Origin: a virus | DNA: 64,000 nt | Strand: one strand, 5' to 3' | IMG/VR virus record: IMGVR_UViG_3300031629_000002 | Span: 1-64,000 of that record | In this document: positions 1 through 64,000 of the stretch, in pieces | How positions within the stretch are numbered: position 1 is the first letter of the stretch | Layout of the letters: each line of letters starts with the position of its first letter | Position numbers and translations under genes: made by a program | The notes under the pieces: model-generated | What the model saw: only the letters and a program-made list of their open reading frames with translations | What the model was told of the DNA's origin: nothing | The model's database searches: none

Positions 1-261
1 TCGGCATTTAGTCACGAACTTTGGTTTCCATACCCAGCCCTTACGGAAACATTCCGTAGCAAGGTGTGTAAGAATAGAACGGAGGACAAGACACTCAAAG
101 GCCGCCGCATAAAGGGCTGGGATTGTTATACCCTGCAAAAGAGCAGGTTCTTGGACACCACTGGTGAATAGAGGCATTTCGGGAGTAGGTGTTGAATGTC
201 GTTCCATGTCCACACCAAGTGCGGCAAACAAACGGTCAATGCGCTTCTTATCGGCGGCCAT
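1..261 (-). CDS. Portal-like protein, N-terminal part (runs off window)
   Basis: Only the first 87 codons are present. The reading frame opens with ATG at 261 and continues without a stop past base 1. Upstream is a good ribosome binding site, GAGAGGTGAT. The visible part begins MAADKKRIDRLFAALG, and around residues 45-80 it has the segment ITIPALYAAAFECL followed by ECFRKGWVWKPKF. This resembles the start of phage portal proteins, where a helix that samples successive residues precedes an 'arg-x-GW' patch. It follows the terminase large subunit by one gene, a normal place for a portal. The identification is inferred from this short match and gene order; a head-completion protein is the main alternative. 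Confidence 0.6.
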   Translation of the reverse strand, partial: MAADKKRIDRLFAALGVDMERHSTPTPEMPLFTSGVQEPALLQGITIPALYAAAFECLVLRSILTHLATECFRKGWVWKPKFVTKCR

Positions 262-1597
262 TGATAATCACCTCTCTCCATTCATCCATCCCCGTCGATG
301 AAATGTTCCACTCCTTCATCATATTCACTTGATCCTGCGGTTCAGCCTTTTCAAAGGCGATAAGGCGACCTGCATTTTCGTCGCCTTCAAGTGCTGATAG
401 TAAAAGGGATGCTTCACTGCGACGGGTTTCCAAATAAGGCAAAGCGATTTCAGCCGCCTTATACACGGCCAAATCACCCTCGAATACGAATTGACGGCCT
501 TCCCACATAACACCCTCCACACCCAATTCCTTCTTCAAGACATTGGTGTAGTCAATCGCACGCTTCGTGGCGAACGGTAGAATAAGTCGTGGAATACCGT
601 TTTTAGTGATGGACATTTCGCCACCAACTTCCCATAGATTTCCTATAAACGAGTCTATTCTCTTCAAAAATACTGGCTGTCTATTGGCACCGTAATGGAG
701 GGTGCGATCATCTTGCTTGGTTCCTTTGCCAACCACCGACATTTCAAAGAGGTGCCCGTATGTCTTGATGAGGCCAGCGACTTCACCGCTTGTAGCCCCC
801 ACTTCATAACTGGCAATTGTAGCCGCATTCATGTCACCATTCTTTTGTAAGGTGGTGTGGCAAGTGGAAAGTATGTTTCGTTCACGACGGCTTAGGCGGT
901 TTTCAGCATTAAGGCGGTCATGCCATGCTTTCCAAATCTCATCTCGTTCCTCTTTACTTTCGGATCTCTTAACCCCAGTCACCGTTTTCTTTAATTGATA
1001 TTCAAGGCGTTCGGGGTATTTGATAAGTAAATTGAAATCGTTGTCCTGCAATTCCAACAAGCCCCAATCATCCTGTTGCCACCAATCAAATGATTTTAGG
1101 ACAGCATGTTGTTCTTGTAGTAACATTTCGACAACCGAGGGTATTAACGCCTCTTCGCCCGCTTTTGAAAGTAATTCGATTAAGTCGGCACCGGCAATAC
1201 CCAGTTCGTCTTTGAAAAATGATTTGGTGATTCCTACTGTCGGAGAAGCGGTGACACCGGGTTGGTCGGTGGGGTTCGCTGTTTGTTCACCGCCCTTCAT
1301 CCCCGTGATTTCAGATCCGGTGGTTGCTTGGGGAGGCATTGGTGCGGCTGTCGGCGGGGGGGTTTGTTGTTGTTGTTGTTCTGTTTCGGCATCGACATCG
1401 GTATCTATCTGTGCCAATTCCTGCTCTTTGACCTTCTTTTGGTCGAGCAACCCAGTCATTTTACCTGCGGCGGCACCAATAAGGGATGGTGCTAATTTTT
1501 TTGCGGCGACACCGGCCACTGCCCCAAGCGCAGGGAGTATTTTGACAATTGCATCGTTCATAGAACGGACTTCACTATTCCAAACAATTCTTGTCAT
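248..1597 (-). CDS. Unrecognised head-region protein with hydrophobic N terminus
   Basis: The start is taken as ATG 1597, which overlaps the terminase stop as ATGA and has GGTGG upstream; an in-frame GTG at 1627 is less likely. The product is about 449 residues. Residues about 16-46 are hydrophobic and rich in Ala and Gly (ILPALGAVAGVAAKKLAP). A Gln/Pro/Thr-rich linker (QQQQQTPPP) follows near residue 80. The remainder is a mixed helical region rich in Arg and Glu with no motif I recognise. Its place between terminase and portal suggests a role in head assembly or DNA packaging, but nothing in the sequence shows this directly. Confidence 0.75.
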   Translation of the reverse strand: MTRIVWNSEVRSMNDAIVKILPALGAVAGVAAKKLAPSLIGAAAGKMTGLLDQKKVKEQELAQIDTDVDAETEQQQQQTPPPTAAPMPPQATTGSEITGMKGGEQTANPTDQPGVTASPTVGITKSFFKDELGIAGADLIELLSKAGEEALIPSVVEMLLQEQHAVLKSFDWWQQDDWGLLELQDNDFNLLIKYPERLEYQLKKTVTGVKRSESKEERDEIWKAWHDRLNAENRLSRRERNILSTCHTTLQKNGDMNAATIASYEVGATSGEVAGLIKTYGHLFEMSVVGKGTKQDDRTLHYGANRQPVFLKRIDSFIGNLWEVGGEMSITKNGIPRLILPFATKRAIDYTNVLKKELGVEGVMWEGRQFVFEGDLAVYKAAEIALPYLETRRSEASLLLSALEGDENAGRLIAFEKAEPQDQVNMMKEWNISSTGMDEWREVIINGRR

Positions 1598-3030
1598 GTT
1601 TCCGACCACCCTAAGCGTTGCGACCACGCCGCCCCATCAAGGACTACGATGCTGTCCCTATATTCTTTTGTGGCTTGAACCGCCAAAGCGAGGGCAATAA
1701 CGGTATCGTCGTGTCGGCCAAGCGACTCCATTTTACCATTTGGTAACATGGTGAACATAGAAAGTTCGTTGAGTAAAATGTCCATCATCCGGCGTGTTCT
1801 ACCTTCTTCCTTGTAAGGGAGAATCAAATGACGCTGTTCAAAGTGCAATTGGAGAGAATGTATAACCGCTTCTTTTCTCATACGGCTCATAGTAAATGGT
1901 TTGATAGGCAAGTCGCTAATCTCTTTCAGCACTTGGTGGAATGCTTGAGCGAAATTGTTTGTTTCCAATTCAACGATGACGGGGTTGAACCTTGCATTCA
2001 ATTCTATGATTTTATCAATTTGAGAACTGAAATCCATTCCCTTTTCATGGTGCATCCAAACCACTCTCTTATGTCTATTCTTATCCATAGCCAAAACAAC
2101 CATGCAAGTATAGTCGGCCTTTCGGTCGGGGCTGATTGCAGGATCCCAGCCGATGTAGTAATTGACATCCTCTTCAAAGTCGCCAGCATATGGGTCAAAG
2201 ACAAATGCGTGGTCGTCGTCTTTACAAGGGTCTGTCATTTCAATTGGGAACAGACTCGATTCACTGGCAATTGGTTTGCACAGGTATTCACGGGTAAATG
2301 ATATGGATGTCATTTCATCACGGCGTTGATGTAGTGCGTCAAGCGACCAGCGTTCGGGCCAAAGCGGCTTACCTGTTTCTTCGCTAATCGCAGGGTATTC
2401 GCTCACTTTATACCCCTTGAGTGATTTTAGTTCTTGATACAGATCAGTGTATGAAAAGGGAGTTCCTACAATACATAACTGTGCAGTGTGGTGGAGAACA
2501 GGTAGGAGGGCTGTGAAGAACCATGAAGAAATGTGAGTCAATTGGGTAGCGGCTTCACTGGACAATATATCGTCAAGCACTACAATGTCGGGGTGGGCAC
2601 CACGAACAGCCTTACCAACGGACATAGCCGAGATGGAGGATTTGTTTGTCATCTTGAACTTTTGCTTGGCCCAACCACGCTTTGGTTTCAAGTGAGAGAG
2701 AGTAGGAACTGATTCTATGAGTTCGTTCATTTTTGCCATGTGTTCGATGGATTGGTGCTGACTGTGAGAAAAGAATAGGACTTCTGTGCCGGGGTTGTAT
2801 GCCATTTTCCATAATAGATATACCCGATAGAATACCGACTTCCCATGATCACGAGAAGCAATAACACAGGTCTTGTTGAAGTTCTCGCTCATATCAAACC
2901 ATTCTTGGTGAAAGTCAGCGACCATGTAATTCTCGGCTTTGCCGCAAATGTCTTCAAAAAAATACTTGAAGTCACGACGACCCATTTCCCAATCGACTTT
3001 GTTGGCGAGATCTAACACAGGGGCACTCAT
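1594..3030 (-). CDS. terL: Terminase large subunit (packaging ATPase and nuclease)
   Basis: This is the motor that cuts concatemeric DNA and pumps it through the portal into the prohead. At 478 residues it has the usual family length. A Walker A-like loop (ASRDHGKS) lies at residues 58-65, Walker B (IVVLDD) at 149-154 and a coupling motif (IVGTP) at 187-191. The C-terminal RNase H-like nuclease carries the expected acids: D296 in IGWDPA, E354 in VIVELE, and D441/D442 in RHDDT. The start ATG 3030 lies 6 bp after the preceding gene. The stop is shared with the next gene as ATGA, indicating coupled translation. This is one of the firmest calls in the window and establishes a tailed-virus packaging system. 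Confidence 0.96.
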   Translation of the reverse strand: MSAPVLDLANKVDWEMGRRDFKYFFEDICGKAENYMVADFHQEWFDMSENFNKTCVIASRDHGKSVFYRVYLLWKMAYNPGTEVLFFSHSQHQSIEHMAKMNELIESVPTLSHLKPKRGWAKQKFKMTNKSSISAMSVGKAVRGAHPDIVVLDDILSSEAATQLTHISSWFFTALLPVLHHTAQLCIVGTPFSYTDLYQELKSLKGYKVSEYPAISEETGKPLWPERWSLDALHQRRDEMTSISFTREYLCKPIASESSLFPIEMTDPCKDDDHAFVFDPYAGDFEEDVNYYIGWDPAISPDRKADYTCMVVLAMDKNRHKRVVWMHHEKGMDFSSQIDKIIELNARFNPVIVELETNNFAQAFHQVLKEISDLPIKPFTMSRMRKEAVIHSLQLHFEQRHLILPYKEEGRTRRMMDILLNELSMFTMLPNGKMESLGRHDDTVIALALAVQATKEYRDSIVVLDGAAWSQRLGWSET

Positions 3031-3036
3031 TAAGCA

Positions 3037-5100
3037 TCAACCCGTTATCTCATTTAGTTCGTCTTCGCTCATGCCGTGGTGGTCGATTAAATCGCCACTA
3101 TCGTTCTTTAGTCTTGATATGGCCGAAGCGTTGCCACTTCGTGCGGCCTCGACTACCTCACTCACATAATCCTTGCTGGATGAACCGGAAATATATTTGT
3201 CGTAAGTTTTGGCTGGGCCGTCACTCATTGTTTCGTTTTTTTTTGACTCGGCCCTTGCATTACTGCGGGTTTCAGCCGCCGCCGTGCTTGCAGGGGCTAA
3301 TGGGACTTTCTTTGGATTCTTTGGTCTTATCCTTGCTGGCTGTTTATTGGCTCTTTCTTGAAAAACATTCTTACCACCCGTTTGCCCTGCACGCTTGGTG
3401 GCAGTAGTCTTCACTGCCTTTGCTTTTGTTTTTGGAGTGAGTTTGACTTCCTTTGCGGCCTTAGCGGGTGTTGCTTGCTTCTTAGATGGTGGCTTGTGAG
3501 TCCCTCTTGTCATTGGTGGTTGTGTGTCCGGCTTGTTCATCAATTGTTCAAGTAAATCCGGTTTGGTGGCTTCTTTGCCTTTTGGGGTATTAGCCACGGC
3601 TTTTGCGGGTGATACCTTCTTAGCGGCCTTTGCGGCTGGTGTTGCCTTCTTAGCGGCCTTTGCGGCCTTTGCGGCTGGTTTCTTCTCATCCACGGCGGCT
3701 AATGCCTTTGCGGCTGGTGTTGCCTTCTTTTCTTTTGGAGGTTCCTTCTTGGCTTCGGTTGGATCGACGCTTCTATCAGCAACGGCCTTTTCACGGCGGT
3801 TCTTCTCGTTCAAGCGTCCACTTTGACTTCGACCACCCGGCCCTTGCTTGCCCTTGTCGTCATCGTTACGATCATTGACTTCATTGAAGCCCATGCGCTT
3901 TCCTCTTTCGGGGCCGACCAAATCTCCTGTCCAGTTTTGTTCATCATTCGCATACTGCGGCAATTGCCTATCTTCGCTGGCAATTGGTGGTGAATTGTCA
4001 CCAAGAAGTCCCTTTACGCCTTTACCACCTGTTGGTAGTGGTTTGGTTTCGGGTATTTCCTCGAACTCGGCATCGGGGGCTTGAGATTGTTTGTTACCCG
4101 CATTTGGCTTCCACTTATTATTCTCATAATCCCAATTTTCATACACTCGGTTTTGGCCGGGTGTCACATCTCGACCCCATTCGGAGATTTCGGTTCCGAA
4201 GTCTCCCGGTTTTGGATCACCATATCTCGGTGGGTTTGCTTGAGTTTGCTGTGACCCCTCTTCTCCGACCATTCGGTCATAGAAGCCGTCATCGGGTTGT
4301 TCTCCCATGGCTTCAAAGCCAGCATCGGCTGAACCACTGCTGTTCATGTCCATTCCGTCATCGGTAGGTTGAAGACTGGGTGGTGCGCCCTGTGCGGCCT
4401 CCACTGCTGGGTTTTGTTGTGCATCCCACTTGTCCCACTGTTCAAGATCTTCTTGTGTGCCACGACCCCGTATGTATTCCCGTGAAGGGAAGTCTTGGCC
4501 GGGTTCGGTGTTCCTATCCTGTTGCCATCGTTTGTAAGTGGGACTCATATTTGCTACTGGGGTATTGTTCCATGAAACCATTGGTGGTTCTTCGGTAGTT
4601 TCCGGTTGAAGTCCCGGTGGTGTAGCCTGTGCTTCTTCCACAGAACCGGCTTGCGGCTTTGGGTTTCGCTTGAACTTATCCATAAATCGACCCATCATCC
4701 CTTTCTTATTCGGGTCACGGGTTTCTTGTTGTCCTGCTTTGAAGTTCGCACCCATGCCCTTTGGTGGGGCTTGAGCAGGTGGTCGTTCTTGTCCAAATGT
4801 AGTGGAGCCTTGTGTTGGATCACCAAACATTCCGCCGGTAATAGATTCAGCCGTGTCGCCACCTTGAGGTGTTGCTTCCTGTGCCATAGAATCTACACGC
4901 TTCTTTTCATCTTGGTCGGCATAGAATTGTCGGTGGCTGTTAAAGGCTTCCATCTCTTCGGCGGATAATTGAGGTGGTGCCTTGATAACATGTTCCCATA
5001 CCATTGAAAACATATCATCATTCTTTGGTGCCTTTCGTAGTGGTTCCTTGCCAATCATTTCAGCACGGGCTTTGAGTAACATGTCGTCGTATCTGTCCAT
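3037..5100 (-). CDS. Large low-complexity structural-type protein with histone H1-like tail
   Basis: The 687-residue product has an ATG at 5100 behind AGGTGATTT. The N-terminal 60 residues look folded and include MFSMVWEHVIKAPP (residues 30-42), a divergent copy of the segment shared by the left-arm effector proteins. Residues about 80-440 are disordered and rich in Pro, Gln, Asp and Gly. From about 460 to 620 the chain becomes Lys/Ala/Pro rich, with AKAAKKATPAAK repeats like a linker-histone tail, so DNA binding is plausible. A short acidic helical end (MSEDELNEITG) closes it. A virion core or scaffold protein that contacts packaged DNA is my inference. I recognise no family. Confidence 0.8.
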   Translation of the reverse strand: MDRYDDMLLKARAEMIGKEPLRKAPKNDDMFSMVWEHVIKAPPQLSAEEMEAFNSHRQFYADQDEKKRVDSMAQEATPQGGDTAESITGGMFGDPTQGSTTFGQERPPAQAPPKGMGANFKAGQQETRDPNKKGMMGRFMDKFKRNPKPQAGSVEEAQATPPGLQPETTEEPPMVSWNNTPVANMSPTYKRWQQDRNTEPGQDFPSREYIRGRGTQEDLEQWDKWDAQQNPAVEAAQGAPPSLQPTDDGMDMNSSGSADAGFEAMGEQPDDGFYDRMVGEEGSQQTQANPPRYGDPKPGDFGTEISEWGRDVTPGQNRVYENWDYENNKWKPNAGNKQSQAPDAEFEEIPETKPLPTGGKGVKGLLGDNSPPIASEDRQLPQYANDEQNWTGDLVGPERGKRMGFNEVNDRNDDDKGKQGPGGRSQSGRLNEKNRREKAVADRSVDPTEAKKEPPKEKKATPAAKALAAVDEKKPAAKAAKAAKKATPAAKAAKKVSPAKAVANTPKGKEATKPDLLEQLMNKPDTQPPMTRGTHKPPSKKQATPAKAAKEVKLTPKTKAKAVKTTATKRAGQTGGKNVFQERANKQPARIRPKNPKKVPLAPASTAAAETRSNARAESKKNETMSDGPAKTYDKYISGSSSKDYVSEVVEAARSGNASAISRLKNDSGDLIDHHGMSEDELNEITG

Positions 5101-5106
5101 TTGAAA

Positions 5107-6042
5107 TCACCTTTGCATTTGCTTGCGGAGCATAATATGTCCGATAGAATCGTGAATGCGTTCAGCCGAAGCGAACTTCATGTTTGTTGGTTGTCCACCA
5201 GCCGCACGCATTCCCATGTTTGTATTTGCTTGATTGAAGCGGTCAGTCTGTGCTGTGGCGGCTGTGTTTGCTTTGTTGCGGGCACCCATTCCTGTGGAAC
5301 CCATACCGGCTGTTAAACCGCCTGTCATAACATCAGCGAACTTACCCATACCAGATCGATTCTTCATCCAAGACTGTTTGTCGCCGCCTTTTCCTGCTTG
5401 TAATGCTTGAGCGTCAGCACCAAAGGCCATAGTTTGGGCCGCTTCTTGCATTTTGTTTGGTGCGGCGGCGGCTGGTGCGGCGGCGGCTGGTGCGGCGGCT
5501 GGTGCGGCTGGCCCTGCTGGTGCGGCGGCGGCTGGTGCGGCGGCGGCTGGGAGTGGGACGGCGGCTGGCCCTGCTGGTGCGGCGGCGGCTGGGAGTGGGA
5601 CGGCGGCTGGCCCTGCTGGTGCGGCGGCGGCTGGGAGTGGGACGGCGGCTGGCCCTGCTGGTGCGGGAACTGGTGGGGTGAGGGTTGGTGCGTTTCCTTG
5701 TGTGAGAGCCGTCTGTTGCTCCCTTCCTCTTTCGGATTGGAGGTTTCTTACTTGATCATTAGCGTATTGATTTGCTGAACCACCTATTGCGGCTTGGGCG
5801 GAAGGTTCTGCGTTATTGAATGCCCTTTTGGCTTGACCTCCGGCCATTTTATCGCTTACTGTGTTTTTGACTTTTGATGCGGCACCAGCAACAGCACCGG
5901 GAGTATTTGCTATGGCGGCGGCAGTGGATGTAATGGCGTTGCCAACCTTGTCCATCCTTGCTCCTTTTTGAAAAGCCTCTCGTTCAGCAATCATTCTTGC
6001 TCTCGCCATTCGATCTGCACTAAACTCTCTTCTACTTACCAT
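5107..6042 (-). CDS. Ala/Pro-repeat protein, probable structural or scaffold protein
   Basis: A 311-residue protein starts at ATG 6042 behind GAAGGTGATTTTTA. The first 110 residues are helical and contain an Ala-rich stretch (AITSTAAAIANTPGAVAGAASKV). A central block of pure Ala/Pro/Gly/Val/Leu follows, encoded by 42-bp tandem repeats (14-residue unit built on PAGPAAVPLPAAAA). The C-terminal third is Met/Gly/Asn rich and ends with a basic helix. No enzyme motif is visible. It sits among similar low-complexity genes next to the terminase, which favours an internal virion, scaffold or tail-associated role. This is an inference from context. Confidence 0.78.
   Translation of the reverse strand: MVSRREFSADRMARARMIAEREAFQKGARMDKVGNAITSTAAAIANTPGAVAGAASKVKNTVSDKMAGGQAKRAFNNAEPSAQAAIGGSANQYANDQVRNLQSERGREQQTALTQGNAPTLTPPVPAPAGPAAVPLPAAAAPAGPAAVPLPAAAAPAGPAAVPLPAAAAPAAAAPAGPAAPAAAPAAAAPAAAAPNKMQEAAQTMAFGADAQALQAGKGGDKQSWMKNRSGMGKFADVMTGGLTAGMGSTGMGARNKANTAATAQTDRFNQANTNMGMRAAGGQPTNMKFASAERIHDSIGHIMLRKQMQR
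5459..5664 (-). repeat. 42-bp tandem repeats with 15-bp subunits inside a CDS
   Basis: Two full 42-bp copies (5567-5608 and 5609-5650) and a partial third follow an expanded 57-bp copy (5510-5566). Upstream are repeated 15-bp words of the form gctggtgcggcggcg. All units keep the reading frame and encode 14 or 5 residues of Ala/Pro/Gly. Copy number is likely to vary between strains. Confidence 0.9.
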
Positions 6043-8074
6043 TAAAAATCACCTTCACTAATTGTATGCAATCCAACGGGATGTCCATTGATTTGGACAT
6101 CTCACGCCAGTCGCCCCTGCTGTTGAGGATAGCGACGACATCGGAAACGGGTCGTTGTATTTGACCTGCCATCATGGCAAGGTCTATTGCGTTGGATTGA
6201 ATCATAGGGGTATGAGGAACTGCCTTTGCGATGGTTTCATCTTGCAGTGCTAATTGACATTGGACGGTTTCGAGCATGGACTCGATTTCTTCTTTTCCGA
6301 AGACATTTCCAGCATGTCCCGCACCTTTTCCGGTCATGTATGCAAGTTTATCAGCCATTCCTCTCCATCCTTCTCTAAACCGTGGCGGGCCGTCCTGCCG
6401 ATTAGGCCCAGCAGGTTGCGCTTGAAAAGGGTTTAGGCGAGCAGGAGATTGTTCGGGTGGAATGTTTGGGGGTATTTGACCCACGGGTGCTGGTGGTGCT
6501 GGCTGTTGTAATCGCACTGGCGGTGCTGGTGCTTGGCGAGGAACTGGTGGTGCTGGTGGTTGCTGTTGAATGACTGGCGGGGCAGGAGGCTGTGCCTGTT
6601 GCATTGGCGGTGAGGGTGCCGGTGCTGGTGGTATTACTGGGGCTGACCGAGTGTTGGGCGGATTTGGGCGATTCGCTCCACGGGCTTCGGCTCTCCGTTG
6701 GGCTTGAGCCTCCATTTGCCCTTGTAAGTCGTTTCTTGGTTGAGGTTGGGTTTGTCCTTCGTTTGGTTGAGGTTGCTGTGCTTGGGGTTGCATTCTATTT
6801 TGCGGAGGCTGAATACCCGGATGGTTCGATTGAAGGTGGCTGATGAAACCGCTAATGAGGCGATCCGCCGCCGAGCCACCGGAACCTTGACCCATCAAAT
6901 GTTCCATTGGAGGGAGGTCAGTCATGTTATACTTCTTACCTAAGTATTCATGGAGTTTAGGTAAGTAATGCCTCTTTGTAGTTCTTGCCCCGTTGTAAAG
7001 GTCTGTTCCCTTTTCGTTTTTGAATCCGTCTTCAAACCATGTGCTGTAAGCATCTGTTGGTGATTGAGGCATAACATTTGCTTCTTGCTGTTGTCCCTCA
7101 ATCGCTTGCTGTGCCAAATCCGGTGCCGCATCGGCAACGATGCCCGGTGTTTCATTAGATTGGATGGATTCTCTTTGTCGGATTCCGTAAAGGTGCTGAA
7201 TGTTCGTTTTGTTTTGAGGTGCGTAATTACTCAACACAGGGTGTCGAAGCCATGCTTCTTGAACCATTTCGGGTGTTAATTCCTGCCCGTTATTTTGAGC
7301 ATGACGGGCTAATTCATTCACCATAGCAATACTGTGTTTCTGTGCTTCGTGATTGATATATACCCCGTTTGGGCGCACCTTGTCGGCTTTGATTGATTCG
7401 CTGGTGTTGCCCTTATGGCCTTGTTGCTCACGCACCCACTTGAGTCCTTCTTGGTATGGGCGATTCCATGACTCGTTCATTAGGTTCTCTTGATCACGGT
7501 TTCCTACACGCAATTTAGGAACACCGTGTGCGTCAAATTGCCAAGGGGTTTCTTTTTTCTGTGGCCCCCAAACACCTTCTCGCCACTGCTGTGTCAAGAC
7601 AGAACGCCCTAAATCCGTGCTGAACGGTAGAGGAATGTCGTCGGGGATTTTGTCAAGCCCTTTTCCTGTCATACCTGCTTCATCTCGTTTTTGCGCCCAA
7701 AGGTGGTTTTGAACTTCAACAGCGTGGTTTATGTGCTTGCTACCGATATTGATTGCTTTTTGGAGTGTGGCTTTGTATGTGTCTTCGTCGCCCTGCGGCC
7801 CCGCTTGAATAATTGCGGCTTCTTGAATTGTTAAGTGACTTGGATCTGATGGGTCAGCATTGTATATTGCTTCATAGACAGCATCGGCTTCTACACCAGT
7901 TAAGTGGTCGCCGGTAATATCACCCATAGGCATTGGGTAGGCTGTCAATTTGCCGTCTTCACCTATTTGTCCAATCAACCCGTTAATGAGTGCATCGAAG
8001 TCATAGAACCCCATACCCTTGTTAATGATAGTGCATCGGTCAAGAATGGCCCATGGTGTGCGTAGTAATGTCAT
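6032..8074 (-). CDS. Large virion-type protein with Pro/Gln-rich linker
   Basis: The 680-residue product starts with ATG 8074, overlapping the preceding stop as ATGA. Residues 1-400 look globular, with many predicted helices and no familiar motif. Residues about 420-560 form a long Pro/Gln/Ala linker with repeated QAPAPP-like words. The last 110 residues are a second small folded domain that ends ILNSRGDWREMSKSM...VKVIFNGK. Length, composition and position suggest a structural or tail-associated protein. The family is unknown to me, and the functional call is inference from neighbours. Confidence 0.8.
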   Translation of the reverse strand: MTLLRTPWAILDRCTIINKGMGFYDFDALINGLIGQIGEDGKLTAYPMPMGDITGDHLTGVEADAVYEAIYNADPSDPSHLTIQEAAIIQAGPQGDEDTYKATLQKAINIGSKHINHAVEVQNHLWAQKRDEAGMTGKGLDKIPDDIPLPFSTDLGRSVLTQQWREGVWGPQKKETPWQFDAHGVPKLRVGNRDQENLMNESWNRPYQEGLKWVREQQGHKGNTSESIKADKVRPNGVYINHEAQKHSIAMVNELARHAQNNGQELTPEMVQEAWLRHPVLSNYAPQNKTNIQHLYGIRQRESIQSNETPGIVADAAPDLAQQAIEGQQQEANVMPQSPTDAYSTWFEDGFKNEKGTDLYNGARTTKRHYLPKLHEYLGKKYNMTDLPPMEHLMGQGSGGSAADRLISGFISHLQSNHPGIQPPQNRMQPQAQQPQPNEGQTQPQPRNDLQGQMEAQAQRRAEARGANRPNPPNTRSAPVIPPAPAPSPPMQQAQPPAPPVIQQQPPAPPVPRQAPAPPVRLQQPAPPAPVGQIPPNIPPEQSPARLNPFQAQPAGPNRQDGPPRFREGWRGMADKLAYMTGKGAGHAGNVFGKEEIESMLETVQCQLALQDETIAKAVPHTPMIQSNAIDLAMMAGQIQRPVSDVVAILNSRGDWREMSKSMDIPLDCIQLVKVIFNGK

Positions 8075-9735
8075 CGCTTGCTGGCCCCCGCAAATGCGAC
8101 CGGCATTAGCGTGGTGTCTTCAAACTTCCACCCTTTGAGGTTCTCGGTCGGGCCGGTTGGGGCACTGTTTCTTTCCTCACTTGCTTGACTTCCTCTCTTA
8201 GCGTCAGCGTCATGTTCGGGTGTTGCCTTTGTTAATTTTTCTACGGCGGTAAGGAGTTTAGTCAATTGCTGTTTTAGTTTTTGGAGTTCGTTTAATTTGA
8301 AGCCACTGATGTCAGTTCCTCGGAGGCCAAGTTTGGCACCCTTCTCCATTTTCAAAGCGTCCCCACTAAGAGGGTCGTGTATTAGTGACCCTTCTCGGTC
8401 AGCGTTCTTTGGTTTTTTGAATGATGTGCCTTTGCTGGATGAAGGCTGTGAACCCATACGGGTTCCTCGCCCACTCATACCGATAGTTTGCACCTTTTCG
8501 CCAGTGATACCACGGGTGTCAGCGTGTGCCGACATTCCAGTAGGGAGTGACCCCATTTCACGGCGGAACTTCTCGGAGGCTAATTTGCGCTGGTAAGCAA
8601 CAGGATCACGAAGACGCAAAGGCATATCCTTTGCCCGTGGGTTGCCACTAAACATACGGCGAGGTGCAAAGGCTTGACGCTTAGTATGGCGAGTGAGGTT
8701 CTGTTCAGTCGAAGCGGCACGGCGGGAGGTCTTGCTTTTTGGCTGACGGCTTGCTTCTTGCTTGCCTTTTTTGGCCTTGCGCCTTCGCTCTCGCTTATGC
8801 TTCTTTTTAGACTTCTTTTCATCCTCTTCGGATTCTTCATCCTCTTCATACTTACGCCCCTTTTTCTTTCGCTTTGATTTTGTAATATCGGAAATGAATA
8901 CGGTGTCGGATGATGCTTGGATGTCTTTGTTCCAATCCTCCGGTAGTTCGCCAACCGGGGTAGGTGCGAACCATTTGAATGAATCTTCGGGCCAACCACC
9001 AAGCGGGTGAGGTATTTGTTCTTTGATTTTTTGTTGGGCTTCTAAGGCTTGATGTGGTTTTATGTCAGCCCCGGATGCGAAACCCGTTGATCTTGGCCCC
9101 ATCATACCAGCGTCCCCTAATTCAATTAAGTCGTGAAGCATGTAGCCTTGAGAAGTTTTTCTTTCTTCGTCGGTCATATCTACCGCCCATTGGTCGTCCA
9201 TCTGATCAGCCGACATTTGTTCCATGTCGGCAATCATCTCTTCTCTTGTTGGGAGGTCTTTGTCTCCATCGTTCTTCACCAACGACCAAGCGTCTTCAAA
9301 TGCGTCGTTGCTACGACCGAATACCATTCCCGGCCCTTCACGCCGAACAGAACCAACGCTGGCACCGGCTGAAATACCCATACCGTTTCGATGGCCCATA
9401 TCAACACCCATAGCCGATTCAAGCAATTCGCTTTCACCGTTCACCATAGGTGTGTCATTTAGTGTTTCGGCCATTTCCTCCGCATGGATTGAAATGTGTG
9501 GGAGGTCGCCCTCCATCTCTTTGAGTGCTTTTTTGCGGCGTGTCGCCGGATCCATCTGTTCTCTTGTTTCATGTGAAGCCGCACCAAATTGGCTGATATG
9601 CGACAAACCGTCAGCATTTTCATTTGGGTTCACATCGTAATCGCCCATCATCTCACGGGGATTATGCCCTCCTGTGAACTCTTGAACCCGTATGGATGTA
9701 TCATTGGGGTTAAGGTTGGGGGCTTGCGGGGGCAT
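8071..9735 (-). CDS. Basic low-complexity protein carrying the shared tag segment
   Basis: I take ATG 9735 as the start because GAGTGATTGAA precedes it at good spacing. The frame could begin at GTG 9744. The product is 554 residues. Around residues 144-154 it contains NDAFEDAWSLVKND, an internal copy of the segment found at the N terminus of the effector genes further right. Near residues 280-330 is an extreme charge block (KRKKKGRKYEEDEESEED followed by Lys/Arg repeats) that looks like a nucleic-acid-binding or disordered tail. The C-terminal part has a Leu/Lys-rich helix (KLNELQKLKQQLTKLLTAV). The enzyme class is not recognisable; a packaged internal protein is the best guess. Confidence 0.75.
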   Translation of the reverse strand: MPPQAPNLNPNDTSIRVQEFTGGHNPREMMGDYDVNPNENADGLSHISQFGAASHETREQMDPATRRKKALKEMEGDLPHISIHAEEMAETLNDTPMVNGESELLESAMGVDMGHRNGMGISAGASVGSVRREGPGMVFGRSNDAFEDAWSLVKNDGDKDLPTREEMIADMEQMSADQMDDQWAVDMTDEERKTSQGYMLHDLIELGDAGMMGPRSTGFASGADIKPHQALEAQQKIKEQIPHPLGGWPEDSFKWFAPTPVGELPEDWNKDIQASSDTVFISDITKSKRKKKGRKYEEDEESEEDEKKSKKKHKRERRRKAKKGKQEASRQPKSKTSRRAASTEQNLTRHTKRQAFAPRRMFSGNPRAKDMPLRLRDPVAYQRKLASEKFRREMGSLPTGMSAHADTRGITGEKVQTIGMSGRGTRMGSQPSSSKGTSFKKPKNADREGSLIHDPLSGDALKMEKGAKLGLRGTDISGFKLNELQKLKQQLTKLLTAVEKLTKATPEHDADAKRGSQASEERNSAPTGPTENLKGWKFEDTTLMPVAFAGASKR

Positions 9736-9756
9736 TTCAATCACTCACTATATGGG

Positions 9757-10083
9757 TTATCGTTTTGCTTCTTTAGCGGCTTGCATTCTCTTGAGTCGTT
9801 CTAATAAATCTGGATCTCTCGGCATCCCAGCATTGTTTGATGGGACGACATCGGGTCGCCCCGACGATGAAAGAACTCCGTCGAGTGAACCTTCTTTGGG
9901 TAGGTGTGGATTGTTTTTGACGATAGACCAGCCTGTGCTGAATGCTCGGCCAAGAGATTTGGCGACTTTTTTAGCAGGGTCTTTTGTATTAGATTCACGC
10001 TTGCCGCCACATGCTATACACGGTTCTTCACCCATTCTCATATGTGGACATCCCATGTCAAAGGTTTTCGTTGGTTCGGCCAT
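9757..10083 (-). CDS. Small zinc-ribbon protein with internal tag segment
   Basis: ATG 10083 follows AAGGTGTGA at good spacing, 5 bp after the preceding stop, and gives 108 residues. The N-terminal half has Cys/His pairs (CPHMRMGEEPCIAC) like a zinc ribbon. After a basic linker comes RAFSTGWSIVKN (residues 46-57), the shared segment in its AFSxGWSxxK form. The C-terminal tail is a Lys/Arg-rich helix. It has the same layout as the gene immediately upstream (zinc ribbon, linker, segment), so the two look like diverged duplicates. Role unknown. Confidence 0.75.
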   Translation of the reverse strand: MAEPTKTFDMGCPHMRMGEEPCIACGGKRESNTKDPAKKVAKSLGRAFSTGWSIVKNNPHLPKEGSLDGVLSSSGRPDVVPSNNAGMPRDPDLLERLKRMQAAKEAKR

Positions 10084-10088
10084 ATGTA

Positions 10089-10394
10089 TCACACCTTCCA
10101 TGGGCACGGTGTCCCGGATTTCCACGCTAACCCCGGAGATCTGCCGCATTTTTTACACGATGCAGTAGTATCGTAGCCCGAATATGGCGGGGTTGTTACT
10201 TTTCCGCCACATTTTTTTCCTTCTTCTTTAATCACAGACCAGCCGACGCTGAACGCCTTTTCAACCCTATCCGGGTGCGGCTGAACATCTTGATAGCCGC
10301 ATTCCGAATCGGGGCATCTCACCCATGTATCGTCAGTGCGAACCATTTGTTTATCACAGTCGTTGCATAGTCCTATTTTGTCTTTCTTTGCCAT
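10089..10394 (-). CDS. Small double zinc-ribbon protein with internal tag segment
   Basis: A 101-residue protein. Two Cys pairs open it (CNDC at residues 10-13, then CPDSEC at 27-32). The segment KAFSVGWSVIKEE follows at residues 46-58. A second Cys set (CGG, CKKCG) comes after it. The segment thus sits exactly between two zinc modules, as in the neighbouring genes at 9757 and 10823. The stop codon is just upstream of the next ribosome binding site, and the start codon overlaps the previous stop. I do not recognise a family. Binding of nucleic acid or protein by the ribbons is plausible. Confidence 0.78.
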   Translation of the reverse strand: MAKKDKIGLCNDCDKQMVRTDDTWVRCPDSECGYQDVQPHPDRVEKAFSVGWSVIKEEGKKCGGKVTTPPYSGYDTTASCKKCGRSPGLAWKSGTPCPWKV

Positions 10395-10816
10395 TATCGT
10401 TGCCCCCGTAGTCGGTTGTATGTTTCAGCCACTCGTAGTGGTAGTTCAATATACCAATGAGCGAGCATTGGTGTTTTAGCATAAGATCTTGCCATTGGCA
10501 AGAATGCTTTGGAGAGTGAGCGAAGGAGTTCGTCGGCTTCTTCACGGGGAACTTCGGGTAGTGCGTTTTTCAAATCGTGGTATGCCATGCGGATTAGCAT
10601 AACTGACCCGATGGCTTCACTTGAGCAATCCTCTTGAGATGTAAGGCCGAATGCGTCGAGTCCTACTTTCCAAACGGAAATGACTTCTTCGAGTGCATCA
10701 CACATTTGTAGTGCCTCAAGCATGGTGTAAATGTTGTTATCGCCGTGAAGGTAGTCGGCATATTCTGTATGCTTTAACATCAAGGCTGGAATGGTTTGAT
10801 ACCCTCGTTCATCCAT
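10394..10816 (-). CDS. Unrecognised helical protein
   Basis: ATG 10816 is preceded by GGAGGGATGATTGAAA and gives 140 residues; a TTG two codons earlier is also in frame. The protein appears all-helical (AYHDLKNALPEVPREEADEL). It has no Cys cluster, signal peptide or membrane segment, and lacks a clear copy of the segment carried by its neighbours. It lies between two zinc-ribbon genes in one transcription unit. Function unknown. Confidence 0.75.
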   Translation of the reverse strand: MDERGYQTIPALMLKHTEYADYLHGDNNIYTMLEALQMCDALEEVISVWKVGLDAFGLTSQEDCSSEAIGSVMLIRMAYHDLKNALPEVPREEADELLRSLSKAFLPMARSYAKTPMLAHWYIELPLRVAETYNRLRGQR

Positions 10817-10822
10817 TTTCAA

Positions 10823-11383
10823 TCATCCCTCCATATCTTCGTCACAGTTTAAGCAATATCCCCAATAATTAGGGCCTTGCTTTGTTTTTTCCCTCTCACG
10901 CTTCAATTCCTGATCGCTCATACCTTGAAACCGACCTCCTTTTTCTGCTATTTCCTGTAAGTTATCTTCTTTTGTATCTATTTCCAACTCTTCGGATAGG
11001 CACATGGGGCAAGACCTTGGTGATTTTGATTTCACCACAGACCAACCTGCGCTGAACGCTCGGTCAGTGGATGCTTTCTTAGAACCCCATTTCGGACGGC
11101 GGTTGCACTTTGAGCAATTATCATCACCGCACCCACCACCACATGAGGAACAATTACCTTGTCCACAGTAAGACCAATCTTTCTTGTCGCATTTGTCTTC
11201 ACAATTCATTGTAGCACAAGCGGCCTTTTTCACGACAGGTTTGAAATCCTCTTCTCGTTCCATGTAACCGCATTTATTACAAACGAAATTAACATGACCT
11301 TCTTCTTCTCTTATCATGCCGCCATGTGGATTTCCACATTCGGGACACTCGACAGGCTCTCCAATAAATCTCGCTTCAACCAT
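10823..11383 (-). CDS. Multi-zinc-ribbon protein with internal tag segment
   Basis: The start at ATG 11383 overlaps the upstream stop; an in-frame ATG at 11401 is an alternative. The roughly 186-residue product has at least four CxxC pairs before residue 100 (CPEC, CNKC, CSSC, CSKC). Then comes the shared segment (DRAFSAGWSVVKSK, about residues 108-120). Another ribbon (CPMC ... CLNC) closes the chain. It is the longest of three adjacent genes that share this zinc-segment-zinc layout. Zinc binding is clear from the Cys spacing. The biological role is not. Confidence 0.78.
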   Translation of the reverse strand: MVEARFIGEPVECPECGNPHGGMIREEEGHVNFVCNKCGYMEREEDFKPVVKKAACATMNCEDKCDKKDWSYCGQGNCSSCGGGCGDDNCSKCNRRPKWGSKKASTDRAFSAGWSVVKSKSPRSCPMCLSEELEIDTKEDNLQEIAEKGGRFQGMSDQELKREREKTKQGPNYWGYCLNCDEDMEG

Positions 11384-12086
11384 CTTCAAGAACCCCCGCA
11401 TCGGCTAATGCTTTACGCATAACTCGCCACTCTTCCGGTGACTTTTCGGAGAAGTGGGCCTGTATAACTGTCAAGACACTCACCTGCTCGTTAGAGCCGA
11501 GTGATTCGGCTTTAATTAGGTATTCGCTAATGTCGGTTAAAGTGTCACGAACTTCACGATGTAATTTCACTGCGGTGTCAAGACCCTTGTAATCAAGAGT
11601 TCCTGTTTCCTGCCGTTCCTCTTGCATCAGATCCAAGTGGTCGTTGAATAAGCCGTTAAGGCGTTGGAGGTTTCGTTCCGTCTGTGCCATAGCGGTGTGT
11701 GCGGTTTCGATGGCGGCTGGCAATACCTCCATATTCACTTGTCTTTGTATTACGGGTTGAGTGTGATGTTCGATATGTTGGGCGAGAGCCGTTTCGGTGA
11801 CATCCAAATCCGTCGCCATATCGGCCATTCCAACAAGACCGTTGAGAATTGCCGCTTCAAGGTTGGCTCTTTCGGGGTGTGTGCATACAGGACATTCTGT
11901 ATTGCTATTATTATGATACTCACCGGAATGACGCCTCATGTGGCGGTGTGCTGTTCCCTCCGCCCAGTCTTGGTTCAAATCCAATTCAAATACCTCAAGC
12001 AATCCAATACGGATTTGTTCTTCGTATCGATCTCTTGATTCATGCTGACAAAAAGAGCAGTTTCTACGCACACGCCTCCCCGTCAT
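11376..12086 (-). CDS. Zinc-binding helix-turn-helix-like protein, possible small terminase
   Basis: The 236-residue product has CSFC near the N terminus with His residues after it (HRHMRRH). A second Cys pair follows (CPVC, about residues 64-67), leading into a helical stretch, HPERANLEAAILNG...TDLDVTETALAQHIEHH. The last part looks like a helix-turn-helix of the kind found in phage DNA-recognition proteins. The C-terminal half is helical. A sequence-specific DNA-binding role fits. A terminase small subunit is one candidate because none is otherwise apparent, but the distance from terL makes that tentative. Confidence 0.7.
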   Translation of the reverse strand: MTGRRVRRNCSFCQHESRDRYEEQIRIGLLEVFELDLNQDWAEGTAHRHMRRHSGEYHNNSNTECPVCTHPERANLEAAILNGLVGMADMATDLDVTETALAQHIEHHTQPVIQRQVNMEVLPAAIETAHTAMAQTERNLQRLNGLFNDHLDLMQEERQETGTLDYKGLDTAVKLHREVRDTLTDISEYLIKAESLGSNEQVSVLTVIQAHFSEKSPEEWRVMRKALADAGVLEDG

Positions 12087-12113
12087 GTTTTACCGATAGG
12101 GGCTGGGTTTATT

Positions 12114-12297
12114 TCACTTTTGACTGTTTCGGCGGTGAGCATTACAAAATAGGCCATCAATCATGTGCCAATTTTTACACGGTGTCCCGTCTTTCTTGAC
12201 AGCCGCACATTTCAACGATTTGTGTTGAACGACGGGTTTCGGTGTGGGCACCACTTGTTCATACGCTGGTGGCGGCGAGGCGGAATAATTGCGCCCA
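12114..12297 (-). CDS. Small Cys/His tail reached by +1 shift or an ATT start
   Basis: This is an open frame without ATG, GTG or TTG. It begins exactly where the upstream membrane protein ends and reads DGRNYSASPPPAYEQVV, then KCAAVKKDGTPCKN...GLFCNAHRR. The Cys/His pattern (C-x8-C, then C-x2-H) is that of a common small zinc-binding module in phage proteins, so the frame is very likely coding. It could be joined to the preceding protein by a +1 shift at TAT TGA, or initiated at the ATT overlapping that stop (ATTGA). A sequencing error is the third option. Only the peptide is clear; its mode of expression is not. Confidence 0.55.
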
Positions 12298-12558
12298 TCA
12301 ATAGCGAAAGGATGCGTATTGTCGTATTGCTATAACGGAGGTAAGTATTAGACCGAAGAACATAGCCATTACTGCGCTTGTTCCCAAGGCTGGCCCTTTC
12401 CATACTAATACCACGAATGAGAAGAGAATGAATGCTATAATGTAGATCATCGTTGCACTTTCAACAAGTAGTTTCTTTGGACTTAATATGTCAATCGTGG
12501 CCGAAGACCATGATACTTCTGCGTTTATTGCTGGTTGATTTGGTTTTTCATTTGTCAT
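12298..12558 (-). CDS. Small membrane protein
   Basis: An 86-residue protein starts behind GAGGTGATGAACA. Two hydrophobic helices are visible: about residues 38-53 (MIYIIAFILFSFVVLV) and 62-77 (AVMAMFFGLILTSVIA). The N-terminal 30 residues are polar. It ends RQYASFRY at a TGA. The +1 frame continues directly into a proline-rich, Cys/His-containing tail, so the native product may be longer. Family unknown; a membrane or envelope-associated virion component is possible. Confidence 0.8.
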   Translation of the reverse strand: MTNEKPNQPAINAEVSWSSATIDILSPKKLLVESATMIYIIAFILFSFVVLVWKGPALGTSAVMAMFFGLILTSVIAIRQYASFRY

Positions 12559-12569
12559 TGTTCATCACC

Positions 12570-13238
12570 TCAAAGGACTGTTCCTGCTTTAGCGGCCATA
12601 TTGACCCCGTGTCCCATAGTAGCACCAAAGCCACCTTGGCCTTGAACTGCGTTGCCCATCATTCCACCAAGCATACTACCGAAGAATCCCGGCTGTTGCT
12701 GTTGTTGCATCATCTGTGATTGCATAGAACCTTGCTGATGTGCGGCAAGGAACATTTGTAATTGCTGTTGATTGGTGTTTAGAACATTCTGTGCCGACGA
12801 TTGAACCTTTTGTAGTGTCAAGGCGAGATTTTCCGGTGACATTGTTTGGAGTTCATTTGGCATAGAAGAAGCATCGAGGGTCATTTTGTTATCCTCGATT
12901 TTGAATGAAACATTATTGAAGAACTCTTTGATTGATAATTGGACAATTTCTCCTACTAAGTCTAAAACCAAAGCCATGTTATTGCTGACTACAAACGCTG
13001 ACATTGGGTCATACATACCAAGTAATTGAGATGTTGCTACAATTGGATCGTTGGCGGCCTGTTGCATCATAGGGTTGTTTGCTTGTTGCATCATCCCAAG
13101 TCCTCCACCCATTCCCATTGGCTGTTGTTGTCCGTAGCCCATCATGTTCTGTTGTCCGTAGTTTTGCTGTGCGGCCAAAGAAGGGGCACCAAATTGCTGT
13201 GTCGTTTGCGGTTTATTTCCAAATCCAAATAGTCCCAT
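12570..13238 (-). CDS. Gln/Met/Gly-rich protein with conserved helical middle
   Basis: ATG 13238 follows AAGGTGAGAATA and gives about 222 residues; a GTG at 13247 is less likely. The N terminus (MGLFGFGNK) and the C-terminal third are Gln/Met/Gly-rich and probably disordered (GQQQPMGMGGGLGMM). The middle (about residues 75-150) is ordered, with LVLDLVGEIVQLSIKEFF then SFKIEDNKMTLDAS. The pattern resembles an assembly or shell-associated protein with low-complexity arms, but I know of no family. The gene is tightly coupled to its upstream neighbour. Confidence 0.78.
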   Translation of the reverse strand: MGLFGFGNKPQTTQQFGAPSLAAQQNYGQQNMMGYGQQQPMGMGGGLGMMQQANNPMMQQAANDPIVATSQLLGMYDPMSAFVVSNNMALVLDLVGEIVQLSIKEFFNNVSFKIEDNKMTLDASSMPNELQTMSPENLALTLQKVQSSAQNVLNTNQQQLQMFLAAHQQGSMQSQMMQQQQQPGFFGSMLGGMMGNAVQGQGGFGATMGHGVNMAAKAGTVL

Positions 13239-13248
13239 TATTCTCACC

Positions 13249-14154
13249 TTATTGTTGTGCCATCATTGGCTCTTGGGGCACCATGGTGCCTTGCATGTCT
13301 TGAGGGGAAACGCCCATCATAGATTGTTGTTGCGCCATCTGTTCCAATTGCATGGCTCTCATATCGAAGGTCACAGTCACCAGATCAGCAACACCAGTAA
13401 TTGGGTTTGCGTGTTGTGTCAAGGAGACACCCTTTGAGTATTGAGCGTCCTTTTGAATCATTTGGAAAAAAGTGCCATACTTTGCTAATGACTCCGGTGT
13501 GGAACGGTTTTTTGCTTGACTTCTATTCAAACCCGGAACCTTCAAGAAACGGGTTCCTTTTGACACCGCCTTGCCGAATCCCTCGTTTTCCATCTCATGT
13601 TCCTCGACCATACAATACAGTGTATGGAATATGTGAAGGTGTGCTGGACATAGTGTGCTGTTCATTTCGTCGCCGTGATCGCCGTGTGTTCGGGCGTGTG
13701 GCTTGCGAGCCTGTCCCGAATCCTCGTCAAACCAATAGATGTCGGCTAAAGACAAACCTGTCTTTTCATCAACAATGTGGTTGTATGCGTTGTCTCCTTC
13801 AAGGAAACGGCGCACATCAACACCACAGCAAGAGCATTCATGTGCGGCATTGTAGCGGTAGATTTTGAATAAGCCCAAATTGTAGTTTGGAGGGCGTAGT
13901 GCCTTTCTCATTTTCTTAATGTTCTTTTTACGGGCTTTGCGTGGATTATTGACATTGGTGACAAGTTTCAATTCGACAGTGGGGATGAGGGCTTCTCCTT
14001 CTACTCCACCAGTGGAACCTGCGGTTGCCATCTCGGCTCGCTGTTGGGTCTTTAACATAGCAAACGAAACACCAGTATGTGCGGCAAGTATTTTCAACTC
14101 TTCGTCACTTAAGCCGTTTAATGTAATACCGCCGCCGAATGGATTAAGCCTCAT
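13249..14154 (-). CDS. Zinc-binding protein of unknown function
   Basis: A 301-residue protein starts behind GGCGGTGATGAAAC. It begins MRLNPFGGGITLNGLSDEEL. A basic region (NPRKARKKNIKKMRKAL) lies near residue 75. A Cys/His-rich centre follows: HECSCCGVDV, then HARTHGDHGDE, then CPAHLHIFHTLYCM. This should bind zinc and could be an HNH-like or structural fold, but I cannot place the catalytic residues with confidence. The C-terminal 60 residues are Gln/Met rich, like the next gene. It is followed closely by that gene with coupled spacing. Confidence 0.75.
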   Translation of the reverse strand: MRLNPFGGGITLNGLSDEELKILAAHTGVSFAMLKTQQRAEMATAGSTGGVEGEALIPTVELKLVTNVNNPRKARKKNIKKMRKALRPPNYNLGLFKIYRYNAAHECSCCGVDVRRFLEGDNAYNHIVDEKTGLSLADIYWFDEDSGQARKPHARTHGDHGDEMNSTLCPAHLHIFHTLYCMVEEHEMENEGFGKAVSKGTRFLKVPGLNRSQAKNRSTPESLAKYGTFFQMIQKDAQYSKGVSLTQHANPITGVADLVTVTFDMRAMQLEQMAQQQSMMGVSPQDMQGTMVPQEPMMAQQ

Positions 14155-14176
14155 GTTTCATCACCGCCTATGACCC

Positions 14177-14191
14177 TGTGAGGACTGACAA
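14177..14191. repeat. 15-bp word shared with the central noncoding region
   Basis: The word tgtgaggactgacaa lies in the short gap upstream of the minus-strand gene starting at 14154. It recurs exactly at 33205-33219, upstream of the operon starting at 33028. Both copies are on the same strand and upstream of minus-strand genes. A shared regulatory site is possible. Confidence 0.5.
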
Positions 14192-14209
14192 CATGAAAAG
14201 GATTCCCCT

Positions 14210-14935
14210 TCACATCATGTCAATAGTCCGTATAACGCCAGCCTCCACATTTAGTCCATATTGAGCCGCCATAGCCTCGACATTGGTCGCTATTGCCGCC
14301 CTTCTCAAGCGTCTCATATCTGTTTGAAAGGGCATAACCATAGGATGTTGGCGTTTCAAACCCAAGTCCCACATTTGCTGACATTCGTTAGTCCACCACA
14401 GATCCATTTTATTCAACACTAAACACACTACCTTTGGTTTGTAGTTCTTTGCTTGTTTCTTCATAGAGCGTGTAAATGTTGAGGGGAACCTATGATTGAC
14501 TATAATGTCTGTAAGGTATTTGAAACCAGCAACCGCTTCTTGCATAGCGGGTTCCGACCATCCTACCCTATCATCCACCACGAAAAAGACAATGGAAGCG
14601 TTTCTATTGAGCATGTCTTCGGCCCACATGTTCCAGTATTGGGATTGTCCCCCGATGTCGGTTGTAGAAATAGGAACCCTTTCTCCCTTCCACCGCACTT
14701 GTTTCTTTGAACCGTGTGGCATTAGGTATGACCCGTTCTTAACAGGGTGTGTAGTTCTCAATTCCAATGGGATTGGGTCGATGTCACCGGGAACAGTAAG
14801 GTATTGGTCGAGTGTTGTCTTACCGGCCAAAGAAGGGCCGTAAATGGCTACTCTATGAGGCCGTAGCAAACGATAGACATAGGCGGCTATTTGAGCCGAC
14901 CCCATCAATAGGTGTCCTGCAAACATCCAAGACAT
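14210..14935 (-). CDS. Arf-like small GTPase
   Basis: A 241-residue P-loop GTPase. G1 is GPSLAGKTT (residues 33-41). A Thr pair in the probable switch I is at 61-62. G3 is DIGGQ (93-97), and G4 is NKMD (175-178). The D-x-G-G-Q form of G3 is typical of the Arf/SRP-receptor-beta/Roc branch rather than bacterial translation GTPases. The hydrophobic N-terminal segment (MFAGHLLMGSAQIAAYVYRLL) could be a membrane anchor or an Arf-style amphipathic helix. It lies among small membrane proteins (12298, 14941 and 15178), which supports action at a membrane. The GTPase fold is clear. The cellular role is unknown and unusual for a virus of this kind. Confidence 0.88.
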   Translation of the reverse strand: MSWMFAGHLLMGSAQIAAYVYRLLRPHRVAIYGPSLAGKTTLDQYLTVPGDIDPIPLELRTTHPVKNGSYLMPHGSKKQVRWKGERVPISTTDIGGQSQYWNMWAEDMLNRNASIVFFVVDDRVGWSEPAMQEAVAGFKYLTDIIVNHRFPSTFTRSMKKQAKNYKPKVVCLVLNKMDLWWTNECQQMWDLGLKRQHPMVMPFQTDMRRLRRAAIATNVEAMAAQYGLNVEAGVIRTIDMM

Positions 14936-14940
14936 TCACT

Positions 14941-15162
14941 TCACTTCCCCCTGATCCATTCCCAAACGCTTGTTGGGTTTATGGAGAGCCATGTGTCCAT
15001 TCCAAGTAGTATGAAGAAGGTTAAGGCCATTCCGCCAAGAAAGGCTAAGGCTGTTTTCACAGACCAAGCGGCTCTTTCCATCCTTCGATCATATGCGTTC
15101 TCGGCAAGAATGGCTGACATCGCTTCGGCTTGTCGTTCTTGTTGTGTGTTGAAAGGCCACAT
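14941..15162 (-). CDS. Small single-pass membrane protein
   Basis: A 73-residue protein behind GTGAGGGAAACCC. Residues 1-35 are polar and charged (QQERQAEAMSAILAEN). One strong transmembrane helix follows (ALAFLGGMALTFFILLGM, about 39-56), then a short tail ending WEWIRGK. It is immediately upstream of the Arf-like GTPase, whose start follows its stop by 5 bp. It is a plausible membrane partner of that GTPase. No family recognised. Confidence 0.82.
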   Translation of the reverse strand: MWPFNTQQERQAEAMSAILAENAYDRRMERAAWSVKTALAFLGGMALTFFILLGMDTWLSINPTSVWEWIRGK

Positions 15163-15177
15163 GGGTTTCCCTCACTA

Positions 15178-15654
15178 TCACTGTGCTGGTTCTTCCTTTT
15201 TGGGTTCTTCGGTGTTTGGTAGCCCGAATGTCTGTTGAGAAGGATCATTCCACGCCTGTTGCTTATACATTTGCGATTCTTGGCTCATGTTGTAGTCTTT
15301 TCGAGAACGACGCTGTTGTAGTCTTTGTTGGTTACGGTGCCACTTGTCATAGCGACCTTCTTGAGAGAACTCGGCTCGTAGTGCAAGGGAGTCACGAATA
15401 CCCCCAACATGGAATAAAACCATAGAGATACAAAGGAAACCGAATGCTATAAGCCCGTATTGAAGACCCATCTCACCGGGGCTTGCTCCCGGTAGATACC
15501 ATTGTAGATGCGATATTGTTACCGAAACGCCAGTTAAGAGTGATTGCCATAATAACATAGCAATCAAATTGATGTCGATCCGGTTATTGTCGTCGCCGCC
15601 GTTGTTGGCCCACGGAGGCATCTGTGCAGGTTGGGGTGCGTTTGGGGCTTGCAT
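15178..15654 (-). CDS. Two-pass membrane protein with basic Gln-rich tail
   Basis: A 158-residue protein starts at ATG 15654, overlapping the upstream stop as TAATG. A Pro-rich N terminus precedes two membrane helices (about residues 30-47 and 67-85, LIAFGFLCISMVLFHVG). The C-terminal half is polar and rich in Arg and Gln (WHRNQQRLQQRRSRK). It could be an envelope, tail or lysis-related membrane component. Its place next to another membrane protein and a GTPase suggests a membrane-active module. Confidence 0.82.
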   Translation of the reverse strand: MQAPNAPQPAQMPPWANNGGDDNNRIDINLIAMLLWQSLLTGVSVTISHLQWYLPGASPGEMGLQYGLIAFGFLCISMVLFHVGGIRDSLALRAEFSQEGRYDKWHRNQQRLQQRRSRKDYNMSQESQMYKQQAWNDPSQQTFGLPNTEEPKKEEPAQ

Positions 15655-15800
15655 TACTGTTCATCTCCATTTTTCTTTTTATTTTCAAAATACTCCTTAA
15701 GTATGAAACACACGAAGGATGACTTCGATTCCCGACCTCTTGCCGCTTCTACTTTAGCGAACAAATCGTCGGGCATAACTACTGATACATGACGGCTCAT
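15654..15800 (-). CDS. Ribbon-helix-helix DNA-binding protein
   Basis: A short 48-residue protein: MSRHVSVVMPDDLFAKVEAA, then RGRESKSSFVCFILKEYFEN and a Lys-rich end. This is the classic CopG/Arc layout: a beta strand with alternating polar residues (RHVSVVM), a first helix (PDDLFAKVEAARG), a Ser-rich turn (SKSS) and a second helix (FVCFILKEYFE). Such proteins dimerise and bind operator DNA. It is the first gene of the leftward membrane/GTPase group and is divergent from the lone plus-strand gene beginning at about 15827. It may therefore control that junction. Confidence 0.85.
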   Translation of the reverse strand: MSRHVSVVMPDDLFAKVEAARGRESKSSFVCFILKEYFENKKKNGDEQ

Positions 15801-15826
15801 GTATGTATGCCAGTAGTGTTAGGGCT

Positions 15827-16378
15827 ATGAAGGTTATGATTATGAACATGGTGGGCGTGGGGGTTCACATGACGACCCCAAATGTGCCGGACGCTGTGAC
15901 CGCTATGCGCTCATATCAATATGTTGTAAATGCCTCACCGAACAGCAGTTCTCTCCTTTCTTCGTGGATCCAACGCCACACCGATGAGTCCTTAGCCGCC
16001 GACTTTGACTATAAAGCGGCAATCGCAGTGTTGGCGTATTTCAACCACCCACTTTACACTACTACTACGAACCAACCAACAGGCACAGCCGCATGGGTTT
16101 CACTGATGAATGGGGCCGAAAGCATACTTCAAGCCGAGGCGTCATGGATAGACGACCAATTACTTATTGCCAACATCACACGCCCACAGCGTTTGTTCGA
16201 TAGCGACATCACTTGGTTGAGCCAGTGGGCGGCGGCAAACAATGTGTCGGCTAATACCGAAACCGCATACTTGCTGAACTCTTTGATTCTTCAATTACAA
16301 ATCTGTGAAGGAACTAATGGTGCTACAAATGCGTCCAGTGTTTCACACACTGTTCACACATCACCGACAGTCCCTTAG
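15827..16378 (+). CDS. Lone plus-strand protein with hydrophobic N terminus
   Basis: About 183 residues from ATG 15827; an in-frame ATG at 15803 is possible. The N terminus (MKVMIMNMVGVGVHM) is short and hydrophobic, like a weak signal or anchor. The rest is rich in Ser, Thr, Asn and Ala with Trp residues (SLLSSWIQRHTDES, AEASWIDDQLLIAN) and ends in a Thr/Ser/Val tail. This composition suits a secreted or surface protein. It is the only plus-strand gene in the first 21 kb. It is divergent from the ribbon-helix-helix gene and converges on the GP88 gene, overlapping its stop. Family unknown. Confidence 0.7.
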   Translation: MKVMIMNMVGVGVHMTTPNVPDAVTAMRSYQYVVNASPNSSSLLSSWIQRHTDESLAADFDYKAAIAVLAYFNHPLYTTTTNQPTGTAAWVSLMNGAESILQAEASWIDDQLLIANITRPQRLFDSDITWLSQWAAANNVSANTETAYLLNSLILQLQICEGTNGATNASSVSHTVHTSPTVP

Positions 16379-18402
16379 AGAATATCGTTCAACCGTTGCT
16401 GGTCGAGGTTGATTGGGAATAAAGGCTTCATGTTTTTATCGTAGTCGATGTTGCCGCCAGTTTTCAAACGCACTTGTTGGTTTTTGCTTCCAGCGATATG
16501 AGGGTTATATGAAACAGGTTTGTCACCCCAACATGCTTCGCAGTTATGATCCATACACGAACCACCCGCTATTGATACAGGGCAAATGTGTGTTCCGGGG
16601 GTGTCTTCGGCTCCAACGAACGAAGCGGTGACATTGGGATGTTCTGTCGCTTGTTGGAATGCCGATGATAATTTGGGTAGGCCCAATTCTTGGTTTCGGT
16701 CATTATCGGCCCCTTGACCGACAAACGGTGCGCTCAATGAAACAGACAGGTTGTCGGGTATGGCGGTGTCATAGTCCCTGCCACTTGATTGAAGGAACAT
16801 GTTCAGTGCTTGGGCTTCACGGGTAGGCAACCATGCCCTACTTTTCAAAGGACTCTTTGCACCTATTGTTCTCATGGTATCGGAGAGAAGGGAGAGATGT
16901 TTGGCTTTGTCTTCACTTGTTTTACCTTGTAAATCACCCGACTCAAAGAAGCGGAATAAATCGGTTCCGTGGTCTAACACTGATGAGGACATCCTATTCC
17001 CCAAAGCCGAACCATAGCGAACCATGTCTTCGATGTTTTCGGGAGTCCTCAAAGCGATGGCGTTTCGCCAATTGGCTATTTGTTTTTGATTCATAGACGC
17101 ACGACCATGATCGTGAGCATAACAGTTCTCACAGGTAGCACCTGCAACCTCTCTCATTTTACTACCGACACCACACATGTGAGTAGGGAAGTTTTGATGC
17201 GCTCCGGGCATTTTTGAATTATCACCCAATGGGCTACCTATTGTTCTTTCAGCCTGTTGTTTCATATTCCCGCCTTGTATCAGTGTTCTAAAATCGGGAA
17301 AGTAGTCGTCTATTCCTTCAAGGGGATAGTTCACATTGAAGTCTGTGTCGAATTGGTCGGTCTTATCTTTGTTCGCTTCGACCCAATTGAAAACATCACG
17401 CCCGTGACCCGGCCCCTTTCCGCTTTGGTTCAACCTTTTGTCCCACCAACCTATTTCACCGGGATCTCCCAGTGCTTTGATGAGAACCTCACCAAGACTG
17501 AATAATGAATCACTTCGTCGGACAACATTGGTGAAATCTATGCCCTTTGGAAAATACATACCGTGTGGGGTGACAATACCCGTATTACCATCGAAGCGTG
17601 TTCCCTGTCCAATAGGTATTGGTTCGGCCATTTCACCAACAGGGCCAGCAGGGAGCATGGCGAAATCACCAGTTCCCGATATTTGATGAGGTAATGGTCG
17701 GCCCATGTGTTCCGTTTGAGTTTTACTTCTTCGCCCGAACAGTGGGTGTATTCCCAAGTCCTTGTGATCCTCGACAGGTTCTTCCTTTACATCATCCCGA
17801 TAAACGATATTACCTTGTTCATCATGGTAAAATGGGCGGTATGTCACCAAGTCGGCTTGCCAGCCCTCTTCATCAAGAACTCTTGCGTTGCCGTTGGCGT
17901 CCATTTCCACATCATAATTATGGACATCTTGGGGTAGTTCGTCGCCTAAAAGGTATTGTTGGGATTCGGAAACATCAAGCCGACCGGAAATCGGGGCGTG
18001 TAATGTGCGACCCGGCCCCCTTGCTGGCAGTTTTCTTTCGCCCTCCCTCCAACGCTTATTGCCATGCAAAGCGTCACGCTGTGAGTTTCGATCAACAGAC
18101 ACCATAGGATCATGTATAGGAACCTGTGAAGCGACTTCGGTGCTTACAGGCGCACCCCCTCCAACAAGCCTTCGTTGAACCGCCATCATACCCGGCCCTC
18201 TCTTAGCGGGGTCTTTTGGATCCGATGGGAACTCATCAAAGTGTTCGGGCCTTAGACCCGGAGGCAAACGCAAATCACGACCCGGTGATGCTTGACTTAT
18301 GTTGCGAAAGGAGGCGATAGAGTCGTCTTTTGGAACATTACCTGCGGCGTCTTCTTTCTTACCACGGGCGGTATATTTCCAGTCAAACGGCCCTGTCATC
18401 AT
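16375..18402 (-). CDS. GP88-domain protein (Cys-rich, phage gene product 88 family)
   Basis: The start is ATG 18402, forming ATGA with the upstream stop behind GGGGGA. The roughly 676-residue protein has a long polar N-terminal region. Around residues 390-560 is a region matching the phage GP88 domain: NSKMPGAH, then ATCENCYAHDHG, NWRNAIALRTPENI, and RFFESGDLQG followed by a SRAWLPTRE segment. A second Cys group (CPVSIAGGSCMDHNCEAC) closes the chain. The Cys spacing suggests a metal or Fe-S site, but the activity of this family is not known to me. LFSLGEVLIKAL near residue 310 weakly resembles the shared tag segment. Confidence 0.8.
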   Translation of the reverse strand: MMTGPFDWKYTARGKKEDAAGNVPKDDSIASFRNISQASPGRDLRLPPGLRPEHFDEFPSDPKDPAKRGPGMMAVQRRLVGGGAPVSTEVASQVPIHDPMVSVDRNSQRDALHGNKRWREGERKLPARGPGRTLHAPISGRLDVSESQQYLLGDELPQDVHNYDVEMDANGNARVLDEEGWQADLVTYRPFYHDEQGNIVYRDDVKEEPVEDHKDLGIHPLFGRRSKTQTEHMGRPLPHQISGTGDFAMLPAGPVGEMAEPIPIGQGTRFDGNTGIVTPHGMYFPKGIDFTNVVRRSDSLFSLGEVLIKALGDPGEIGWWDKRLNQSGKGPGHGRDVFNWVEANKDKTDQFDTDFNVNYPLEGIDDYFPDFRTLIQGGNMKQQAERTIGSPLGDNSKMPGAHQNFPTHMCGVGSKMREVAGATCENCYAHDHGRASMNQKQIANWRNAIALRTPENIEDMVRYGSALGNRMSSSVLDHGTDLFRFFESGDLQGKTSEDKAKHLSLLSDTMRTIGAKSPLKSRAWLPTREAQALNMFLQSSGRDYDTAIPDNLSVSLSAPFVGQGADNDRNQELGLPKLSSAFQQATEHPNVTASFVGAEDTPGTHICPVSIAGGSCMDHNCEACWGDKPVSYNPHIAGSKNQQVRLKTGGNIDYDKNMKPLFPINLDQQRLNDIL

Positions 18403-19568
18403 TGTCCCCCCTGTTTCAGCACAGCCCACCCTTGTTCAAAGGCGTTTTGGGGTTCGGAGAGTTCAAAGTCCAATAATGCTGTCTGTGAACCTTCTTTCGG
18501 GAGGAACTTACCGTAGCCGTAGGTCTGCAATAATTGATTGATAGAATGACCGTCAAAGTCGTCCACATTCGCAACACCTATCATTTCGGGTTTGGGGCCA
18601 CGCTTTTCGGGGTTTCCCGATACATTATCGGGGCGTTGAATGACGGTAGTGTCAAGGCCAATATCCTTGTATTGTTCGATGGGGTCGATACTGTCAAAGG
18701 CCAATACAGGCTGGCCTTCTTGTATTCTTTCCTCTAATTGGCGGAACATCTGTCTTGGATCGAAACCCTCACCGTAAGTGCCGGGTTGCCCCGAATAAGG
18801 AGGGTCATTGATAACTCCTGCTTTATTGTCAATATCCCATTCGGCCAGTGCTTCGGCACCATCGCCTTGGCGCACATTCACATTTTTGAGAGGTTCCCTG
18901 TAATTCAACAGGTTTTCCATTGAGGGTAAGGATTGCATGGTTTTGACATCGGGTGGGTTGCTCGGCCACAGCATTCCTTCGTGTTCATTACCAACTTTGT
19001 TATGGCGGATTTGTCCCACATGTCCCGCACGCTTATTGCGAAAAAGGTTGAGTGCTTGGGCAAGGCGCATAGACTCGGAGCGTGGTTCACCATCTCTCAT
19101 CAATGTATCATAATAAGCCAAGGTATCGGGGGGGACAGCATCTCCACGCTTTCTTTCAGTGACATTCGGGCCTCTTATTTGTGTTCTCCAATGGTCTTTC
19201 AATTGTTGATCGTTTAGACCCTGCAACATACTCCAATCAATGTCAATACCTTGTGTTCCTTGATTAGACATGGCCTCAACCAAAGCGGCGGTTCCGGCAT
19301 CCATTTCATTGTAGTCGCTCGAACCCTGTGGCAAAATGTTGAGTATGTCATTAGCAGGGCCGCCATAGGGAACTTGTAGGCCATCAATACCGGCTTTATC
19401 GGCAAAGTTCCTTTGAACCATCCTATAATGTGGTTTATTTTTGGAGCCAGTGTGTCGAACGATGGGTGCCATACCTTTAGCACCCGACATGTCGGCACGC
19501 ATAGCGGCCATTTCGGCGGCGTCAATACGGCGACCTGTGCGGTGTCCCTTGTATCTCGGCAAAACCAT
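18399..19568 (-). CDS. D12-class DNA adenine methyltransferase with C-terminal tag segment
   Basis: A 389-residue protein. The catalytic motif DPPYSG is near residue 255 and marks N6-adenine or N4-cytosine methyltransferases. Around it are FRNKRAGHVGQIRHNKVG and NVRQGDGAEAL, in the order seen in Dam-like D12 enzymes. PYGGPANDILN near residue 67 may be the SAM-binding start. It would methylate viral or host DNA. The last 15 residues are NAFEQGWAVLKQGGQ, a C-terminal copy of the segment that begins the effector genes. The enzyme may therefore be targeted like those proteins rather than acting only in replication. Confidence 0.85.
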   Translation of the reverse strand: MVLPRYKGHRTGRRIDAAEMAAMRADMSGAKGMAPIVRHTGSKNKPHYRMVQRNFADKAGIDGLQVPYGGPANDILNILPQGSSDYNEMDAGTAALVEAMSNQGTQGIDIDWSMLQGLNDQQLKDHWRTQIRGPNVTERKRGDAVPPDTLAYYDTLMRDGEPRSESMRLAQALNLFRNKRAGHVGQIRHNKVGNEHEGMLWPSNPPDVKTMQSLPSMENLLNYREPLKNVNVRQGDGAEALAEWDIDNKAGVINDPPYSGQPGTYGEGFDPRQMFRQLEERIQEGQPVLAFDSIDPIEQYKDIGLDTTVIQRPDNVSGNPEKRGPKPEMIGVANVDDFDGHSINQLLQTYGYGKFLPKEGSQTALLDFELSEPQNAFEQGWAVLKQGGQ

Positions 19569-19991
19569 TTACTCTTCCTCCCTTCGTTTGCTATGAGTCC
19601 ATTCATCGGCCATAGCATCCCACGGCCCCGAAGTTTCGCTCTCGACCGCTTGTCGGAACATTTCTTCTTGGGTGTATTCAACCATGTTCGGGGCACTGAT
19701 TTGCCCTATCCCGTAAAACACATCAGCAGGTAGTGTCATCCCACTGCTTGGATCGTGAACCATTTTCTTTCCATCCTCACCCATGAAGGTTGTAAAGGCG
19801 TGTCCATAGGAACGACCGGCCAATGGCCCAACGGTTGGGGACACTTGGGCGTGAACCAGTGTATGGTTTGGATTAGCGCACATGTAATTGTATGCGTTAT
19901 GGTAACAACTCCCACCTTTGTTTTCATCGGGTAGGTCGTCTAAATCCTCGACGCCTTTCAAAACACGAAAACCGGCATCAATGGCGTTCAT
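19569..19991 (-). CDS. Papain-like C-H-D protein with N-terminal tag segment
   Basis: A 140-residue protein beginning MNAIDAGFRVLKGVED, a variant of the shared N-terminal segment. After an acidic linker comes GGSCYHNAYNYM (Cys about residue 32), then GRSYGHAFTTF (His about 64), then MVHDPSSGM (Asp about 79). A Cys, His and Asp in this order and spacing fit a papain/NlpC-like or transglutaminase-like hydrolase fold, as in small phage proteins with C...GHAW...D motifs. Substrate unknown. It is coupled to the methyltransferase gene. Confidence 0.7.
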   Translation of the reverse strand: MNAIDAGFRVLKGVEDLDDLPDENKGGSCYHNAYNYMCANPNHTLVHAQVSPTVGPLAGRSYGHAFTTFMGEDGKKMVHDPSSGMTLPADVFYGIGQISAPNMVEYTQEEMFRQAVESETSGPWDAMADEWTHSKRREEE

Positions 19992-21262
19992 TGATTCTTC
20001 CCCCAGTCAATGAGGTCACGCCATGGTGGTTTTGAAAATGGTGCGTGGAATTGTGAAGCAAAGGAGGGAGGTGTTTTTCCACTTGTAAGGATTTCACGCT
20101 CTCTATCCTGTGCTTCAAGTATTGCTTTCATCCGTGATACAGGGATTGCGTCTTCACCATCTCTCATTTGAGAAAGTGATTGATCTCTCACTCCAACCCT
20201 CGTTGGTGTGTGAGGGGTTAAGCGAGTTCCTTCGGCAATTGACATACCTACATCCCCTCGGTGTGGATAGCGGGCGTCGGCTTGATGCCAATTCTGTATT
20301 CTTTCTTGAGGGGTCATTCGTTCACGGAGTGTGCTGGGGCTTATGTCCAATTTGTGGTCGATGCCTTGTTCATCCAACTTACGCCCTAAACCCTGCACTG
20401 TGGCAAGGCCACCGGGACTCAAATAGGATTCTTTGATACGGCCAGTGTTTTCCAACAAAGCACCCAATGTGGAATACCCTAAGCCCATTCCAGTGAATGC
20501 TGGGTTCACCTCAACCATAGGGCCGCCCCCCAATCCATCTATTGTCCCTGCTGAAACAGAAGCCATTCCGGCACCTGCCTCACGCCTTTGGTCGAGTGTA
20601 TTGAGTAATTGGTCTTGAACTACGGAGGCGTATGCTTCTCGCCAATGTGGGCCGCTTGATTCCATGTTAATACCGATTTCATCGGCTTGCGGAGGGAATG
20701 GTCTTTTGTTCATACCCTGTGCGTGGTGTGAATTGAAATAAGGGAGTTCTGTATCTAAATAATCTTCAACACTATATCCCACTCCGGCGGCGGCCATTTC
20801 TTCTCTAAGCCATTCTTCGTCATTGTCAAAGTCCTCAATACGCAAACCAACATCCTCGGCGGTTTCCCATCCTTTAGTGCGTGCATAGGTTTCTTTGTCA
20901 TCCAGCCCCTCAACATGGGAGATTGCTTGCTTGATTGGTATTTGGCCTCCAACCCGTAGTCCTACGCTTGGTGGCAAATTACCGAACTGTGTTGATAATT
21001 GGTGTGGTTCTATATTGAGGTTGTATTGGAAATCGTCACGACCGACGGTCTTTTGCATGGTGTCCCATGCTACTTCAAACGGATCTGCTGATGCGGCTAT
21101 GTCATCGTCGCTGGAATGGTCGTATTCCTTTTTCTCGGTGTCTTCTTCGCCTTCAATAGTAATAGGCGACCCAAGCAAGTCCATCGGCTCAATAGGTGCC
21201 GGTTGTAGCCTTATCCGGGGTCGCCCGTCGGGCGGCATAGGGCGAGGGCTGATACTCGGCAT
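19988..21262 (-). CDS. GNAT-like acetyltransferase domain protein with internal tag segment
   Basis: I place the start at ATG 21262. A longer frame reaches 21394 but would run through the divergent promoter region and into the chaperonin start. About 424 residues. After a Pro-rich, acidic N terminus comes ADPFEVAWDTMQKTVG (residues 59-74), an internal copy of the shared segment. Around residue 285, VEVNPAFTGMGLGYSTLGALL matches GNAT motif A (V-x-P-x3-G-x-G-[LI]-G-x3-L), the acetyl-CoA loop. The region upstream (ASVSAGTIDG) fits the preceding strand. The substrate is not visible. It sits at the head of the leftward group containing the methyltransferase and GP88 genes. Confidence 0.7.
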   Translation of the reverse strand: MPSISPRPMPPDGRPRIRLQPAPIEPMDLLGSPITIEGEEDTEKKEYDHSSDDDIAASADPFEVAWDTMQKTVGRDDFQYNLNIEPHQLSTQFGNLPPSVGLRVGGQIPIKQAISHVEGLDDKETYARTKGWETAEDVGLRIEDFDNDEEWLREEMAAAGVGYSVEDYLDTELPYFNSHHAQGMNKRPFPPQADEIGINMESSGPHWREAYASVVQDQLLNTLDQRREAGAGMASVSAGTIDGLGGGPMVEVNPAFTGMGLGYSTLGALLENTGRIKESYLSPGGLATVQGLGRKLDEQGIDHKLDISPSTLRERMTPQERIQNWHQADARYPHRGDVGMSIAEGTRLTPHTPTRVGVRDQSLSQMRDGEDAIPVSRMKAILEAQDREREILTSGKTPPSFASQFHAPFSKPPWRDLIDWGKNQ

Positions 21263-21283
21263 AGGAGGGCTATACCCTGTCGG

Positions 21284-21300
21284 TTTCAAATAGATTGTTA
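21284..21300. promoter_or_regulatory. AT-rich divergent promoter candidate between chaperonin and GNAT-like gene
   Basis: The gap 21263-21369 separates two divergent genes and contains ggtttcaaatagattgtt. TTTCAAATA could serve as a TATA element for the chaperonin. Just downstream lies gtgtgaacactcac, partly palindromic. A clear TATA box at the usual distance from either start is not obvious, so the exact element is uncertain. Confidence 0.35.
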
Positions 21301-21369
21301 TTGGTGTGTTAGGTGTGTGAACACTCACAAGGTTGATAAGCCACTGCTGATGAGCGTTGGTTGAGCAAC

Positions 21370-22938
21370 ATGATGCAAAGCGGCCAACAACCAATCTTCA
21401 TTCTAAAGGAAGGAACCGAGCGAAGCCACGGACGAGTGGCACAGTCGAATAACATAGCCGCCGCAAAAGCGGTCGCTGATGCAGTGAGAAGCACACTTGG
21501 GCCAAAAGGAATGGACAAGATGCTTGTTGATGAAGGCGGAGATGTCATCATCACCAACGATGGTGCTACAATTCTTCGTGAAATGGACATCGACCATCCT
21601 GCGGCGAAAATGATTATCGAAGTGGCGAAGACTCAAGAGCAAGAATGCTATGACGGGACAACCAGTGCTGTTATCCTTGCTGGTGAACTCCTAAAGAAGT
21701 CGGAAGAACTCATTACCCAAAACATTCATCCGACAACAATTTGCTCGGCATTCCGTGACGGTGGACAATACATAAACGCCAAATTAGAGGGATATGCTGA
21801 AAACAGTGAAGACCGTTTGCTTTCTATCGCTACTACTGCCCTTACTGGCAAATCATCAACATCTATCAAAGATCACCTTGGTGCTATCTGTGTCGATGCT
21901 GTTTCCAGTCTTTCTCAAGACGGTGCGGTTGATTTAACGCAAATCAATGTGGTAAAGGCTGTTGGCGGCGACGCACACGACAGCGAACTCATTAGCGGCA
22001 TTATTGTTGATAAAGAGCGTTGCCACAGTGGTATGCCAAGTGCTATCAGCAACGGTAAGGTTCTACTCATTGATTTCCCACTTGAAGTCAAGACAACCGA
22101 AATGGATGCGAACATCCAAATCACAGATCCAAACCAAATCACTGCTTTCTTAGAACAAGAAGAAGGCTACATCCGTGAACTGGTTGAGAGGATTATAGCA
22201 AGCGGAGCAAAAATCGTTGTCTGTCAAAAGGGAATAGATGACCTCGCAAAACACTATCTATCCAAAGCAAGTATTTTTGGACTCGAAAAGGTCAAGCGTT
22301 CCGATATGGAGTCCTTAGCCCGTGCTACTGGCGCAGGTATCATCAACAACCTTGACGATGCCGAAGACGCCCTCGGTCTATGTGAATCATTAGAAGAGAA
22401 GAAGGTTGGTGAAATGCCTATGTCTTTCTTCTCCACACCTAACTCTTCGGCTGTTACACTGCTTCTTAGAGGCGGCACAGCACCTTTCGTTGAAGAAATT
22501 GAACGAGCCTTTGAAGACGCAGTAGGTGTAGTGGCTATTGCATACGAAGACGGTAAGGTTCTCACTGGTGGCGGTTCTATCTACGCCGCTTTGAGTCGTG
22601 ATCTTGCTGACTATGCACTTACTATCGGTGGCCGTGAGCGCATGGCTATGGAGGCTTTCTCTCAAGCACTTGAGGTAATCCCACGCACACTCGCTGAAAA
22701 CGGTGGTCTTGACCCCGTTGATGAGATGATGGCACTACGCAAGGCACACAGCGAAGGTTTGCATAACCACGGTGTCAATGTCGAGAGTGGCGGTGTCATG
22801 CACATGGGCGAAGCCGGTGTCTATGAACCAAAGCGTGTTGTAGAACAGGCATTGAAGTCTGCTGTCGAAACAGCGACCATGATTCTCCGTATTGACGATG
22901 TAATTTCATCCCGCAAGGGCGGCCCAAGACAAGGTTAA
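21370..22938 (+). CDS. Group II chaperonin (thermosome-type subunit)
   Basis: 522 residues from ATG 21370 (another ATG follows directly). It has the order of an archaeal thermosome/CCT subunit: the nucleotide-binding segments [10 protein letters not shown] and TNDGAT with its conserved Asp, then YDGTTSAV (canonical GDGTT, with Tyr for the first Gly). The apical domain follows. The C-terminal ATP-site segment is [14 protein letters not shown], then TGGGS. The Gly/Met-rich tail common in thermosomes is absent. Such complexes fold proteins in the cytosol without a GroES cap. The gene is the only plus-strand gene between 16.4 and 34 kb and converges on the effector operon, overlapping its last stop by 4 bp. 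It probably has its own promoter and folds virion proteins. Confidence 0.95.
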
Positions 22939-23651
22939 ATCTCGTCTTCTGTCGGCCATTCCCATGGTTGTAATTGATCACTGCTTATTTTAGGTGCGAA
23001 GTGTTTGCCATCTGTTGTCACACGGGGATTGGATCGTGTTGAAGCACTGTGTATAGCACCTCTATCTACCATCTTGTCCCAAAAGCCAGCCTTGCTGGGT
23101 TCGACCTTTGTAGCGTGAGCATGAAAAGAGTCTAATTCTGTTTGACCTGCCATTTCCTGTTCAAGTTCCGCAATCATCTCACGCAGGTATGATTCACCGA
23201 GGCCACCATCCCGCACAGTGGTAGCGACTTCAAAGTGGTGAACTTCTACCTGCCCTGTATCGAAGTTCGTTTGAGCGACACCTCTTGCCATCCCATCTTT
23301 GGATTCCCAAGAAATATCACCAAATGGCGATGCTGGTGTCATTAGATCTGACATGTAATCGGGAAACATTTCTTTTTCCCGTGCAGTAGGTGTTTTGTTG
23401 GGGTCTATCGTGTCTTCCCATTTTTCTTCGGGGTAGAAGAGGGGTGACTTGAGCAATCGCCAAGCCATGTCCATTGGCCCGCCTTTTTTGACAGCAGGAC
23501 ATTGGCACTTATCCGTTCCACTCTTGGACTTGCCACATTTTTTACAATCCCATTCAACCTCAATCGGAGGGGGTAATTTTTTGTTATCCCAATCTACCTC
23601 AATCGGGAGGGACTTCATTAGTAATGCGAAGGCGGTTTCAAAGGCGGTCAT
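22935..23651 (-). CDS. Tag-bearing zinc/GNAT-like effector with two tag copies
   Basis: 238 residues, beginning MTAFETAFALLMKSLP. A small zinc module follows (CKKC at 36-39, CQC at 49-51). A second copy of the segment, PMDMAWRLLKSP, is at residues 59-70. The remainder looks like a GNAT fold: VAQTNFDTGQVEVHHFEVAT, then RDGGLGESYLREMIAEL as the acetyl-CoA loop, and KAGFWDKMVDRG near the end, a common closing helix in GNATs. This is the last gene of the 13-gene coupled run. The two tags around a zinc ribbon show that the segment is modular. Substrate unknown. Confidence 0.72.
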   Translation of the reverse strand: MTAFETAFALLMKSLPIEVDWDNKKLPPPIEVEWDCKKCGKSKSGTDKCQCPAVKKGGPMDMAWRLLKSPLFYPEEKWEDTIDPNKTPTAREKEMFPDYMSDLMTPASPFGDISWESKDGMARGVAQTNFDTGQVEVHHFEVATTVRDGGLGESYLREMIAELEQEMAGQTELDSFHAHATKVEPSKAGFWDKMVDRGAIHSASTRSNPRVTTDGKHFAPKISSDQLQPWEWPTEDEI

Positions 23652-24406
23652 TCATAACCACCCGCCCTCCATTCATCGGCTTCTTTGATTTGTTCATCAG
23701 TGGGATAGCGGATAACTTGCATTGAACCGGAACAATTGTTTTTGATTCCATCTACTGGTTCTTTGAGCGAAACCCCGCAAACCCCACTATTGCGATAAGC
23801 AATCCTGCCACAGTCACGGCATTGTCGCAATTTGGATATAATACCCTTGATTAAAGCCCATGCTTGTTCGACGGCGGTCGTTTGCGGGTCGGCGGAGGCA
23901 GTGAAATAAGACGAAGGATGACGGCGATTTGCCTTAGAAGCGCAATCATCCCATTCAGTAAGTAATTGGCGTGCGAATGCCTGTAATTTTTCATTCAATC
24001 CGGTTTTTGCCGCTTGCGGGCCTAAAAGACCCTGTGTATGACCCTCTTTGTCATAATTGACACTGTGCTTCTCACCAAACCTGCCGCTTGCCCATTCTTC
24101 TAATTTTTCACGGAGGTTGTCGCACGCATTCTGTGTGTGGTATTGTAGGGTGTCATAGGTTTCCGGGTAGTCGGGATCGTCGTCGCCCATAGCATGAGGC
24201 ATGTCCCATTCTTCGTGACCCCAAGCACTTGTTTCATAATACCATTTTGTGCTAATTTGAATACAACATTCGTCAGCAGGGAGGCTGTCATCATCATCCC
24301 AACCGTCCTTATCGGGTATTTTCATCGGCGGTGGTGGTGATGACATTTCCGGCGGTTCCAATGTCGCATTTTTGATAAGTGCGAACGCTTGTTCAAAGGC
24401 GGTCAT
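23648..24406 (-). CDS. Tag-bearing protein with second internal tag and zinc ribbon
   Basis: 252 residues from ATG 24406, chosen because the N terminus MTAFEQAFALIKNA and its DNA match the sister genes. Residues 45-160 form a helical domain with scattered His and Cys (ETSAWGHEEWDMPHAM) and no motif I recognise. At 175-187 the segment returns (QTTAVEQAWALIKG). It is followed directly by a zinc ribbon (CRDC at 196-199, then C210 and C225). The layout suggests two cargo modules, each led by its own tag. Start and stop overlap the neighbours by 4 bp. Confidence 0.75.
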   Translation of the reverse strand: MTAFEQAFALIKNATLEPPEMSSPPPPMKIPDKDGWDDDDSLPADECCIQISTKWYYETSAWGHEEWDMPHAMGDDDPDYPETYDTLQYHTQNACDNLREKLEEWASGRFGEKHSVNYDKEGHTQGLLGPQAAKTGLNEKLQAFARQLLTEWDDCASKANRRHPSSYFTASADPQTTAVEQAWALIKGIISKLRQCRDCGRIAYRNSGVCGVSLKEPVDGIKNNCSGSMQVIRYPTDEQIKEADEWRAGGYE

Positions 24407-24885
24407 TCTTTGTCCCACTCCTGCACATGGCCCACTGGCCTCTCTTCCCATAGCCGCTTATCATTAGCCCTACCTTGATTTTTATTACGGTGAATAAACC
24501 ACCCTGCTTCTTTGAGCGATTCCTCGTCAATTTCCTTTCCTGCCAATTCTTCCTCCGAATCATCAACAAGGCTAATGTGTTCGGGAGCCACCTCACCAGA
24601 TCCAAGGACATTCCATCCCAAATCCTTAACATCATCTCGGCTGTTTATGTGATCATCATCAATATACAACAAAGCAGGAGGACTACCATGAGAAATAGAA
24701 CGACTTGCGGCATAGGCTCTTGCCATGAGTTCATCGGGAGTCATGTAAAATGATGGGTCGCCCATGAGCGCACCACCGGGATTCATAGCCTTGCCACCTT
24801 CTTGGAGGATTTTCTTTGCCGCCTCCATGGTAGTTCCGTGATATGGCATTTTCAGTAAAGCGAATGCTTGTTCAAAGGCGGTCAT
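24403..24885 (-). CDS. Tag-bearing ADP-ribosyltransferase-like effector
   Basis: 160 residues from ATG 24885. The segment MTAFEQAFALLKMP leads straight into YHGTTMEAAKKILQEGG, then SFYMTPDELMARAYAAS and PALLYIDDD. A YHGT strand, a 'GL/GG' turn and a Y-x-T-x-D-x3-A-x3-Y helix are the usual markers of the ADP-ribosyltransferase fold (PARP/diphtheria-toxin-like branch). The C-terminal part is helical. The first 31 bases of the gene, plus a few beyond the start, are almost identical to those of the next gene at 24406. This points to recent duplication of the leader. Likely activity is transfer of ADP-ribose from NAD to a host target, by inference from fold. Confidence 0.72.
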   Translation of the reverse strand: MTAFEQAFALLKMPYHGTTMEAAKKILQEGGKAMNPGGALMGDPSFYMTPDELMARAYAASRSISHGSPPALLYIDDDHINSRDDVKDLGWNVLGSGEVAPEHISLVDDSEEELAGKEIDEESLKEAGWFIHRNKNQGRANDKRLWEERPVGHVQEWDKE

Positions 24886-25079
24886 TCTTTCCCACCTCTC
24901 CATCCGAAGCCATATCCCTTGCTACAATCGGTCGGGCATTGAATACCACCAAGCATTGAATTGTAGTTCACCCATTCACCAGCGTCAATGGTTCGACCAC
25001 AGGTCTTACAATTGCCAGTGTATTTAGCCTTAAAGGGGGCTTTCAGTAGCGAAAAGGCTTTGGTAAATGCTGTCACCAT
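24882..25079 (-). CDS. Minimal tag-plus-zinc-ribbon protein
   Basis: Only 65 residues: MVTAFTKAFSLLKAPFKAKY, then a zinc ribbon with CKTC, and CPTDC after about 25 residues. It ends with a Gly-rich tail (GYGFGWRGGKE). It is the smallest member of the set and shows that the segment can be joined to a single small module. Start and stop overlap the flanking genes. Confidence 0.75.
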   Translation of the reverse strand: MVTAFTKAFSLLKAPFKAKYTGNCKTCGRTIDAGEWVNYNSMLGGIQCPTDCSKGYGFGWRGGKE

Positions 25080-25822
25080 TCTTCATCCTCTTCCTGTTCC
25101 TGTCGCTCTTGATATTCTGCGAATCTCTTGCCAGCATCAAGCCAGCGTTGTTGCCACTCGGATTTAGGCACTTTTTCGGCTTCATCGGGATGAACCCAAT
25201 TTGACCCACGCCCGAACTCGCTGTGCATGTATTGAGTGTCCGGGTCGTTCCAGTTCTGTTCTTTAGGTATTGATGCCAACCCTTTAGGAAAAATGCCCCT
25301 GCTTGCTAAAAGCCCAAGCATGTCAGCACTGTTCTCACGGGCTGGGCCAAACGACCCACTCTTACCGTATTTTGAGAAGTTCTTTCGGTATTCTTCTAAA
25401 GCATCCAAAAGCCCTGCACCCATAGACCTTCTTCGTAAATCCGATGGAACAAAGACACGCTCGATTTTGTTATCAATAACGGCGGCGAATGGGTTTTTTT
25501 GACCCAAACCGAACTGTTGCTCGGCTTCTCTATCTTCATCTATTGCGTCCATAGGGATAACTGCGGCATCCATCCGATCTATGTTGTTATGCTTGTGCCC
25601 AAAACCACGCTTGTCATCTTCACCTATCCATTCTCGCTGTGGTTCGATGTTGATTGGGAGTGTCCGGTCGTCTGTGGGGTCATAGAAGTCACCAACATAC
25701 TTTTGCGCTGGGGCGTGGTCGTCGTCACCCTCCGTGAACTCACCCTCTAAAGGGCGCACTGAACCGGGAACGAAGGGCATTTTCAGTAGTAAGAAGGCTT
25801 GGTCGAAGGAACTGATTGTCAT
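25073..25822 (-). CDS. Tag-bearing GNAT acetyltransferase-like effector
   Basis: 249 residues, beginning MTISSFDQAFLLLKMPFVPG. A polar linker leads to a domain with FAAVIDNKIERVFVPSDLRRRSMGAG (about residues 112-137) and LLDALEEYRKN, then NSADMLGLLASRGIFPKG. The V-x-P-x5-[RS]-x-G-x-G-L-L pattern is the acetyl-CoA loop of GNAT enzymes, and the late helix-strand with RGIF is typical of their end. The substrate is unknown. It lies in the coupled operon, and its start overlaps a small membrane-protein gene by 4 bp. Confidence 0.72.
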   Translation of the reverse strand: MTISSFDQAFLLLKMPFVPGSVRPLEGEFTEGDDDHAPAQKYVGDFYDPTDDRTLPINIEPQREWIGEDDKRGFGHKHNNIDRMDAAVIPMDAIDEDREAEQQFGLGQKNPFAAVIDNKIERVFVPSDLRRRSMGAGLLDALEEYRKNFSKYGKSGSFGPARENSADMLGLLASRGIFPKGLASIPKEQNWNDPDTQYMHSEFGRGSNWVHPDEAEKVPKSEWQQRWLDAGKRFAEYQERQEQEEDEEW

Positions 25823-25938
25823 TGTTCCACCACCACCGAGTATAGATAGGCGAGGGGGAGCAGTATGATAAGAATTGGGATTAGGACAAATGCTCCCACT
25901 GCCTTTATTAGTAGGTTGCCCAAAGAGTCACCCTCCAT
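25819..25938 (-). CDS. Tiny single-helix membrane protein
   Basis: 39 residues: MEGDSLGNLLIKAVGAF followed by a very hydrophobic helix (VLIPILIILLPLAYLYSVVV) and a short end. The start follows the stop of the upstream gene by a few bases with GGAGTGAGAAA before it. Its stop overlaps the next start as ATGA. It is the only gene of the run with no full tag, although NLLIKAV faintly recalls the segment. A holin-like or membrane-tethering role is possible. Confidence 0.7.
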   Translation of the reverse strand: MEGDSLGNLLIKAVGAFVLIPILIILLPLAYLYSVVVEQ

Positions 25939-25942
25939 TTTC

Positions 25943-27721
25943 TCACTCCATATCGGGGTAGTCCAATAACTCGGCGTCTTCGGAACGATTGCGTCTTATG
26001 AAGTCCCTTTCCCATTCTTCCATACCATTATTCCAGTCTGCTAAATCAATTTCCCTCTCCATGAGATCATCGGTTTCCGATGTGGACATTTGCCCTTGGA
26101 ACTCATCGGGTAGTGCTATTTTACCCGACGCACCTTGTTGAAGGCGTTTTAATGCCTCCGACATGTGTTGATCTCGTTCATGGTCTTCATAGTAATATCC
26201 GGTTGTTCCTAAAGCATTTACTGGTTGAACTGCTCTTGGTGCCACCTCATCCCCTTCGTCGTTGTAATGCCAGCCTCTATGGGCACTCTTCTCTTCTTCG
26301 GGTGTCATATCATGGTCGGGCATCATCGAAGCAATCCACGCATAAAGTTCGTCTTCATCCATAAACTCGCCATCCATACCTTCAAGGTCGTCTTGAATGT
26401 AACCCATTGATTGCGGGTCGGCTGTAACGAACGACGCAGGGTTTCCGTCTTCATCGAAGCCGGGGTCGGGTGCCACTTTGATTGCTGGGTAGGTTTGGCG
26501 CATAGGTGGAACCCCGTGATGACTTAATCCCAAATTAGATAGAATACTTTGATTAAACGACGATTCGGGAACAGCAGATCCATACATCGCATAGGCCAAT
26601 GCTTCTTCCTTGTCCTTTGTCCAATATCGGAACTCGTCGTTGATTCTGTCACCGCCGGAGTAAAGTGGCCCCGTGACCTTGCCGTATGTGCCTTGTGGTG
26701 TATCAACGCTCCACGGTGCCTTGATTAAATGCCAAGCCTCATCAAATGCACCCATAGGTTCACCCGCTTGCTTAATATCCCCCTGTGATTCTATCGGTCG
26801 GGGCATTTTTACCTGTTCCCCGCCATGTTGCCTTTGGTATTTGGCTGGCACTTTATTCCCTCTTGCTGTTGTCGAAGGGTGATATGAGAGGCGGTCATTT
26901 ACTTCCTTTTCTTCTCCCGCAAATTGTCCCGAATAAGCACCTATTTCGTGTGCCATATTATAATTCGCTCTCGGTAATTCCCCTTCTGCAACCGCACTAC
27001 TTATGGGCTGGTCTATTGCCGCATGGGTTCCTTCGTGGGCGAGAGTGGATGTTATTTCGGGTGTTTTATTTTCGGCTTCTTCCGCCGAAAGCATCTCGTC
27101 AGTCCACCCATATTTACCAAAAGCCGCTAAATTGACACCATTCATGGTTTCATAATCTTGCATACCACCCAATTTTTGCGGTGCCTTACTATCGAGATCC
27201 ATTACATTGTTATTTCTGTCCACTCGACCTCGGTCTATTTCGTTGCCCTTCATATCAAGCAAGTTTGAACTTCCGTGGAACTTTGCTGTATCGGATTGAA
27301 CAGTAGTAGTTCTCGGTTGAGAAGCACCTCTTCTAAAAGGAACATCTCCTTGCTGGGCAAACTCCCCTCGTTCCGCCCGTTCCTCTTGGGTAAATGGTTC
27401 ATTGGCGGTTCTTACATCATCATCCATCACTCTTGTCGAAGGGCCACCATATTGAGTGTTCTCGGCGGTCATAGGAATACGCTGTTCTGTTCCCGTTGCA
27501 CGCTCTTTGTTGTGTTTTTCACTCTCCATGTTATTGTAATCCGCTTGAAACTTGCGCTCTTTAGGATGCCACCAGCGTGGTTTTTGATAATCAACGGTGG
27601 TGGTGGCGTTTGCTTCCGGCCCCCAATAAGTTCCTGCGCTTGACCCATCGTCCATACCGTCTTTACGGGGGAAATACATTTCCGATTTCATCAAATGCCA
27701 CACTCTATCAATTGCGCTCAT
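25943..27721 (-). CDS. Two-module tag protein: HExxH peptidase-like plus ADP-ribosyltransferase-like
   Basis: 592 residues. The N terminus is MSAIDRVWHLMKSEMYFP. The first module has LAHEGTHAAID (zinc ligands H229, H233, with E230 catalytic) and MAHEIGAYSGQ (E259 as probable third ligand), a gluzincin-like pattern. Near residues 323-336 the segment appears again as MGAFDEAWHLIKAP. A second module follows with GPLYSGGDR, FRYWTKDKEEALAYAMYG and TYPAIKVAP, which resembles the ADP-ribosyltransferase core. The tail is acidic. It reads like two complete effectors joined end to end, each with its own tag. Cleavage between them, or internal initiation at the second Met, should be considered. Confidence 0.75.
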   Translation of the reverse strand: MSAIDRVWHLMKSEMYFPRKDGMDDGSSAGTYWGPEANATTTVDYQKPRWWHPKERKFQADYNNMESEKHNKERATGTEQRIPMTAENTQYGGPSTRVMDDDVRTANEPFTQEERAERGEFAQQGDVPFRRGASQPRTTTVQSDTAKFHGSSNLLDMKGNEIDRGRVDRNNNVMDLDSKAPQKLGGMQDYETMNGVNLAAFGKYGWTDEMLSAEEAENKTPEITSTLAHEGTHAAIDQPISSAVAEGELPRANYNMAHEIGAYSGQFAGEEKEVNDRLSYHPSTTARGNKVPAKYQRQHGGEQVKMPRPIESQGDIKQAGEPMGAFDEAWHLIKAPWSVDTPQGTYGKVTGPLYSGGDRINDEFRYWTKDKEEALAYAMYGSAVPESSFNQSILSNLGLSHHGVPPMRQTYPAIKVAPDPGFDEDGNPASFVTADPQSMGYIQDDLEGMDGEFMDEDELYAWIASMMPDHDMTPEEEKSAHRGWHYNDEGDEVAPRAVQPVNALGTTGYYYEDHERDQHMSEALKRLQQGASGKIALPDEFQGQMSTSETDDLMEREIDLADWNNGMEEWERDFIRRNRSEDAELLDYPDME

Positions 27722-28727
27722 TATGACCCCTCCATGTCCAATTTTCTTTTAATCTATCGTAACGGTCGTATTGATCTTCCGACCCCATGCCTTTCGGCTC
27801 ATCTAAATATGGAGGCATTTCATTAAACGGCTTTAAGCCCTCAACCTCAACCATGGCATCCATCCATTCTTTGATTTCCGTTGCTTCGGGATAACCCAAA
27901 GCATCCCAAATGTTGAGGTTGCCGACGACAGTAGTGGGTTCCGTTATGTCGTAGGTCAATGAATTGTGTAGTCCCGCCTCCCGCACTTTCGCCACCGCTT
28001 GTTGGAGTATTCCTTCATAGGGTTTTGCCGAGTAGTTTCTTTCAACGGCCATCATATCAGCCGTTTCACGGTCAAACCCTTGATTCCTTGCCCAAAGTCG
28101 CCTCGCTTTATCCGATTGCGCCGAGTCCGGCTTCAACGGAACACCCCAATGGGTCAATAAATCATACATGTCTGTCCCCAAACCAAGCCCTTGTAGGCGG
28201 TTTGGTAAATCCGGCATAGGGGTGGAACGGGGATCTTGGGTTTGGGCGGTGTCTGCACGGGTATGATACCGACGACCGAACGGGTCGGTATGATTGTAAA
28301 AGTCGGCACCACCCACATGGCGGTCTTGGCCGTGTATTGATTCTTTAATTTCGTCTATATCTATTTCATTTGAACGAGCCGCTTCGGCCAATTGCTCTTC
28401 ACTCATAGGTTGCGTCACCGACATTTCACCGCCTTCACGCCTGTAAGGTTCCCAAGCGGGTTTGTTTTTTGGGGGATTGAGAGTATTACGAAGCCACTTA
28501 TCCATCCTAATGTTGTAGCGTTCTCCCGTGTGCGGGTGAATCCATTGGGCTGATGCTTCACCGCTTTGTAAATCCCGTGAGTTTCTTTGGGCCTGTCCAC
28601 GGTGGTCTTTAGCCTCCATGAAGTGGGGTGGTTTGTCGGACGGCTTATCAGTCCACACGGGTTCAGTCACCGTGTCCCAGTCAATGGGCATCTTAATGAG
28701 GGTAAAGGCTCGACTAAATGCACTCAC
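27708..28727 (-). CDS. Tag-bearing GNAT-like effector
   Basis: 339 residues beginning MSAFSRAFTLIKMPIDWD. The first 110 residues are polar with Trp/His. Around residues 180-225, LPNRLQGLGLGTDMYDLLTH followed by SAQSDKARRLWARNQGF matches the end of a GNAT domain (acetyl-CoA loop G-x-G-x-G, then a helix with 'LW-x-R-N-x-GF'). A C-terminal region of about 100 residues is unrecognised. Start and stop overlap the neighbouring genes. Acetylation of an unknown target is inferred from fold only. Confidence 0.65.
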   Translation of the reverse strand: MSAFSRAFTLIKMPIDWDTVTEPVWTDKPSDKPPHFMEAKDHRGQAQRNSRDLQSGEASAQWIHPHTGERYNIRMDKWLRNTLNPPKNKPAWEPYRREGGEMSVTQPMSEEQLAEAARSNEIDIDEIKESIHGQDRHVGGADFYNHTDPFGRRYHTRADTAQTQDPRSTPMPDLPNRLQGLGLGTDMYDLLTHWGVPLKPDSAQSDKARRLWARNQGFDRETADMMAVERNYSAKPYEGILQQAVAKVREAGLHNSLTYDITEPTTVVGNLNIWDALGYPEATEIKEWMDAMVEVEGLKPFNEMPPYLDEPKGMGSEDQYDRYDRLKENWTWRGHNERN

Positions 28728-29557
28728 CAGTCATCACCCCAAATCGCTTTGCCTCCAACCGTCAATTGCGGAGGATTGTCGGAATGTGGTTCCATCTGTT
28801 CCAGCCAAAGGGCCAAATCATCTCTTTGCGCCCTTAGATATTCTTGATCGCCCGTATTGCTTTCGAGGAAATTGTTGTCCTCATCCAGATCAGGCAACCT
28901 ATCCAAGAGTGCCGTGACAGGTAATTGCATGTTCCTCTTGTTGGTGAGGTATTCTTGGTATTGTTCGGCACTATCTTGCCCATCTGCATTTGACTCGCCC
29001 GGCCACCAATCGGCACCTCGATGCTCCACTTGAGAGTCAAGCATCCTCGCTCTACCCTTTGTATCGTAGCCAAAGTTCATAGGGTGCCTATCCCCAATTA
29101 TGTGGGCTAAGGCTGTATGCGCTACATGGGCACTGCGTTCCGGTTTCTTAGAGGGATCCGGCGGCCAGTCGGGGTTTTTGAGGGAAAGTTTAGGCTGGAT
29201 GTTGTAATGGCCCTGCCCGCCCTCCGAAAGTTCATTAGAGGCGTCAATGTATTTTTCCGAGGCAACTGGGAAGCCTAATTCCTCCAACGCCAAAACAATG
29301 GCATTGTCACGGTCTTTACCAACCGCACCAGCACCCTCGCCCCAGCCATTCGGGATTTTCGCAACGAATCTACGGTCATTCGGGTGTTTGAAGGTTTCCA
29401 TCATGCCGCCACCGCCTAAGCCCAAACCCTTGGCACCCCCTTGAGTCAAGAGTTCGTGCGTATCAATATCGGTATCAATACTCGAAATCTCGTCACGCCA
29501 GTTAGGACTCCACTCTTTGAGAAGCGAAAAGGCTATGTCAAAGGCGGTCATACTCAT
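28724..29557 (-). CDS. Tag-bearing kinase-like effector (HipA/PI3-kinase-like core)
   Basis: 277 residues from ATG 29557; ATG 29551 gives the standard MTAFDIAFSLLKEW. A Gly-rich stretch (KGLGLGGGGMMETFKHP, residues 43-59) and FVAKIP with K67 resemble a nucleotide-binding lobe. Later, HIIGDRHPMNFGYD (152-165) followed by RARMLDSQ (170-176) has the D-x-H-x2-N ... D arrangement seen in HipA-like and lipid/protein kinase-like folds. It would transfer phosphate from ATP to a host molecule if active. The acid and Lys positions are visible, but the assignment needs a profile search. It is coupled to both neighbours. Confidence 0.65.
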   Translation of the reverse strand: MSMTAFDIAFSLLKEWSPNWRDEISSIDTDIDTHELLTQGGAKGLGLGGGGMMETFKHPNDRRFVAKIPNGWGEGAGAVGKDRDNAIVLALEELGFPVASEKYIDASNELSEGGQGHYNIQPKLSLKNPDWPPDPSKKPERSAHVAHTALAHIIGDRHPMNFGYDTKGRARMLDSQVEHRGADWWPGESNADGQDSAEQYQEYLTNKRNMQLPVTALLDRLPDLDEDNNFLESNTGDQEYLRAQRDDLALWLEQMEPHSDNPPQLTVGGKAIWGDDW

Positions 29558-29979
29558 TCCTCCGTATAATCGTGTATGATGCCGTCTTCATACATGCGTT
29601 CCCAAAATCCTTTGGCCGATTCAATCACATCTTGCCCCATAACCTTTGAGTCGGGATTCATTTTCTCATGCTCTCGCATTTCAGCAATCATTTGCACCAA
29701 AGCCTCACGCCCCTTACCCTTCCCTCTCATAGAAGGATCTATCTCAAAGTATGGAATGCGTGCCCCAATGTGAGTTCCGTTCCCCGTTGTATAGTCAGCA
29801 CGGCGGTGAAGACCCCAAGCCTTCGGGTTCGCTTCATCATCAACCCAAAAGTCATCTCTTTTTTGGTGTTCAAAGTCGGAAACAGAACCCATAACCCCAT
29901 CCCATGCCTTTTTTGGTAATTTGTCGGGGGCGACAAAGGGCATTTTCAGTAAAGCCCAAGCGGTGATGAAAGCGGTCAT
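29554..29979 (-). CDS. Tag-bearing GNAT acetyltransferase-like effector
   Basis: 141 residues, beginning MTAFITAWALLKMPFVAP. Residues 70-100 have YFEIDPSMRGKGKGREALVQ, the V/I-x-P-x3-G-x-G-x-G/R acetyl-CoA loop, followed by helix MIAEMREHE. FWERMYEDGIIHDYTEE closes the fold, comparable to the end of the gene at 22935 (FWDKMVDRGAIH). These two probably descend from one GNAT module. Start and stop overlap the flanking genes by 4 bp. Confidence 0.75.
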   Translation of the reverse strand: MTAFITAWALLKMPFVAPDKLPKKAWDGVMGSVSDFEHQKRDDFWVDDEANPKAWGLHRRADYTTGNGTHIGARIPYFEIDPSMRGKGKGREALVQMIAEMREHEKMNPDSKVMGQDVIESAKGFWERMYEDGIIHDYTEE

Positions 29980-30503
29980 ATTCCAAGCCCCTCCAAGATT
30001 TCTCGAACCATAGCCTCGTATGCTTCCGGGTCTAATCCACTTTCAGTCCTTGAAGGGAATTGTTGCATTACCTTGAGATTCTCCGGCCTAATAGTCCGGG
30101 GACTCCTTTGGTGTCCAGTAAAATATCCATAATCCGGCATCCAGTCTTCATACTGACCGGCGTGAAGTAAAACAGGCGTTTCATGTCCATTTGCATAATT
30201 CGCTAAGTCCTCGGCATTAGCATGGTCTTCATCGGCACCATATATCCACTCGCCATCCCACAAATCTTCAACCTTGTCCATCCCGTAATAGTCAGCCTGT
30301 CGTTTCAAATGAGCCTCCGCTTCATCACGGTCGTAGTCGTGGTATTCCTCAAGGTCGGTTAAAGCCTCCTTCAACCCTGCATTAGTCCCATTATGAATTG
30401 GTTTCAAACCCTCCGACATAATCGAAGGCAGGTTTGAAGCATCCGTCATATGATACGGCATTTTCAAAAGAGCAAAGGCGTCATCAAAAGCGGTCATATC
30501 CAA
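29976..30503 (-). CDS. Tag-bearing ADP-ribosyltransferase/KptA-like effector
   Basis: 175 residues; MDMTAFDDAFALLKMP runs directly into YHMTDASNLPSIMSEGLKP. The Y-H-x-T strand followed by N-L-x-x-I-x-x-x-G-L-x-P is characteristic of the ADP-ribosyltransferase/RNA 2'-phosphotransferase fold. Later strands (PVLLHAG, and IRPENLKVM as the closing segment) agree. The acidic middle insert (LEEYHDYDRDEAEAH) is unusual. Target unknown. It shares the tag-to-YHxT junction with the gene at 24403. Confidence 0.72.
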   Translation of the reverse strand: MDMTAFDDAFALLKMPYHMTDASNLPSIMSEGLKPIHNGTNAGLKEALTDLEEYHDYDRDEAEAHLKRQADYYGMDKVEDLWDGEWIYGADEDHANAEDLANYANGHETPVLLHAGQYEDWMPDYGYFTGHQRSPRTIRPENLKVMQQFPSRTESGLDPEAYEAMVREILEGLGI

Positions 30504-31120
30504 CTACTCCTACCATGAACGGCGTTATACCACTTCTCTTCCGATTCTTCCTCTTCCATAGCCCGTTGAGCATTCCATCTCGCCCTCTCGCCCATAGTTT
30601 GCGCTTGCCTATCGGGGCGAATACCACCATCAACAAGATCCTCTAAAATCCTTTCAATACCCTTGGTGTCTTGAACCTGCGGGTGCCTAAGTATCTGATC
30701 CATCCTGTTTTTAGGCTCATAGTGAGCATCTTGGGCGGATTCGCCAGCGTAAGCACCATACTCTTGGGCAATACTATTATTCCGCAAAGAAGGCTCAACA
30801 CTGTGAATCGCTTGATGGGTGGCCTCATGCGCCGAAATCCTACCAATCTTGGTAGCCATCGACCGTTGCTGGGCCGCATCGAACTCACGGTCTTTACGAC
30901 GACCGATATTAGAAGGATGAACACGGGAACGGGAATAAGAACCATCTATCCCCAATTCAGCACCACCTACCAAATCATCATCTTCCGGCGATAACTCGAA
31001 ATCCTGCGCCCCTATGTGCTTACGATCAAGGAAACCAAACTCATCAGTAGGCATAGCACGGTATTCCTCCTTGCTTGCGCTCTCCTTGAACAATTGCCAA
31101 GCGGTGTCAAATGCGCTCAT
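30494..31120 (-). CDS. Tag-bearing HExxH metallopeptidase-like effector
   Basis: 208 residues, beginning MSAFDTAWQLFKESASKEE. The zinc-site helix is ISAHEATHQAIH (H98, E99, H102), and AQEYGAYAGES supplies a likely third ligand at E120. The same pair of motifs (HExTH then E-[YI]-GAY-[SA]-G) occurs in the first module of the gene at 25943, so the two are paralogues. Residues 30-70 resemble a substrate or propeptide region (FLDRKHIGAQDFELSPED). Protease activity on an unknown target is inferred from the motif. Confidence 0.75.
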   Translation of the reverse strand: MSAFDTAWQLFKESASKEEYRAMPTDEFGFLDRKHIGAQDFELSPEDDDLVGGAELGIDGSYSRSRVHPSNIGRRKDREFDAAQQRSMATKIGRISAHEATHQAIHSVEPSLRNNSIAQEYGAYAGESAQDAHYEPKNRMDQILRHPQVQDTKGIERILEDLVDGGIRPDRQAQTMGERARWNAQRAMEEEESEEKWYNAVHGRSSWI

Positions 31121-31647
31121 GGGGCATCATCCTCTTGCATCCAAGCAGGTTGCTCTTGAGTAGTAGGAACTTGAACCACCCTCTCCGGTGGTATTTGATT
31201 TGGGAATATAGTAAAATTGCCGAATATGTCTTTTTTGTTTTGCTGTTCCAAACCCCCACCTCTAACTCCGAACATAGTAGGCTCACTTGCGTTCCTCTCT
31301 CCGGCAATATCGGCATATTGTTGGGAGGTAGGCTTTTCGGGAGATGTATATACTCCTTCGCCATAATTACCACCCGATGGTTGTAACCCATCCTGTTTAA
31401 TTCGGTTTGTCATACTTTCCTGTTGTAAGGGTAACTTCTTTGGAAAAAGCCGCCTAAAAGGATTCCGAGTATTCATATTACGCCTCATATTGGCGTCCAT
31501 TTCTTCGAGGTTGGTGTGTCTCTTTTCACTCGTTCCATGATAATGTGTGACAGGCCCATGACTACTGGGAAAATCCTCATGGTGTTCACCCAATTCAGTT
31601 TGGCGTTTTATTAACAACCAAGCGGTGTCGAAAGCGGTCATTCCCAA
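31117..31647 (-). CDS. Tag-bearing PARP-like ADP-ribosyltransferase effector
   Basis: 176 residues beginning MGMTAFDTAWLLIKRQTE. After a linker, THYHGTSEKRH starts the fold. MTNRIKQDGLQP, GNYGEGVYTSPEKPTSQQYAD, and then FTIFPNQIPPERVV complete it. H-Y-H-G-T, G-L-x-P, G-x-G-V-Y-x-[ST], and a helix containing YA are the standard landmarks of a PARP-like transferase. The closing 'I-P-P-E-R' strand also fits. This is the clearest ADP-ribosyltransferase of the set. Genes on both sides overlap it. Confidence 0.75.
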   Translation of the reverse strand: MGMTAFDTAWLLIKRQTELGEHHEDFPSSHGPVTHYHGTSEKRHTNLEEMDANMRRNMNTRNPFRRLFPKKLPLQQESMTNRIKQDGLQPSGGNYGEGVYTSPEKPTSQQYADIAGERNASEPTMFGVRGGGLEQQNKKDIFGNFTIFPNQIPPERVVQVPTTQEQPAWMQEDDAP

Positions 31648-32141
31648 TCACCCTCACTTTCTGTTAATGAACGGTGGTATTGCTCCCCTTGAGCGTGCCC
31701 TAATTCCATACCCTCCGATGAACGACCTTGCTCAACGAACAAATCCCACGGCGATACACCATCCGGGCAACGGTGACGGTTCTCCCAACCGGCCATTTCG
31801 TTGTCATAGTCCTCATCGGGAGCAAGTCCGTGAATGAGATGGCGTTTCGGCGGCTCATCCAAATGTCGATGGCTCAAACCATCCGTTAGATTTTCAGCGC
31901 ACCTCTCGCATATTGTTTCCGAGGTTCCCCGACCACCCACTTGACTTGGGTTTGTTTCCCCAGTAGGGGTCGCTGTATCGGGCTTGTGGCTATCCTTATC
32001 AAAATGAGGATAAAACGAAGTAAAGTCAAGGCTAAACAGCCCACCGTCTTGTTCCATCCCTGCAACAGTGTCGGGAATGTGACCGTAAGGCGCAAAAGTA
32101 GATGACTTCACAATGCTCCAAGCCATTTCAAAAGCACTCAT
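31638..32141 (-). CDS. Tag-bearing protein with Cys pair, family unknown
   Basis: 167 residues, beginning MSAFEMAWSIVKSSTFAPYG. The middle contains ICERCAENLTDGLSHRHLDE, and later NRHRCPDGVSPWDLF, so zinc binding is likely. LDFTSFYPHFDKDSHKP and the His-rich parts suggest a small folded domain, but I recognise no enzyme core. It is the first tag-bearing gene after the HMG-CoA lyase in the direction of transcription, and their stop and start overlap by 4 bp. Confidence 0.72.
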   Translation of the reverse strand: MSAFEMAWSIVKSSTFAPYGHIPDTVAGMEQDGGLFSLDFTSFYPHFDKDSHKPDTATPTGETNPSQVGGRGTSETICERCAENLTDGLSHRHLDEPPKRHLIHGLAPDEDYDNEMAGWENRHRCPDGVSPWDLFVEQGRSSEGMELGHAQGEQYHRSLTESEGDWE

Positions 32142-33028
32142 CTCTTCACCACCCGTAGGATCTTACCCTTCGTTTCACGAACCTTATTGCGGAGCGTAGT
32201 GCGAAGGTCGGGATTCTTAATCCGATGAGCAAGAGCAATCGCTGGCTTCAAAGCATCCTCTTCAACGCCACAGGGAATGTTCATTTTCACGCACCAAGCA
32301 ACAAGTTCCTCCGTCGCTAAATTGGCACCCGACTTCGGCATGAAGGGACAACCGCCCAAACCGCCAATACTCGAATCAAACTCTCGAACACCATGAAGGT
32401 AGGCCGTCTCAACATTCGCCATCAAGTGCTTACCCCTGTGAAGGTGAAGTCCTATGTTTCGTGTCAAGTCATACACCACATCTATACCAAGAGCGATGTC
32501 AAACGGCGTAGCATCACCCTCCGTGTCGCAAAGAACAATTTTATCCCCAAATGTAAGGCCCGACTTAACAGCACTGGACAATTCATCCATACAACCGCCA
32601 AACGCCATCGAAATATACACACGAACCAATTTCGGGTCGATTCCCTCAAGTGCCTCAACATACCCTTTGAGTATGTTTTTAAGAGACAATCCGTAGTTCT
32701 CACGGTTGAAATCGTCATTAGGAGAGAAGAATATGTTGAAATTAGTGGCTCCAACAGCCTTAGCACGGTCGATTCCACGCTTATTCGGTATCAATACTGA
32801 AAGGCCGACACTATTTGAAGAATCCATACAAACACCCGTATAAACAGCCTCCGCATCAGCCATGTTCGGAACTCGCTTCGGATGGACAAATGAGGTCACT
32901 TCGATCTGTTTCAGCCCCGCTTCTCGGAGAAGGGCAACCAGTTCGATTTTGTCGGCAGTATTTACCACATGTTCGAGGCCCTGCAAGCCATCACGGGGGC
33001 CAACCTCGAAAATGTGAACACCCGCCAT
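32138..33028 (-). CDS. HMG-CoA lyase-like enzyme (DRE-TIM metallolyase)
   Basis: 296 residues, the usual family length. EVGPRDGLQ (residues 8-16) is the active-site start of hydroxymethylglutaryl-CoA lyases. SFVHPKRVPNMADA (46-59) and DTEGDATP (168-175) follow. The metal-binding HLH is at 195-197 with N205, and GGLGGCPF (222-229) carries the active-loop Cys. The known reaction splits HMG-CoA into acetyl-CoA and acetoacetate. HLHRGKH replaces the more usual HxHDTYG, so substrate preference could differ. It lacks the tag segment found on its operon neighbours, which suggests it works in the infected cell. HMG-CoA feeds archaeal isoprenoid lipid synthesis, so lipid or carbon diversion is a plausible role. 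Confidence 0.85.
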   Translation of the reverse strand: MAGVHIFEVGPRDGLQGLEHVVNTADKIELVALLREAGLKQIEVTSFVHPKRVPNMADAEAVYTGVCMDSSNSVGLSVLIPNKRGIDRAKAVGATNFNIFFSPNDDFNRENYGLSLKNILKGYVEALEGIDPKLVRVYISMAFGGCMDELSSAVKSGLTFGDKIVLCDTEGDATPFDIALGIDVVYDLTRNIGLHLHRGKHLMANVETAYLHGVREFDSSIGGLGGCPFMPKSGANLATEELVAWCVKMNIPCGVEEDALKPAIALAHRIKNPDLRTTLRNKVRETKGKILRVVKR

Positions 33029-33204
33029 GTTTCCTGCCTAAACATAACTACCAAAAAAAGGATGGGGTGGTTCACCACGAAAAATGAGCCAAAAGAGGAA
33101 GGGCATGGAGTAAGCATGGGGATGCAGTTATTCGTGGCGAACCATGTGGTGACAGGGGGCGATTCGATATGAAAATTGCGGTGTGTGATGTGTGATGTCA
33201 AAGG

Positions 33205-33219
33205 TGTGAGGACTGACAA
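33205..33219. repeat. Second copy of 15-bp word tgtgaggactgacaa
   Basis: This matches 14177-14191 exactly and lies 177 bp upstream of the HMG-CoA lyase start. Possible regulatory site for leftward transcription. Confidence 0.5.
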
Positions 33220-33268
33220 AAAAAGTTCTCAATTTTATTCCGTTTAGCATCTGTGGTTAGGGAAGCCC

Positions 33269-33329
33269 GCACAAAAAAAAAAAAAATGTGCCCGTAAGCA
33301 AGCCTGTGGGTGTTTTTTTTGCGCCCCAC
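33269..33329. other. Two adjacent hairpins with poly(A) and poly(T) cores
   Basis: A run of 14 A (33273-33286) is framed by gcac and gtgc. About 15 bp on, ctgtggg, T8 (33313-33320) and ccccacacag form a second imperfect inverted repeat. They could terminate leftward or rightward transcripts, or form an unwinding element at an origin. Confidence 0.5.
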
Positions 33330-33420
33330 ACAGCCAATCACACACGCCCACAGCATCACACATGGCCTCGCAGTGCCACGGTTAGCGGGCCGAGCCACCA
33401 ATCACACACAGTATGGGGAC

Positions 33421-33440
33421 GGCTGGGCGTAGGCCCAGCC
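33421..33440. other. Perfect 8-bp inverted repeat
   Basis: ggctgggc and gcccagcc form a perfect stem around the 4-base loop gtag. It lies between the two 20-bp near repeats cgcagtgccacggttagcgg (33369) and cgcagtgtcacggttacggg (33457). A protein-binding or cruciform site is possible. Confidence 0.6.
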
Positions 33441-33912
33441 CACCGGCCCAGTGACCCGCAGTGTCACGGTTACGGGGCTATTTGAGGCCCATTCACACGC
33501 TAAACAGGCCCATTCATCCACGATCTGCCCTCATTTGGCCTGTTCCATGTGTGATTCGGTGCTTCGCTGGGTGACTTGACACATGTGTTGAGAGGTGTGG
33601 TTCTTCATGTGTGATTGGCCCAGCCATCGACAATCACACACCAATCACACATCACACAGATCCGTGGCAAAACCGAGTCCACGCCGAGCCTCACCGGAGT
33701 GTGTCCTGTTGTGGTTGTTATGGGTTGCTGGGTTGCATTCGATTGCTGGTTGTTGGTGCTGTGCCATGTGCGTCGGGCATGTGTCATGCTCATGTCTCAT
33801 GTCCCATGTCCATGTATCATGTGGGCTACTATTATCACTTTACTCACTTCTCTCTCTCTCTCTCTTCTCTCTCTCCCTATGTCCCTATACCCTTTAGGGC
33901 CTATTGATGATA

Positions 33913-33939
33913 GATGAAAGTGATGAAAGTGATGAAAGC
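33913..33939. repeat. Three tandem 9-bp repeats (gatgaaagt)
   Basis: Three adjoining copies, the last ending in c, follow a long CT tract and lie about 120 bp upstream of the first rightward gene. Confidence 0.8.
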
Positions 33940-34024
33940 CCCAGTGACCTTTGGTAAGGTGGCTGGAACTGGCTGTAAATGCCCTTGAATAGAACCGTGC
34001 TACTGTGGGCTTGTAGTAGCCGTT

Positions 34025-34040
34025 GGTTCATATAGGCCGG
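34025..34040 (+). promoter_or_regulatory. Archaeal TATA promoter, leaderless, for the rightward helicase gene
   Basis: ggttcatataggccgg contains the TATA-like core TTCATATAG centred about 25 bp before the ATG at 34057. That is the normal TATA-to-start distance in Archaea, so the transcript should start at or very near the start codon. The same 16 bp recurs at 37861-37876. Confidence 0.7.
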
Positions 34041-34056
34041 AGGGTGTGGATGGGCC

Positions 34057-36912
34057 ATGTCGGAAGAGAACACCACATTGAAGCCCGCCCTTGAACTCCC
34101 CCTAACCGTTGCACTACGGGACTGGATGCCGGACATTGAGTCCCATGGTAACGACCCATCCCCGGAGCAATTGGTGTTCCTATCCCATCTCATCTCTCAA
34201 GCCCATGCTGGATTGCCAATCAAAGCGGCACTTGAATCGGTCGCAGGATCCGGCAAAACAACGGTGATTGACATGTCCTTCTACATTCTTGCTCATGCTC
34301 ACCGTGCTGGTCGTCGATACAGCATCACAGCAACAGCCTTCAACGGAACTATTGCGGCAGTAGTAGTGAATGCCATGAAGAAGTGGAAACCCGATGGTGC
34401 TGACTGGACAAGTGGCGGTGGAACTGGAACTCTCAACAGTCATGGTAAGAAGTCACTGTTGAAGTTCTTTGAACATCCAATGGTCTTACAGAACAATCGC
34501 TACACATCCCTTGCTCGTATAGTGTCCTGTGACCTCCTTGCTGACCCAGTGCTTCGTGCTGACTATGAGAACAATATGCCATTGACTAAAGCAGGTAACA
34601 AGCGAGAGTCTTGGTCTTGGTTTGCTCTTGCTCGTTTCATCAAAGCGGCTACTGAAAAAGCGATGATGCAAGGATTCTTCACACCAGTAGGAACTAAGCC
34701 ATCCGAAGAGGATTGGACTACCTACATGGACAGAAACCGTGACTCCCTCCGAATATCCGACCATCCAGTCGGCCCACAGATCCTTGCTCAATTGCCATCT
34801 ATCATTGAGCGTGTAATTGACCTTGGTATGTTCCACCTTGAGAACGAAGGGGAGATTGCCCAGTGTTCACCTAATGCTATGGTATTCCAACGCCGGGACC
34901 AGTATTCCGGTTTCTTACAAGCGGCATCCAATTACACTGATGCTGAACTATTGGAGAAGGGACTCCGTGTCATGCCACCAACCACCAAACAGAACGGTGG
35001 TTCATCAGTGGTCGCAGTTCCATTCACTTCTCGCAATTACCGCACTGGTAAGTTCACTGACCGTCGAATTGAGATTAGGTTTCCTAATGAGCATTTTGAT
35101 ATTGCTAAGGCCATCAAAGCATCATGTAAGAAGGCCAGCATGGACAAGACAGGACGCTTCACAATGTTTGGCACATCCAATGATGGCCCTTTCAGTCAAG
35201 AGAAGTGGGACAAGCGTTCTCAAGCGACCTTCCAATCCGATGAATGGGTCTTCTCCGTCAAGGATAATCAGCAGGATATTGATGGGTTCATCGCTACTGC
35301 TTTTGAGCATGGTATTGATGTCGCCCCAGCATTTGCTACTGGCAATCAATCCGATGCTACTGACGGTGAGTATGCGGCTACTTTCAGCCACTTGGATTGT
35401 ATCTACGCCCCAGCATATTTCAACATCCCAGCATGGAGACAATTTGATATGATGTTCTGTGATGAAGTGCAAGACATGTCCCCACTTCAACACGACCTAC
35501 TGGCAGGACTTCTCGTCGATGGTGGTAATGTGGTTCTTGTTGGCGACCGTCGCCAATCACTGTATTTGTTCGCAGGAAGCGACAGTCGGTCATTTGACTA
35601 CGGTGTTGAAACCTATGGCTGTGAATCCTTCCCAATGACAATATGCTGGCGACAAACTGTCACACTTGCTGATGAAGTATCACTACTCATCGGTAGCCGT
35701 GATGGACAGCGCACCATGTATGCCGACCACCGTTCACCAGTGGAACTCATCCCAACATGGAAACAAGGATCCTCATCCACTGTTCACCATGTCAATGCCT
35801 TGACTCAAAGCGTAGAGGTAGGAGACATGGTTCTGTGTCGTATTACAGCCCCTCTTGTATCATATGCTGTCGCTACCCTCAAGCAAGGAATACCTGCCCG
35901 TTTAGCGGGTGGTGGCGACCTTGAATCACAGGTTCGTAACATGTGGTCGGGTAAAGTCGGCATGAGCATGGTCGGTGTTGTTGATAAGAAATTGTCCGAA
36001 CTTCAATCGTTCACCTCAAGACATGGACAAGGTGCTGACTACCTATCCGCTTTGTTGCTCAAACTGACTCAACAGTGCAAGGGTGATTCTGTGCAAGCAT
36101 CCAACCATGATGACTACCGAACTGCTACCGATATGATTGAGGCTACACTTGCTCTCGCTGACCGATACACCACCGAAGAATCAAACCCTACCAGCATTGG
36201 TTTCTGTGGCGATAACAAATCGGATTGGCTCTCTCAAATGTTCGTCGATCCAAATGAAACTGGCGAAGCATTCGTTCTGTTCTCATCAGTTCACCGTGCT
36301 AAAGGATTGGAGCGCAAGACTGTTCACATCATCACTGACCGCATGGTTATTGATGCTCAAGGTGAAGAACGCCTGTCACCATGTTTCATGCTACCATGGT
36401 CGATGAACACATCGGCTGAAATTGATCAAGAACTCAACGCAGTATATGTTTGCATCACCCGTTCTATGGACACCCAGCGATACTACACCAACAACAAAAT
36501 AGTGTCCACTGGCGATACTCCGAATGACCTTGAACATGCTATGTGGATGCTCAACGGTGACGACATTGAGATGGGTTCATGGCCTGTGTCAAACGACGAG
36601 GATGAAGACGAGGACACCACTACACCTTCTCACATGTCAGTTCCAGATCCTTCTTTTGAGGACACATTCATGGTGCCTACTATGCCCCAATTTGCATGTG
36701 TCGCTGATAGCAAGGTGCTTCACTTAACCAATGATGCGGAGTTCGCTATGGACTTCATCCAGCAGGTTATGGGTGAGGATTATGATGTTGAAACATACCA
36801 TGCTGGCACCGAAGTCGGTGGGCATTCAGTATGGATGACATCCGAGGTCATGGATGACGACATCACACAGGCTGTCGCAAGCCACTGGCAAGCGGCTCAA
36901 GAATGGATTTGA
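34057..36912 (+). CDS. SF1 (UvrD/Rep-like) DNA helicase
   Basis: 951 residues. SPEQLVFLSHL (35-45) resembles the Q motif. Walker A is SVAGSGKTTV (61-70). The DExx box is MFCDEVQDMSPLQ (about 466-478), followed by VVLVGDRRQSLYLFAGSD (motif III). SVHRAKGLERKTVHI (motif V) and AVYVCITRSMD (motif VI, with Arg) come late. An insert between Walker A and the DExx box of about 380 residues is larger than in UvrD, and an acidic tail is added at the C terminus. It would unwind DNA in replication or recombination. It is the first gene of the rightward arm and appears to be translated from a leaderless message. Confidence 0.9.
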   Translation: MSEENTTLKPALELPLTVALRDWMPDIESHGNDPSPEQLVFLSHLISQAHAGLPIKAALESVAGSGKTTVIDMSFYILAHAHRAGRRYSITATAFNGTIAAVVVNAMKKWKPDGADWTSGGGTGTLNSHGKKSLLKFFEHPMVLQNNRYTSLARIVSCDLLADPVLRADYENNMPLTKAGNKRESWSWFALARFIKAATEKAMMQGFFTPVGTKPSEEDWTTYMDRNRDSLRISDHPVGPQILAQLPSIIERVIDLGMFHLENEGEIAQCSPNAMVFQRRDQYSGFLQAASNYTDAELLEKGLRVMPPTTKQNGGSSVVAVPFTSRNYRTGKFTDRRIEIRFPNEHFDIAKAIKASCKKASMDKTGRFTMFGTSNDGPFSQEKWDKRSQATFQSDEWVFSVKDNQQDIDGFIATAFEHGIDVAPAFATGNQSDATDGEYAATFSHLDCIYAPAYFNIPAWRQFDMMFCDEVQDMSPLQHDLLAGLLVDGGNVVLVGDRRQSLYLFAGSDSRSFDYGVETYGCESFPMTICWRQTVTLADEVSLLIGSRDGQRTMYADHRSPVELIPTWKQGSSSTVHHVNALTQSVEVGDMVLCRITAPLVSYAVATLKQGIPARLAGGGDLESQVRNMWSGKVGMSMVGVVDKKLSELQSFTSRHGQGADYLSALLLKLTQQCKGDSVQASNHDDYRTATDMIEATLALADRYTTEESNPTSIGFCGDNKSDWLSQMFVDPNETGEAFVLFSSVHRAKGLERKTVHIITDRMVIDAQGEERLSPCFMLPWSMNTSAEIDQELNAVYVCITRSMDTQRYYTNNKIVSTGDTPNDLEHAMWMLNGDDIEMGSWPVSNDEDEDEDTTTPSHMSVPDPSFEDTFMVPTMPQFACVADSKVLHLTNDAEFAMDFIQQVMGEDYDVETYHAGTEVGGHSVWMTSEVMDDDITQAVASHWQAAQEWI

Positions 36913-36953
36913 AATACAGTGGACAGGATGCGACAAAACACGGAGGAATAGAT

Positions 36954-37436
36954 ATGGGATGTGAGCGAGCGAAACAATTGCGAAAGACTGGTGCTGACAA
37001 CCAGCACATGATCGCCAAATACCTCAAGGTTCGACACACAGATCTGAATGCCGAGGATGTATCAAGTGAAGGTTACGAAGGGCTGTGGTGCAAACTCCAC
37101 GGAGCCGTTGGTGAGTTCCATTCTAAGGTGTCTAAGGCTGGGTGTGTGTGTTCTTTGAACTCCGCCCCATCTAAGACAGTTCGCCGTGCCAGCGTTCACT
37201 TCACCGTGCTGTCCAAGGATGGCACATCAATCGCCAAAGGATGTTCCCAAACACCCCACTTTGATGGAGGAAAAGTGTTTCAATACACAGTCACCGATGG
37301 AGTCAGTGGTATGACACCAAGCACCGACCAACAACCAGCGACTCTTGATCCACGGCACATTGGATGTGCCAATTGTATCAACCGAGTTCGTGCGGCTATG
37401 CGTCTCAACAATACACCACAAAACACGGAGGAATAA
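36954..37436 (+). CDS. Unrecognised Cys-containing protein
   Basis: ATG 36954 is chosen because a strong ribosome binding site (cacggaggaatagat) precedes it. The frame also reaches back into the helicase gene. 160 residues begin MGCERAKQLRKTGADNQH. Cys residues are spread (CVCSLN, CSQT, CANCINRVR near the end). The CANC pair and the Arg-rich C terminus suggest a nucleic-acid contact, but no family is recognised. The sequence at the next gene's start repeats the same binding site almost exactly. Confidence 0.72.
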   Translation: MGCERAKQLRKTGADNQHMIAKYLKVRHTDLNAEDVSSEGYEGLWCKLHGAVGEFHSKVSKAGCVCSLNSAPSKTVRRASVHFTVLSKDGTSIAKGCSQTPHFDGGKVFQYTVTDGVSGMTPSTDQQPATLDPRHIGCANCINRVRAAMRLNNTPQNTEE

Positions 37437-37438
37437 AT

Positions 37439-37669
37439 ATGCCAACACCAAGAATAATCAGCGATGTCAAAAAGAATCGCCAAACAGGAACACACATTCA
37501 AGTGGACTTTAGCATCAACGAAGGTGGATATTATCAAGCAACATGCTATGCTCACGGCCAGTATTGTAATTCGGACACACTGCGTTCTATTCGTCGCATA
37601 GCCACAGATCCACTTGGTTGGTGCAGTGGATGTGCCCAAGTATTCGTTGATAATGGCGGGGTCTATTGA
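37439..37669 (+). CDS. Small Cys protein, family unknown
   Basis: 76 residues behind cacggaggaataaat. It begins MPTPRIISDVKKNRQTGTHI and has CYAHGQYC, then WCSGCAQVF near the end. The four Cys residues could bind zinc. It is coupled to the gene before it by a 2-base gap. A terminator follows. Confidence 0.7.
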   Translation: MPTPRIISDVKKNRQTGTHIQVDFSINEGGYYQATCYAHGQYCNSDTLRSIRRIATDPLGWCSGCAQVFVDNGGVY

Positions 37670-37712
37670 ACACCACAAAGCACTCAAGGTCGGCCAGTAA
37701 TGTTCTCATCAT

Positions 37713-37779
37713 CCCCCTAAAACGGGGGCTGGTTTTGCTGGTCGGCCACTTATTTATTTGCGTTTAATTCTCTTTTTTT
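37713..37779 (+). terminator. Hairpin plus T-rich terminator
   Basis: ccccc-taaaac-ggggg forms a short stem (37713-37728). A T-rich stretch ending in seven T (37773-37779) follows. Two direct copies of ggtcggcca (37688 and 37740) flank the stem. It ends the helicase transcript before the next promoter. Confidence 0.6.
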
Positions 37780-37860
37780 GCACATTAACAAAAGAAAGAC
37801 TATAAGCCGTCAGTGTCACCTGCGGCAGACACCGGACAGGCGGCCCCTTGAATATCGGGG

Positions 37861-37876
37861 GGTTCATATAGGCCGG
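37861..37876 (+). promoter_or_regulatory. Second copy of the rightward TATA promoter
   Basis: ggttcatataggccgg is identical to 34025-34040. Here the next ATG is 70 bp downstream of the element (37946), with cggaggacaaaaac before it. This transcript should have a leader of about 50 bases and a ribosome binding site. Confidence 0.65.
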
Positions 37877-37945
37877 TGTCTGTGGGTTGGTTGTAGCGGG
37901 TCAAACATCACAACCTGCTGACAAATAAAAACGGAGGACAAAAAC

Positions 37946-39781
37946 ATGCAAGCAATAAATGAAAATAATGAGCCAAGTGCTACCCTCGACCACATCGTGG
38001 TTGTTGGCAGTATCACCCAACGAACGCCAACACAGGTTACTGTGTCCTACCCATCTATGATGGGCGACACTGACTTGACAGTCACTCGCACCGAGTTCGG
38101 TGCTGGTGGTTCAATTGGTGTGCGACTGAATGACACCATGAGCAACGAAGACACCAACCGTGCCTTCGCTATCAAGCGATGTGTTTGTCCAACATGCGAC
38201 AACAACAACGAAGGATCTGAAGCCGTCATCAGTGGTAACACAGACATCAACACATTAGTTAGTGAACTTGAAGCAATCAACGCACGCCGTGTCGTCGTTG
38301 AAGTCAATGAGAATCGCACTACTATCAAATGTGGCACATGTAAGGGAACTGGCAAGGCATCTACTTTGCCTCAATCTATCTCCCCTCTAATCGACGGTGA
38401 ATGGCAAGACCTTACTGAATCCATGAATGGTGGCGAACTACCGGCATCACACATGCCAGTATTCCCTTCTTCATTCAATGGTCGTCGTGGTGGTATTGTT
38501 GATAACATCACTGACATGACAATGGTCTTCAAGGAAGCACAATTGGAGAACACCAAAGGTGACATGGTTGGAACTGGTATCTACACCGTTCTAAACGAAG
38601 GATATGCCAATGAGGACAATAACTACCTCGGTATGCAATTGGGTCGCCCTAAGACCGATTGCTACGCCTTTGCTCAACACAGCACCATCATTGACGAGTT
38701 CGGTGATTGGTCTTCTAAAGCAGGATTGCCTTACACTACATACGGAACAAACTACGGCCAAGACGCTGTTATGGACATCCGTGTTATTGATGGTTCAATG
38801 ACAAAGCAGGAAGTAATGGACGACCTTCAAACTCGCTTAGAAGCGGGTGAGTTCGGTGACAATACTGGCTACGGTTTAATGTCCACATTGGAAGCAAACC
38901 CCGACCTTGGTAACATTGGATTCGGAGTCCAGATCCGCCATTCATTCGACGGTGCCCTCACCATTCGTGGTGTCTCGGAACGCCTATGGTGCTTGAACGG
39001 CTGTTCATCCACTAAGGAAACTGTTATTCTTTCAGCAACCCACAAGAAGGGTGTTTTTGAGAACCTTAACTTTGGCAACATCGCTAAACTTGTAATGACG
39101 GCGGTTGCTTCAATGGTTGCTCAAAACAGCGAGGTTGAGAACATGAATGATATTATGCTCGGTTCCCAAAACCTTGAGGCTCTAATTGCGCTTCAAGTGA
39201 ACCGTGGCCTCATCTCCTACCCATCTATCGGACAGGACTCTCAATTGACTGGTGGACGCCAATACCGTGCCTTTACTCAAGGCTGGGGCAACCCCGAAGA
39301 AGCATGGGTCGCTGTTGGCGAAGACTTTGGAGGTTCTCAAGTCGGTTCTCTTTACCAAGCATACCAAAACACCAACGGTATCATCAATCACCAACCTGCT
39401 GTCAATGATGCACATGGTAGAGTCGATGGTGGTAAAGCGGTTTCATTCGCTAAGACCAACGCTGACCTTGCTAAGCAACATTCTCTCTTTGTTGAGATAC
39501 AGAACGATGCTCAACGGGCTTTCGCTGAAACAATGGGTCATTCGCCACAAGGCAACGAACTCAATGAGTTCATCGCTGAACATGGCATCCCAATGCTCAA
39601 TGAAATGGTCGCTACTGAAACTCGATCTGAAACTGTTGGCACTGATTCACACGGCAACATCACTATCCGTGAATGGAACGCTGGTGACATCCTCCCAACA
39701 GTCGTAAAGAATGTTGGACAGGCCAATGAAGTCTCTCGCACACTTGACGCAATCTACACCCCTATGGCGGTGGTTGCTTAA
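37946..39781 (+). CDS. DUF932-like phage/plasmid protein
   Basis: 611 residues behind cggaggacaaaaac. Two Cys pairs (CPTCD near 77, CGTCKGTGK near 132) form a zinc module. The central part has NNYLGMQLGRPKTDCYAFAQ and later GFGVQIRHSFDGALTIRG followed by RLWCLNGC. These resemble DUF932 phage/plasmid proteins, where a 'v-x-n-S-x-dG' strand precedes 'R-x-x-C-x-NG'. Family function is unknown to me, though it accompanies replication genes in many mobile elements. The N-terminal zinc part makes it longer than usual. It is under its own promoter and probably abundant. Confidence 0.65.
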   Translation: MQAINENNEPSATLDHIVVVGSITQRTPTQVTVSYPSMMGDTDLTVTRTEFGAGGSIGVRLNDTMSNEDTNRAFAIKRCVCPTCDNNNEGSEAVISGNTDINTLVSELEAINARRVVVEVNENRTTIKCGTCKGTGKASTLPQSISPLIDGEWQDLTESMNGGELPASHMPVFPSSFNGRRGGIVDNITDMTMVFKEAQLENTKGDMVGTGIYTVLNEGYANEDNNYLGMQLGRPKTDCYAFAQHSTIIDEFGDWSSKAGLPYTTYGTNYGQDAVMDIRVIDGSMTKQEVMDDLQTRLEAGEFGDNTGYGLMSTLEANPDLGNIGFGVQIRHSFDGALTIRGVSERLWCLNGCSSTKETVILSATHKKGVFENLNFGNIAKLVMTAVASMVAQNSEVENMNDIMLGSQNLEALIALQVNRGLISYPSIGQDSQLTGGRQYRAFTQGWGNPEEAWVAVGEDFGGSQVGSLYQAYQNTNGIINHQPAVNDAHGRVDGGKAVSFAKTNADLAKQHSLFVEIQNDAQRAFAETMGHSPQGNELNEFIAEHGIPMLNEMVATETRSETVGTDSHGNITIREWNAGDILPTVVKNVGQANEVSRTLDAIYTPMAVVA

Positions 39782-39782
39782 G

Positions 39783-39835
39783 TCGGGTAAGTGACATTCC
39801 CATCCCAAGTGACGGCCAGTGAAATGCTTGCCCGA
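39783..39835 (+). promoter_or_regulatory. Long inverted repeat in an intergenic gap
   Basis: tcgggtaag (39783-39791) pairs with cttgcccga (39827-39835) with one G-T pair, separated by 35 bases. It sits between the DUF932-like gene and the next gene and may act as a terminator or attenuator. There is no long T run after it. Confidence 0.4.
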
Positions 39836-39877
39836 TGAGATGTTGAGTCACATACCACATACGATGGAGGAATTATC

Positions 39878-40426
39878 ATGGCTTCAATGACACAACCAAA
39901 AGCACCGCACACACCAGTGCAGATCTGCTTCCGCAGGATGCCCTCAATAGACCCGACGGGTCTAAAGGGGCTTCTCGTTGATGAGGAATCCCTCAACGCA
40001 CCAAGAGTGCTTGGGATTCTCCCTTACACACCACTACCTGCTGGCATGAAGGCTGGCGGTATGGTGGCTTGTGTGGGTGCTGGTGGCGAGCGTTTTGCTT
40101 GCGACTACACTACACTCATCAAGGACACTTTACCATGCAACGAAGAACACTATACTGCCCTTATCACCGAGATGCGTGACAAGGCTGGCTGGGATGTTCA
40201 AGCAATCATGGCTACATCTATCAATCACACACTTCGCACTATTGAGCGAGTCGCTGGCGACACATCAGCCGAGGAACTTGCACAGGTGCCGGACAGTTCG
40301 TCACCAATTACTGACGACAGCACCATTGAGGTTGAGGATTTCGTGATCGACTTTGAAATTGTCAATGATGATGTGGATTCTAAAACTGGATATGGTAGCG
40401 ATGCTTTCAAGGAGGAATGGGCATGA
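39878..40426 (+). CDS. Unrecognised acidic protein
   Basis: 182 residues behind gatggaggaattatc. It begins MASMTQPKAPHTPVQICFRR. Residues 20-140 look globular with Gly-rich turns (LPAGMKAGGMVACVGAGGERF). The last 45 residues are strongly acidic (DDSTIEVEDFVIDFEIVNDD). Function unknown; the acidic tail resembles partner-binding tails of ssDNA-binding and replication proteins. The next gene starts within its stop (ATGA). Confidence 0.72.
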   Translation: MASMTQPKAPHTPVQICFRRMPSIDPTGLKGLLVDEESLNAPRVLGILPYTPLPAGMKAGGMVACVGAGGERFACDYTTLIKDTLPCNEEHYTALITEMRDKAGWDVQAIMATSINHTLRTIERVAGDTSAEELAQVPDSSSPITDDSTIEVEDFVIDFEIVNDDVDSKTGYGSDAFKEEWA

Positions 40427-40662
40427 GCAAACCAAACGATCAACACCAGCAGTGGCTTGACTTGAACCCATGCGGTATGTGCGGCAACGCACTGAACCGA
40501 CCCTTCGGTCGTGAGCGTTCACATGGCAATTACATTGTCCTTGAAGCCACCCAATCATGTGGCGGTAAAGACATTCACGATCTCCGTAATAGTCTCCGTA
40601 GAACATATGTCGGTCGCTGTTGTTTCGGTTCTTTGTCACCAATGATGGAGGAATCAGTATGA
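40423..40662 (+). CDS. Small zinc-type protein
   Basis: ATG 40423 overlaps the upstream stop and follows aaggagg. 79 residues begin MSKPNDQHQQWLDLNPCGMC. Cys residues form CGMC, then SCGG and RCCF, enough for one zinc site. Part of a long run of coupled small genes; role unknown. Confidence 0.72.
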   Translation: MSKPNDQHQQWLDLNPCGMCGNALNRPFGRERSHGNYIVLEATQSCGGKDIHDLRNSLRRTYVGRCCFGSLSPMMEESV

Positions 40663-40943
40663 GTATTGTCGGTTCACTACACATTCAGTGTGGCTTTGTT
40701 GGCAAGTGCGGTGGACATGTGTTCCCCGTCGATGCTGACCGCTACCTTTCCGATCTGGCTGATGTTGCTATGAACTCCGTGAAGGAGGGTCATGCTGGCA
40801 CTTATTCATACCCTAATCGCTACTGTCCTGCCTGTGAAGCCATTGACAAGCACCGTAGTGTTGAAACTGCTCAACAGCGTGACGAGCGAATAGAAGCCCG
40901 TCGTTCGGCACAGGAAGCGGAGATGAAGGAGGAATCAGCATGA
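40659..40943 (+). CDS. Small zinc-type protein
   Basis: 94 residues beginning MSIVGSLHIQCGFVGKCGGH, with a strong gatggaggaatcagt before the start. C-x5-C near the N terminus and CPAC near residue 59 suggest a zinc ribbon. The C-terminal 35 residues are a charged helix (QQRDERIEARRSAQEAEMKE). Confidence 0.72.
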   Translation: MSIVGSLHIQCGFVGKCGGHVFPVDADRYLSDLADVAMNSVKEGHAGTYSYPNRYCPACEAIDKHRSVETAQQRDERIEARRSAQEAEMKEESA

Positions 40944-41080
40944 TTACCGATGACCCAACCTGCCCGATATGCGACATGCCAGTGCGTATGCACACAGCGA
41001 CCTTCGCTAAGGTTTGTTTGCATGAGATATGCCAGCAATATATGTTCACCGCAAAAAACACAAGGAGGCAATCCCAATGA
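40940..41080 (+). CDS. Very small Cys protein
   Basis: 46 residues: MITDDPTCPICDMPVRMHTA, then KVCLHEICQQY and a basic end. CPIC and C-x4-C are consistent with one zinc site. The start overlaps the preceding stop and shares its ggaggaatcagc leader. The stop overlaps the next start. Confidence 0.68.
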   Translation: MITDDPTCPICDMPVRMHTATFAKVCLHEICQQYMFTAKNTRRQSQ

Positions 41081-41154
41081 TTTACTGTCTCAACCGAAAC
41101 CCGAGATCCATTGTCACATGGTATTGTGGATGTGGGGAGTGTGATTCTCAATGA
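41077..41154 (+). CDS. 25-residue Cys micro-protein
   Basis: Starts at ATG 41077 in an ATGA overlap after caaggaggcaatccc. MIYCLNRNPRSIVTWYCGCG is followed by ECDSQ. Four Cys in 25 residues and exact 4-base overlaps at both ends argue that it is translated. Confidence 0.55.
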   Translation: MIYCLNRNPRSIVTWYCGCGECDSQ

Positions 41155-41336
41155 GTGATTCAGCACGAACAATGGTGGGCAGTGTGTGGTTGGAGCAATT
41201 GCTTGAGGAAAACACACGCCTCAAGGCTGGTATTGCCAAATACATTGACACCATTGAAAAGGGCGGTTGCGATACCGAACCTGTTGAATGTATTGTTGAA
41301 GAACTGGAACTATTGTTGAAGGAGGAATCACAATGA
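41151..41336 (+). CDS. Small coiled-coil protein
   Basis: 61 residues: MSDSARTMVGSVWLEQLLEE followed by NTRLKAGIAKYID and an acidic Leu-rich helix (VEELELLLKEESQ). Heptad-like Leu spacing suggests dimerisation. Role unknown. Confidence 0.7.
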   Translation: MSDSARTMVGSVWLEQLLEENTRLKAGIAKYIDTIEKGGCDTEPVECIVEELELLLKEESQ

Positions 41337-41575
41337 AACAACCCGATGATTATTACCGCATGAAATACGCCCTACTACCGATCGATGTGCAGAAGTTCAA
41401 GGAACCTGTTGAGGGTGACATATGTCGCTTCTGTGGCGAAGGAATCGCCCAGCACACCATCGGGTCACTTCAGATCTGTCTTGCAGGATTTAGTGGCTAC
41501 AATGTGGATAATGTGACACATCACTCGTCGAAATGTGGTCGTCACTGGCAAACCAAATTGGAGGAATGCCAATGA
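41333..41575 (+). CDS. Small zinc-type protein
   Basis: 80 residues behind aaggaggaatcaca. CRFCGEG near residue 31, then QICLAG and KCGRHW give the four ligands of a possible zinc ribbon. Its stop overlaps the next start. Confidence 0.72.
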   Translation: MKQPDDYYRMKYALLPIDVQKFKEPVEGDICRFCGEGIAQHTIGSLQICLAGFSGYNVDNVTHHSSKCGRHWQTKLEECQ

Positions 41576-41946
41576 CTCATGCACCTACCTATGAGGAAAC
41601 ATCAACGGTCGTTGGTGACGAACTGTGGGACATGGTTGATTCTCTTACCAAAGCATGGCGTGTGTCATGCGGCGACAAAGAGGGTCAAGATCTGTTGCAC
41701 TACTTAGCCGGTCATACAGGCCGTCATGCTATCAACGAACTGATACTTGGCTTGCCAACCTTTGGCTGTGATGAACACTGTCTTGATAAAGGACATGCTA
41801 AACAAAAACTCATCGCAAGCATAATCATCAACACCACTGTAAATGGTGCCGACGACATGGAGGATCTTGTCTATGCTCTTGCCAGTGACTTGGCACGAAT
41901 GACGAAGACGCTTGAGTCTATCAAGAAACTGGCAGGTGATGAATGA
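41572..41946 (+). CDS. Unrecognised helical protein
   Basis: ATG 41572 follows ttggaggaatgcca and overlaps the upstream stop. 124 residues, mostly helical, with CGDKEGQDLLHYLAGHTGRHA and FGCDEHCLDKGHAKQ in the middle. The His/Cys could bind a metal. No family recognised. Confidence 0.72.
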   Translation: MTHAPTYEETSTVVGDELWDMVDSLTKAWRVSCGDKEGQDLLHYLAGHTGRHAINELILGLPTFGCDEHCLDKGHAKQKLIASIIINTTVNGADDMEDLVYALASDLARMTKTLESIKKLAGDE

Positions 41947-42161
41947 TGCCGGACGAAAGTGCCTACATCAAATCGGAAATGCTTATGGAGATTAGGATGC
42001 ACCAATCGACCCTCAAGGAGATCGAAAGGCTTACCGAATCAATAGAAGCAAACACTCGCTTTGTCTTGGAATTAACCAAACGCCTTGAGCAACGGGCGGC
42101 TACAATAGAGGACTTACAAAAGCGGTTGGCTGACATTTCCACAGTGGAGGAATCACAATGA
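41943..42161 (+). CDS. Small coiled-coil protein
   Basis: 72 residues with a continuous helix (STLKEIERLTESIEANTRFV then LELTKRLEQRAATIEDLQKR). Heptad repeats suggest a coiled coil. It is coupled on both sides by 4-bp overlaps. Confidence 0.72.
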   Translation: MMPDESAYIKSEMLMEIRMHQSTLKEIERLTESIEANTRFVLELTKRLEQRAATIEDLQKRLADISTVEESQ

Positions 42162-42454
42162 GTAATTCGTCACATAACATTGAGACTTTTGATAAAGAAC
42201 TCTCATACGAAGTTCGGATCGGGGTGGATGGGCTTGTGTCCACTGGCATGGATGCAGTGAACGCCATTCTTCAAGAAAGAGGAATCACATTCGACACAGG
42301 AGTAGCCATCAACGATGGCAAACCCATCATGCGTTCGTGGTTCTTGGATTGGTCTTTGGCTGGTGCTACACCACAAACTGTGATGAGTCTTTTGAAGGAG
42401 AACGATGTTCCCTTTGAAGTTCTAATTGACATAGAGAAGGAGGAAGACGAATGA
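42158..42454 (+). CDS. Unrecognised small protein
   Basis: 98 residues behind gtggaggaatcaca. It contains two similar halves: MDAVNAILQERGITFDTGVA and TVMSLLKENDVPFEVLIDIE (helix, turn, short strand). An internal duplication is possible. Acidic C terminus. Function unknown. Confidence 0.7.
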   Translation: MSNSSHNIETFDKELSYEVRIGVDGLVSTGMDAVNAILQERGITFDTGVAINDGKPIMRSWFLDWSLAGATPQTVMSLLKENDVPFEVLIDIEKEEDE

Positions 42455-42723
42455 CTGGATTTGTTGAAGCACGGTATGAGGAATTACCTTTGGTGAAGCA
42501 TCGCATGGTTCGACGCATGTGGAACGCTGTCAAGCAATCCACTGGCACACCACCTACCTTGATCCACTACCGACCACCTCAAAAGTATCACGATGGTGTA
42601 TGGGAACCTCGTTCGTCTTGGGTCATACACCACGAAACGGGGACATTCACATTCAGTGGACAGAAACCGGCGGATATTACAGAAGGTATTCGCCAAGAGG
42701 GATTGATACAACAGGAGGCTTGA
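42451..42723 (+). CDS. Unrecognised small protein
   Basis: 90 residues beginning MTGFVEARYEELPLVKHRMV, with several aromatic residues (YRPPQKYHDGVWEPRSSW) and a beta-rich look (TGTFTFSGQ). No motif found. Coupled to the gene before it. Confidence 0.68.
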   Translation: MTGFVEARYEELPLVKHRMVRRMWNAVKQSTGTPPTLIHYRPPQKYHDGVWEPRSSWVIHHETGTFTFSGQKPADITEGIRQEGLIQQEA

Positions 42724-42727
42724 AAGA

Positions 42728-42943
42728 ATGACTAATTGCTTATGGAATTGTAAAGAATGCAATAAGAAAGTTAAGAATAAGGAACGAGCCTTTCATTCGT
42801 TTTGGAACTACGACCTATGTTTAGATTGCCATAAAGTGGTGGACTACGACGACTACTACCGAGAATATAATTTAGAAACCAAAGAATACACCAATGTTTA
42901 TTGTTTGAAAGACGGTGGATTTAGGAGGGATGTAAATGGGTAG
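42728..42943 (+). CDS. Small zinc-ribbon protein
   Basis: 71 residues: MTNCLWNCKECNKKVKNKER, then CLDCHKVVDYDDYYREYNL. Two CxxC pairs about 22 residues apart form a treble-clef-like zinc site. The next start overlaps its last codons. Confidence 0.75.
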   Translation: MTNCLWNCKECNKKVKNKERAFHSFWNYDLCLDCHKVVDYDDYYREYNLETKEYTNVYCLKDGGFRRDVNG

Positions 42944-43139
42944 ATATGGCGGATTTGAATGCGGTAAATGTGGTGGTAGTCACCGAGGAATATGCCCTTC
43001 GTATGCTGATGCAACGGAGATCACAATCGACGAGGAACGACGCCGTGGGAGTGTGTGTCGCTGTGGCGACCCCAAGTGCCCTCACCGTGCATCGTGCTAC
43101 TCATTCGTGGCAAAGCAGGAGAAAGACGAAGAGGAATGA
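42936..43139 (+). CDS. Small zinc-knuckle-like protein
   Basis: 67 residues behind aggaggg. CGKCGGSHRGIC then CRCGDPKCPHRASC supply two Cys/His clusters, one like a zinc knuckle (C-x2-C-x4-H-x3-C). Nucleic-acid binding is plausible. Last gene before a new promoter. Confidence 0.75.
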   Translation: MGRYGGFECGKCGGSHRGICPSYADATEITIDEERRRGSVCRCGDPKCPHRASCYSFVAKQEKDEEE

Positions 43140-43154
43140 CTAATCCTACCGTTG

Positions 43155-43162
43155 ATTAAATA
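43155..43162 (+). promoter_or_regulatory. TATA promoter for a leaderless gene
   Basis: attaaata lies about 27 bp before the ATG at 43186. No ribosome binding site is visible before that ATG, so the message is probably leaderless. Confidence 0.6.
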
Positions 43163-43185
43163 CCCCGAACCCAATGGCATAGAAC

Positions 43186-43782
43186 ATGGCGACCAAATCC
43201 AGCAAGAAGCGAAAGACCCGTGTGATGTGCGACATGCCGCAGATCCATAGACTTATTGATGAAGCAGTAGCAGACGGTGTGAAGGATGTGGTGAACCATG
43301 TGTTGAACCTATACAAGCACGCTCGCTATCAGCAAAAACCAACACCCGCTTCTCTCCGACAATGTGTCCGTCGAGAATGCAAGAAAAGAACACTTAGAAA
43401 GAATACGACCGTAAAGGAACCGCACATCGACTACCTCGCTCCGAAAATGAGGACGAGAAGCGGCAAAGGAAATGCGTCATATTATTACGAGGATCACGAC
43501 CCGAAGGAAGTCACAAGGGATGTGACAAACCACTGGGGCAAGCCTCACAATTGGCAGAAGACGGTGAAACCTGATCCAACAGTGTCTCTCAAGCAAATCG
43601 AACGCCTCACAAAAACCATCACTGACAAATTAGAACGGTCAGTGCTTCGCCTCAAGGCTTTGAATGAGGAAGAGGGTAAATTGCTACTTCTAATCGGGGT
43701 GTTGCGGGGACGAAGTGAAGTTCTTGAAGCATTCAATAACGATCCGCAAACGCTCAAGATTCTGTCTTGGCTCAACGAGTGA
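43186..43782 (+). CDS. Basic helical protein, possible DNA-binding
   Basis: 198 residues from a leaderless-type start. The N terminus is very basic (MATKSSKKRKTRVMCDMPQI), followed by helices with Arg/Lys (LRQCVRRECKKRTLRKN). The C-terminal half is a long amphipathic helix (LERSVLRLKALNEEEGKLLL). DNA or RNA binding is likely. No family recognised. Confidence 0.72.
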   Translation: MATKSSKKRKTRVMCDMPQIHRLIDEAVADGVKDVVNHVLNLYKHARYQQKPTPASLRQCVRRECKKRTLRKNTTVKEPHIDYLAPKMRTRSGKGNASYYYEDHDPKEVTRDVTNHWGKPHNWQKTVKPDPTVSLKQIERLTKTITDKLERSVLRLKALNEEEGKLLLLIGVLRGRSEVLEAFNNDPQTLKILSWLNE

Positions 43783-44144
43783 GTGGATGCTTCGTGTCAA
43801 AACGCTCAAGGGAAATCCTCTCAAAATATGAGAGTTCATACATGTCCGAGGAAAGGATATACCGACGAAAGGCTGGCGACTGGAAAGCCGTCATACTGGA
43901 ACTCCATGCGGATCGAGGAATGCTTCTTGGTTCGTCGCAATACGGGGAGATGACTGGTGTTGAACGGGTCAAGTCGTTGGTCGCAATAGACCAACCTATC
44001 TACGACGCTCACACTCGCATAGCGGAGATAGAGGATTTGAGGGATAGAGCGATCCCCATTCCCACTGGTTACAAATACCGTGTCAAAAGCATAAGGAATA
44101 AAATACACGCACTTGACGACGAAGCACTGGGGGTATTGGAATGA
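43779..44144 (+). CDS. Unrecognised helical protein with GTG start
   Basis: GTG 43779 overlaps the previous stop as GTGA, the same arrangement as the ATGA junctions nearby. A later ATG (43842) is the alternative. About 121 residues, charged and helical (YRRKAGDWKAVILELHADRG). Function unknown. Confidence 0.65.
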   Translation: MSGCFVSKRSREILSKYESSYMSEERIYRRKAGDWKAVILELHADRGMLLGSSQYGEMTGVERVKSLVAIDQPIYDAHTRIAEIEDLRDRAIPIPTGYKYRVKSIRNKIHALDDEALGVLE

Positions 44145-44416
44145 TAGCATGGGAAGATCCAACGGACAGGAAGAAGGAGTTCGTTATGTCTATCACCGAC
44201 GCTGACCGTGCAGGATGGCACGAAGCACTGATACACTTTCCATATGGAGAGCCTCACTTCAAGCGTGTTCAAGGAATCCTCGAAGAACTTGGATATTATC
44301 GTCCCCGCAATAGGTGGGAGTGGGATAAACAAGAGGTAACATACATGCGAAGTGTGGATGATTATTACCTCACCAAACTACGCTACAAAGAACCCGAAGG
44401 AGAGGAAGAGGAATGA
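44141..44416 (+). CDS. Unrecognised small protein
   Basis: 91 residues, rich in Trp, Tyr and acidic residues (IAWEDPTDRKKEF and GYYRPRNRWEWDKQEVTYM), with an acidic end (EPEGEEEE). No motif found. ATGA overlap on both sides. Confidence 0.7.
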   Translation: MIAWEDPTDRKKEFVMSITDADRAGWHEALIHFPYGEPHFKRVQGILEELGYYRPRNRWEWDKQEVTYMRSVDDYYLTKLRYKEPEGEEEE

Positions 44417-44586
44417 GTATAACAGAACTTAACTGCCCCGATTGCGAAGGGCCAATGCACACATGGACTGACGGCGATCACCCCGACGAAGGGATGATAC
44501 CAAGGGCCAAGTGCAAAGCATGTGGTCGCTGGATATTCACTGATTATTTTAGGACACGCTTTAACACGAAGGAGGAAGCAGTATGA
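44413..44586 (+). CDS. Small zinc-ribbon protein
   Basis: 57 residues: MSITELNCPDCEGPMHTWTD, then KCKACGRWIFTDYF. CPDC and CKAC 23 residues apart form a zinc ribbon. Starts and ends in 4-bp overlaps; the next ribosome binding site (aaggaggaagc) lies in its 3' end. Confidence 0.72.
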   Translation: MSITELNCPDCEGPMHTWTDGDHPDEGMIPRAKCKACGRWIFTDYFRTRFNTKEEAV

Positions 44587-45233
44587 GTGAGGAATTAGAT
44601 CTTGGCCCGTTACCAATGCCAAGCGAAGAGGATGCAACATGGGCTTGGCGGCTATGGAACTCACTACAAATTGGTGGTGAAACACTGGGTGTAGAAGGTG
44701 GGATATGGGATATGCCTAATGTCGGTCGCTATCGTCGGACAGGACAGACCGAACTGACACTTACGGAGATTCATGCCGACATGATGCCTGATCGATTAGG
44801 TATTTCTGTATGGCATAAACATGACTGGATCCGTGTGCTTGCAGACACCATTGGGTGGCATGTGGTAGGCGACCAAGTGGAGAAGGCTGATTCGGATTCA
44901 CTCGCAATCGAAGAGAATGAACCTCGTATGGAACATATCGGTAAGGTGTGGGCATGTCCATGTGGCATGGTCTATACATTACTGGGTGCTGGAACTACTG
45001 AACCCCGACTCAAGGTGGGTGAAAACGGTGACTGTATCAATACAACATGTGACATAACCATCCCTCACCCACACGCTGGTGTGTTGAATGTGGTGAACGA
45101 CACAGCCGTCATCGCAAAAATGGAGGCTCAAGAACTTCTAAGTATAGCACGGGATGAGGATGAATACCCGGCTCCACCTATGGATGCTCACTTTGTTGAG
45201 AGCGATATTCCCCCGATTAGCGAAGAAGAATAA
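44583..45233 (+). CDS. Unrecognised protein with CxC motif
   Basis: 216 residues. It has Trp-rich N-terminal helices (ATWAWRLWNSLQIGG), a segment near residues 70-100 with HKHDWIRVLADTIGWHVV, and a Cys group (WACPCGMVY, then CINTTC). The tail is acidic. No family recognised. It ends the small-gene run; a promoter follows. Confidence 0.72.
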   Translation: MSEELDLGPLPMPSEEDATWAWRLWNSLQIGGETLGVEGGIWDMPNVGRYRRTGQTELTLTEIHADMMPDRLGISVWHKHDWIRVLADTIGWHVVGDQVEKADSDSLAIEENEPRMEHIGKVWACPCGMVYTLLGAGTTEPRLKVGENGDCINTTCDITIPHPHAGVLNVVNDTAVIAKMEAQELLSIARDEDEYPAPPMDAHFVESDIPPISEEE

Positions 45234-45239
45234 TCGAGG

Positions 45240-45250
45240 GGTTTAAGTAG
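45240..45250 (+). promoter_or_regulatory. TATA promoter for a leaderless gene
   Basis: gtttaagtagg is centred about 26 bp before ATG 45272, with gagg before it as a possible BRE. A ribosome binding site is not visible. Confidence 0.6.
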
Positions 45251-45271
45251 GCTACCCCCTGTGGATATGCT

Positions 45272-45622
45272 ATGGGCAACCAAAACAGACAAGGCTGGAA
45301 TGAATTGAGCAACGCACTATCCTTCGGTGGCACTACTCATCATAAGAAAACAACAGCCATCGAAACCACTCAAGAAGAGAGAGAGGCTATGTGGCGCAAT
45401 ATGAACAGTGCTGAAATCAAAGAAGTGCTTCACTATGACACAGAAAAAAACAAAGAACGCTTCCATGAATTGCGTGTGGCTTTTTACAGGACACCCAGTA
45501 AGACTGGGCGATTAGTGATGAATGATGGGATTGGTTGTGAAAATTATTACGCATTGAACGGCAACCAGTCATGGCAAGAGGCCATGATTGTTCTACAAAA
45601 CGAAAAGGGGGCTTCTCAATGA
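45272..45622 (+). CDS. Unrecognised small protein
   Basis: 116 residues from a leaderless-type start. Helical and charged (TTQEEREAMWRNMNSAEIKE), then FYRTPSKTGRLVMNDGIG. No motif found. It leads a new coupled group. Confidence 0.7.
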   Translation: MGNQNRQGWNELSNALSFGGTTHHKKTTAIETTQEEREAMWRNMNSAEIKEVLHYDTEKNKERFHELRVAFYRTPSKTGRLVMNDGIGCENYYALNGNQSWQEAMIVLQNEKGASQ

Positions 45623-46380
45623 GTAAGAAACGCTTCACAGCATTCGTTGAAGCACTATCCGACGAACAGATCGATGACCTCGCTGGGGTCGGTGCATCAG
45701 TTCGTGATTTTGGCACAGCACTTGAGTCGGAGTTCTTGGCTCGTCGTGGCAAACTACTGACCGCCGAACAACGCAAGGAGAATGACGGCAAGCCGAACGC
45801 TGTCGCCAGTCCTACAATAGACATAGAAGTCCCCAATGTTATGTGCATCATGCTCCAAACATGTGATGAGAACACCAAGACAAGGGGTCACGGCTACGCC
45901 AATGATGTTGGGCTATCCGACAAGGTGAAGACTGGTAATGTCCCACCTACGCTCGTTGCTGAAATCCTACTTGACAAACTCATTGGTATGCTCAACGGCA
46001 AGGTTGCCGACAAAGCACTGACCGAGGTTAAGAATGCCCTCAAGGACGGTATGACTGTCACTGATGGTAAGTTCACATTCGATAAGAAGGCGGCACCACC
46101 GTTGAAGCACGCTGTTGAGGTTGCTGAATGGATGGCCGAACTCAAGACATCATTCGTTGGCTCTACCAACGGTGCTACCCACACCAGCATGGAGGTCATA
46201 CCAATACCTCTAGATCCACATTCCACACCACTGATGATGAACGCCGACATAACAGGAGTCCTCCCGTCGCCTGTTGGTTCACCACCAACCCCCAACCAAG
46301 ATGTGGAACTTGTAAGTCCCGATGTTGTCGCATCGGGCAACTCTACTTTCATTGACTCCTTTGACGAGGTGGTTGTATGA
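45619..46380 (+). CDS. Unrecognised protein with helical N terminus and disordered tail
   Basis: ATG 45619 overlaps the upstream stop and gives 253 residues beginning MSKKRFTAFVEALSDEQIDD. Residues 90-180 look helical and ordered (LVAEILLDKLIGMLNGKVAD). The last 70 residues are Pro/Ser/Asp-rich and end in an acidic hydrophobic tip (STFIDSFDEVVV). The tip resembles C-terminal partner-binding tails. Function unknown. Confidence 0.72.
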   Translation: MSKKRFTAFVEALSDEQIDDLAGVGASVRDFGTALESEFLARRGKLLTAEQRKENDGKPNAVASPTIDIEVPNVMCIMLQTCDENTKTRGHGYANDVGLSDKVKTGNVPPTLVAEILLDKLIGMLNGKVADKALTEVKNALKDGMTVTDGKFTFDKKAAPPLKHAVEVAEWMAELKTSFVGSTNGATHTSMEVIPIPLDPHSTPLMMNADITGVLPSPVGSPPTPNQDVELVSPDVVASGNSTFIDSFDEVVV

Positions 46381-46748
46381 GTGGTTCGTCGCCAAACATG
46401 GAACCTTTCTTGATTGAGAAGGTCGAACACCTATCCAACATGGTGACAAAACTAATCGATCAAGTCGAGGAACATGATGCTGAAATCATTCGCATGGCTG
46501 AACAATTAGAAAACCAAAGCCATATACTCCAAAAACTCGGTGTTCTAAAGGATAAGTGGGAAGAACAATTTTCCACTCTTGAAGAGGCCATTGAGGAACA
46601 CAAAAGGGAGAACCCCAATGACCGTTTATACGAGATAGCAAAGGCCATAGAGGAACTTCAAGACATATTCCGCAACAATGGCATCATCACTATACAAGAC
46701 AAGATCGTGAAGGATGTTATATTTAATTCCGGCATAGGAGCAGTGTAA
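46377..46748 (+). CDS. Coiled-coil protein
   Basis: 123 residues, almost entirely one heptad-rich helix (LIDQVEEHDAEIIRMAEQLE, then LEEAIEEHKRE). It probably forms a dimer or trimer and may hold together the products of this group. Confidence 0.75.
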   Translation: MSGSSPNMEPFLIEKVEHLSNMVTKLIDQVEEHDAEIIRMAEQLENQSHILQKLGVLKDKWEEQFSTLEEAIEEHKRENPNDRLYEIAKAIEELQDIFRNNGIITIQDKIVKDVIFNSGIGAV

Positions 46749-46751
46749 TAG

Positions 46752-47069
46752 ATGTCCGATAATCGCTACAACCAAAAGGAACACGCTGTAATACAGACCA
46801 CATTCACCATAGGTGAAGAAGTCCGTATTTTGACACAGGATGCCCAAGACACACGGATCATGAACATCCGTGTCTTTAGAGTGGCTCCATCACGCAACGG
46901 TCATGTTGGCTTCACCAAGAAGGGGTTCTACTTGACCGAGAGCGAAGCACTGGAACTGCGAGACAAACTCAATGAACTACTCCATGAGGATAACATCTCA
47001 ACCCTATTCGACAAGGTGGACACCAAAATGACACCTGTGCCGGAGACTCTTAAGCGAGGTGGTGTATGA
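46752..47069 (+). CDS. PC4-like ssDNA-binding or transcription coactivator-like protein
   Basis: 105 residues. The core MNIRVFRVAPSRNGHVGFTK followed by KGFYLTESEALELRDKLNEL has the PC4/Whirly-like pattern: 'IRvf' strand, 'TKKGf-L' strand, then one long helix. Such proteins bind single-stranded or melted DNA and affect transcription or repair. The match rests on this pattern only. It lies in the group that leads to ParB-like and ligase-like genes. Confidence 0.55.
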   Translation: MSDNRYNQKEHAVIQTTFTIGEEVRILTQDAQDTRIMNIRVFRVAPSRNGHVGFTKKGFYLTESEALELRDKLNELLHEDNISTLFDKVDTKMTPVPETLKRGGV

Positions 47070-47746
47070 TGACTAAACTGAAAGCATACACACCGGAATG
47101 GTTCTCCGTCAAAGAGCAAGAACTCCAAGTCCTTTGTGACGAACTATCCGAGAGAGGATGGCATCCAGCATACTTTGTTTCCGACGATCCTACTCAAGAG
47201 GTCATGGCTAATACCTTGGTTCTTTGGCGAACTGTCGTCGGCAAGGTGAGCCGTGCCCCGAAACCACTGATGGTAGATTGCCTCTACATTTGTGCTAAAC
47301 TGTCGGGCAACCGTGTTGGTATCAAGGCGGTAAAACGAGCAACAAAGTTCCTGTATGGAAAATCAGTAGAGGTATTGCCTCTCGACCGACGACGGGATCT
47401 GCGCCGTTGGGTTTGGACATACAAGGCAGAAATCCTCGCTCTCTACCCCGATAAGCGGGCGTGGGATGACTTCGTAAGCGCATGGCGTGACAACACAGTC
47501 GAGCCAGCGTATTTTGACGAGGAACCACCAATGTGCCTGTCGTGTGGGCGTGATGACTTGGAATTAACCACAGTCGTTAATCACCAACGACAGCACAAGG
47601 GGGTTGCCCATTGGGTTAAGCCCGGCACTCCCTTGAGATGGATTCCACAGAACCGATTGCTTGAAGCAACGGTGTGCCCGAACTGTCTCTCGTTTTACAA
47701 CAAATCTATCAAGAATAAGGAACTAATAACAACAAAGGAGGAATAA
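47066..47746 (+). CDS. Unrecognised zinc-type protein
   Basis: 226 residues. The N-terminal two thirds are helical and rich in Arg and Trp (LDRRRDLRRWVWTYKAEILA). The C-terminal part has CLSCGRDDL and CPNCLSFYN about 47 residues apart, with HQRQHKGVAH between them. An HNH-like or structural zinc domain is possible. The binding site aaaggaggaataaat for the next gene overlaps its end. Confidence 0.72.
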   Translation: MMTKLKAYTPEWFSVKEQELQVLCDELSERGWHPAYFVSDDPTQEVMANTLVLWRTVVGKVSRAPKPLMVDCLYICAKLSGNRVGIKAVKRATKFLYGKSVEVLPLDRRRDLRRWVWTYKAEILALYPDKRAWDDFVSAWRDNTVEPAYFDEEPPMCLSCGRDDLELTTVVNHQRQHKGVAHWVKPGTPLRWIPQNRLLEATVCPNCLSFYNKSIKNKELITTKEE

Positions 47747-47748
47747 AT

Positions 47749-48504
47749 ATGCAAACAAAAACATGGAATATAATAGAAATAGGCCCGCATGATGAAAATA
47801 TACGATTTATAGGGGGGAACAGAAGCGTCGATCCAAAAATCGTTAAAAAACTGAAAGCCAGCATGACTGAACACGGTGTTTTGTCAGCCATTACAGTGAT
47901 GAAGAAGCGTAAGAACTTTCACATCGTGGACGGTCAGCACCGCTACACCGCCGCTAAAGAACTGGAATACAGTATGCCAGCAATTGTCATCTCAAATGGT
48001 GATGTTGAGGCAATCAAAGACATGAACACTATTCAAAAGTCGTGGTCGCTGACGAACTTTGCTGACTTCTACGCTGAAATGTCGCCGGAAGAATCGACAC
48101 AGGAAGCCTATGTTGAATTGAAGGAAACCCAAGAAACAACCACTTTGAATTACAGTGCTTTGCTCCACATACATGGTAGCACCATTGGCCGTTTCAAGAA
48201 GGGGCTATTTGTGATAAAGGACAGGGAGTTCGCTGATAAGGTAATTAGCCATATCCAAGACATACTACCCTATGTTCCCTTTGCAGATCTCGCTCGATTC
48301 ATTGACGCCTATGCTCGCATGGTAAAACATGAGTCATACAACCATGAACACATGTTGCATAAATTAGAAGTCTATACTGGTCTTGAAAACCCACCGATTG
48401 ACATTGATAAGAAAGCCAACCCAGCAGGATATGGCCGACTCATGCAAGGTATTTTCAATTACAAAACAAGGGTAAATGATTTGGTAATGTTCGCAAACTG
48501 GTGA
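47749..48504 (+). CDS. ParB/Srx-domain protein
   Basis: 251 residues. The first 90 hold a ParB/Srx N-terminal domain: RSVDPKIVKKLKASMTEHGV (motif before the helix), LSAITVMKKRKNFHIVDGQH and RYTAAKELEYS. G-Q-H-R is the hallmark catalytic or nucleotide-binding box. In phages this domain occurs in partition, nuclease and modification proteins, and ParB boxes bind CTP. The remaining 160 residues are helical. It may be a regulator or DNA-organising protein of replication. Confidence 0.82.
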   Translation: MQTKTWNIIEIGPHDENIRFIGGNRSVDPKIVKKLKASMTEHGVLSAITVMKKRKNFHIVDGQHRYTAAKELEYSMPAIVISNGDVEAIKDMNTIQKSWSLTNFADFYAEMSPEESTQEAYVELKETQETTTLNYSALLHIHGSTIGRFKKGLFVIKDREFADKVISHIQDILPYVPFADLARFIDAYARMVKHESYNHEHMLHKLEVYTGLENPPIDIDKKANPAGYGRLMQGIFNYKTRVNDLVMFANW

Positions 48505-48508
48505 TTCT

Positions 48509-48772
48509 ATGCAAGGATATACAATAGGCGACCGATGGGTGAACAACCACACTGGTGATGTAGCACGAATGACTGGGTGTGAGACTGTTATTATCAAAAG
48601 TAATGACGAATGCAAAGGCACCGGAGTTCATGTCTATACCTTGACCTATGAAGACGACTCGATCTACATGAGAAACGCACTGACTCATCAATTCAGCCAT
48701 GTAGTCCGAATGGATGAGGAATGTATCAAATTGCACTTCACCTGCCTTGAGACAAACGACGAAGAGGAATGA
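48509..48772 (+). CDS. Unrecognised small beta-rich protein
   Basis: 87 residues beginning MQGYTIGDRWVNNHTGDVAR. Alternating hydrophobic residues (GVHVYTLTYEDDSIYMRNAL) suggest an SH3-like or other small beta fold. Its end overlaps the next start (ATGA). Confidence 0.7.
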   Translation: MQGYTIGDRWVNNHTGDVARMTGCETVIIKSNDECKGTGVHVYTLTYEDDSIYMRNALTHQFSHVVRMDEECIKLHFTCLETNDEEE

Positions 48773-50220
48773 ATATGAGCGTGAACTTCACACATATTGC
48801 CGCTTGTTGCAGACAAGCATACAATGGTGTGCGAAGGCCATACATCGTGGCGGAGTCGGCATTTGCTATGACTCCCAAGGAGATACCCGAACTCATAGAC
48901 TTCTTTTACGAAGACAGCCGACTTGACAGGAAATTGACCGACGAGGATCTGCGAGAGATTTTCTATCATCTCACAGACCTTTACCCCGAAGAAGCGGTAG
49001 CGGAACCCGACACTGTGGAACTGTTATCGAAACTGGTGACGACAGGAAATGAAACCAAAATGACTTTCGGTTTCGCCTATCAACGGATGCAGGATATACT
49101 CAATGCTGATTCAAACCAAGTCCGTGCTATGATTATGCGTATCGTGTTGAAACGAACTCATCCCCGTGATGCCTATTGGTTCATCCTTCGTTTGACACGA
49201 ACCGCTAATCCTTTCAAGCGTCGGGATATACTCACGGCACTGGCAAAACAATACAACATTCCAGTGCAACGCTTGATGAAGGAATCTATGTTCTCTTCAC
49301 TAAAGGCAGTGGCGGAAAAGGTGTTGGCTGGTGCTGATATGATCGGAGTGCCGAGGATTGGCGATTCGATGATACTACCACTACCACGCCGACATAAGGG
49401 AGAGGATTTACCTTTCACCACTGCCAATGCTGAACTTGAGGTTATTCGTGGCGAACGACTGACTCTCCATGTTGGGGAGTCGATTGGTTCGATGTTGTAT
49501 GACCCACATGGTGTTGAGGTTGAGGAAGTGGACAGCACTCAATTAGCATCCTGTCTTGAAGAAGGCATCTATGTGGTCGAACATACACCCCAAGACGATT
49601 TCCCCCTCAAGGTATGCGACATACTCACATTGGAGGGACAGGAAGCCCATGACTGGGACAGACGGAAACGCCGCCAATACATACAGGATGAAGTATCAGA
49701 TCTACTCATCAAGGAAACGCAAAGCGTGGACAACATGAAGCAGGTAAAGAAACTTGCACCAAAGAACGGAGTGTGTTTCATACATAACCCCGCTTCTAAT
49801 CTCTCTTACACCAGCGACAACAAAGAGGTGGTGCTATTCAGCACGAAGCACAACGGAGAGATATTCCGTGTGGTTGCTGGGGTATGGCAACATGAACCAG
49901 CCCGTGGCTTGGTGTTGAACGGCTGGTGCGTAGCCGCCCGTGATGGCATTGACGGTTATTATGAGGTAGGAACTATTACTGCCGAGCATCACATAGAGAA
50001 GCGTTTAGCACGAATGACAGGAGAAGCAAAGGCCGTTGAAGGGTCACGGGTGGATATGAAAGCACCAACCTTTGTTGAGGTTGAGATCCACTTCGCTGAC
50101 TATGACGACCGTGGCATACACATTCAAGGAGTCATCACTGATTTGGCACCAACCGCAGGGTTGTCCGATGTAGTCCCTGTCGAGGATGTAGAGTATTTGG
50201 TAGGTGAAGACGATGCTTGA
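48769..50220 (+). CDS. ATP-dependent DNA ligase-fold protein lacking the catalytic lysine
   Basis: 483 residues (481 from ATG 48775). The helical N-terminal domain matches archaeal ligases: HPRDAYWFILRLTR, RRDILTALAKQYNI, AVAEKVLAGADMIG, and PRIGDSMILPL where ligases have the 'P-I-x-P-M-L' box. The adenylation region keeps AELEVIRGERLTLH (221-234), aligning to 'E-K-x-D-G-E-R', but Lys is V225 and Asp is R227. CDILTLEG and RRKRRQY (283-304) match the next boxes. The 'EGxMxK' box has become NGVCFIH (333-339). LVLNGWCVA...YYEVGTI matches the OB region. The fold is retained but nucleotidyl transfer looks lost. A role in nick or end binding is inferred. Confidence 0.68.
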   Translation: MNMSVNFTHIAACCRQAYNGVRRPYIVAESAFAMTPKEIPELIDFFYEDSRLDRKLTDEDLREIFYHLTDLYPEEAVAEPDTVELLSKLVTTGNETKMTFGFAYQRMQDILNADSNQVRAMIMRIVLKRTHPRDAYWFILRLTRTANPFKRRDILTALAKQYNIPVQRLMKESMFSSLKAVAEKVLAGADMIGVPRIGDSMILPLPRRHKGEDLPFTTANAELEVIRGERLTLHVGESIGSMLYDPHGVEVEEVDSTQLASCLEEGIYVVEHTPQDDFPLKVCDILTLEGQEAHDWDRRKRRQYIQDEVSDLLIKETQSVDNMKQVKKLAPKNGVCFIHNPASNLSYTSDNKEVVLFSTKHNGEIFRVVAGVWQHEPARGLVLNGWCVAARDGIDGYYEVGTITAEHHIEKRLARMTGEAKAVEGSRVDMKAPTFVEVEIHFADYDDRGIHIQGVITDLAPTAGLSDVVPVEDVEYLVGEDDA

Positions 50221-50578
50221 AGAAGAGGACATCACTATACTACTGGTAGCACACAACATTAGGTTCCGTATTGCTTCACGCCTCACCACGAAGAACCAAA
50301 CTGGGTATGACATAAGACCCGAATGCGACCTCTTTGGCCGTAGAACTATTCCAGCGCAAGTGAGCGCATTCCTGATCGAGAACGGGTTGCCCGTTCAACA
50401 GCGATACACTAAAGCCCATCATTTGACACGGCTTTTGAGGCTGATGAAGCCGTTCATCCATTTCACTAAGGATCCGGAAGGTTTTTTAGCCGTCTCGGCT
50501 CATGTCGGTAGTCTTCCCGAAGCGACTACACATGCTGGCGTGTTGGAGATATTAGATAAATTAGAGGTGATTGAATGA
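50213..50578 (+). CDS. Unrecognised small protein
   Basis: ATG 50213 overlaps the end of the ligase-like gene. 121 residues with a basic middle (RYTKAHHLTRLLRLMKPFIH) that could be a helix-turn-helix-like segment. No firm motif. It is coupled to the next gene. Confidence 0.68.
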   Translation: MLEEEDITILLVAHNIRFRIASRLTTKNQTGYDIRPECDLFGRRTIPAQVSAFLIENGLPVQQRYTKAHHLTRLLRLMKPFIHFTKDPEGFLAVSAHVGSLPEATTHAGVLEILDKLEVIE

Positions 50579-51147
50579 ATCTGTTTGAAGACGAGGCACT
50601 TGACACGAACGACTGGTTCGATGTATGCCCAAACGCCGAGGATATTATTTTCGATGAGAAGAAGGTATCACTGTTTGATGCCATGCGAAAGTGGTTGAAC
50701 GACTACGACCGCCTCCATGTAAGAGATGCTTTGGAAACCGCCTCCACACACCACGCATTCATGCTTGATGTTATGAATGCCACATGCCCCAACGATCCAA
50801 CCGTGATGTTTGCCGCCCGTGAACTATTACAGAAGGAGAGTTTTGGTATTATGTATTCCCTGCTGGCACTTTCAAAGGATGGTTCCGGTCGCCGTCGCAT
50901 TACCTTTCCAAACAAAGCCCCAAAGCCTGTGCCGAACCGCCTACTTGCTGTGTTCGGATTGCGACCAAGTGAACAGAATTGGTTTGAGAGAATTGTAGCC
51001 CGTGAAGAGAATGTTCGGGCGGTCTTACCACACCTTTTAGACAGCGATTGGGATTTCATCATCCATGATAAAGCAACGCTACTAAAACCGACCCCTAAAC
51101 AGGCTACTAAGAGCCTGTCCATTGAAGATTGGGGGTCGAGTCGATGA
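50575..51147 (+). CDS. Unrecognised helical protein
   Basis: 190 residues beginning MNLFEDEALDTNDWFDVCPN. Helical, with FDAMRKWLNDYDRLHVRDAL early and NRLLAVFGLRPSEQNWFERI late. Its place between ligase-like and clamp-loader genes suggests a replication role. Position and helical content recall clamp-loader accessory subunits, but no Walker motifs exist. Function unknown. Confidence 0.7.
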   Translation: MNLFEDEALDTNDWFDVCPNAEDIIFDEKKVSLFDAMRKWLNDYDRLHVRDALETASTHHAFMLDVMNATCPNDPTVMFAARELLQKESFGIMYSLLALSKDGSGRRRITFPNKAPKPVPNRLLAVFGLRPSEQNWFERIVAREENVRAVLPHLLDSDWDFIIHDKATLLKPTPKQATKSLSIEDWGSSR

Positions 51148-52160
51148 CACCCCAACCTATATACCCAACCCCCTATTGGCATGAATCCCACGGAAGTGTA
51201 ATGATGACTCAATTATGGATGACCCACCGCCCCGACACCCTACAAGGAATGGTTGGGCTTGAGCAATTGAAGGACGATGTGCCTTCATGGGTAGTCCATT
51301 CACAGAACAAGCATCAATTAAGGTGTGGGGGAGTCATATTCTATGGGAAACCGGGCACTGGTAAGACCAGTGGAGCAAGGGCTATTGCTAAGGATATGCT
51401 CGGATCTGGTTTCGATAACAATTTCCATGAGTTCAACGCCTCCGACGAGAGAGGCATACAGTTCGTAAGAACCCGCCTCAAGCCTTTGGCTGAACAGAAG
51501 GCAGTAGGCCACGATTTCAAAGTGATAGTGCTGGATGAAGCCGACGGACTCACCAAGGACGCTCAAGACGCCATGCGCCAATTGATCGAACAGACTGGTT
51601 CACATGTCCTTTGGATTCTCACATGCAACCGTATTGGTCGCATTATACCTGCTCTCCGTTCAAGACTACCAGCATACTCATTCAGCCCTCTTGGGGATGA
51701 TGACGCCGTTGGTTTCATTGTCCGTATAATAGAGGAAGAAGGATTTCCTACACAGTGGAGTGAGAATGTCCAGCAGTTCGTCGCAAAATACAAAGGCGAT
51801 ATGCGTGCTTGTTTGAAGGCTATGCAAACATGCAATCCCGAAGACCCCGACGCACTACTTCGTCTCATAGCCGTTGATATGTCGCCTATTTTCGCACTTT
51901 ATACGGATATGCTTACTACCGAGGCGACAATTACCGTTGCCTCCGAACTCATCAATACTCTCGGCATAAACCGTGACGAGTGCATAGAAGGATTGCATGA
52001 AGCCATCCTTCAAAATTACAAAGACAATGAGATAACTTACTTGGTTGCATGTAAGCATCTCATGATCCTCGGACAGTGGGCGGCAAGAAGCCCCGACTGG
52101 ACAGCGAGCGATCTCCTATTCCTCCATGCTATGATTGGGGATTATGAACAAAGAGGGTGA
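51144..52160 (+). CDS. rfcS: Replication factor C small subunit-like clamp loader
   Basis: ATG 51144 overlaps the upstream stop. 338 residues. Walker A is FYGKPGTGKTSGAR (66-79), Walker B is VIVLDEADGL (127-136), sensor 1 is ILTCNRIG (158-165) and RSRLPAY (172-178) takes the place of the SRC Arg-finger motif. HRPDTLQGMVGLEQLKDDV before Walker A is also typical of RFC. It loads the sliding clamp encoded at 55010 onto DNA at the expense of ATP. A large subunit is not seen in this window, so it may act as a homo-oligomer or with a host subunit. Confidence 0.93.
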   Translation: MTPQPIYPTPYWHESHGSVMMTQLWMTHRPDTLQGMVGLEQLKDDVPSWVVHSQNKHQLRCGGVIFYGKPGTGKTSGARAIAKDMLGSGFDNNFHEFNASDERGIQFVRTRLKPLAEQKAVGHDFKVIVLDEADGLTKDAQDAMRQLIEQTGSHVLWILTCNRIGRIIPALRSRLPAYSFSPLGDDDAVGFIVRIIEEEGFPTQWSENVQQFVAKYKGDMRACLKAMQTCNPEDPDALLRLIAVDMSPIFALYTDMLTTEATITVASELINTLGINRDECIEGLHEAILQNYKDNEITYLVACKHLMILGQWAARSPDWTASDLLFLHAMIGDYEQRG

Positions 52161-52165
52161 AATAT

Positions 52166-53506
52166 ATGAGCGAAAGACAAATTGGAAATGATTGCATAAG
52201 CGAAGCGGCTAAAATACTTGGAATAGGGGTAGAAGAGGCATTAGCCTCTTTTGGTGCGTGGATGAACGAAACCTTCACCGACATGTGGGAACTGGCTGGT
52301 AATTCAGCACAGGGCTTGGATGCTGATGATTTTAACGACTTTGCTGACATGTATGTATGTGCTAATCGCCCAAGTGGCGGTGGCGGCGGCGGATCTGGCG
52401 AAGAGTGGGTTGGTATGTTCATCGGCTTCGACCGACGCTTTGACTTGATGAAGCGCAAGCGTGAGTCGGCTATCGACTTCGCTACTTCCGACCTTACAGG
52501 TGCTATCAAAAACGGATTCAATTACAACGGTAACAAAGTCGGTATTGGCCGTGCTTACACCTCCGAAGGCGTATGGCGAGCCGAACACGGTAGTGGGACA
52601 TTTGTGTCAAAGGACACATCCGACTCATCACCCGACTGGGTTATTCCTCTCAACGAGAAACTATCGATCTGTATGCTCAAGGGTGACAACACTCCACAGC
52701 GTGCTACCGCTATGAAGTCTCTTTGGGCTTTCCACGGCAACGCCAAGGACAAGTTCCTTGACGAAGGCCCGATTATGATTACTGTTGAAGGTGCTTTTGA
52801 AGGTGCTACACACGACTGGAACCTTTGGCAACCAATTTCCATCAAAGGAAAGTTCGATGCAGAAGGCTACAACGGTGCTGGCCCTACTCTATCGGTGAGC
52901 AACACAAAGTCCACCTATGGTCTTGACTGGGTTCCCGAAGGTAAGAAGCGAGACACATGTGTTGGCCTGTTCAATCCCGAACAATACCTCACTACTACTG
53001 GTGACTGTGCTGTTAATTTGAAGGATTTGCTCTCTCACCATCTCGACAACCGCCGTGAGTCATACACTGACCGCAACGGTATTCAACGCTATGATGGCCC
53101 TATGGTCTGTATTGTTGGTGGTGTCATGGACATTAACCATGAAGGCCGTGAGTCCCAGTGGGACACCACAGGCCGTGACTACTGGCTATCCATCAGCACA
53201 CAGGTTCTTCGCCGTGAAGATCCAAATGCTCGCATTGGTATTGGCGTTGCCGGACAAGTGAAGGAGGCTCATAATGCTCTCTCCGTTCTCAAGGGCGGCG
53301 AATGGCTACCATACGCAAAGGGTTCCCGTGTTTGGGTCGTCGGTCGAACCGAGTCCTATACCAACCAAGACGGCGATGAAGTCGTCAAGGTTCAAGCACA
53401 CGGTATCTATGCAGTTCCACACAAGTCTATTCCAGCACGCAAGCCGAGCGAGTCAAGTAACGATCTTGGCAACCTCAATGGCTTCGGTGTCGGAGGTGAT
53501 GAATGA
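52166..53506 (+). CDS. Candidate ssDNA-binding/OB-fold protein
   Basis: ATG 52166 follows aagagggtgaaatat; GTG 52157 is in frame but less likely. 446 residues. An N-terminal helical part is followed by a Gly-rich linker (SGGGGGGSG near 70). Beta-rich domains follow, for example PIMITVEGAFEG, GPMVCIVGGVMDIN and GSRVWVVGRTESYTNQDGDE. The C-terminal domain looks like an OB-fold, and the chain ends in a flexible Gly/Ser/Asn tail. Its place between clamp loader and RecA-like gene supports a single-strand DNA-binding (RPA-like) role, but no zinc motif or signature proves it. Confidence 0.5.
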   Translation: MSERQIGNDCISEAAKILGIGVEEALASFGAWMNETFTDMWELAGNSAQGLDADDFNDFADMYVCANRPSGGGGGGSGEEWVGMFIGFDRRFDLMKRKRESAIDFATSDLTGAIKNGFNYNGNKVGIGRAYTSEGVWRAEHGSGTFVSKDTSDSSPDWVIPLNEKLSICMLKGDNTPQRATAMKSLWAFHGNAKDKFLDEGPIMITVEGAFEGATHDWNLWQPISIKGKFDAEGYNGAGPTLSVSNTKSTYGLDWVPEGKKRDTCVGLFNPEQYLTTTGDCAVNLKDLLSHHLDNRRESYTDRNGIQRYDGPMVCIVGGVMDINHEGRESQWDTTGRDYWLSISTQVLRREDPNARIGIGVAGQVKEAHNALSVLKGGEWLPYAKGSRVWVVGRTESYTNQDGDEVVKVQAHGIYAVPHKSIPARKPSESSNDLGNLNGFGVGGDE

Positions 53507-54714
53507 TGGCAGGAACAGGATTTTTGGACGGCTTTAAGGAAAAGAAAGGAAACTACGAACCACCAACCAAGACGGCTGGATCGAAGAAGGCGGCGGCGGC
53601 ACCACGCCCTGCCACGAAAGAGGAAAGAGAACAATTCATTCCTCCCGACACCCCCTCCGTTGAACACGAACAATCGCTCGACGAGGAACCACCTGTCGAT
53701 GAGCCTTCTCCTTCACCACCAAAGGTGAAGAGTAAGCCAAACAACAACAAGGTGAATCGTGCCCATACGGAGAGTCACCTATCACGGGTCAATCCAACAA
53801 TCGCTACCATGATTGCTAATGCTCGCCAACCGATGAATACCCCACAGGCATTCGTCATGTGCGGAATCGCTGGACATCCAAAGACAGGAAAGACTGGTAT
53901 GGTGCTTGACAGCCTCACCCCACAAGAAGTGAAAGCCGGTGCCGAGATTTGGCACATTGATTTCGATCTTGGTGGAGAGACAACAAAGGCGGCTCACCAT
54001 TCGGATAAGGCCGAAAACATGGTTATCCTCAACCCTTGGGTCTTCAATTACGGTGAGAGTCGTGTTCCTTATGACTTCCCTGCTACATTCCAACAGACCA
54101 TTGATATTCTCAAAACTGCTAAATCCCAAATGGAAGCACAGGCTGAATACTTCGCTGAACATGGCAAAATGCCTAAACCATACCTAAAGACTGTGGTGTT
54201 CGATGGAGCAGACCATTGGCTACATATCACTGAAACCTGTATGAAGGTAGATGACTTGGATCTGGGTGTCGATGGTATCGCTGTTTCCGGTAAGAAGACA
54301 ACCACGCAAATTGGTCGCTTCAATTGGAACATCCGTGCTACTCGCTATCAAACTGCTATGGTTGCCATGCGTGAACTATGTCGTGGTGGAGTCCACTGCT
54401 ACATCATTACTCACATGAAACCGGGTTATGACAAGAACGGAAACGAACTTGCAGGACAGGACACACCGAAGTGGCTTAAGGACACCGAAGGACACCTTCA
54501 ACAAGTTATCTATACTGAACTCGAAGAGGAACGCAACGAGAGTGGCGAAATGACGGGCGTTGTCCGTGGCTACGCTGTCATCGTTGCAGATCGAACTTCT
54601 CTCCAATCGTCGGGTCGTGTTATGCTCTTTGAGCGAAACGACGACGGTGGCGTTTGGCACGGATGGCCGGGTATTAAAGAAGGCGACTTCACAGTGACAG
54701 GAGGCGATGAATGA
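53503..54714 (+). CDS. RecA/Sak4-like ATPase (recombination)
   Basis: 403 residues from ATG 53503 (or 53506) behind ggaggtgatga. Residues 1-100 are a disordered Pro/Lys linker. Then FVMCGIAGHPKTGKTGMVLD (Walker A), IWHIDFDLGG, and LKTVVFDGADHWLH as Walker B. HCYIITHMKPGYDKNG and ADRTSLQSS follow. This order fits the phage Sak4/RadB-type single-domain RecA relatives that anneal or pair strands in recombination. The long N-terminal tail may bind the neighbouring ssDNA-binding protein or clamp. Confidence 0.72.
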   Translation: MMAGTGFLDGFKEKKGNYEPPTKTAGSKKAAAAPRPATKEEREQFIPPDTPSVEHEQSLDEEPPVDEPSPSPPKVKSKPNNNKVNRAHTESHLSRVNPTIATMIANARQPMNTPQAFVMCGIAGHPKTGKTGMVLDSLTPQEVKAGAEIWHIDFDLGGETTKAAHHSDKAENMVILNPWVFNYGESRVPYDFPATFQQTIDILKTAKSQMEAQAEYFAEHGKMPKPYLKTVVFDGADHWLHITETCMKVDDLDLGVDGIAVSGKKTTTQIGRFNWNIRATRYQTAMVAMRELCRGGVHCYIITHMKPGYDKNGNELAGQDTPKWLKDTEGHLQQVIYTELEEERNESGEMTGVVRGYAVIVADRTSLQSSGRVMLFERNDDGGVWHGWPGIKEGDFTVTGGDE

Positions 54715-55013
54715 TGGTGCAAATGACGATTAACTATACCATAGGTGGTAAGGAAACCAAGACGGTGACAGGCGAGTGGGTTATTGCCACTGGCCCGTTC
54801 TCATCCTTTTGGGTAGTCAAGAACGACGAAGGTATTTTCTCCGTGAGCGAACACACGGTTATTACTATCCTTTGCGACGAATTACCCGACGCTATCATGA
54901 TCCCTGTTGAAGACGCATTGAATCATATTACTATGCAAAAGGAAATGATGGTGAACCAATTGACCCAACAGTATTCAAGTGAACTAAACCCTTCAAGGAG
55001 GGATTACTCTTGA
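54711..55013 (+). CDS. Unrecognised small protein
   Basis: 100 residues. The N-terminal 50 are beta-rich (MTINYTIGGKETKTVTGEWV). The C-terminal part is helical (IPVEDALNHITMQKEMMVNQ). It lies between RecA-like and clamp genes and is coupled to both; perhaps an accessory of that group. Confidence 0.7.
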   Translation: MMVQMTINYTIGGKETKTVTGEWVIATGPFSSFWVVKNDEGIFSVSEHTVITILCDELPDAIMIPVEDALNHITMQKEMMVNQLTQQYSSELNPSRRDYS

Positions 55014-55807
55014 GTGGGTTCCGTATGCTTCAACACAACCTGCTCGGTTTCCTCAAGGCTTTCGACGGCATGGACGATTTAGTCGTCACTGTCACGGAAG
55101 AGGGTCTTGTTGCGGCAGGAACGCTTGAGAAGGCTTACTTCATCACACGGTGGACAAACTACCGTGAGGGCGAAGAATGCCTCGTAGAAGGCGAAATACC
55201 ACTGGGACAATTGAAGACCTTTACATCCCTCATCAGCGAATGCGGTGCAGGAAACGAAGAAGTGGAATTACAGGTAAGTGAGGATAACATGATCCAAGTC
55301 ATTGGTTCTAATGCAAAGTTCTCTATGCCAACAGTGAACACTGCTTCATCACAGGCTGGTGTTTCGGCTGTTGTAGCCATGATTGAGGAAAGTGAAGCAT
55401 CCGATTGGATGGCTTTTGGTTCGGCTAATTTTGGTTTTCATATGGCCTTCGATTCATCGGAGTTCCAGCAATTACGCAATACAGGTAAGGCCATCCAAAG
55501 CGGTGCGCTCTATTGCCTTGAAGCGAATGTCGCTGGTTTGACACTAAGTGTCAAGCGTGATCAAATACGCATGGAATCTACACTTGAACCCCAAGAGAGC
55601 AGTGTCGCTGATGAAGACGACATTACTCTAAATTGGTTTGGAAAGTGGCTTATGGATGCTCTCAAGGCTATGCCGGGAAATGGGACAATCCACTTGCACG
55701 GAGGCAACGACAGCCCCCTGCTAATACGCCACGAATCACCCGATGGTGATTTTGGAACGCACACAGTTATTGCACCCCGGCAAGAAGAAGCCGAGGGTTC
55801 TCAATGA
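55010..55807 (+). CDS. PCNA-like sliding clamp
   Basis: TTG 55010 is the likely start. A strong aaggaggg lies 7 bases before it, and TTGA overlaps the preceding stop; the first ATG is five codons on. 265 residues, close to the archaeal PCNA length of about 250. The chain alternates beta strands with helices as in PCNA (NLLGFLKAFDGMDDLVVTVT, then LNWFGKWLMDALKAMPG and TIHLHGGNDSPLLIRHE near the end). The last element matches the 'P-L-x-I' C-terminal strand. It would encircle DNA and tether PolB (next gene) and other enzymes. The identity is supported mainly by gene order and this C-terminal pattern. Confidence 0.75.
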   Translation: MSGFRMLQHNLLGFLKAFDGMDDLVVTVTEEGLVAAGTLEKAYFITRWTNYREGEECLVEGEIPLGQLKTFTSLISECGAGNEEVELQVSEDNMIQVIGSNAKFSMPTVNTASSQAGVSAVVAMIEESEASDWMAFGSANFGFHMAFDSSEFQQLRNTGKAIQSGALYCLEANVAGLTLSVKRDQIRMESTLEPQESSVADEDDITLNWFGKWLMDALKAMPGNGTIHLHGGNDSPLLIRHESPDGDFGTHTVIAPRQEEAEGSQ

Positions 55808-58098
55808 TTATTGCCACTTACGAAACAGACGAACAGGAATGTCCATCGATCTACCTTCGCTACCGTGATGAAGACGGGAATGTGATGGAGAACTATGTGT
55901 CGGATTACCGACCTTACTTCTATGTCGCCGCCGACAGTGACATGTCACGAATTACGGAAATGTTCGATGAACGCTTCCGTGGATGGTATGCTGGTGAGAA
56001 GACCAGTATATCTCTCCCGACCGAGGAATTACCCGAAGGCCGTGAACTACTTTCTATTGTTGCTCCATCACCCAGTTCTGTGAAAGGTATGCGTGACCTT
56101 TGCGACGAAACATGGGAGGCTGACATTCACTTTCCCGACCGCTTTGCTATTGACAATATCAATCCAAAGGACATGCCCGACTGGTTTCCGAACATGGTTC
56201 GGGCTGGTGGCTTTGACCTTGAATGGAATGAAGAGGGTGAACTCACCGCTATGGGCTTCACCACAGACGGTGAGGTAGTTCGACAGTGGTCTTGGCACCC
56301 GACACATGAAGGATTAGGTGCATTTCGTTCCGAGAGGGAGATGCTATTGTCATTTGCCGATGCGTTCAAAACGCTGGATCCCGACCTCATTACTACATGG
56401 TCGGGCAACCGTGCCGACTGGCCGAAAATGTATGAACGCTACAAGCACCACTACATTGGCTTCGATTGGATGTCGCCTCTTAGTGATGTCAGCAGTTCGC
56501 CGCCAATGACCCACCTCCCACGAAGTGGGGTTTATGAGGATGGTTCTCAAGTAATACCGGGTCGAATGACTGTTGATTTGGCAGACAGGAACCACGGCTT
56601 TGAGCGTGTGTGGAGAGACAGTGGCAACGGCCAATTGTCCGACCGCCGACTTGGTGCTGTTGGAAAGGTAGCATTCCCCGATAGTCCCGAACTGTGGAAA
56701 ATAGACACTAATGGGATTACTCACCACGATCTATGGTTGAATCACTTCGATGACTTCTTGAAATACCATAGAGCCGATGTTATACTCACTGATCGACTCG
56801 ACAGGGAATACCATGTCACCCGATTCTTCATGGCTTTACAGCGTGTGTGTGGGGTTTCATTTGGTTCCGTGTTCACCGTAAGTCGGTTCGCAAGGGGCTT
56901 ACTACGCCGTAGGGCTTCGTGGGCTTCGCCAACAGGATTATACAACAAAGGAAAAGGAGATTCATACGGTGGTGGTTTCGTGGCCGAGCCAAAGACTGGC
57001 CGCCATAACAATGTAGCCGTCTTCGATTACCGTGCCATGTATGCTGAAATCCAGCGTGCTGACAATATCAGTCCCGAAATGCTTCGTCACGAAGCGGGAG
57101 AGAATATCCGTGCTGTTGGCAACGGGACATTTTGGAGTCAAGAGAGCATAGGGGTATTGCCACAATTGCAGATGGATCTTGCTGATGCTCGCAACGCCGC
57201 TAAGGCCGAGATGAAGAAGCACGAAGCAGGAACTTCGGAACATGCTGGCTTCAACACACTACAATTAGCATTCAAGAGAGCCGCCGCATCGGTCTATGGC
57301 CTCATGGGACACACAGGTCATGGTGAAGCACACAGAACCGTTGCCGCCACTATCACCTATGTCGGGCGTTCATTGGTTTCACGACTCATGGATGTGTGCG
57401 AAGAGATGGGCTACGAGCCACTCGCAGGACACACCGACAGTGCATACATAGGAATTGGCGATGACGACGGTGAAGAGATTGCCGACGCTTTGACACGAAA
57501 GATACAGAAGGAGTTCGACTCCGAGCGTTTCGTCGTTGAATATGAGAAACTGATGTCGTCATGGGTTGCCGCCAAAAAGAACAGAAACTTTGGCTGGGTC
57601 ACTTGGCCGAGAGAAGCACTCCACTGCACTGGCTTTGAGATGAAGAAGTCAAATGCCGCATGGCTCACTAAACACATTCAAGAAACAGCCTTTGAATCAC
57701 TATGTCGTGAAAATGCCACGGAGGAAGACATAAGGGACATGATGAATAATTGGATAAGGGCTGTGCGAACTTTAGTGAAGCGAGAGTCTCTTGTTATGAG
57801 ATCTAGGCTCGGTAAGAAGGCCGAATCATATGGACAACAAGGTGGGTTTCAAGGAGCCGCTAAAGACTACAACCGCCGCAACCCCGACAACCGCTTTGAG
57901 AAGGGTGATGGTGTCCCCCATGTCTATACTACAAGAGGGATCGAGGCGTTCCGAACAGATGAAGAACTCGAAGCCCTTGACATTGATTACACAACGGTTA
58001 TACAGAAACAGATAATCGCTCCGGTCAGTCTCATTTTCGAGGCTATGGGCTGGCGAGAACTGACAGCCGACGGGGCAACCCCCCAAGAGTGGTGGTAA
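55804..58098 (+). CDS. polB: Family B DNA polymerase with divergent active-site motifs
   Basis: 764 residues. The exonuclease motifs are intact: GGFDLEW (D138, E140), GNRADWP (N202, D205) and YHRAD (Y321, D325). The polymerase motifs are diverged. Motif A is VFDYRAMYAEI (D408 kept, SLYPS changed). Motif B is KRAAASVYG (K491, Y498, G499 kept, Asn changed to Ala). Motif C is GHTDSAY (the second, metal-binding Asp is D545; the first is replaced by H543). KKNRNFGW follows as the KKxY-like site. The metal-binding pair D408/D545 is kept, so activity is likely. It is the replicative polymerase of the virus, next to its clamp. Confidence 0.93.
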   Translation: MIIATYETDEQECPSIYLRYRDEDGNVMENYVSDYRPYFYVAADSDMSRITEMFDERFRGWYAGEKTSISLPTEELPEGRELLSIVAPSPSSVKGMRDLCDETWEADIHFPDRFAIDNINPKDMPDWFPNMVRAGGFDLEWNEEGELTAMGFTTDGEVVRQWSWHPTHEGLGAFRSEREMLLSFADAFKTLDPDLITTWSGNRADWPKMYERYKHHYIGFDWMSPLSDVSSSPPMTHLPRSGVYEDGSQVIPGRMTVDLADRNHGFERVWRDSGNGQLSDRRLGAVGKVAFPDSPELWKIDTNGITHHDLWLNHFDDFLKYHRADVILTDRLDREYHVTRFFMALQRVCGVSFGSVFTVSRFARGLLRRRASWASPTGLYNKGKGDSYGGGFVAEPKTGRHNNVAVFDYRAMYAEIQRADNISPEMLRHEAGENIRAVGNGTFWSQESIGVLPQLQMDLADARNAAKAEMKKHEAGTSEHAGFNTLQLAFKRAAASVYGLMGHTGHGEAHRTVAATITYVGRSLVSRLMDVCEEMGYEPLAGHTDSAYIGIGDDDGEEIADALTRKIQKEFDSERFVVEYEKLMSSWVAAKKNRNFGWVTWPREALHCTGFEMKKSNAAWLTKHIQETAFESLCRENATEEDIRDMMNNWIRAVRTLVKRESLVMRSRLGKKAESYGQQGGFQGAAKDYNRRNPDNRFEKGDGVPHVYTTRGIEAFRTDEELEALDIDYTTVIQKQIIAPVSLIFEAMGWRELTADGATPQEWW

Positions 58099-58101
58099 AA
58101 T

Positions 58102-59061
58102 ATGGAAGAAAAAGAAGACATAGCGATGGTATCATTTAGTGGCGGAAAAGACTCAACAGCCATGCTGTTGAAAATGCTTGAGATGGACGATCCAGTGAAC
58201 TATCCGGTGCATCGCATCGTGTTCGCTGACACTGGTTTTGAGTTCCCCGAACTTTACGAATACATCAAGCATGTGGAGAAATACATTCAAGAGAAATACC
58301 CCGAAAGAGGGCTACATATCGAGCATGTGTTCTCAAAGAAGTCATGGAACGATTGGTTCTATGGAAAGGTGACGAGAGGAAAGAACGAGGGTAATGTGCG
58401 AGGGGCACCTCTAATTGTCTATCCTTGCTACTGGGCAAGAGAAGCAAAATTATACCCCCTCCAAAGGGCTACAAAGGAATGCAACATCAAGTATGTTGGT
58501 ATCGCCATTGATGAGAAACGCCGTGTGTCGAAGACCGCAAAGGAGGATGGCATACGCTATCCCCTTATCGAATGGGGCTGGACAGAAGAAGACGCTTTCA
58601 AATATCTTGACGCCCTTGAGATGGTGAACCCTCTCTATGTCAATTTCCAGCGTTTGGGCTGTTTTCACTGTCCCAAGCAACCTGTCGGTTCGTGGCATAT
58701 CCTGTGGAAAAAATACCCGGATCTATGGGCGCAAGCAAAGGAATGGGATGAAGAGAGTCGCCGTGTTTCAAATCCAGTTCATGGTTTCAATCAATACGAC
58801 AGTCTTGCTGAAATGGAAGAGAAGTTCAAAGGCGGCTTTGTTCCAAAGGGCCGAAGGCCGTTTGAATGCAATTCCTGTGACGCTGTGAGTATCTATCACG
58901 ACGACCAACAAGGCATCATTGAGATGTGGGGCGAAGAAGGCGAACTACATGCCGACGACGCTATGTCCTGTGAAATTAACGACCCCGGAAATGAAAAAGT
59001 CCTTGAAACCTTTCAATGGGTGAAGGCCGAAGAAGAACCAAAACCAAAGGAGTTATGGTAA
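58102..59061 (+). CDS. PAPS reductase-like (ATP-pyrophosphatase) protein with zinc site
   Basis: 319 residues. The PP-loop SFSGGKDSTAML is at residues 11-22, FADTGFEFPELYEY follows, and YPCYWAREAKLYPLQ and VGIAIDEKRRVSK fit the family. CFHCPKQPVG near 192-200 and CNSCDAVS near 258 form a zinc site. Phage members of this family are common and include the DndC branch involved in DNA phosphorothioation, but partner genes are not seen here. It may alter nucleotides or act as an ATP-dependent ligase or reductase; I cannot say which. It lies between PolB and the nuclease, with a TAATG junction. Confidence 0.85.
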   Translation: MEEKEDIAMVSFSGGKDSTAMLLKMLEMDDPVNYPVHRIVFADTGFEFPELYEYIKHVEKYIQEKYPERGLHIEHVFSKKSWNDWFYGKVTRGKNEGNVRGAPLIVYPCYWAREAKLYPLQRATKECNIKYVGIAIDEKRRVSKTAKEDGIRYPLIEWGWTEEDAFKYLDALEMVNPLYVNFQRLGCFHCPKQPVGSWHILWKKYPDLWAQAKEWDEESRRVSNPVHGFNQYDSLAEMEEKFKGGFVPKGRRPFECNSCDAVSIYHDDQQGIIEMWGEEGELHADDAMSCEINDPGNEKVLETFQWVKAEEEPKPKELW

Positions 59062-60002
59062 TGATAACCCATAAAGCACCTCGCCCATACCCTGTGGCAA
59101 ACCATGAGGATTTGTTCTCTTGCTACGATTGGCACCCCGGTATGCCCGACAATATCATTCTCCGTATGACTAAATCGTCACTGGGAGAATCTACCTTTTG
59201 CTCTCAACAATACGCAATCAAGCGGATTATAGGCATGAAGGAGCCACAGAACGACAACATGCTACGAGGAACCAATGTCCACGACGCCGTTGAAGGCTTC
59301 TATCAAAGGGTGGACATCGAGAAGGCTACTGAATCGGAGGATCTAGATGGCTATTTCCGTGAATGTTTCCCTTCTTCATCGGAAATCCGTTCGGGGCAGG
59401 ATTCTTTCTATTTGGATGAAGACTTGCATATTGACCGCTACCGTGTGAAGGAGGTAGAGCGATTCAACAACAGCCAACCCGACAATTTCTTGCCGACTGG
59501 TAATGAAAAGGAGGTGGACACTGTTGTCGAAATAACCGTTGATGGTGTGGCACAGCGCATCCACTTTGTTGGGTTCATTGACCGAATATATAGCAACCCC
59601 GACGGCTCTCTTCACATACACGAACTCAAGACAGGGGCTTGGAAAGAGTCCCCATACAAATACGAGGCTATGCGTAAGGAAATGGCATTCTATGTGTGGT
59701 TGTTGCGAAAGGCCGAGCCTTTGACACCAATTACCCACTGGGGTTGGGATCACACGAAAGGGGTGAAGGACACCGACACAGAAAACGCTGAAATGTTCCG
59801 CTTAGTGGAGGCAGTTCGTGTCAAAGAACTGGGCTTGATGATGGTTGATATGCAAAACCTCGTCCGTATGCACAAGAAATACAAGGGTGATGGGGAAATC
59901 AGTATGTTTCCTCTTATCCCTCCCTTCCGCCAATACTCGATATGCGACCCGTGGTGCGCTGTCAAAGAGTTCTGTCCACGCTATCAAACACATTTGGAGT
60001 GA
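59061..60002 (+). CDS. Cas4/RecB-like PD-(D/E)XK nuclease with Fe-S cysteines
   Basis: ATG 59061 forms TAATG with the upstream stop, with aaaggag before it. 313 residues. LRGTNVHDAVEGF (H74), FVGFIDRIYS (D174) and HIHELKTGAWK (E188, K190) form the RecB/Cas4 nuclease core. C47 near the N terminus and C-x3-C-x5-C in ICDPWCAVKEFCPRY near the end match the Fe-S cluster of Cas4/AddB-type nucleases. It probably trims or resects DNA ends during viral recombination or replication. It is followed closely by the primase. Confidence 0.88.
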   Translation: MITHKAPRPYPVANHEDLFSCYDWHPGMPDNIILRMTKSSLGESTFCSQQYAIKRIIGMKEPQNDNMLRGTNVHDAVEGFYQRVDIEKATESEDLDGYFRECFPSSSEIRSGQDSFYLDEDLHIDRYRVKEVERFNNSQPDNFLPTGNEKEVDTVVEITVDGVAQRIHFVGFIDRIYSNPDGSLHIHELKTGAWKESPYKYEAMRKEMAFYVWLLRKAEPLTPITHWGWDHTKGVKDTDTENAEMFRLVEAVRVKELGLMMVDMQNLVRMHKKYKGDGEISMFPLIPPFRQYSICDPWCAVKEFCPRYQTHLE

Positions 60003-60007
60003 CTATT

Positions 60008-61072
60008 ATGACGCACATGTTCCGACATTTCCCCCGTGAAGTGGATATGCGTAAGCGTAAGGTAGTGCATAACATGGAGGAACTCCAACGCTATGTAGCC
60101 GCCACCAACGGTGCCGATGACCTCACCACCACCGTCTATGGGTTCCGTCAATTGAAGACGAAAGGGAACCGTGGTGAATACAATACTGCTGTGATCCCTC
60201 ATTTCGTCATCGACATGGACTATGAACGAGCCATGAAAGAAGGTGTTTCATATGCCCAAGCGGGAGATAGGTGCTTCACAGAAGTCTCTACACTGCACCA
60301 GCACCTTGTGGCGAACGGCTGGCGACACGCCATGTGGTTCACCGGAGGCGGTGTCCATATTTGGGTGAGCCTCGACAAAACATACTCACCTACTTCTGTT
60401 GAACTCGGTGACTTCTTACTCACTGGTCGCAAAATGATTGACTCATGGGTCAAGAAGTGGGACTTATCCACACTTGATCCAGTGGTTTCATTCCGACCCG
60501 ACCGTCACATTCGCATTCCTAATACATACAATTTCAAGCGTGGGCTGTGGGGTATGCCACTAACGACGGAGGACATTGATAATGGGTGGGCATCAGTCAT
60601 AGCAAAGGCCGATGAACCGCACGGTGGTATGGTTCCATACGGCGAACAAGGTATGGAAATCAAAACAAAGAAGCGTGACCCAGCCGCCCCATTTGAGGCA
60701 GATCCTGTCGATGTGGACATGAAAAAGGTCGGGAACATCACCGTCCTCCCATGCTTGGCGTCAGCCGCCTGTGAGAAGGGTAGCAACCCAACGCACGAAG
60801 CGAGAGTGTATCTCGCCATGTATTTGGGCGACAGACTCCGTTCATTCGCCCGACCCCCTCGTTCGTCACCAGTCACCAACCGTAGCATAAAAGAGACAAT
60901 AGTCGCTTTCATCGAGGATCTTCAATGGTCGGACTACAAAGCCGACATCACAAAATCATACATCAGCCACAATGTGGACAAATACTACAAGACACCTTCG
61001 TGTAAAACCCTGCTTGAAAAAGGGTATTGCATCGGGCGTTGTCCCTTCTATGATAGGAGTGGTGGAATATGA
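60008..61072 (+). CDS. Fused archaeal-type primase (PriS catalytic core plus PriL Fe-S domain)
   Basis: ATG 60008 gives 354 residues. The PriS part has HFVIDMDYE (D69, D71), WFTGGGVHIWV (110-120, where PriS has SGGRGxH) and D157 as third acid. RHIRIPNTYN (167-174) belongs to the same core. After residue 240 the chain matches the C-terminal domain of PriL: VLPCLASAACEKG, HEARVYLAMYLGDRLR, then PSCKTLLEKGYCIGRCPFYD. C249, C332, C341 and C345 can bind the 4Fe-4S cluster. One polypeptide thus joins primer synthesis and initiation domains that cells split into two subunits. It makes primers for PolB. Confidence 0.88.
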   Translation: MTHMFRHFPREVDMRKRKVVHNMEELQRYVAATNGADDLTTTVYGFRQLKTKGNRGEYNTAVIPHFVIDMDYERAMKEGVSYAQAGDRCFTEVSTLHQHLVANGWRHAMWFTGGGVHIWVSLDKTYSPTSVELGDFLLTGRKMIDSWVKKWDLSTLDPVVSFRPDRHIRIPNTYNFKRGLWGMPLTTEDIDNGWASVIAKADEPHGGMVPYGEQGMEIKTKKRDPAAPFEADPVDVDMKKVGNITVLPCLASAACEKGSNPTHEARVYLAMYLGDRLRSFARPPRSSPVTNRSIKETIVAFIEDLQWSDYKADITKSYISHNVDKYYKTPSCKTLLEKGYCIGRCPFYDRSGGI

Positions 61073-61161
61073 TTTTCTCAATTGAGAAATTGATTATTCA
61101 ATTGATAAAACCCAAAAAGCATTCCAATTGGAAAATGAAAACCGGAGATGAAAAACAATGA
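61069..61161 (+). CDS. 30-residue micro-ORF, AT-rich
   Basis: ATG 61069 and the stop both form ATGA overlaps with neighbours. The product MIFSIEKLIIQLIKPKKHSN plus ten residues is amphipathic and basic. The DNA is unusually AT-rich with short palindromes (tctcaattgaga, ccaattgg), so a regulatory use of the region is also possible. Confidence 0.4.
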   Translation: MIFSIEKLIIQLIKPKKHSNWKMKTGDEKQ

Positions 61162-61280
61162 GATTAACAGCAAGAATATGTGTAGATAGAAAGTGCCACA
61201 ATTTAGCACGAAGTGGCTTCCGAAAATGTGTCCGATGTATGGTTGGACAAACCCCCGACAAACGAGGTGAAGAGGAATGA
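61158..61280 (+). CDS. Small zinc-ribbon protein
   Basis: 40 residues behind ccggagatgaaaaaca: MRLTARICVDRKCHNLARSG then FRKCVRCMVGQTPDK. C-x4-C and C-x2-C form a compact zinc site. Its stop overlaps the next start. Confidence 0.7.
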   Translation: MRLTARICVDRKCHNLARSGFRKCVRCMVGQTPDKRGEEE

Positions 61281-61531
61281 AGTGCTGGCACTGTAATGAA
61301 GAACTCATTTGGGGAGGCGACGATTCTTTCGAGGACTGGGGCTTAGATGGCGAGGGCATTGTTTCTAATTTCGTTTGTAGTAATGAAAAGTGTGAGGTTA
61401 CTGTATTTGTCCACTTACCATTGGAACCGATCCGAATAAAATGTAAAAAACCATTAGTCCATAAACCTCAATTTGAGGGTAAAATACACTGCAAACGGTG
61501 TGAAGCGGAACAAACGGAGATGATTGAATGA
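61277..61531 (+). CDS. Small double zinc-ribbon protein
   Basis: 84 residues. CWHC at the N terminus, then CSNEKC, CKK and CKRCEA give two possible zinc sites. Acidic loop between (GGDDSFEDWGLDGEG). Coupled to both neighbours. Confidence 0.72.
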   Translation: MKCWHCNEELIWGGDDSFEDWGLDGEGIVSNFVCSNEKCEVTVFVHLPLEPIRIKCKKPLVHKPQFEGKIHCKRCEAEQTEMIE

Positions 61532-61857
61532 GCGAAGACATAGAAAAAATACGAGCCAAAAAAGTGGCAGAAATGCAAGCGAAAATAAAGAATATGGAAA
61601 AGGATGTAGACGAAGTTCGTGCCATGCAGAACCAATTTACTTGGGCTGATTTCGATATTGACGAACCCGACTGGGGATTTCGTGTGAGCGAAGAAATGGA
61701 GGGTGCCTTTGAGGTATGCCAACAAGGCCAAATAGTGGCGATGACCGCCGACCCAAAATGGGCACTGCTCGTTACCGACCTTCTCAACCGGGCAAGACTG
61801 GAAGAACTCATTATGACAAAGAAAAACACAAGTGCCGAGGATGCACAAGGGGAGTGA
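61528..61857 (+). CDS. Small protein with N-terminal coiled coil
   Basis: 109 residues. MSEDIEKIRAKKVAEMQAKI continues as a charged helix to residue 37, followed by a folded part with Trp (TWADFDIDEPDWGFRVSEEM). No family recognised. Its last 100 bases may overlap a zinc-ribbon gene in another frame. Confidence 0.72.
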   Translation: MSEDIEKIRAKKVAEMQAKIKNMEKDVDEVRAMQNQFTWADFDIDEPDWGFRVSEEMEGAFEVCQQGQIVAMTADPKWALLVTDLLNRARLEELIMTKKNTSAEDAQGE

Positions 61858-61943
61858 AGTTAGTGCATCCTAATCACTCACTTTGTCATGCTTGTTTTAT
61901 GAGTCTCCGAAAGACATATCCCGAAATTATGAAGGTGGAATAG
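61854..61943 (+). CDS. Zinc-ribbon micro-protein, start uncertain
   Basis: GTG 61854 overlaps the previous stop as GTGA and would give 29 residues, including LCHACFMSLRKTYPE. The open frame extends upstream to at least ATG 61758 and there contains HKCRGCTRG, which with CHAC makes a full CxxC...CxxC ribbon. Either the real start is upstream, overlapping the coiled-coil gene in another frame, or a frameshift joins the two. The stop abuts the Hef-like start. Confidence 0.45.
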   Translation: MKLVHPNHSLCHACFMSLRKTYPEIMKVE

Positions 61944-62651
61944 ATGGTTGAAAAAATCCTCTATATCGACAATCGGGAACGATCTGGTCTTGAAGCGGCT
62001 GTTAAAGAGAAGGCTGATAAGGCCGGTATCAAGTGGGAAGTGAACCAAAATCTCATCACAGACTACTGCTACGGTCAATTGGGCATAGAAGCCAAGACCA
62101 TTGATGACTACATGCAATCCCTCCAAAGCGGGCACCTTGCCCACCAATTGGAAAACATGGACGAGAACTACAACCGTAACATCCTCGTCATTCATGGCAA
62201 ACTGGACGCCTATGTGGCTCGTTTGAAGCGAAGAGGCAACAGAACCCCCTTCGCTCGCATACAGGCCCAATTCTTAGGTTCCTTGGCTCGCCTTGATGTG
62301 GATTTTGATTTGACAGTTATGCAATTCCCTACACCCTCCGCCGCCGCCTACTGGATCGTGAAGAGATGTGAGAAGGATGGCACGCTGGGTAGTATCAGCA
62401 CATATCGCACACTGCGCCGCACATCGAGCGAAGACATGCGTATTGATGCTCTTAGGGGTTTAGGATGTAGTGAGGCAATCGCCAAGCGTTTGCTAAAGTC
62501 ATTCGGCTCTATTACTGAAATTGCTGGCGCAAGTGCAAACGAACTTATGAAACTTGAAGGGATCGGAAAAGTGCGTGCTAAGGGCATCGTAGAGGCATTA
62601 AATAGTGAGTCCCCTGTGGTGAAAGAGAGAATTAAAATCACCAATGCCTAA
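61944..62651 (+). CDS. XPF/Hef-like (ERCC4) structure-specific nuclease
   Basis: 235 residues. The nuclease core has YIDNRERSG (D9, R11, E12) and LITDYCYGQLGIEAKTIDDY, matching the GDxxx...ERKxxxD pattern with D40, E49, K51 and D54. The Arg of the ERK motif is Ala here. VIHGKLDAYVARLK and the downstream helix fit the family. The C-terminal 70 residues are a tandem helix-hairpin-helix (IDALRGLGCSEAIAKRLLKS then LMKLEGIGKVRAKGIVEAL). It cuts flap, fork or bubble structures. It lacks the helicase part found in full archaeal Hef. Confidence 0.92.
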   Translation: MVEKILYIDNRERSGLEAAVKEKADKAGIKWEVNQNLITDYCYGQLGIEAKTIDDYMQSLQSGHLAHQLENMDENYNRNILVIHGKLDAYVARLKRRGNRTPFARIQAQFLGSLARLDVDFDLTVMQFPTPSAAAYWIVKRCEKDGTLGSISTYRTLRRTSSEDMRIDALRGLGCSEAIAKRLLKSFGSITEIAGASANELMKLEGIGKVRAKGIVEALNSESPVVKERIKITNA

Positions 62652-62701
62652 GTGTTGATATAGGGGATAGCGATAGGCACAATTCCAACGGAGAGAGAAC
62701 C

Positions 62702-64000
62702 ATGACAGTATCAATAAACAGCGACATGAACAACTTAATGGCGCAACAAAGGCAGTGGGACGACTATATGGTCGTGAATAGCGACCATGAAGGTTCACAA
62801 TTCATTCGTGGTTATATTGAACGGTTCAATACCGTTTCTTTCTTCAATGAATATGCTGGTCTGTTGTCGTTCTTTTTCGTCATGGGTCAGTTATGTGCCC
62901 CGTTCATGCGAATACCTATTCACGGCACTTACATCGACTGTCGGGTTCACACATACTGGATCCAACAATCAAGGACTGGAAAGTCAATCGCATGGGAGTT
63001 CACCGACCGCTTGCTTGAGGCATGTAATGTCGAGAGCGACACCTTCACTGCTGGTTCGGATGCTAAACTCATCGGAACAGTCCTGTCCGAGCCTGTAATG
63101 GACGACAACGGGCGTCCAACGGGTGAAACCAACCACATAACCGTTCCCGGCCTTCTAAACGGCTACAAGACGCTTCTCTTTGACGAGGCGTCAATACTAC
63201 TCAATGACTCAAAGTCACACTTCTCCGACAAAATCCTATACCTCCAACAAGCGATGGCACCACTCGGCTCACGAACCAATGTCCTCGTTAAGCACCTTGT
63301 AGGAGGCGATGTAAGGACTCCATCGGGTGTTTCCCTATGGATGACTACCTATCCTCCTAAAGACATCATGGCGCATGTCTTAGACAAGGGTTTCTTCCAG
63401 CGTGTATTCTTATTCCAAAACGACATTACGGCGGAACAACGCCAAACCACCAGCGAACACCGTGTTGCAGGGGCGTATGTGCAAACAAATGAAAATATCA
63501 TGGATTACGACATTCTCGCTGAATACATAACAGGCTGTGTCGATGTGATGAAGAACCGACTCTTTGACGCTATGGGCATTACATGGGAAACCGTTGAAAT
63601 CCGTAACGCCGAAGGGGAGATAGAGGAACGCCGTATAGAGCGTGACGAAGTGTGGAACCGTATTCCCGAAGGGGAGAGGGAACAAGCCGCTATGCGCCAC
63701 GCACACGACATTTTCACGGTATCAGCAGGGTATCATCCTGCCATCCTTAACGCCGTTGATGACTACTACGGGCTGGTGAACAACATAGCCAGTGAAGCGG
63801 TGCGTGAAACAGCCCTGTCGTTCCTACCCAACATTGAGAACTACACTATGATTTTCTCAAACCTAATCGCTGTTCTCATGCAGGAAACAGAAATCACCGA
63901 GGATCATGTGATGATGGCAAGCGAAATCATTTTCGACAATCTCCATAACCTCACCATTTGGCTTGAACAGAAGGAATCTGTCAAGGATAAGAAAAAGGTC
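62702..64000 (+). CDS. Helicase/AAA-type ATPase (runs off window)
   Basis: ATG 62702 follows cggagagagaacc. The frame is open to the end of the window (433 codons). An N-terminal domain of about 80 residues precedes YWIQQSRTGKSIAWEF, a Walker A motif near residue 88. KTLLFDEASILL (about 160-171) is Walker B, and FFQRVFLFQND near 226 comes after. The arrangement resembles phage replicative helicases and AAA-type ATPases of the DUF3987/SF3 kind. Its place at the end of the replication block supports a replicative helicase. The C-terminal part is unknown because it is cut off. Confidence 0.68.
   Translation, partial: MTVSINSDMNNLMAQQRQWDDYMVVNSDHEGSQFIRGYIERFNTVSFFNEYAGLLSFFFVMGQLCAPFMRIPIHGTYIDCRVHTYWIQQSRTGKSIAWEFTDRLLEACNVESDTFTAGSDAKLIGTVLSEPVMDDNGRPTGETNHITVPGLLNGYKTLLFDEASILLNDSKSHFSDKILYLQQAMAPLGSRTNVLVKHLVGGDVRTPSGVSLWMTTYPPKDIMAHVLDKGFFQRVFLFQNDITAEQRQTTSEHRVAGAYVQTNENIMDYDILAEYITGCVDVMKNRLFDAMGITWETVEIRNAEGEIEERRIERDEVWNRIPEGEREQAAMRHAHDIFTVSAGYHPAILNAVDDYYGLVNNIASEAVRETALSFLPNIENYTMIFSNLIAVLMQETEITEDHVMMASEIIFDNLHNLTIWLEQKESVKDKKKV

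Follow-up and report, generated by a model that had tools for sequence, protein, structure and literature searches.

A virus-specific small GTPase gene in a conserved late-gene module of Poseidoniales-type tailed viruses

Features of the GTPase gene

The window analysed here is a stretch of 64,000 nucleotides of an IMG/VR virus record. Positions 14210-14935 contain exactly one open reading frame, on the minus strand, and the opposite (plus) strand is interrupted by stops there. The gene starts with ATG and encodes a virus-specific small GTPase of the Ras superfamily with 241 amino acids. Five G motifs were located in the protein, all encoded on the minus strand: G1, or P-loop, GPSLAGKT (residues 33-40; 14816..14839), the candidate G2, or switch I, IPLELRT (residues 55-61; 14753..14773), G3 DIGGQ (residues 93-97; 14645..14659), G4 NKMD (residues 175-178; 14402..14413) and G5 AAQYG (residues 223-227; 14255..14269), the last corresponding to the family consensus SAQxGxNVE.

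In an alignment of 55 family members, all five motifs are present, in order, and their key residues are invariant. The G1 pattern GxxxxGKT and the G4 pattern NKxD, in the form NK[MIA]D, occur in 55 of 55 sequences, the I-P and R-T of the switch I candidate IPxxxRT are fixed, and D93, G96 and W104 do not vary; G5 reads S/A-A/S-Q-x-G-x-N-V-E in most members. The third motif has the family form D-x-[GA]-G-[QDHE], with GGQ in 25 members, AGQ in 13 and a final D, H or E in 17, the glutamine being present in 38/55. The DIGGQ box emphasised in a first-pass annotation is therefore present and represents the commonest form in the family, but it is not fixed. A chance open reading frame was rejected as an explanation on the basis of the invariant motifs and conservation down to 36-38 % identity.

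An AlphaFold model of the GTPase, built with an alignment of 38 relatives, has a mean pLDDT of 83.6 and a pTM of 0.83, and consists of a helix (residues 2-24) followed by the G domain. Confidence is low for residues 1-8 and for residues 40-49 after the P-loop (pLDDT <50). Ras-superfamily structures in the PDB matched the model along its length (best E 6.8e-8); there were 939 matches at E <= 0.001, the best 50 of which were mostly Rho, Rab and Ras proteins, with modest TM-scores of 0.4-0.5 by query length. The annotation's statement that the nucleotide motifs are clear is borne out by the five motifs and the Ras-superfamily model, and the protein is predicted to bind GTP via a complete G domain. 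Single-sequence searches of Pfam and PHROGs reached no cut-off (Ras 14.7 bits, Arf 13.3 bits).

The N-terminal helix (14864..14932, minus strand) is hydrophobic to amphipathic and is a candidate membrane anchor. Its hydropathy is weak (KD about 0.7 to 1.4), and in the window protein the maximum over 19 residues is 0.99, with a helical moment of 0.47. These values suggest membrane association of an amphipathic, weakly hydrophobic helix rather than a true transmembrane (TM) segment. SRbeta is a membrane-anchored GTPase whose N-terminal hydrophobic segment is a true TM anchor. The viral helix differs in having a hydropathy too low for a clear TM segment, and no SRPRB match above the cut-off was obtained.

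Gene neighborhood

The GTPase gene lies within a series of minus-strand genes whose order is the same in more than 50 loci. Upstream are a 158-amino-acid two-TM protein with a charged C-terminal tail (15178..15654; 53/56 loci) and, directly before the GTPase, a 73-amino-acid single-TM protein (14941..15162; 54/56 loci) with a TM hydropathy of 2.03. Downstream follow a 301-amino-acid Cys/His (zinc-type) protein (13249..14154), a 225-amino-acid Gln/Gly-rich protein (12570..13247; 56/56 loci), an 86-amino-acid two-TM protein (12298..12558; 53/56 loci) and a 236-amino-acid protein with two CxxC/H-type motifs (11376..12086; 55/56 loci). The small membrane proteins that had been noted near the gene are thus confirmed, on both sides of it, and their conservation and linkage in related viruses, proposed as a check, were found in the same order. 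The two small two-TM proteins have charged ends and a topology that may be holin-like. A 191-amino-acid gene (window 15803-16378, plus strand) lies inside the late operon, opposite in direction and beside the two-TM gene, and is conserved in 27/56 loci.

The zinc-type protein is the constant partner of the GTPase. A search with this protein gave 263 matching places, from which 79 loci were kept; the GTPase is present in 76 of them, within 300 bases upstream in 75, and the contig ends first in the other three, so that the zinc-type gene follows the GTPase in 76/76 assessable loci. Residues C107, C169 and H172 are invariant in all lineages. A model of the protein (pLDDT 76, pTM 0.49) gave no fold match in the PDB, and no known Pfam domain was found in the other module partners. 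A Roadblock/MglB-type partner was sought with Pfam among the neighboring genes and none was present.

The landmarks of the late operon lie on the same strand. The terminase large subunit, TerL (1594..3030, minus), matches phrog_38 (E 1.1e-70), and the window edge cuts a portal protein fragment (1..261, minus) that is 78 % identical over 83 amino acids to L071:8793-10289, itself a match to a portal family at E 7e-56. The module lies upstream of TerL in magroviruses. In a far lineage (L069, L070) the two-TM, single-TM, GTPase, zinc-type and fifth genes instead follow the protease, the major capsid protein (MCP) and three small genes, which indicates that the set stays together despite rearrangement. 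The near-complete magrovirus G303 has the order GTPase module, TerL, portal, protease, MCP (phrog_24667, E 4.9e-51), a tape-measure-like protein and large genes that are presumably tail genes. Portal, protease, MCP and tape measure occupy other parts of this strand, so the module cannot simply be equated with the tail; it is fixed on the late strand, yet apart from the head-tail genes. The short tape-measure-like protein of G303 (L167:141-1565) has 474 amino acids and eight predicted TM segments.

TerL neighborhoods with 10-kb flanks were mostly too short to reach the GTPase, and whole records were searched instead. Among 15 further TerL-bearing records the GTPase is present in eight, and five (two far-type, three magrovirus) stop before the expected site. 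The remaining two, G318 and G319, whose TerL identity is 26-27 %, have no GTPase in the record. Viruses with a TerL 37-38 % identical to that of the window carry a far-type GTPase; in G305, for instance, TerL is followed by it at a distance of about 14 kb downstream.

Family distribution and host

Pattern scans of IMG/VR identified 54 distinct viral loci carrying the GTPase. One additional locus was found in the Poseidoniales single-cell genome AG-422-I20, on a contig of 106 kb that also has TerL, portal and head maturation protease genes. This contig links the family with a Poseidoniales cell, the virus being either infecting or co-sorted. The GTPase was not found in 50,697 phage records, has no match in PHROGs, and occurs on only a few contigs of the bacterial and archaeal genomes scanned.

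The window virus has magrovirus-type marks, namely TerL, portal and an archaeal DNA polymerase B (PolB) that is closest to those of haloarchaeal tailed viruses. As the window record is partial, a prohead protease and an HK97-type MCP were seen only in relatives. The view that this is an archaeal virus is upheld by TerL, by the affinity of PolB and by the relative on the Poseidoniales contig. The hosts are abundant ocean archaea and the carriers their tailed viruses. An Asgard host was not accepted: the one match in an Asgard metagenome-assembled genome (L057) is an 8-kb scaffold, and binning is unreliable here, as sister contigs ended up in Maricaulis and Cytophagaceae bins.

Only 1 of 194 Poseidoniales genomes searched contains the gene, on the virus contig of AG-422-I20, the other 193 being negative, and Pfam Arf matches were absent from all 60 Poseidoniales genomes examined for them. 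The gene is therefore a virus gene rather than a host gene in transit, and recent descent from a host gene was rejected. A stray acquisition from the host, or a lack of conservation, had been named as findings that would refute the annotation; neither was found, the gene being conserved, tightly linked and absent from host genomes. In the reading we favor, the GTPase belongs to the core set of late genes in tailed viruses of the Poseidoniales type, comprising magroviruses and two more distant lineages.

Relationship to other GTPases

The GTPase had initially been called Arf-like, and that family label is unsupported, although weak leanings toward Arf proteins were detected. The family profile gave 8oun as its best match among solved structures (E 5.6e-6), followed among GTPases by Arl8/Arl10C and Rab33B. 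Over the stretch shown, the 8oun sequence hardly differs from that of the Asgard-genome protein L091, for which Pfam Arf gives 178 bits. Profile-profile comparison with seven Asgard groups gave scores of 106, 94, 91, 85, 80, 79 and 70, of which 106 belongs to an Arf-type group with a Cys-rich N-terminus, 85 to a short Arf group, 79 to a Ras/Rab group and the lowest (69.5) to an Era-like group; the scores lean toward Arf-type proteins without deciding. Four Asgard GTPases (L077, L078, L080 and L082) with VDxPGD at G3, followed by W, are among the better cellular matches of the viral profile.

A maximum-likelihood tree of 66 sequences united the viral proteins in a single clade with support of 100/98; the stem of this clade measures 1.07 changes per site, and the deep joins of the tree are unsupported. 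In approximately unbiased (AU) tests, grouping of the viral clade with Arf (p 0.393), Era (p 0.325) or Ras/Rab (p 0.367) was not rejected, and the pairing with Era had the smallest likelihood cost. The phylogeny proposed in the annotation has thus yielded a supported virus-only clade, but no placement with Arf over Era-like or Ras/Rab proteins. We conclude that the protein belongs to the Ras superfamily as a virus-specific family, for which Arf, Era-like and Ras/Rab proteins are all candidate sisters.

One explanation that we consider improbable is that this is a genuine Arf-family GTPase, taken from an archaeon (an Asgard or Asgard-like host) and recruiting coat-like proteins to membranes. 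The profile match to 8oun and its Asgard counterpart, with Arl8 and Arl10C next, an Arf-type Asgard group as top scorer in the profile-profile comparison, the W that follows G3, invariant and of the Arf/Galpha kind, and the N-terminal helix would all fit such a capture. Asgard Arf-family GTPases (8oun/8oum type) indeed share D-x-[GA]-G-Q followed by W and a helix before the G domain; the viral family differs from them in its variable G3 glutamine (missing in 17/55), a G5 (SAQxGxNVE) resembling that of Ras, Rab and Era, a longer G1-G3 spacing and a separate clade, whose long stem does not join Arf in the tree (weak branch, 67/83). The Pfam Arf score of 13.3 bits lies below the cut-off of 22.3, Arf-family matches are lacking in the 60 host-order genomes, and of the best 50 fold matches, mostly Rho/Rab/Ras, one (9edr_G) may be Arl2. 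Arf proper has a myristoylatable glycine at residue 2, where almost all viral members carry Ser, Ala, Thr or some other residue than Gly; Gly2 occurs only in three open reading frames read from an upstream start (L023, L044 and L049).

Descent from archaeal Era-like GTPases (MMR_HSR1 type) rather than from Ras-superfamily small GTPases, with a convergent G3, is likewise unlikely in our judgement. Asgard Era-like proteins are among the weak matches to the viral family, their GIYGxxxAGKTTL P-loop and IPxExR stretch resemble the viral P-loop and switch I, and the Era pairing was the least costly in the AU comparison. Against this stand the bottom profile-profile score of the seven groups, the absence of Era-type GTPases from the best 50 fold matches, and a viral G3 and following W that are unlike those of Era-type proteins. 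One Asgard Era-like protein was also used as a query against 40 Poseidoniales genomes; it gave no match, which carries no weight because the search had no positive control.

Giant-virus Rab/Ras-type GTPases (Harvfovirus and Edafosvirus entries in BFVD) are similar in being virus-encoded and appeared among the fold matches. They differ in having eukaryotic hosts and in being named Rab, Ras or Ran proteins, and a constant gene set that includes TM and zinc-type proteins is not known to us for them.

Proposed role

The GTPase may be a late, membrane-associated, virus-specific switch for virion assembly or egress, a reading we favor tentatively and at slightly less than even odds. The sequence data show the family and its motifs, the predicted fold, the linkage of the genes, their position on the late strand and the absence of the gene from host genomes; that the protein associates with membranes, forms a complex and switches with GTP, and which step it serves, we infer. 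The GTPase would sit on the cytoplasmic face of the host membrane via its N-terminal helix, with two or three of the small co-encoded TM proteins helping to hold it there, and the zinc-type protein encoded directly downstream would probably act as effector or regulator. Whether GTP or GDP is bound would probably time or drive a membrane step late in infection: the assembly and packaging of heads attached to the membrane, or the release of virus from the host cell. Position in the late operon fits assembly, egress or entry alike and cannot separate them. The more specific proposal, that small membrane proteins, switch and zinc-type partner form a dedicated GTPase machine governing how virions mature or leave at the host membrane, is put forward as a speculative and rather unlikely one.

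The module could instead belong to the virus particle, for example as an entry complex, carried inside it or on its surface, that contains the GTPase and penetrates membranes. Its genes run in the same direction as the virion genes, lie close behind the MCP in the far lineage and are kept in all lineages found; in magroviruses, however, they stand upstream of TerL and apart from the head-tail genes. No GTPase is known to us from virions of prokaryotic viruses, and we regard this alternative as doubtful. Regulation is a common role of small GTPases and could suggest that the protein steers host physiology with no tie to virion assembly or exit, but takeover genes usually turn over fast, and the late-strand position, strict linkage and conservation seen here are unlike such genes, making this very unlikely.

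A literature search found no small GTPase reported from archaeal (tailed) viruses, with earlier mention in magrovirus papers possible. Small GTPases are regulatory parts that one would look for in eukaryotes and the giant viruses infecting them, whereas this one is a core gene of archaeal tailed viruses and has fixed membrane partners. The module offers a defined five-gene target for studying GTPase-controlled virus assembly or exit in archaea, and a GTPase machine at the host membrane, if true, would be a type of late control without a described counterpart among viruses of prokaryotes.

Other features of the window

A ten-residue motif, AF[DE]xA[WF]xLLK, occurs in 16 copies in 15 otherwise dissimilar late-strand proteins (shuffled mean 0.05) between window positions 8071-32141, minus strand. 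Carriers include the genes at 31638-32141, 29976-30503, 28724-29557, 25943-27721, 24403-24903, 18399-19568 and 10823-11401. In related viruses the motif was found in 204 of 3,203 open reading frames, within the first 12 residues in 122 of them, compared with one occurrence in shuffled frames and 0/454 in those of cellular loci, and eight adjacent genes of G303 start with AFDTAWxLMK-like tags. The motif resembles a common tag for sorting or for packaging into virions.

A PAPS reductase-like gene (window 58102-59061, plus; phrog_424, E 5.8e-39) lies between the genes for DNA polymerase B and a nuclease. The protein encoded at window 32138-33028 (minus) carries VGPRDGLQ near its start, as do L005:7655-8497 and proteins of several relatives, and presumably resembles HMG-CoA lyase-type aldolases.
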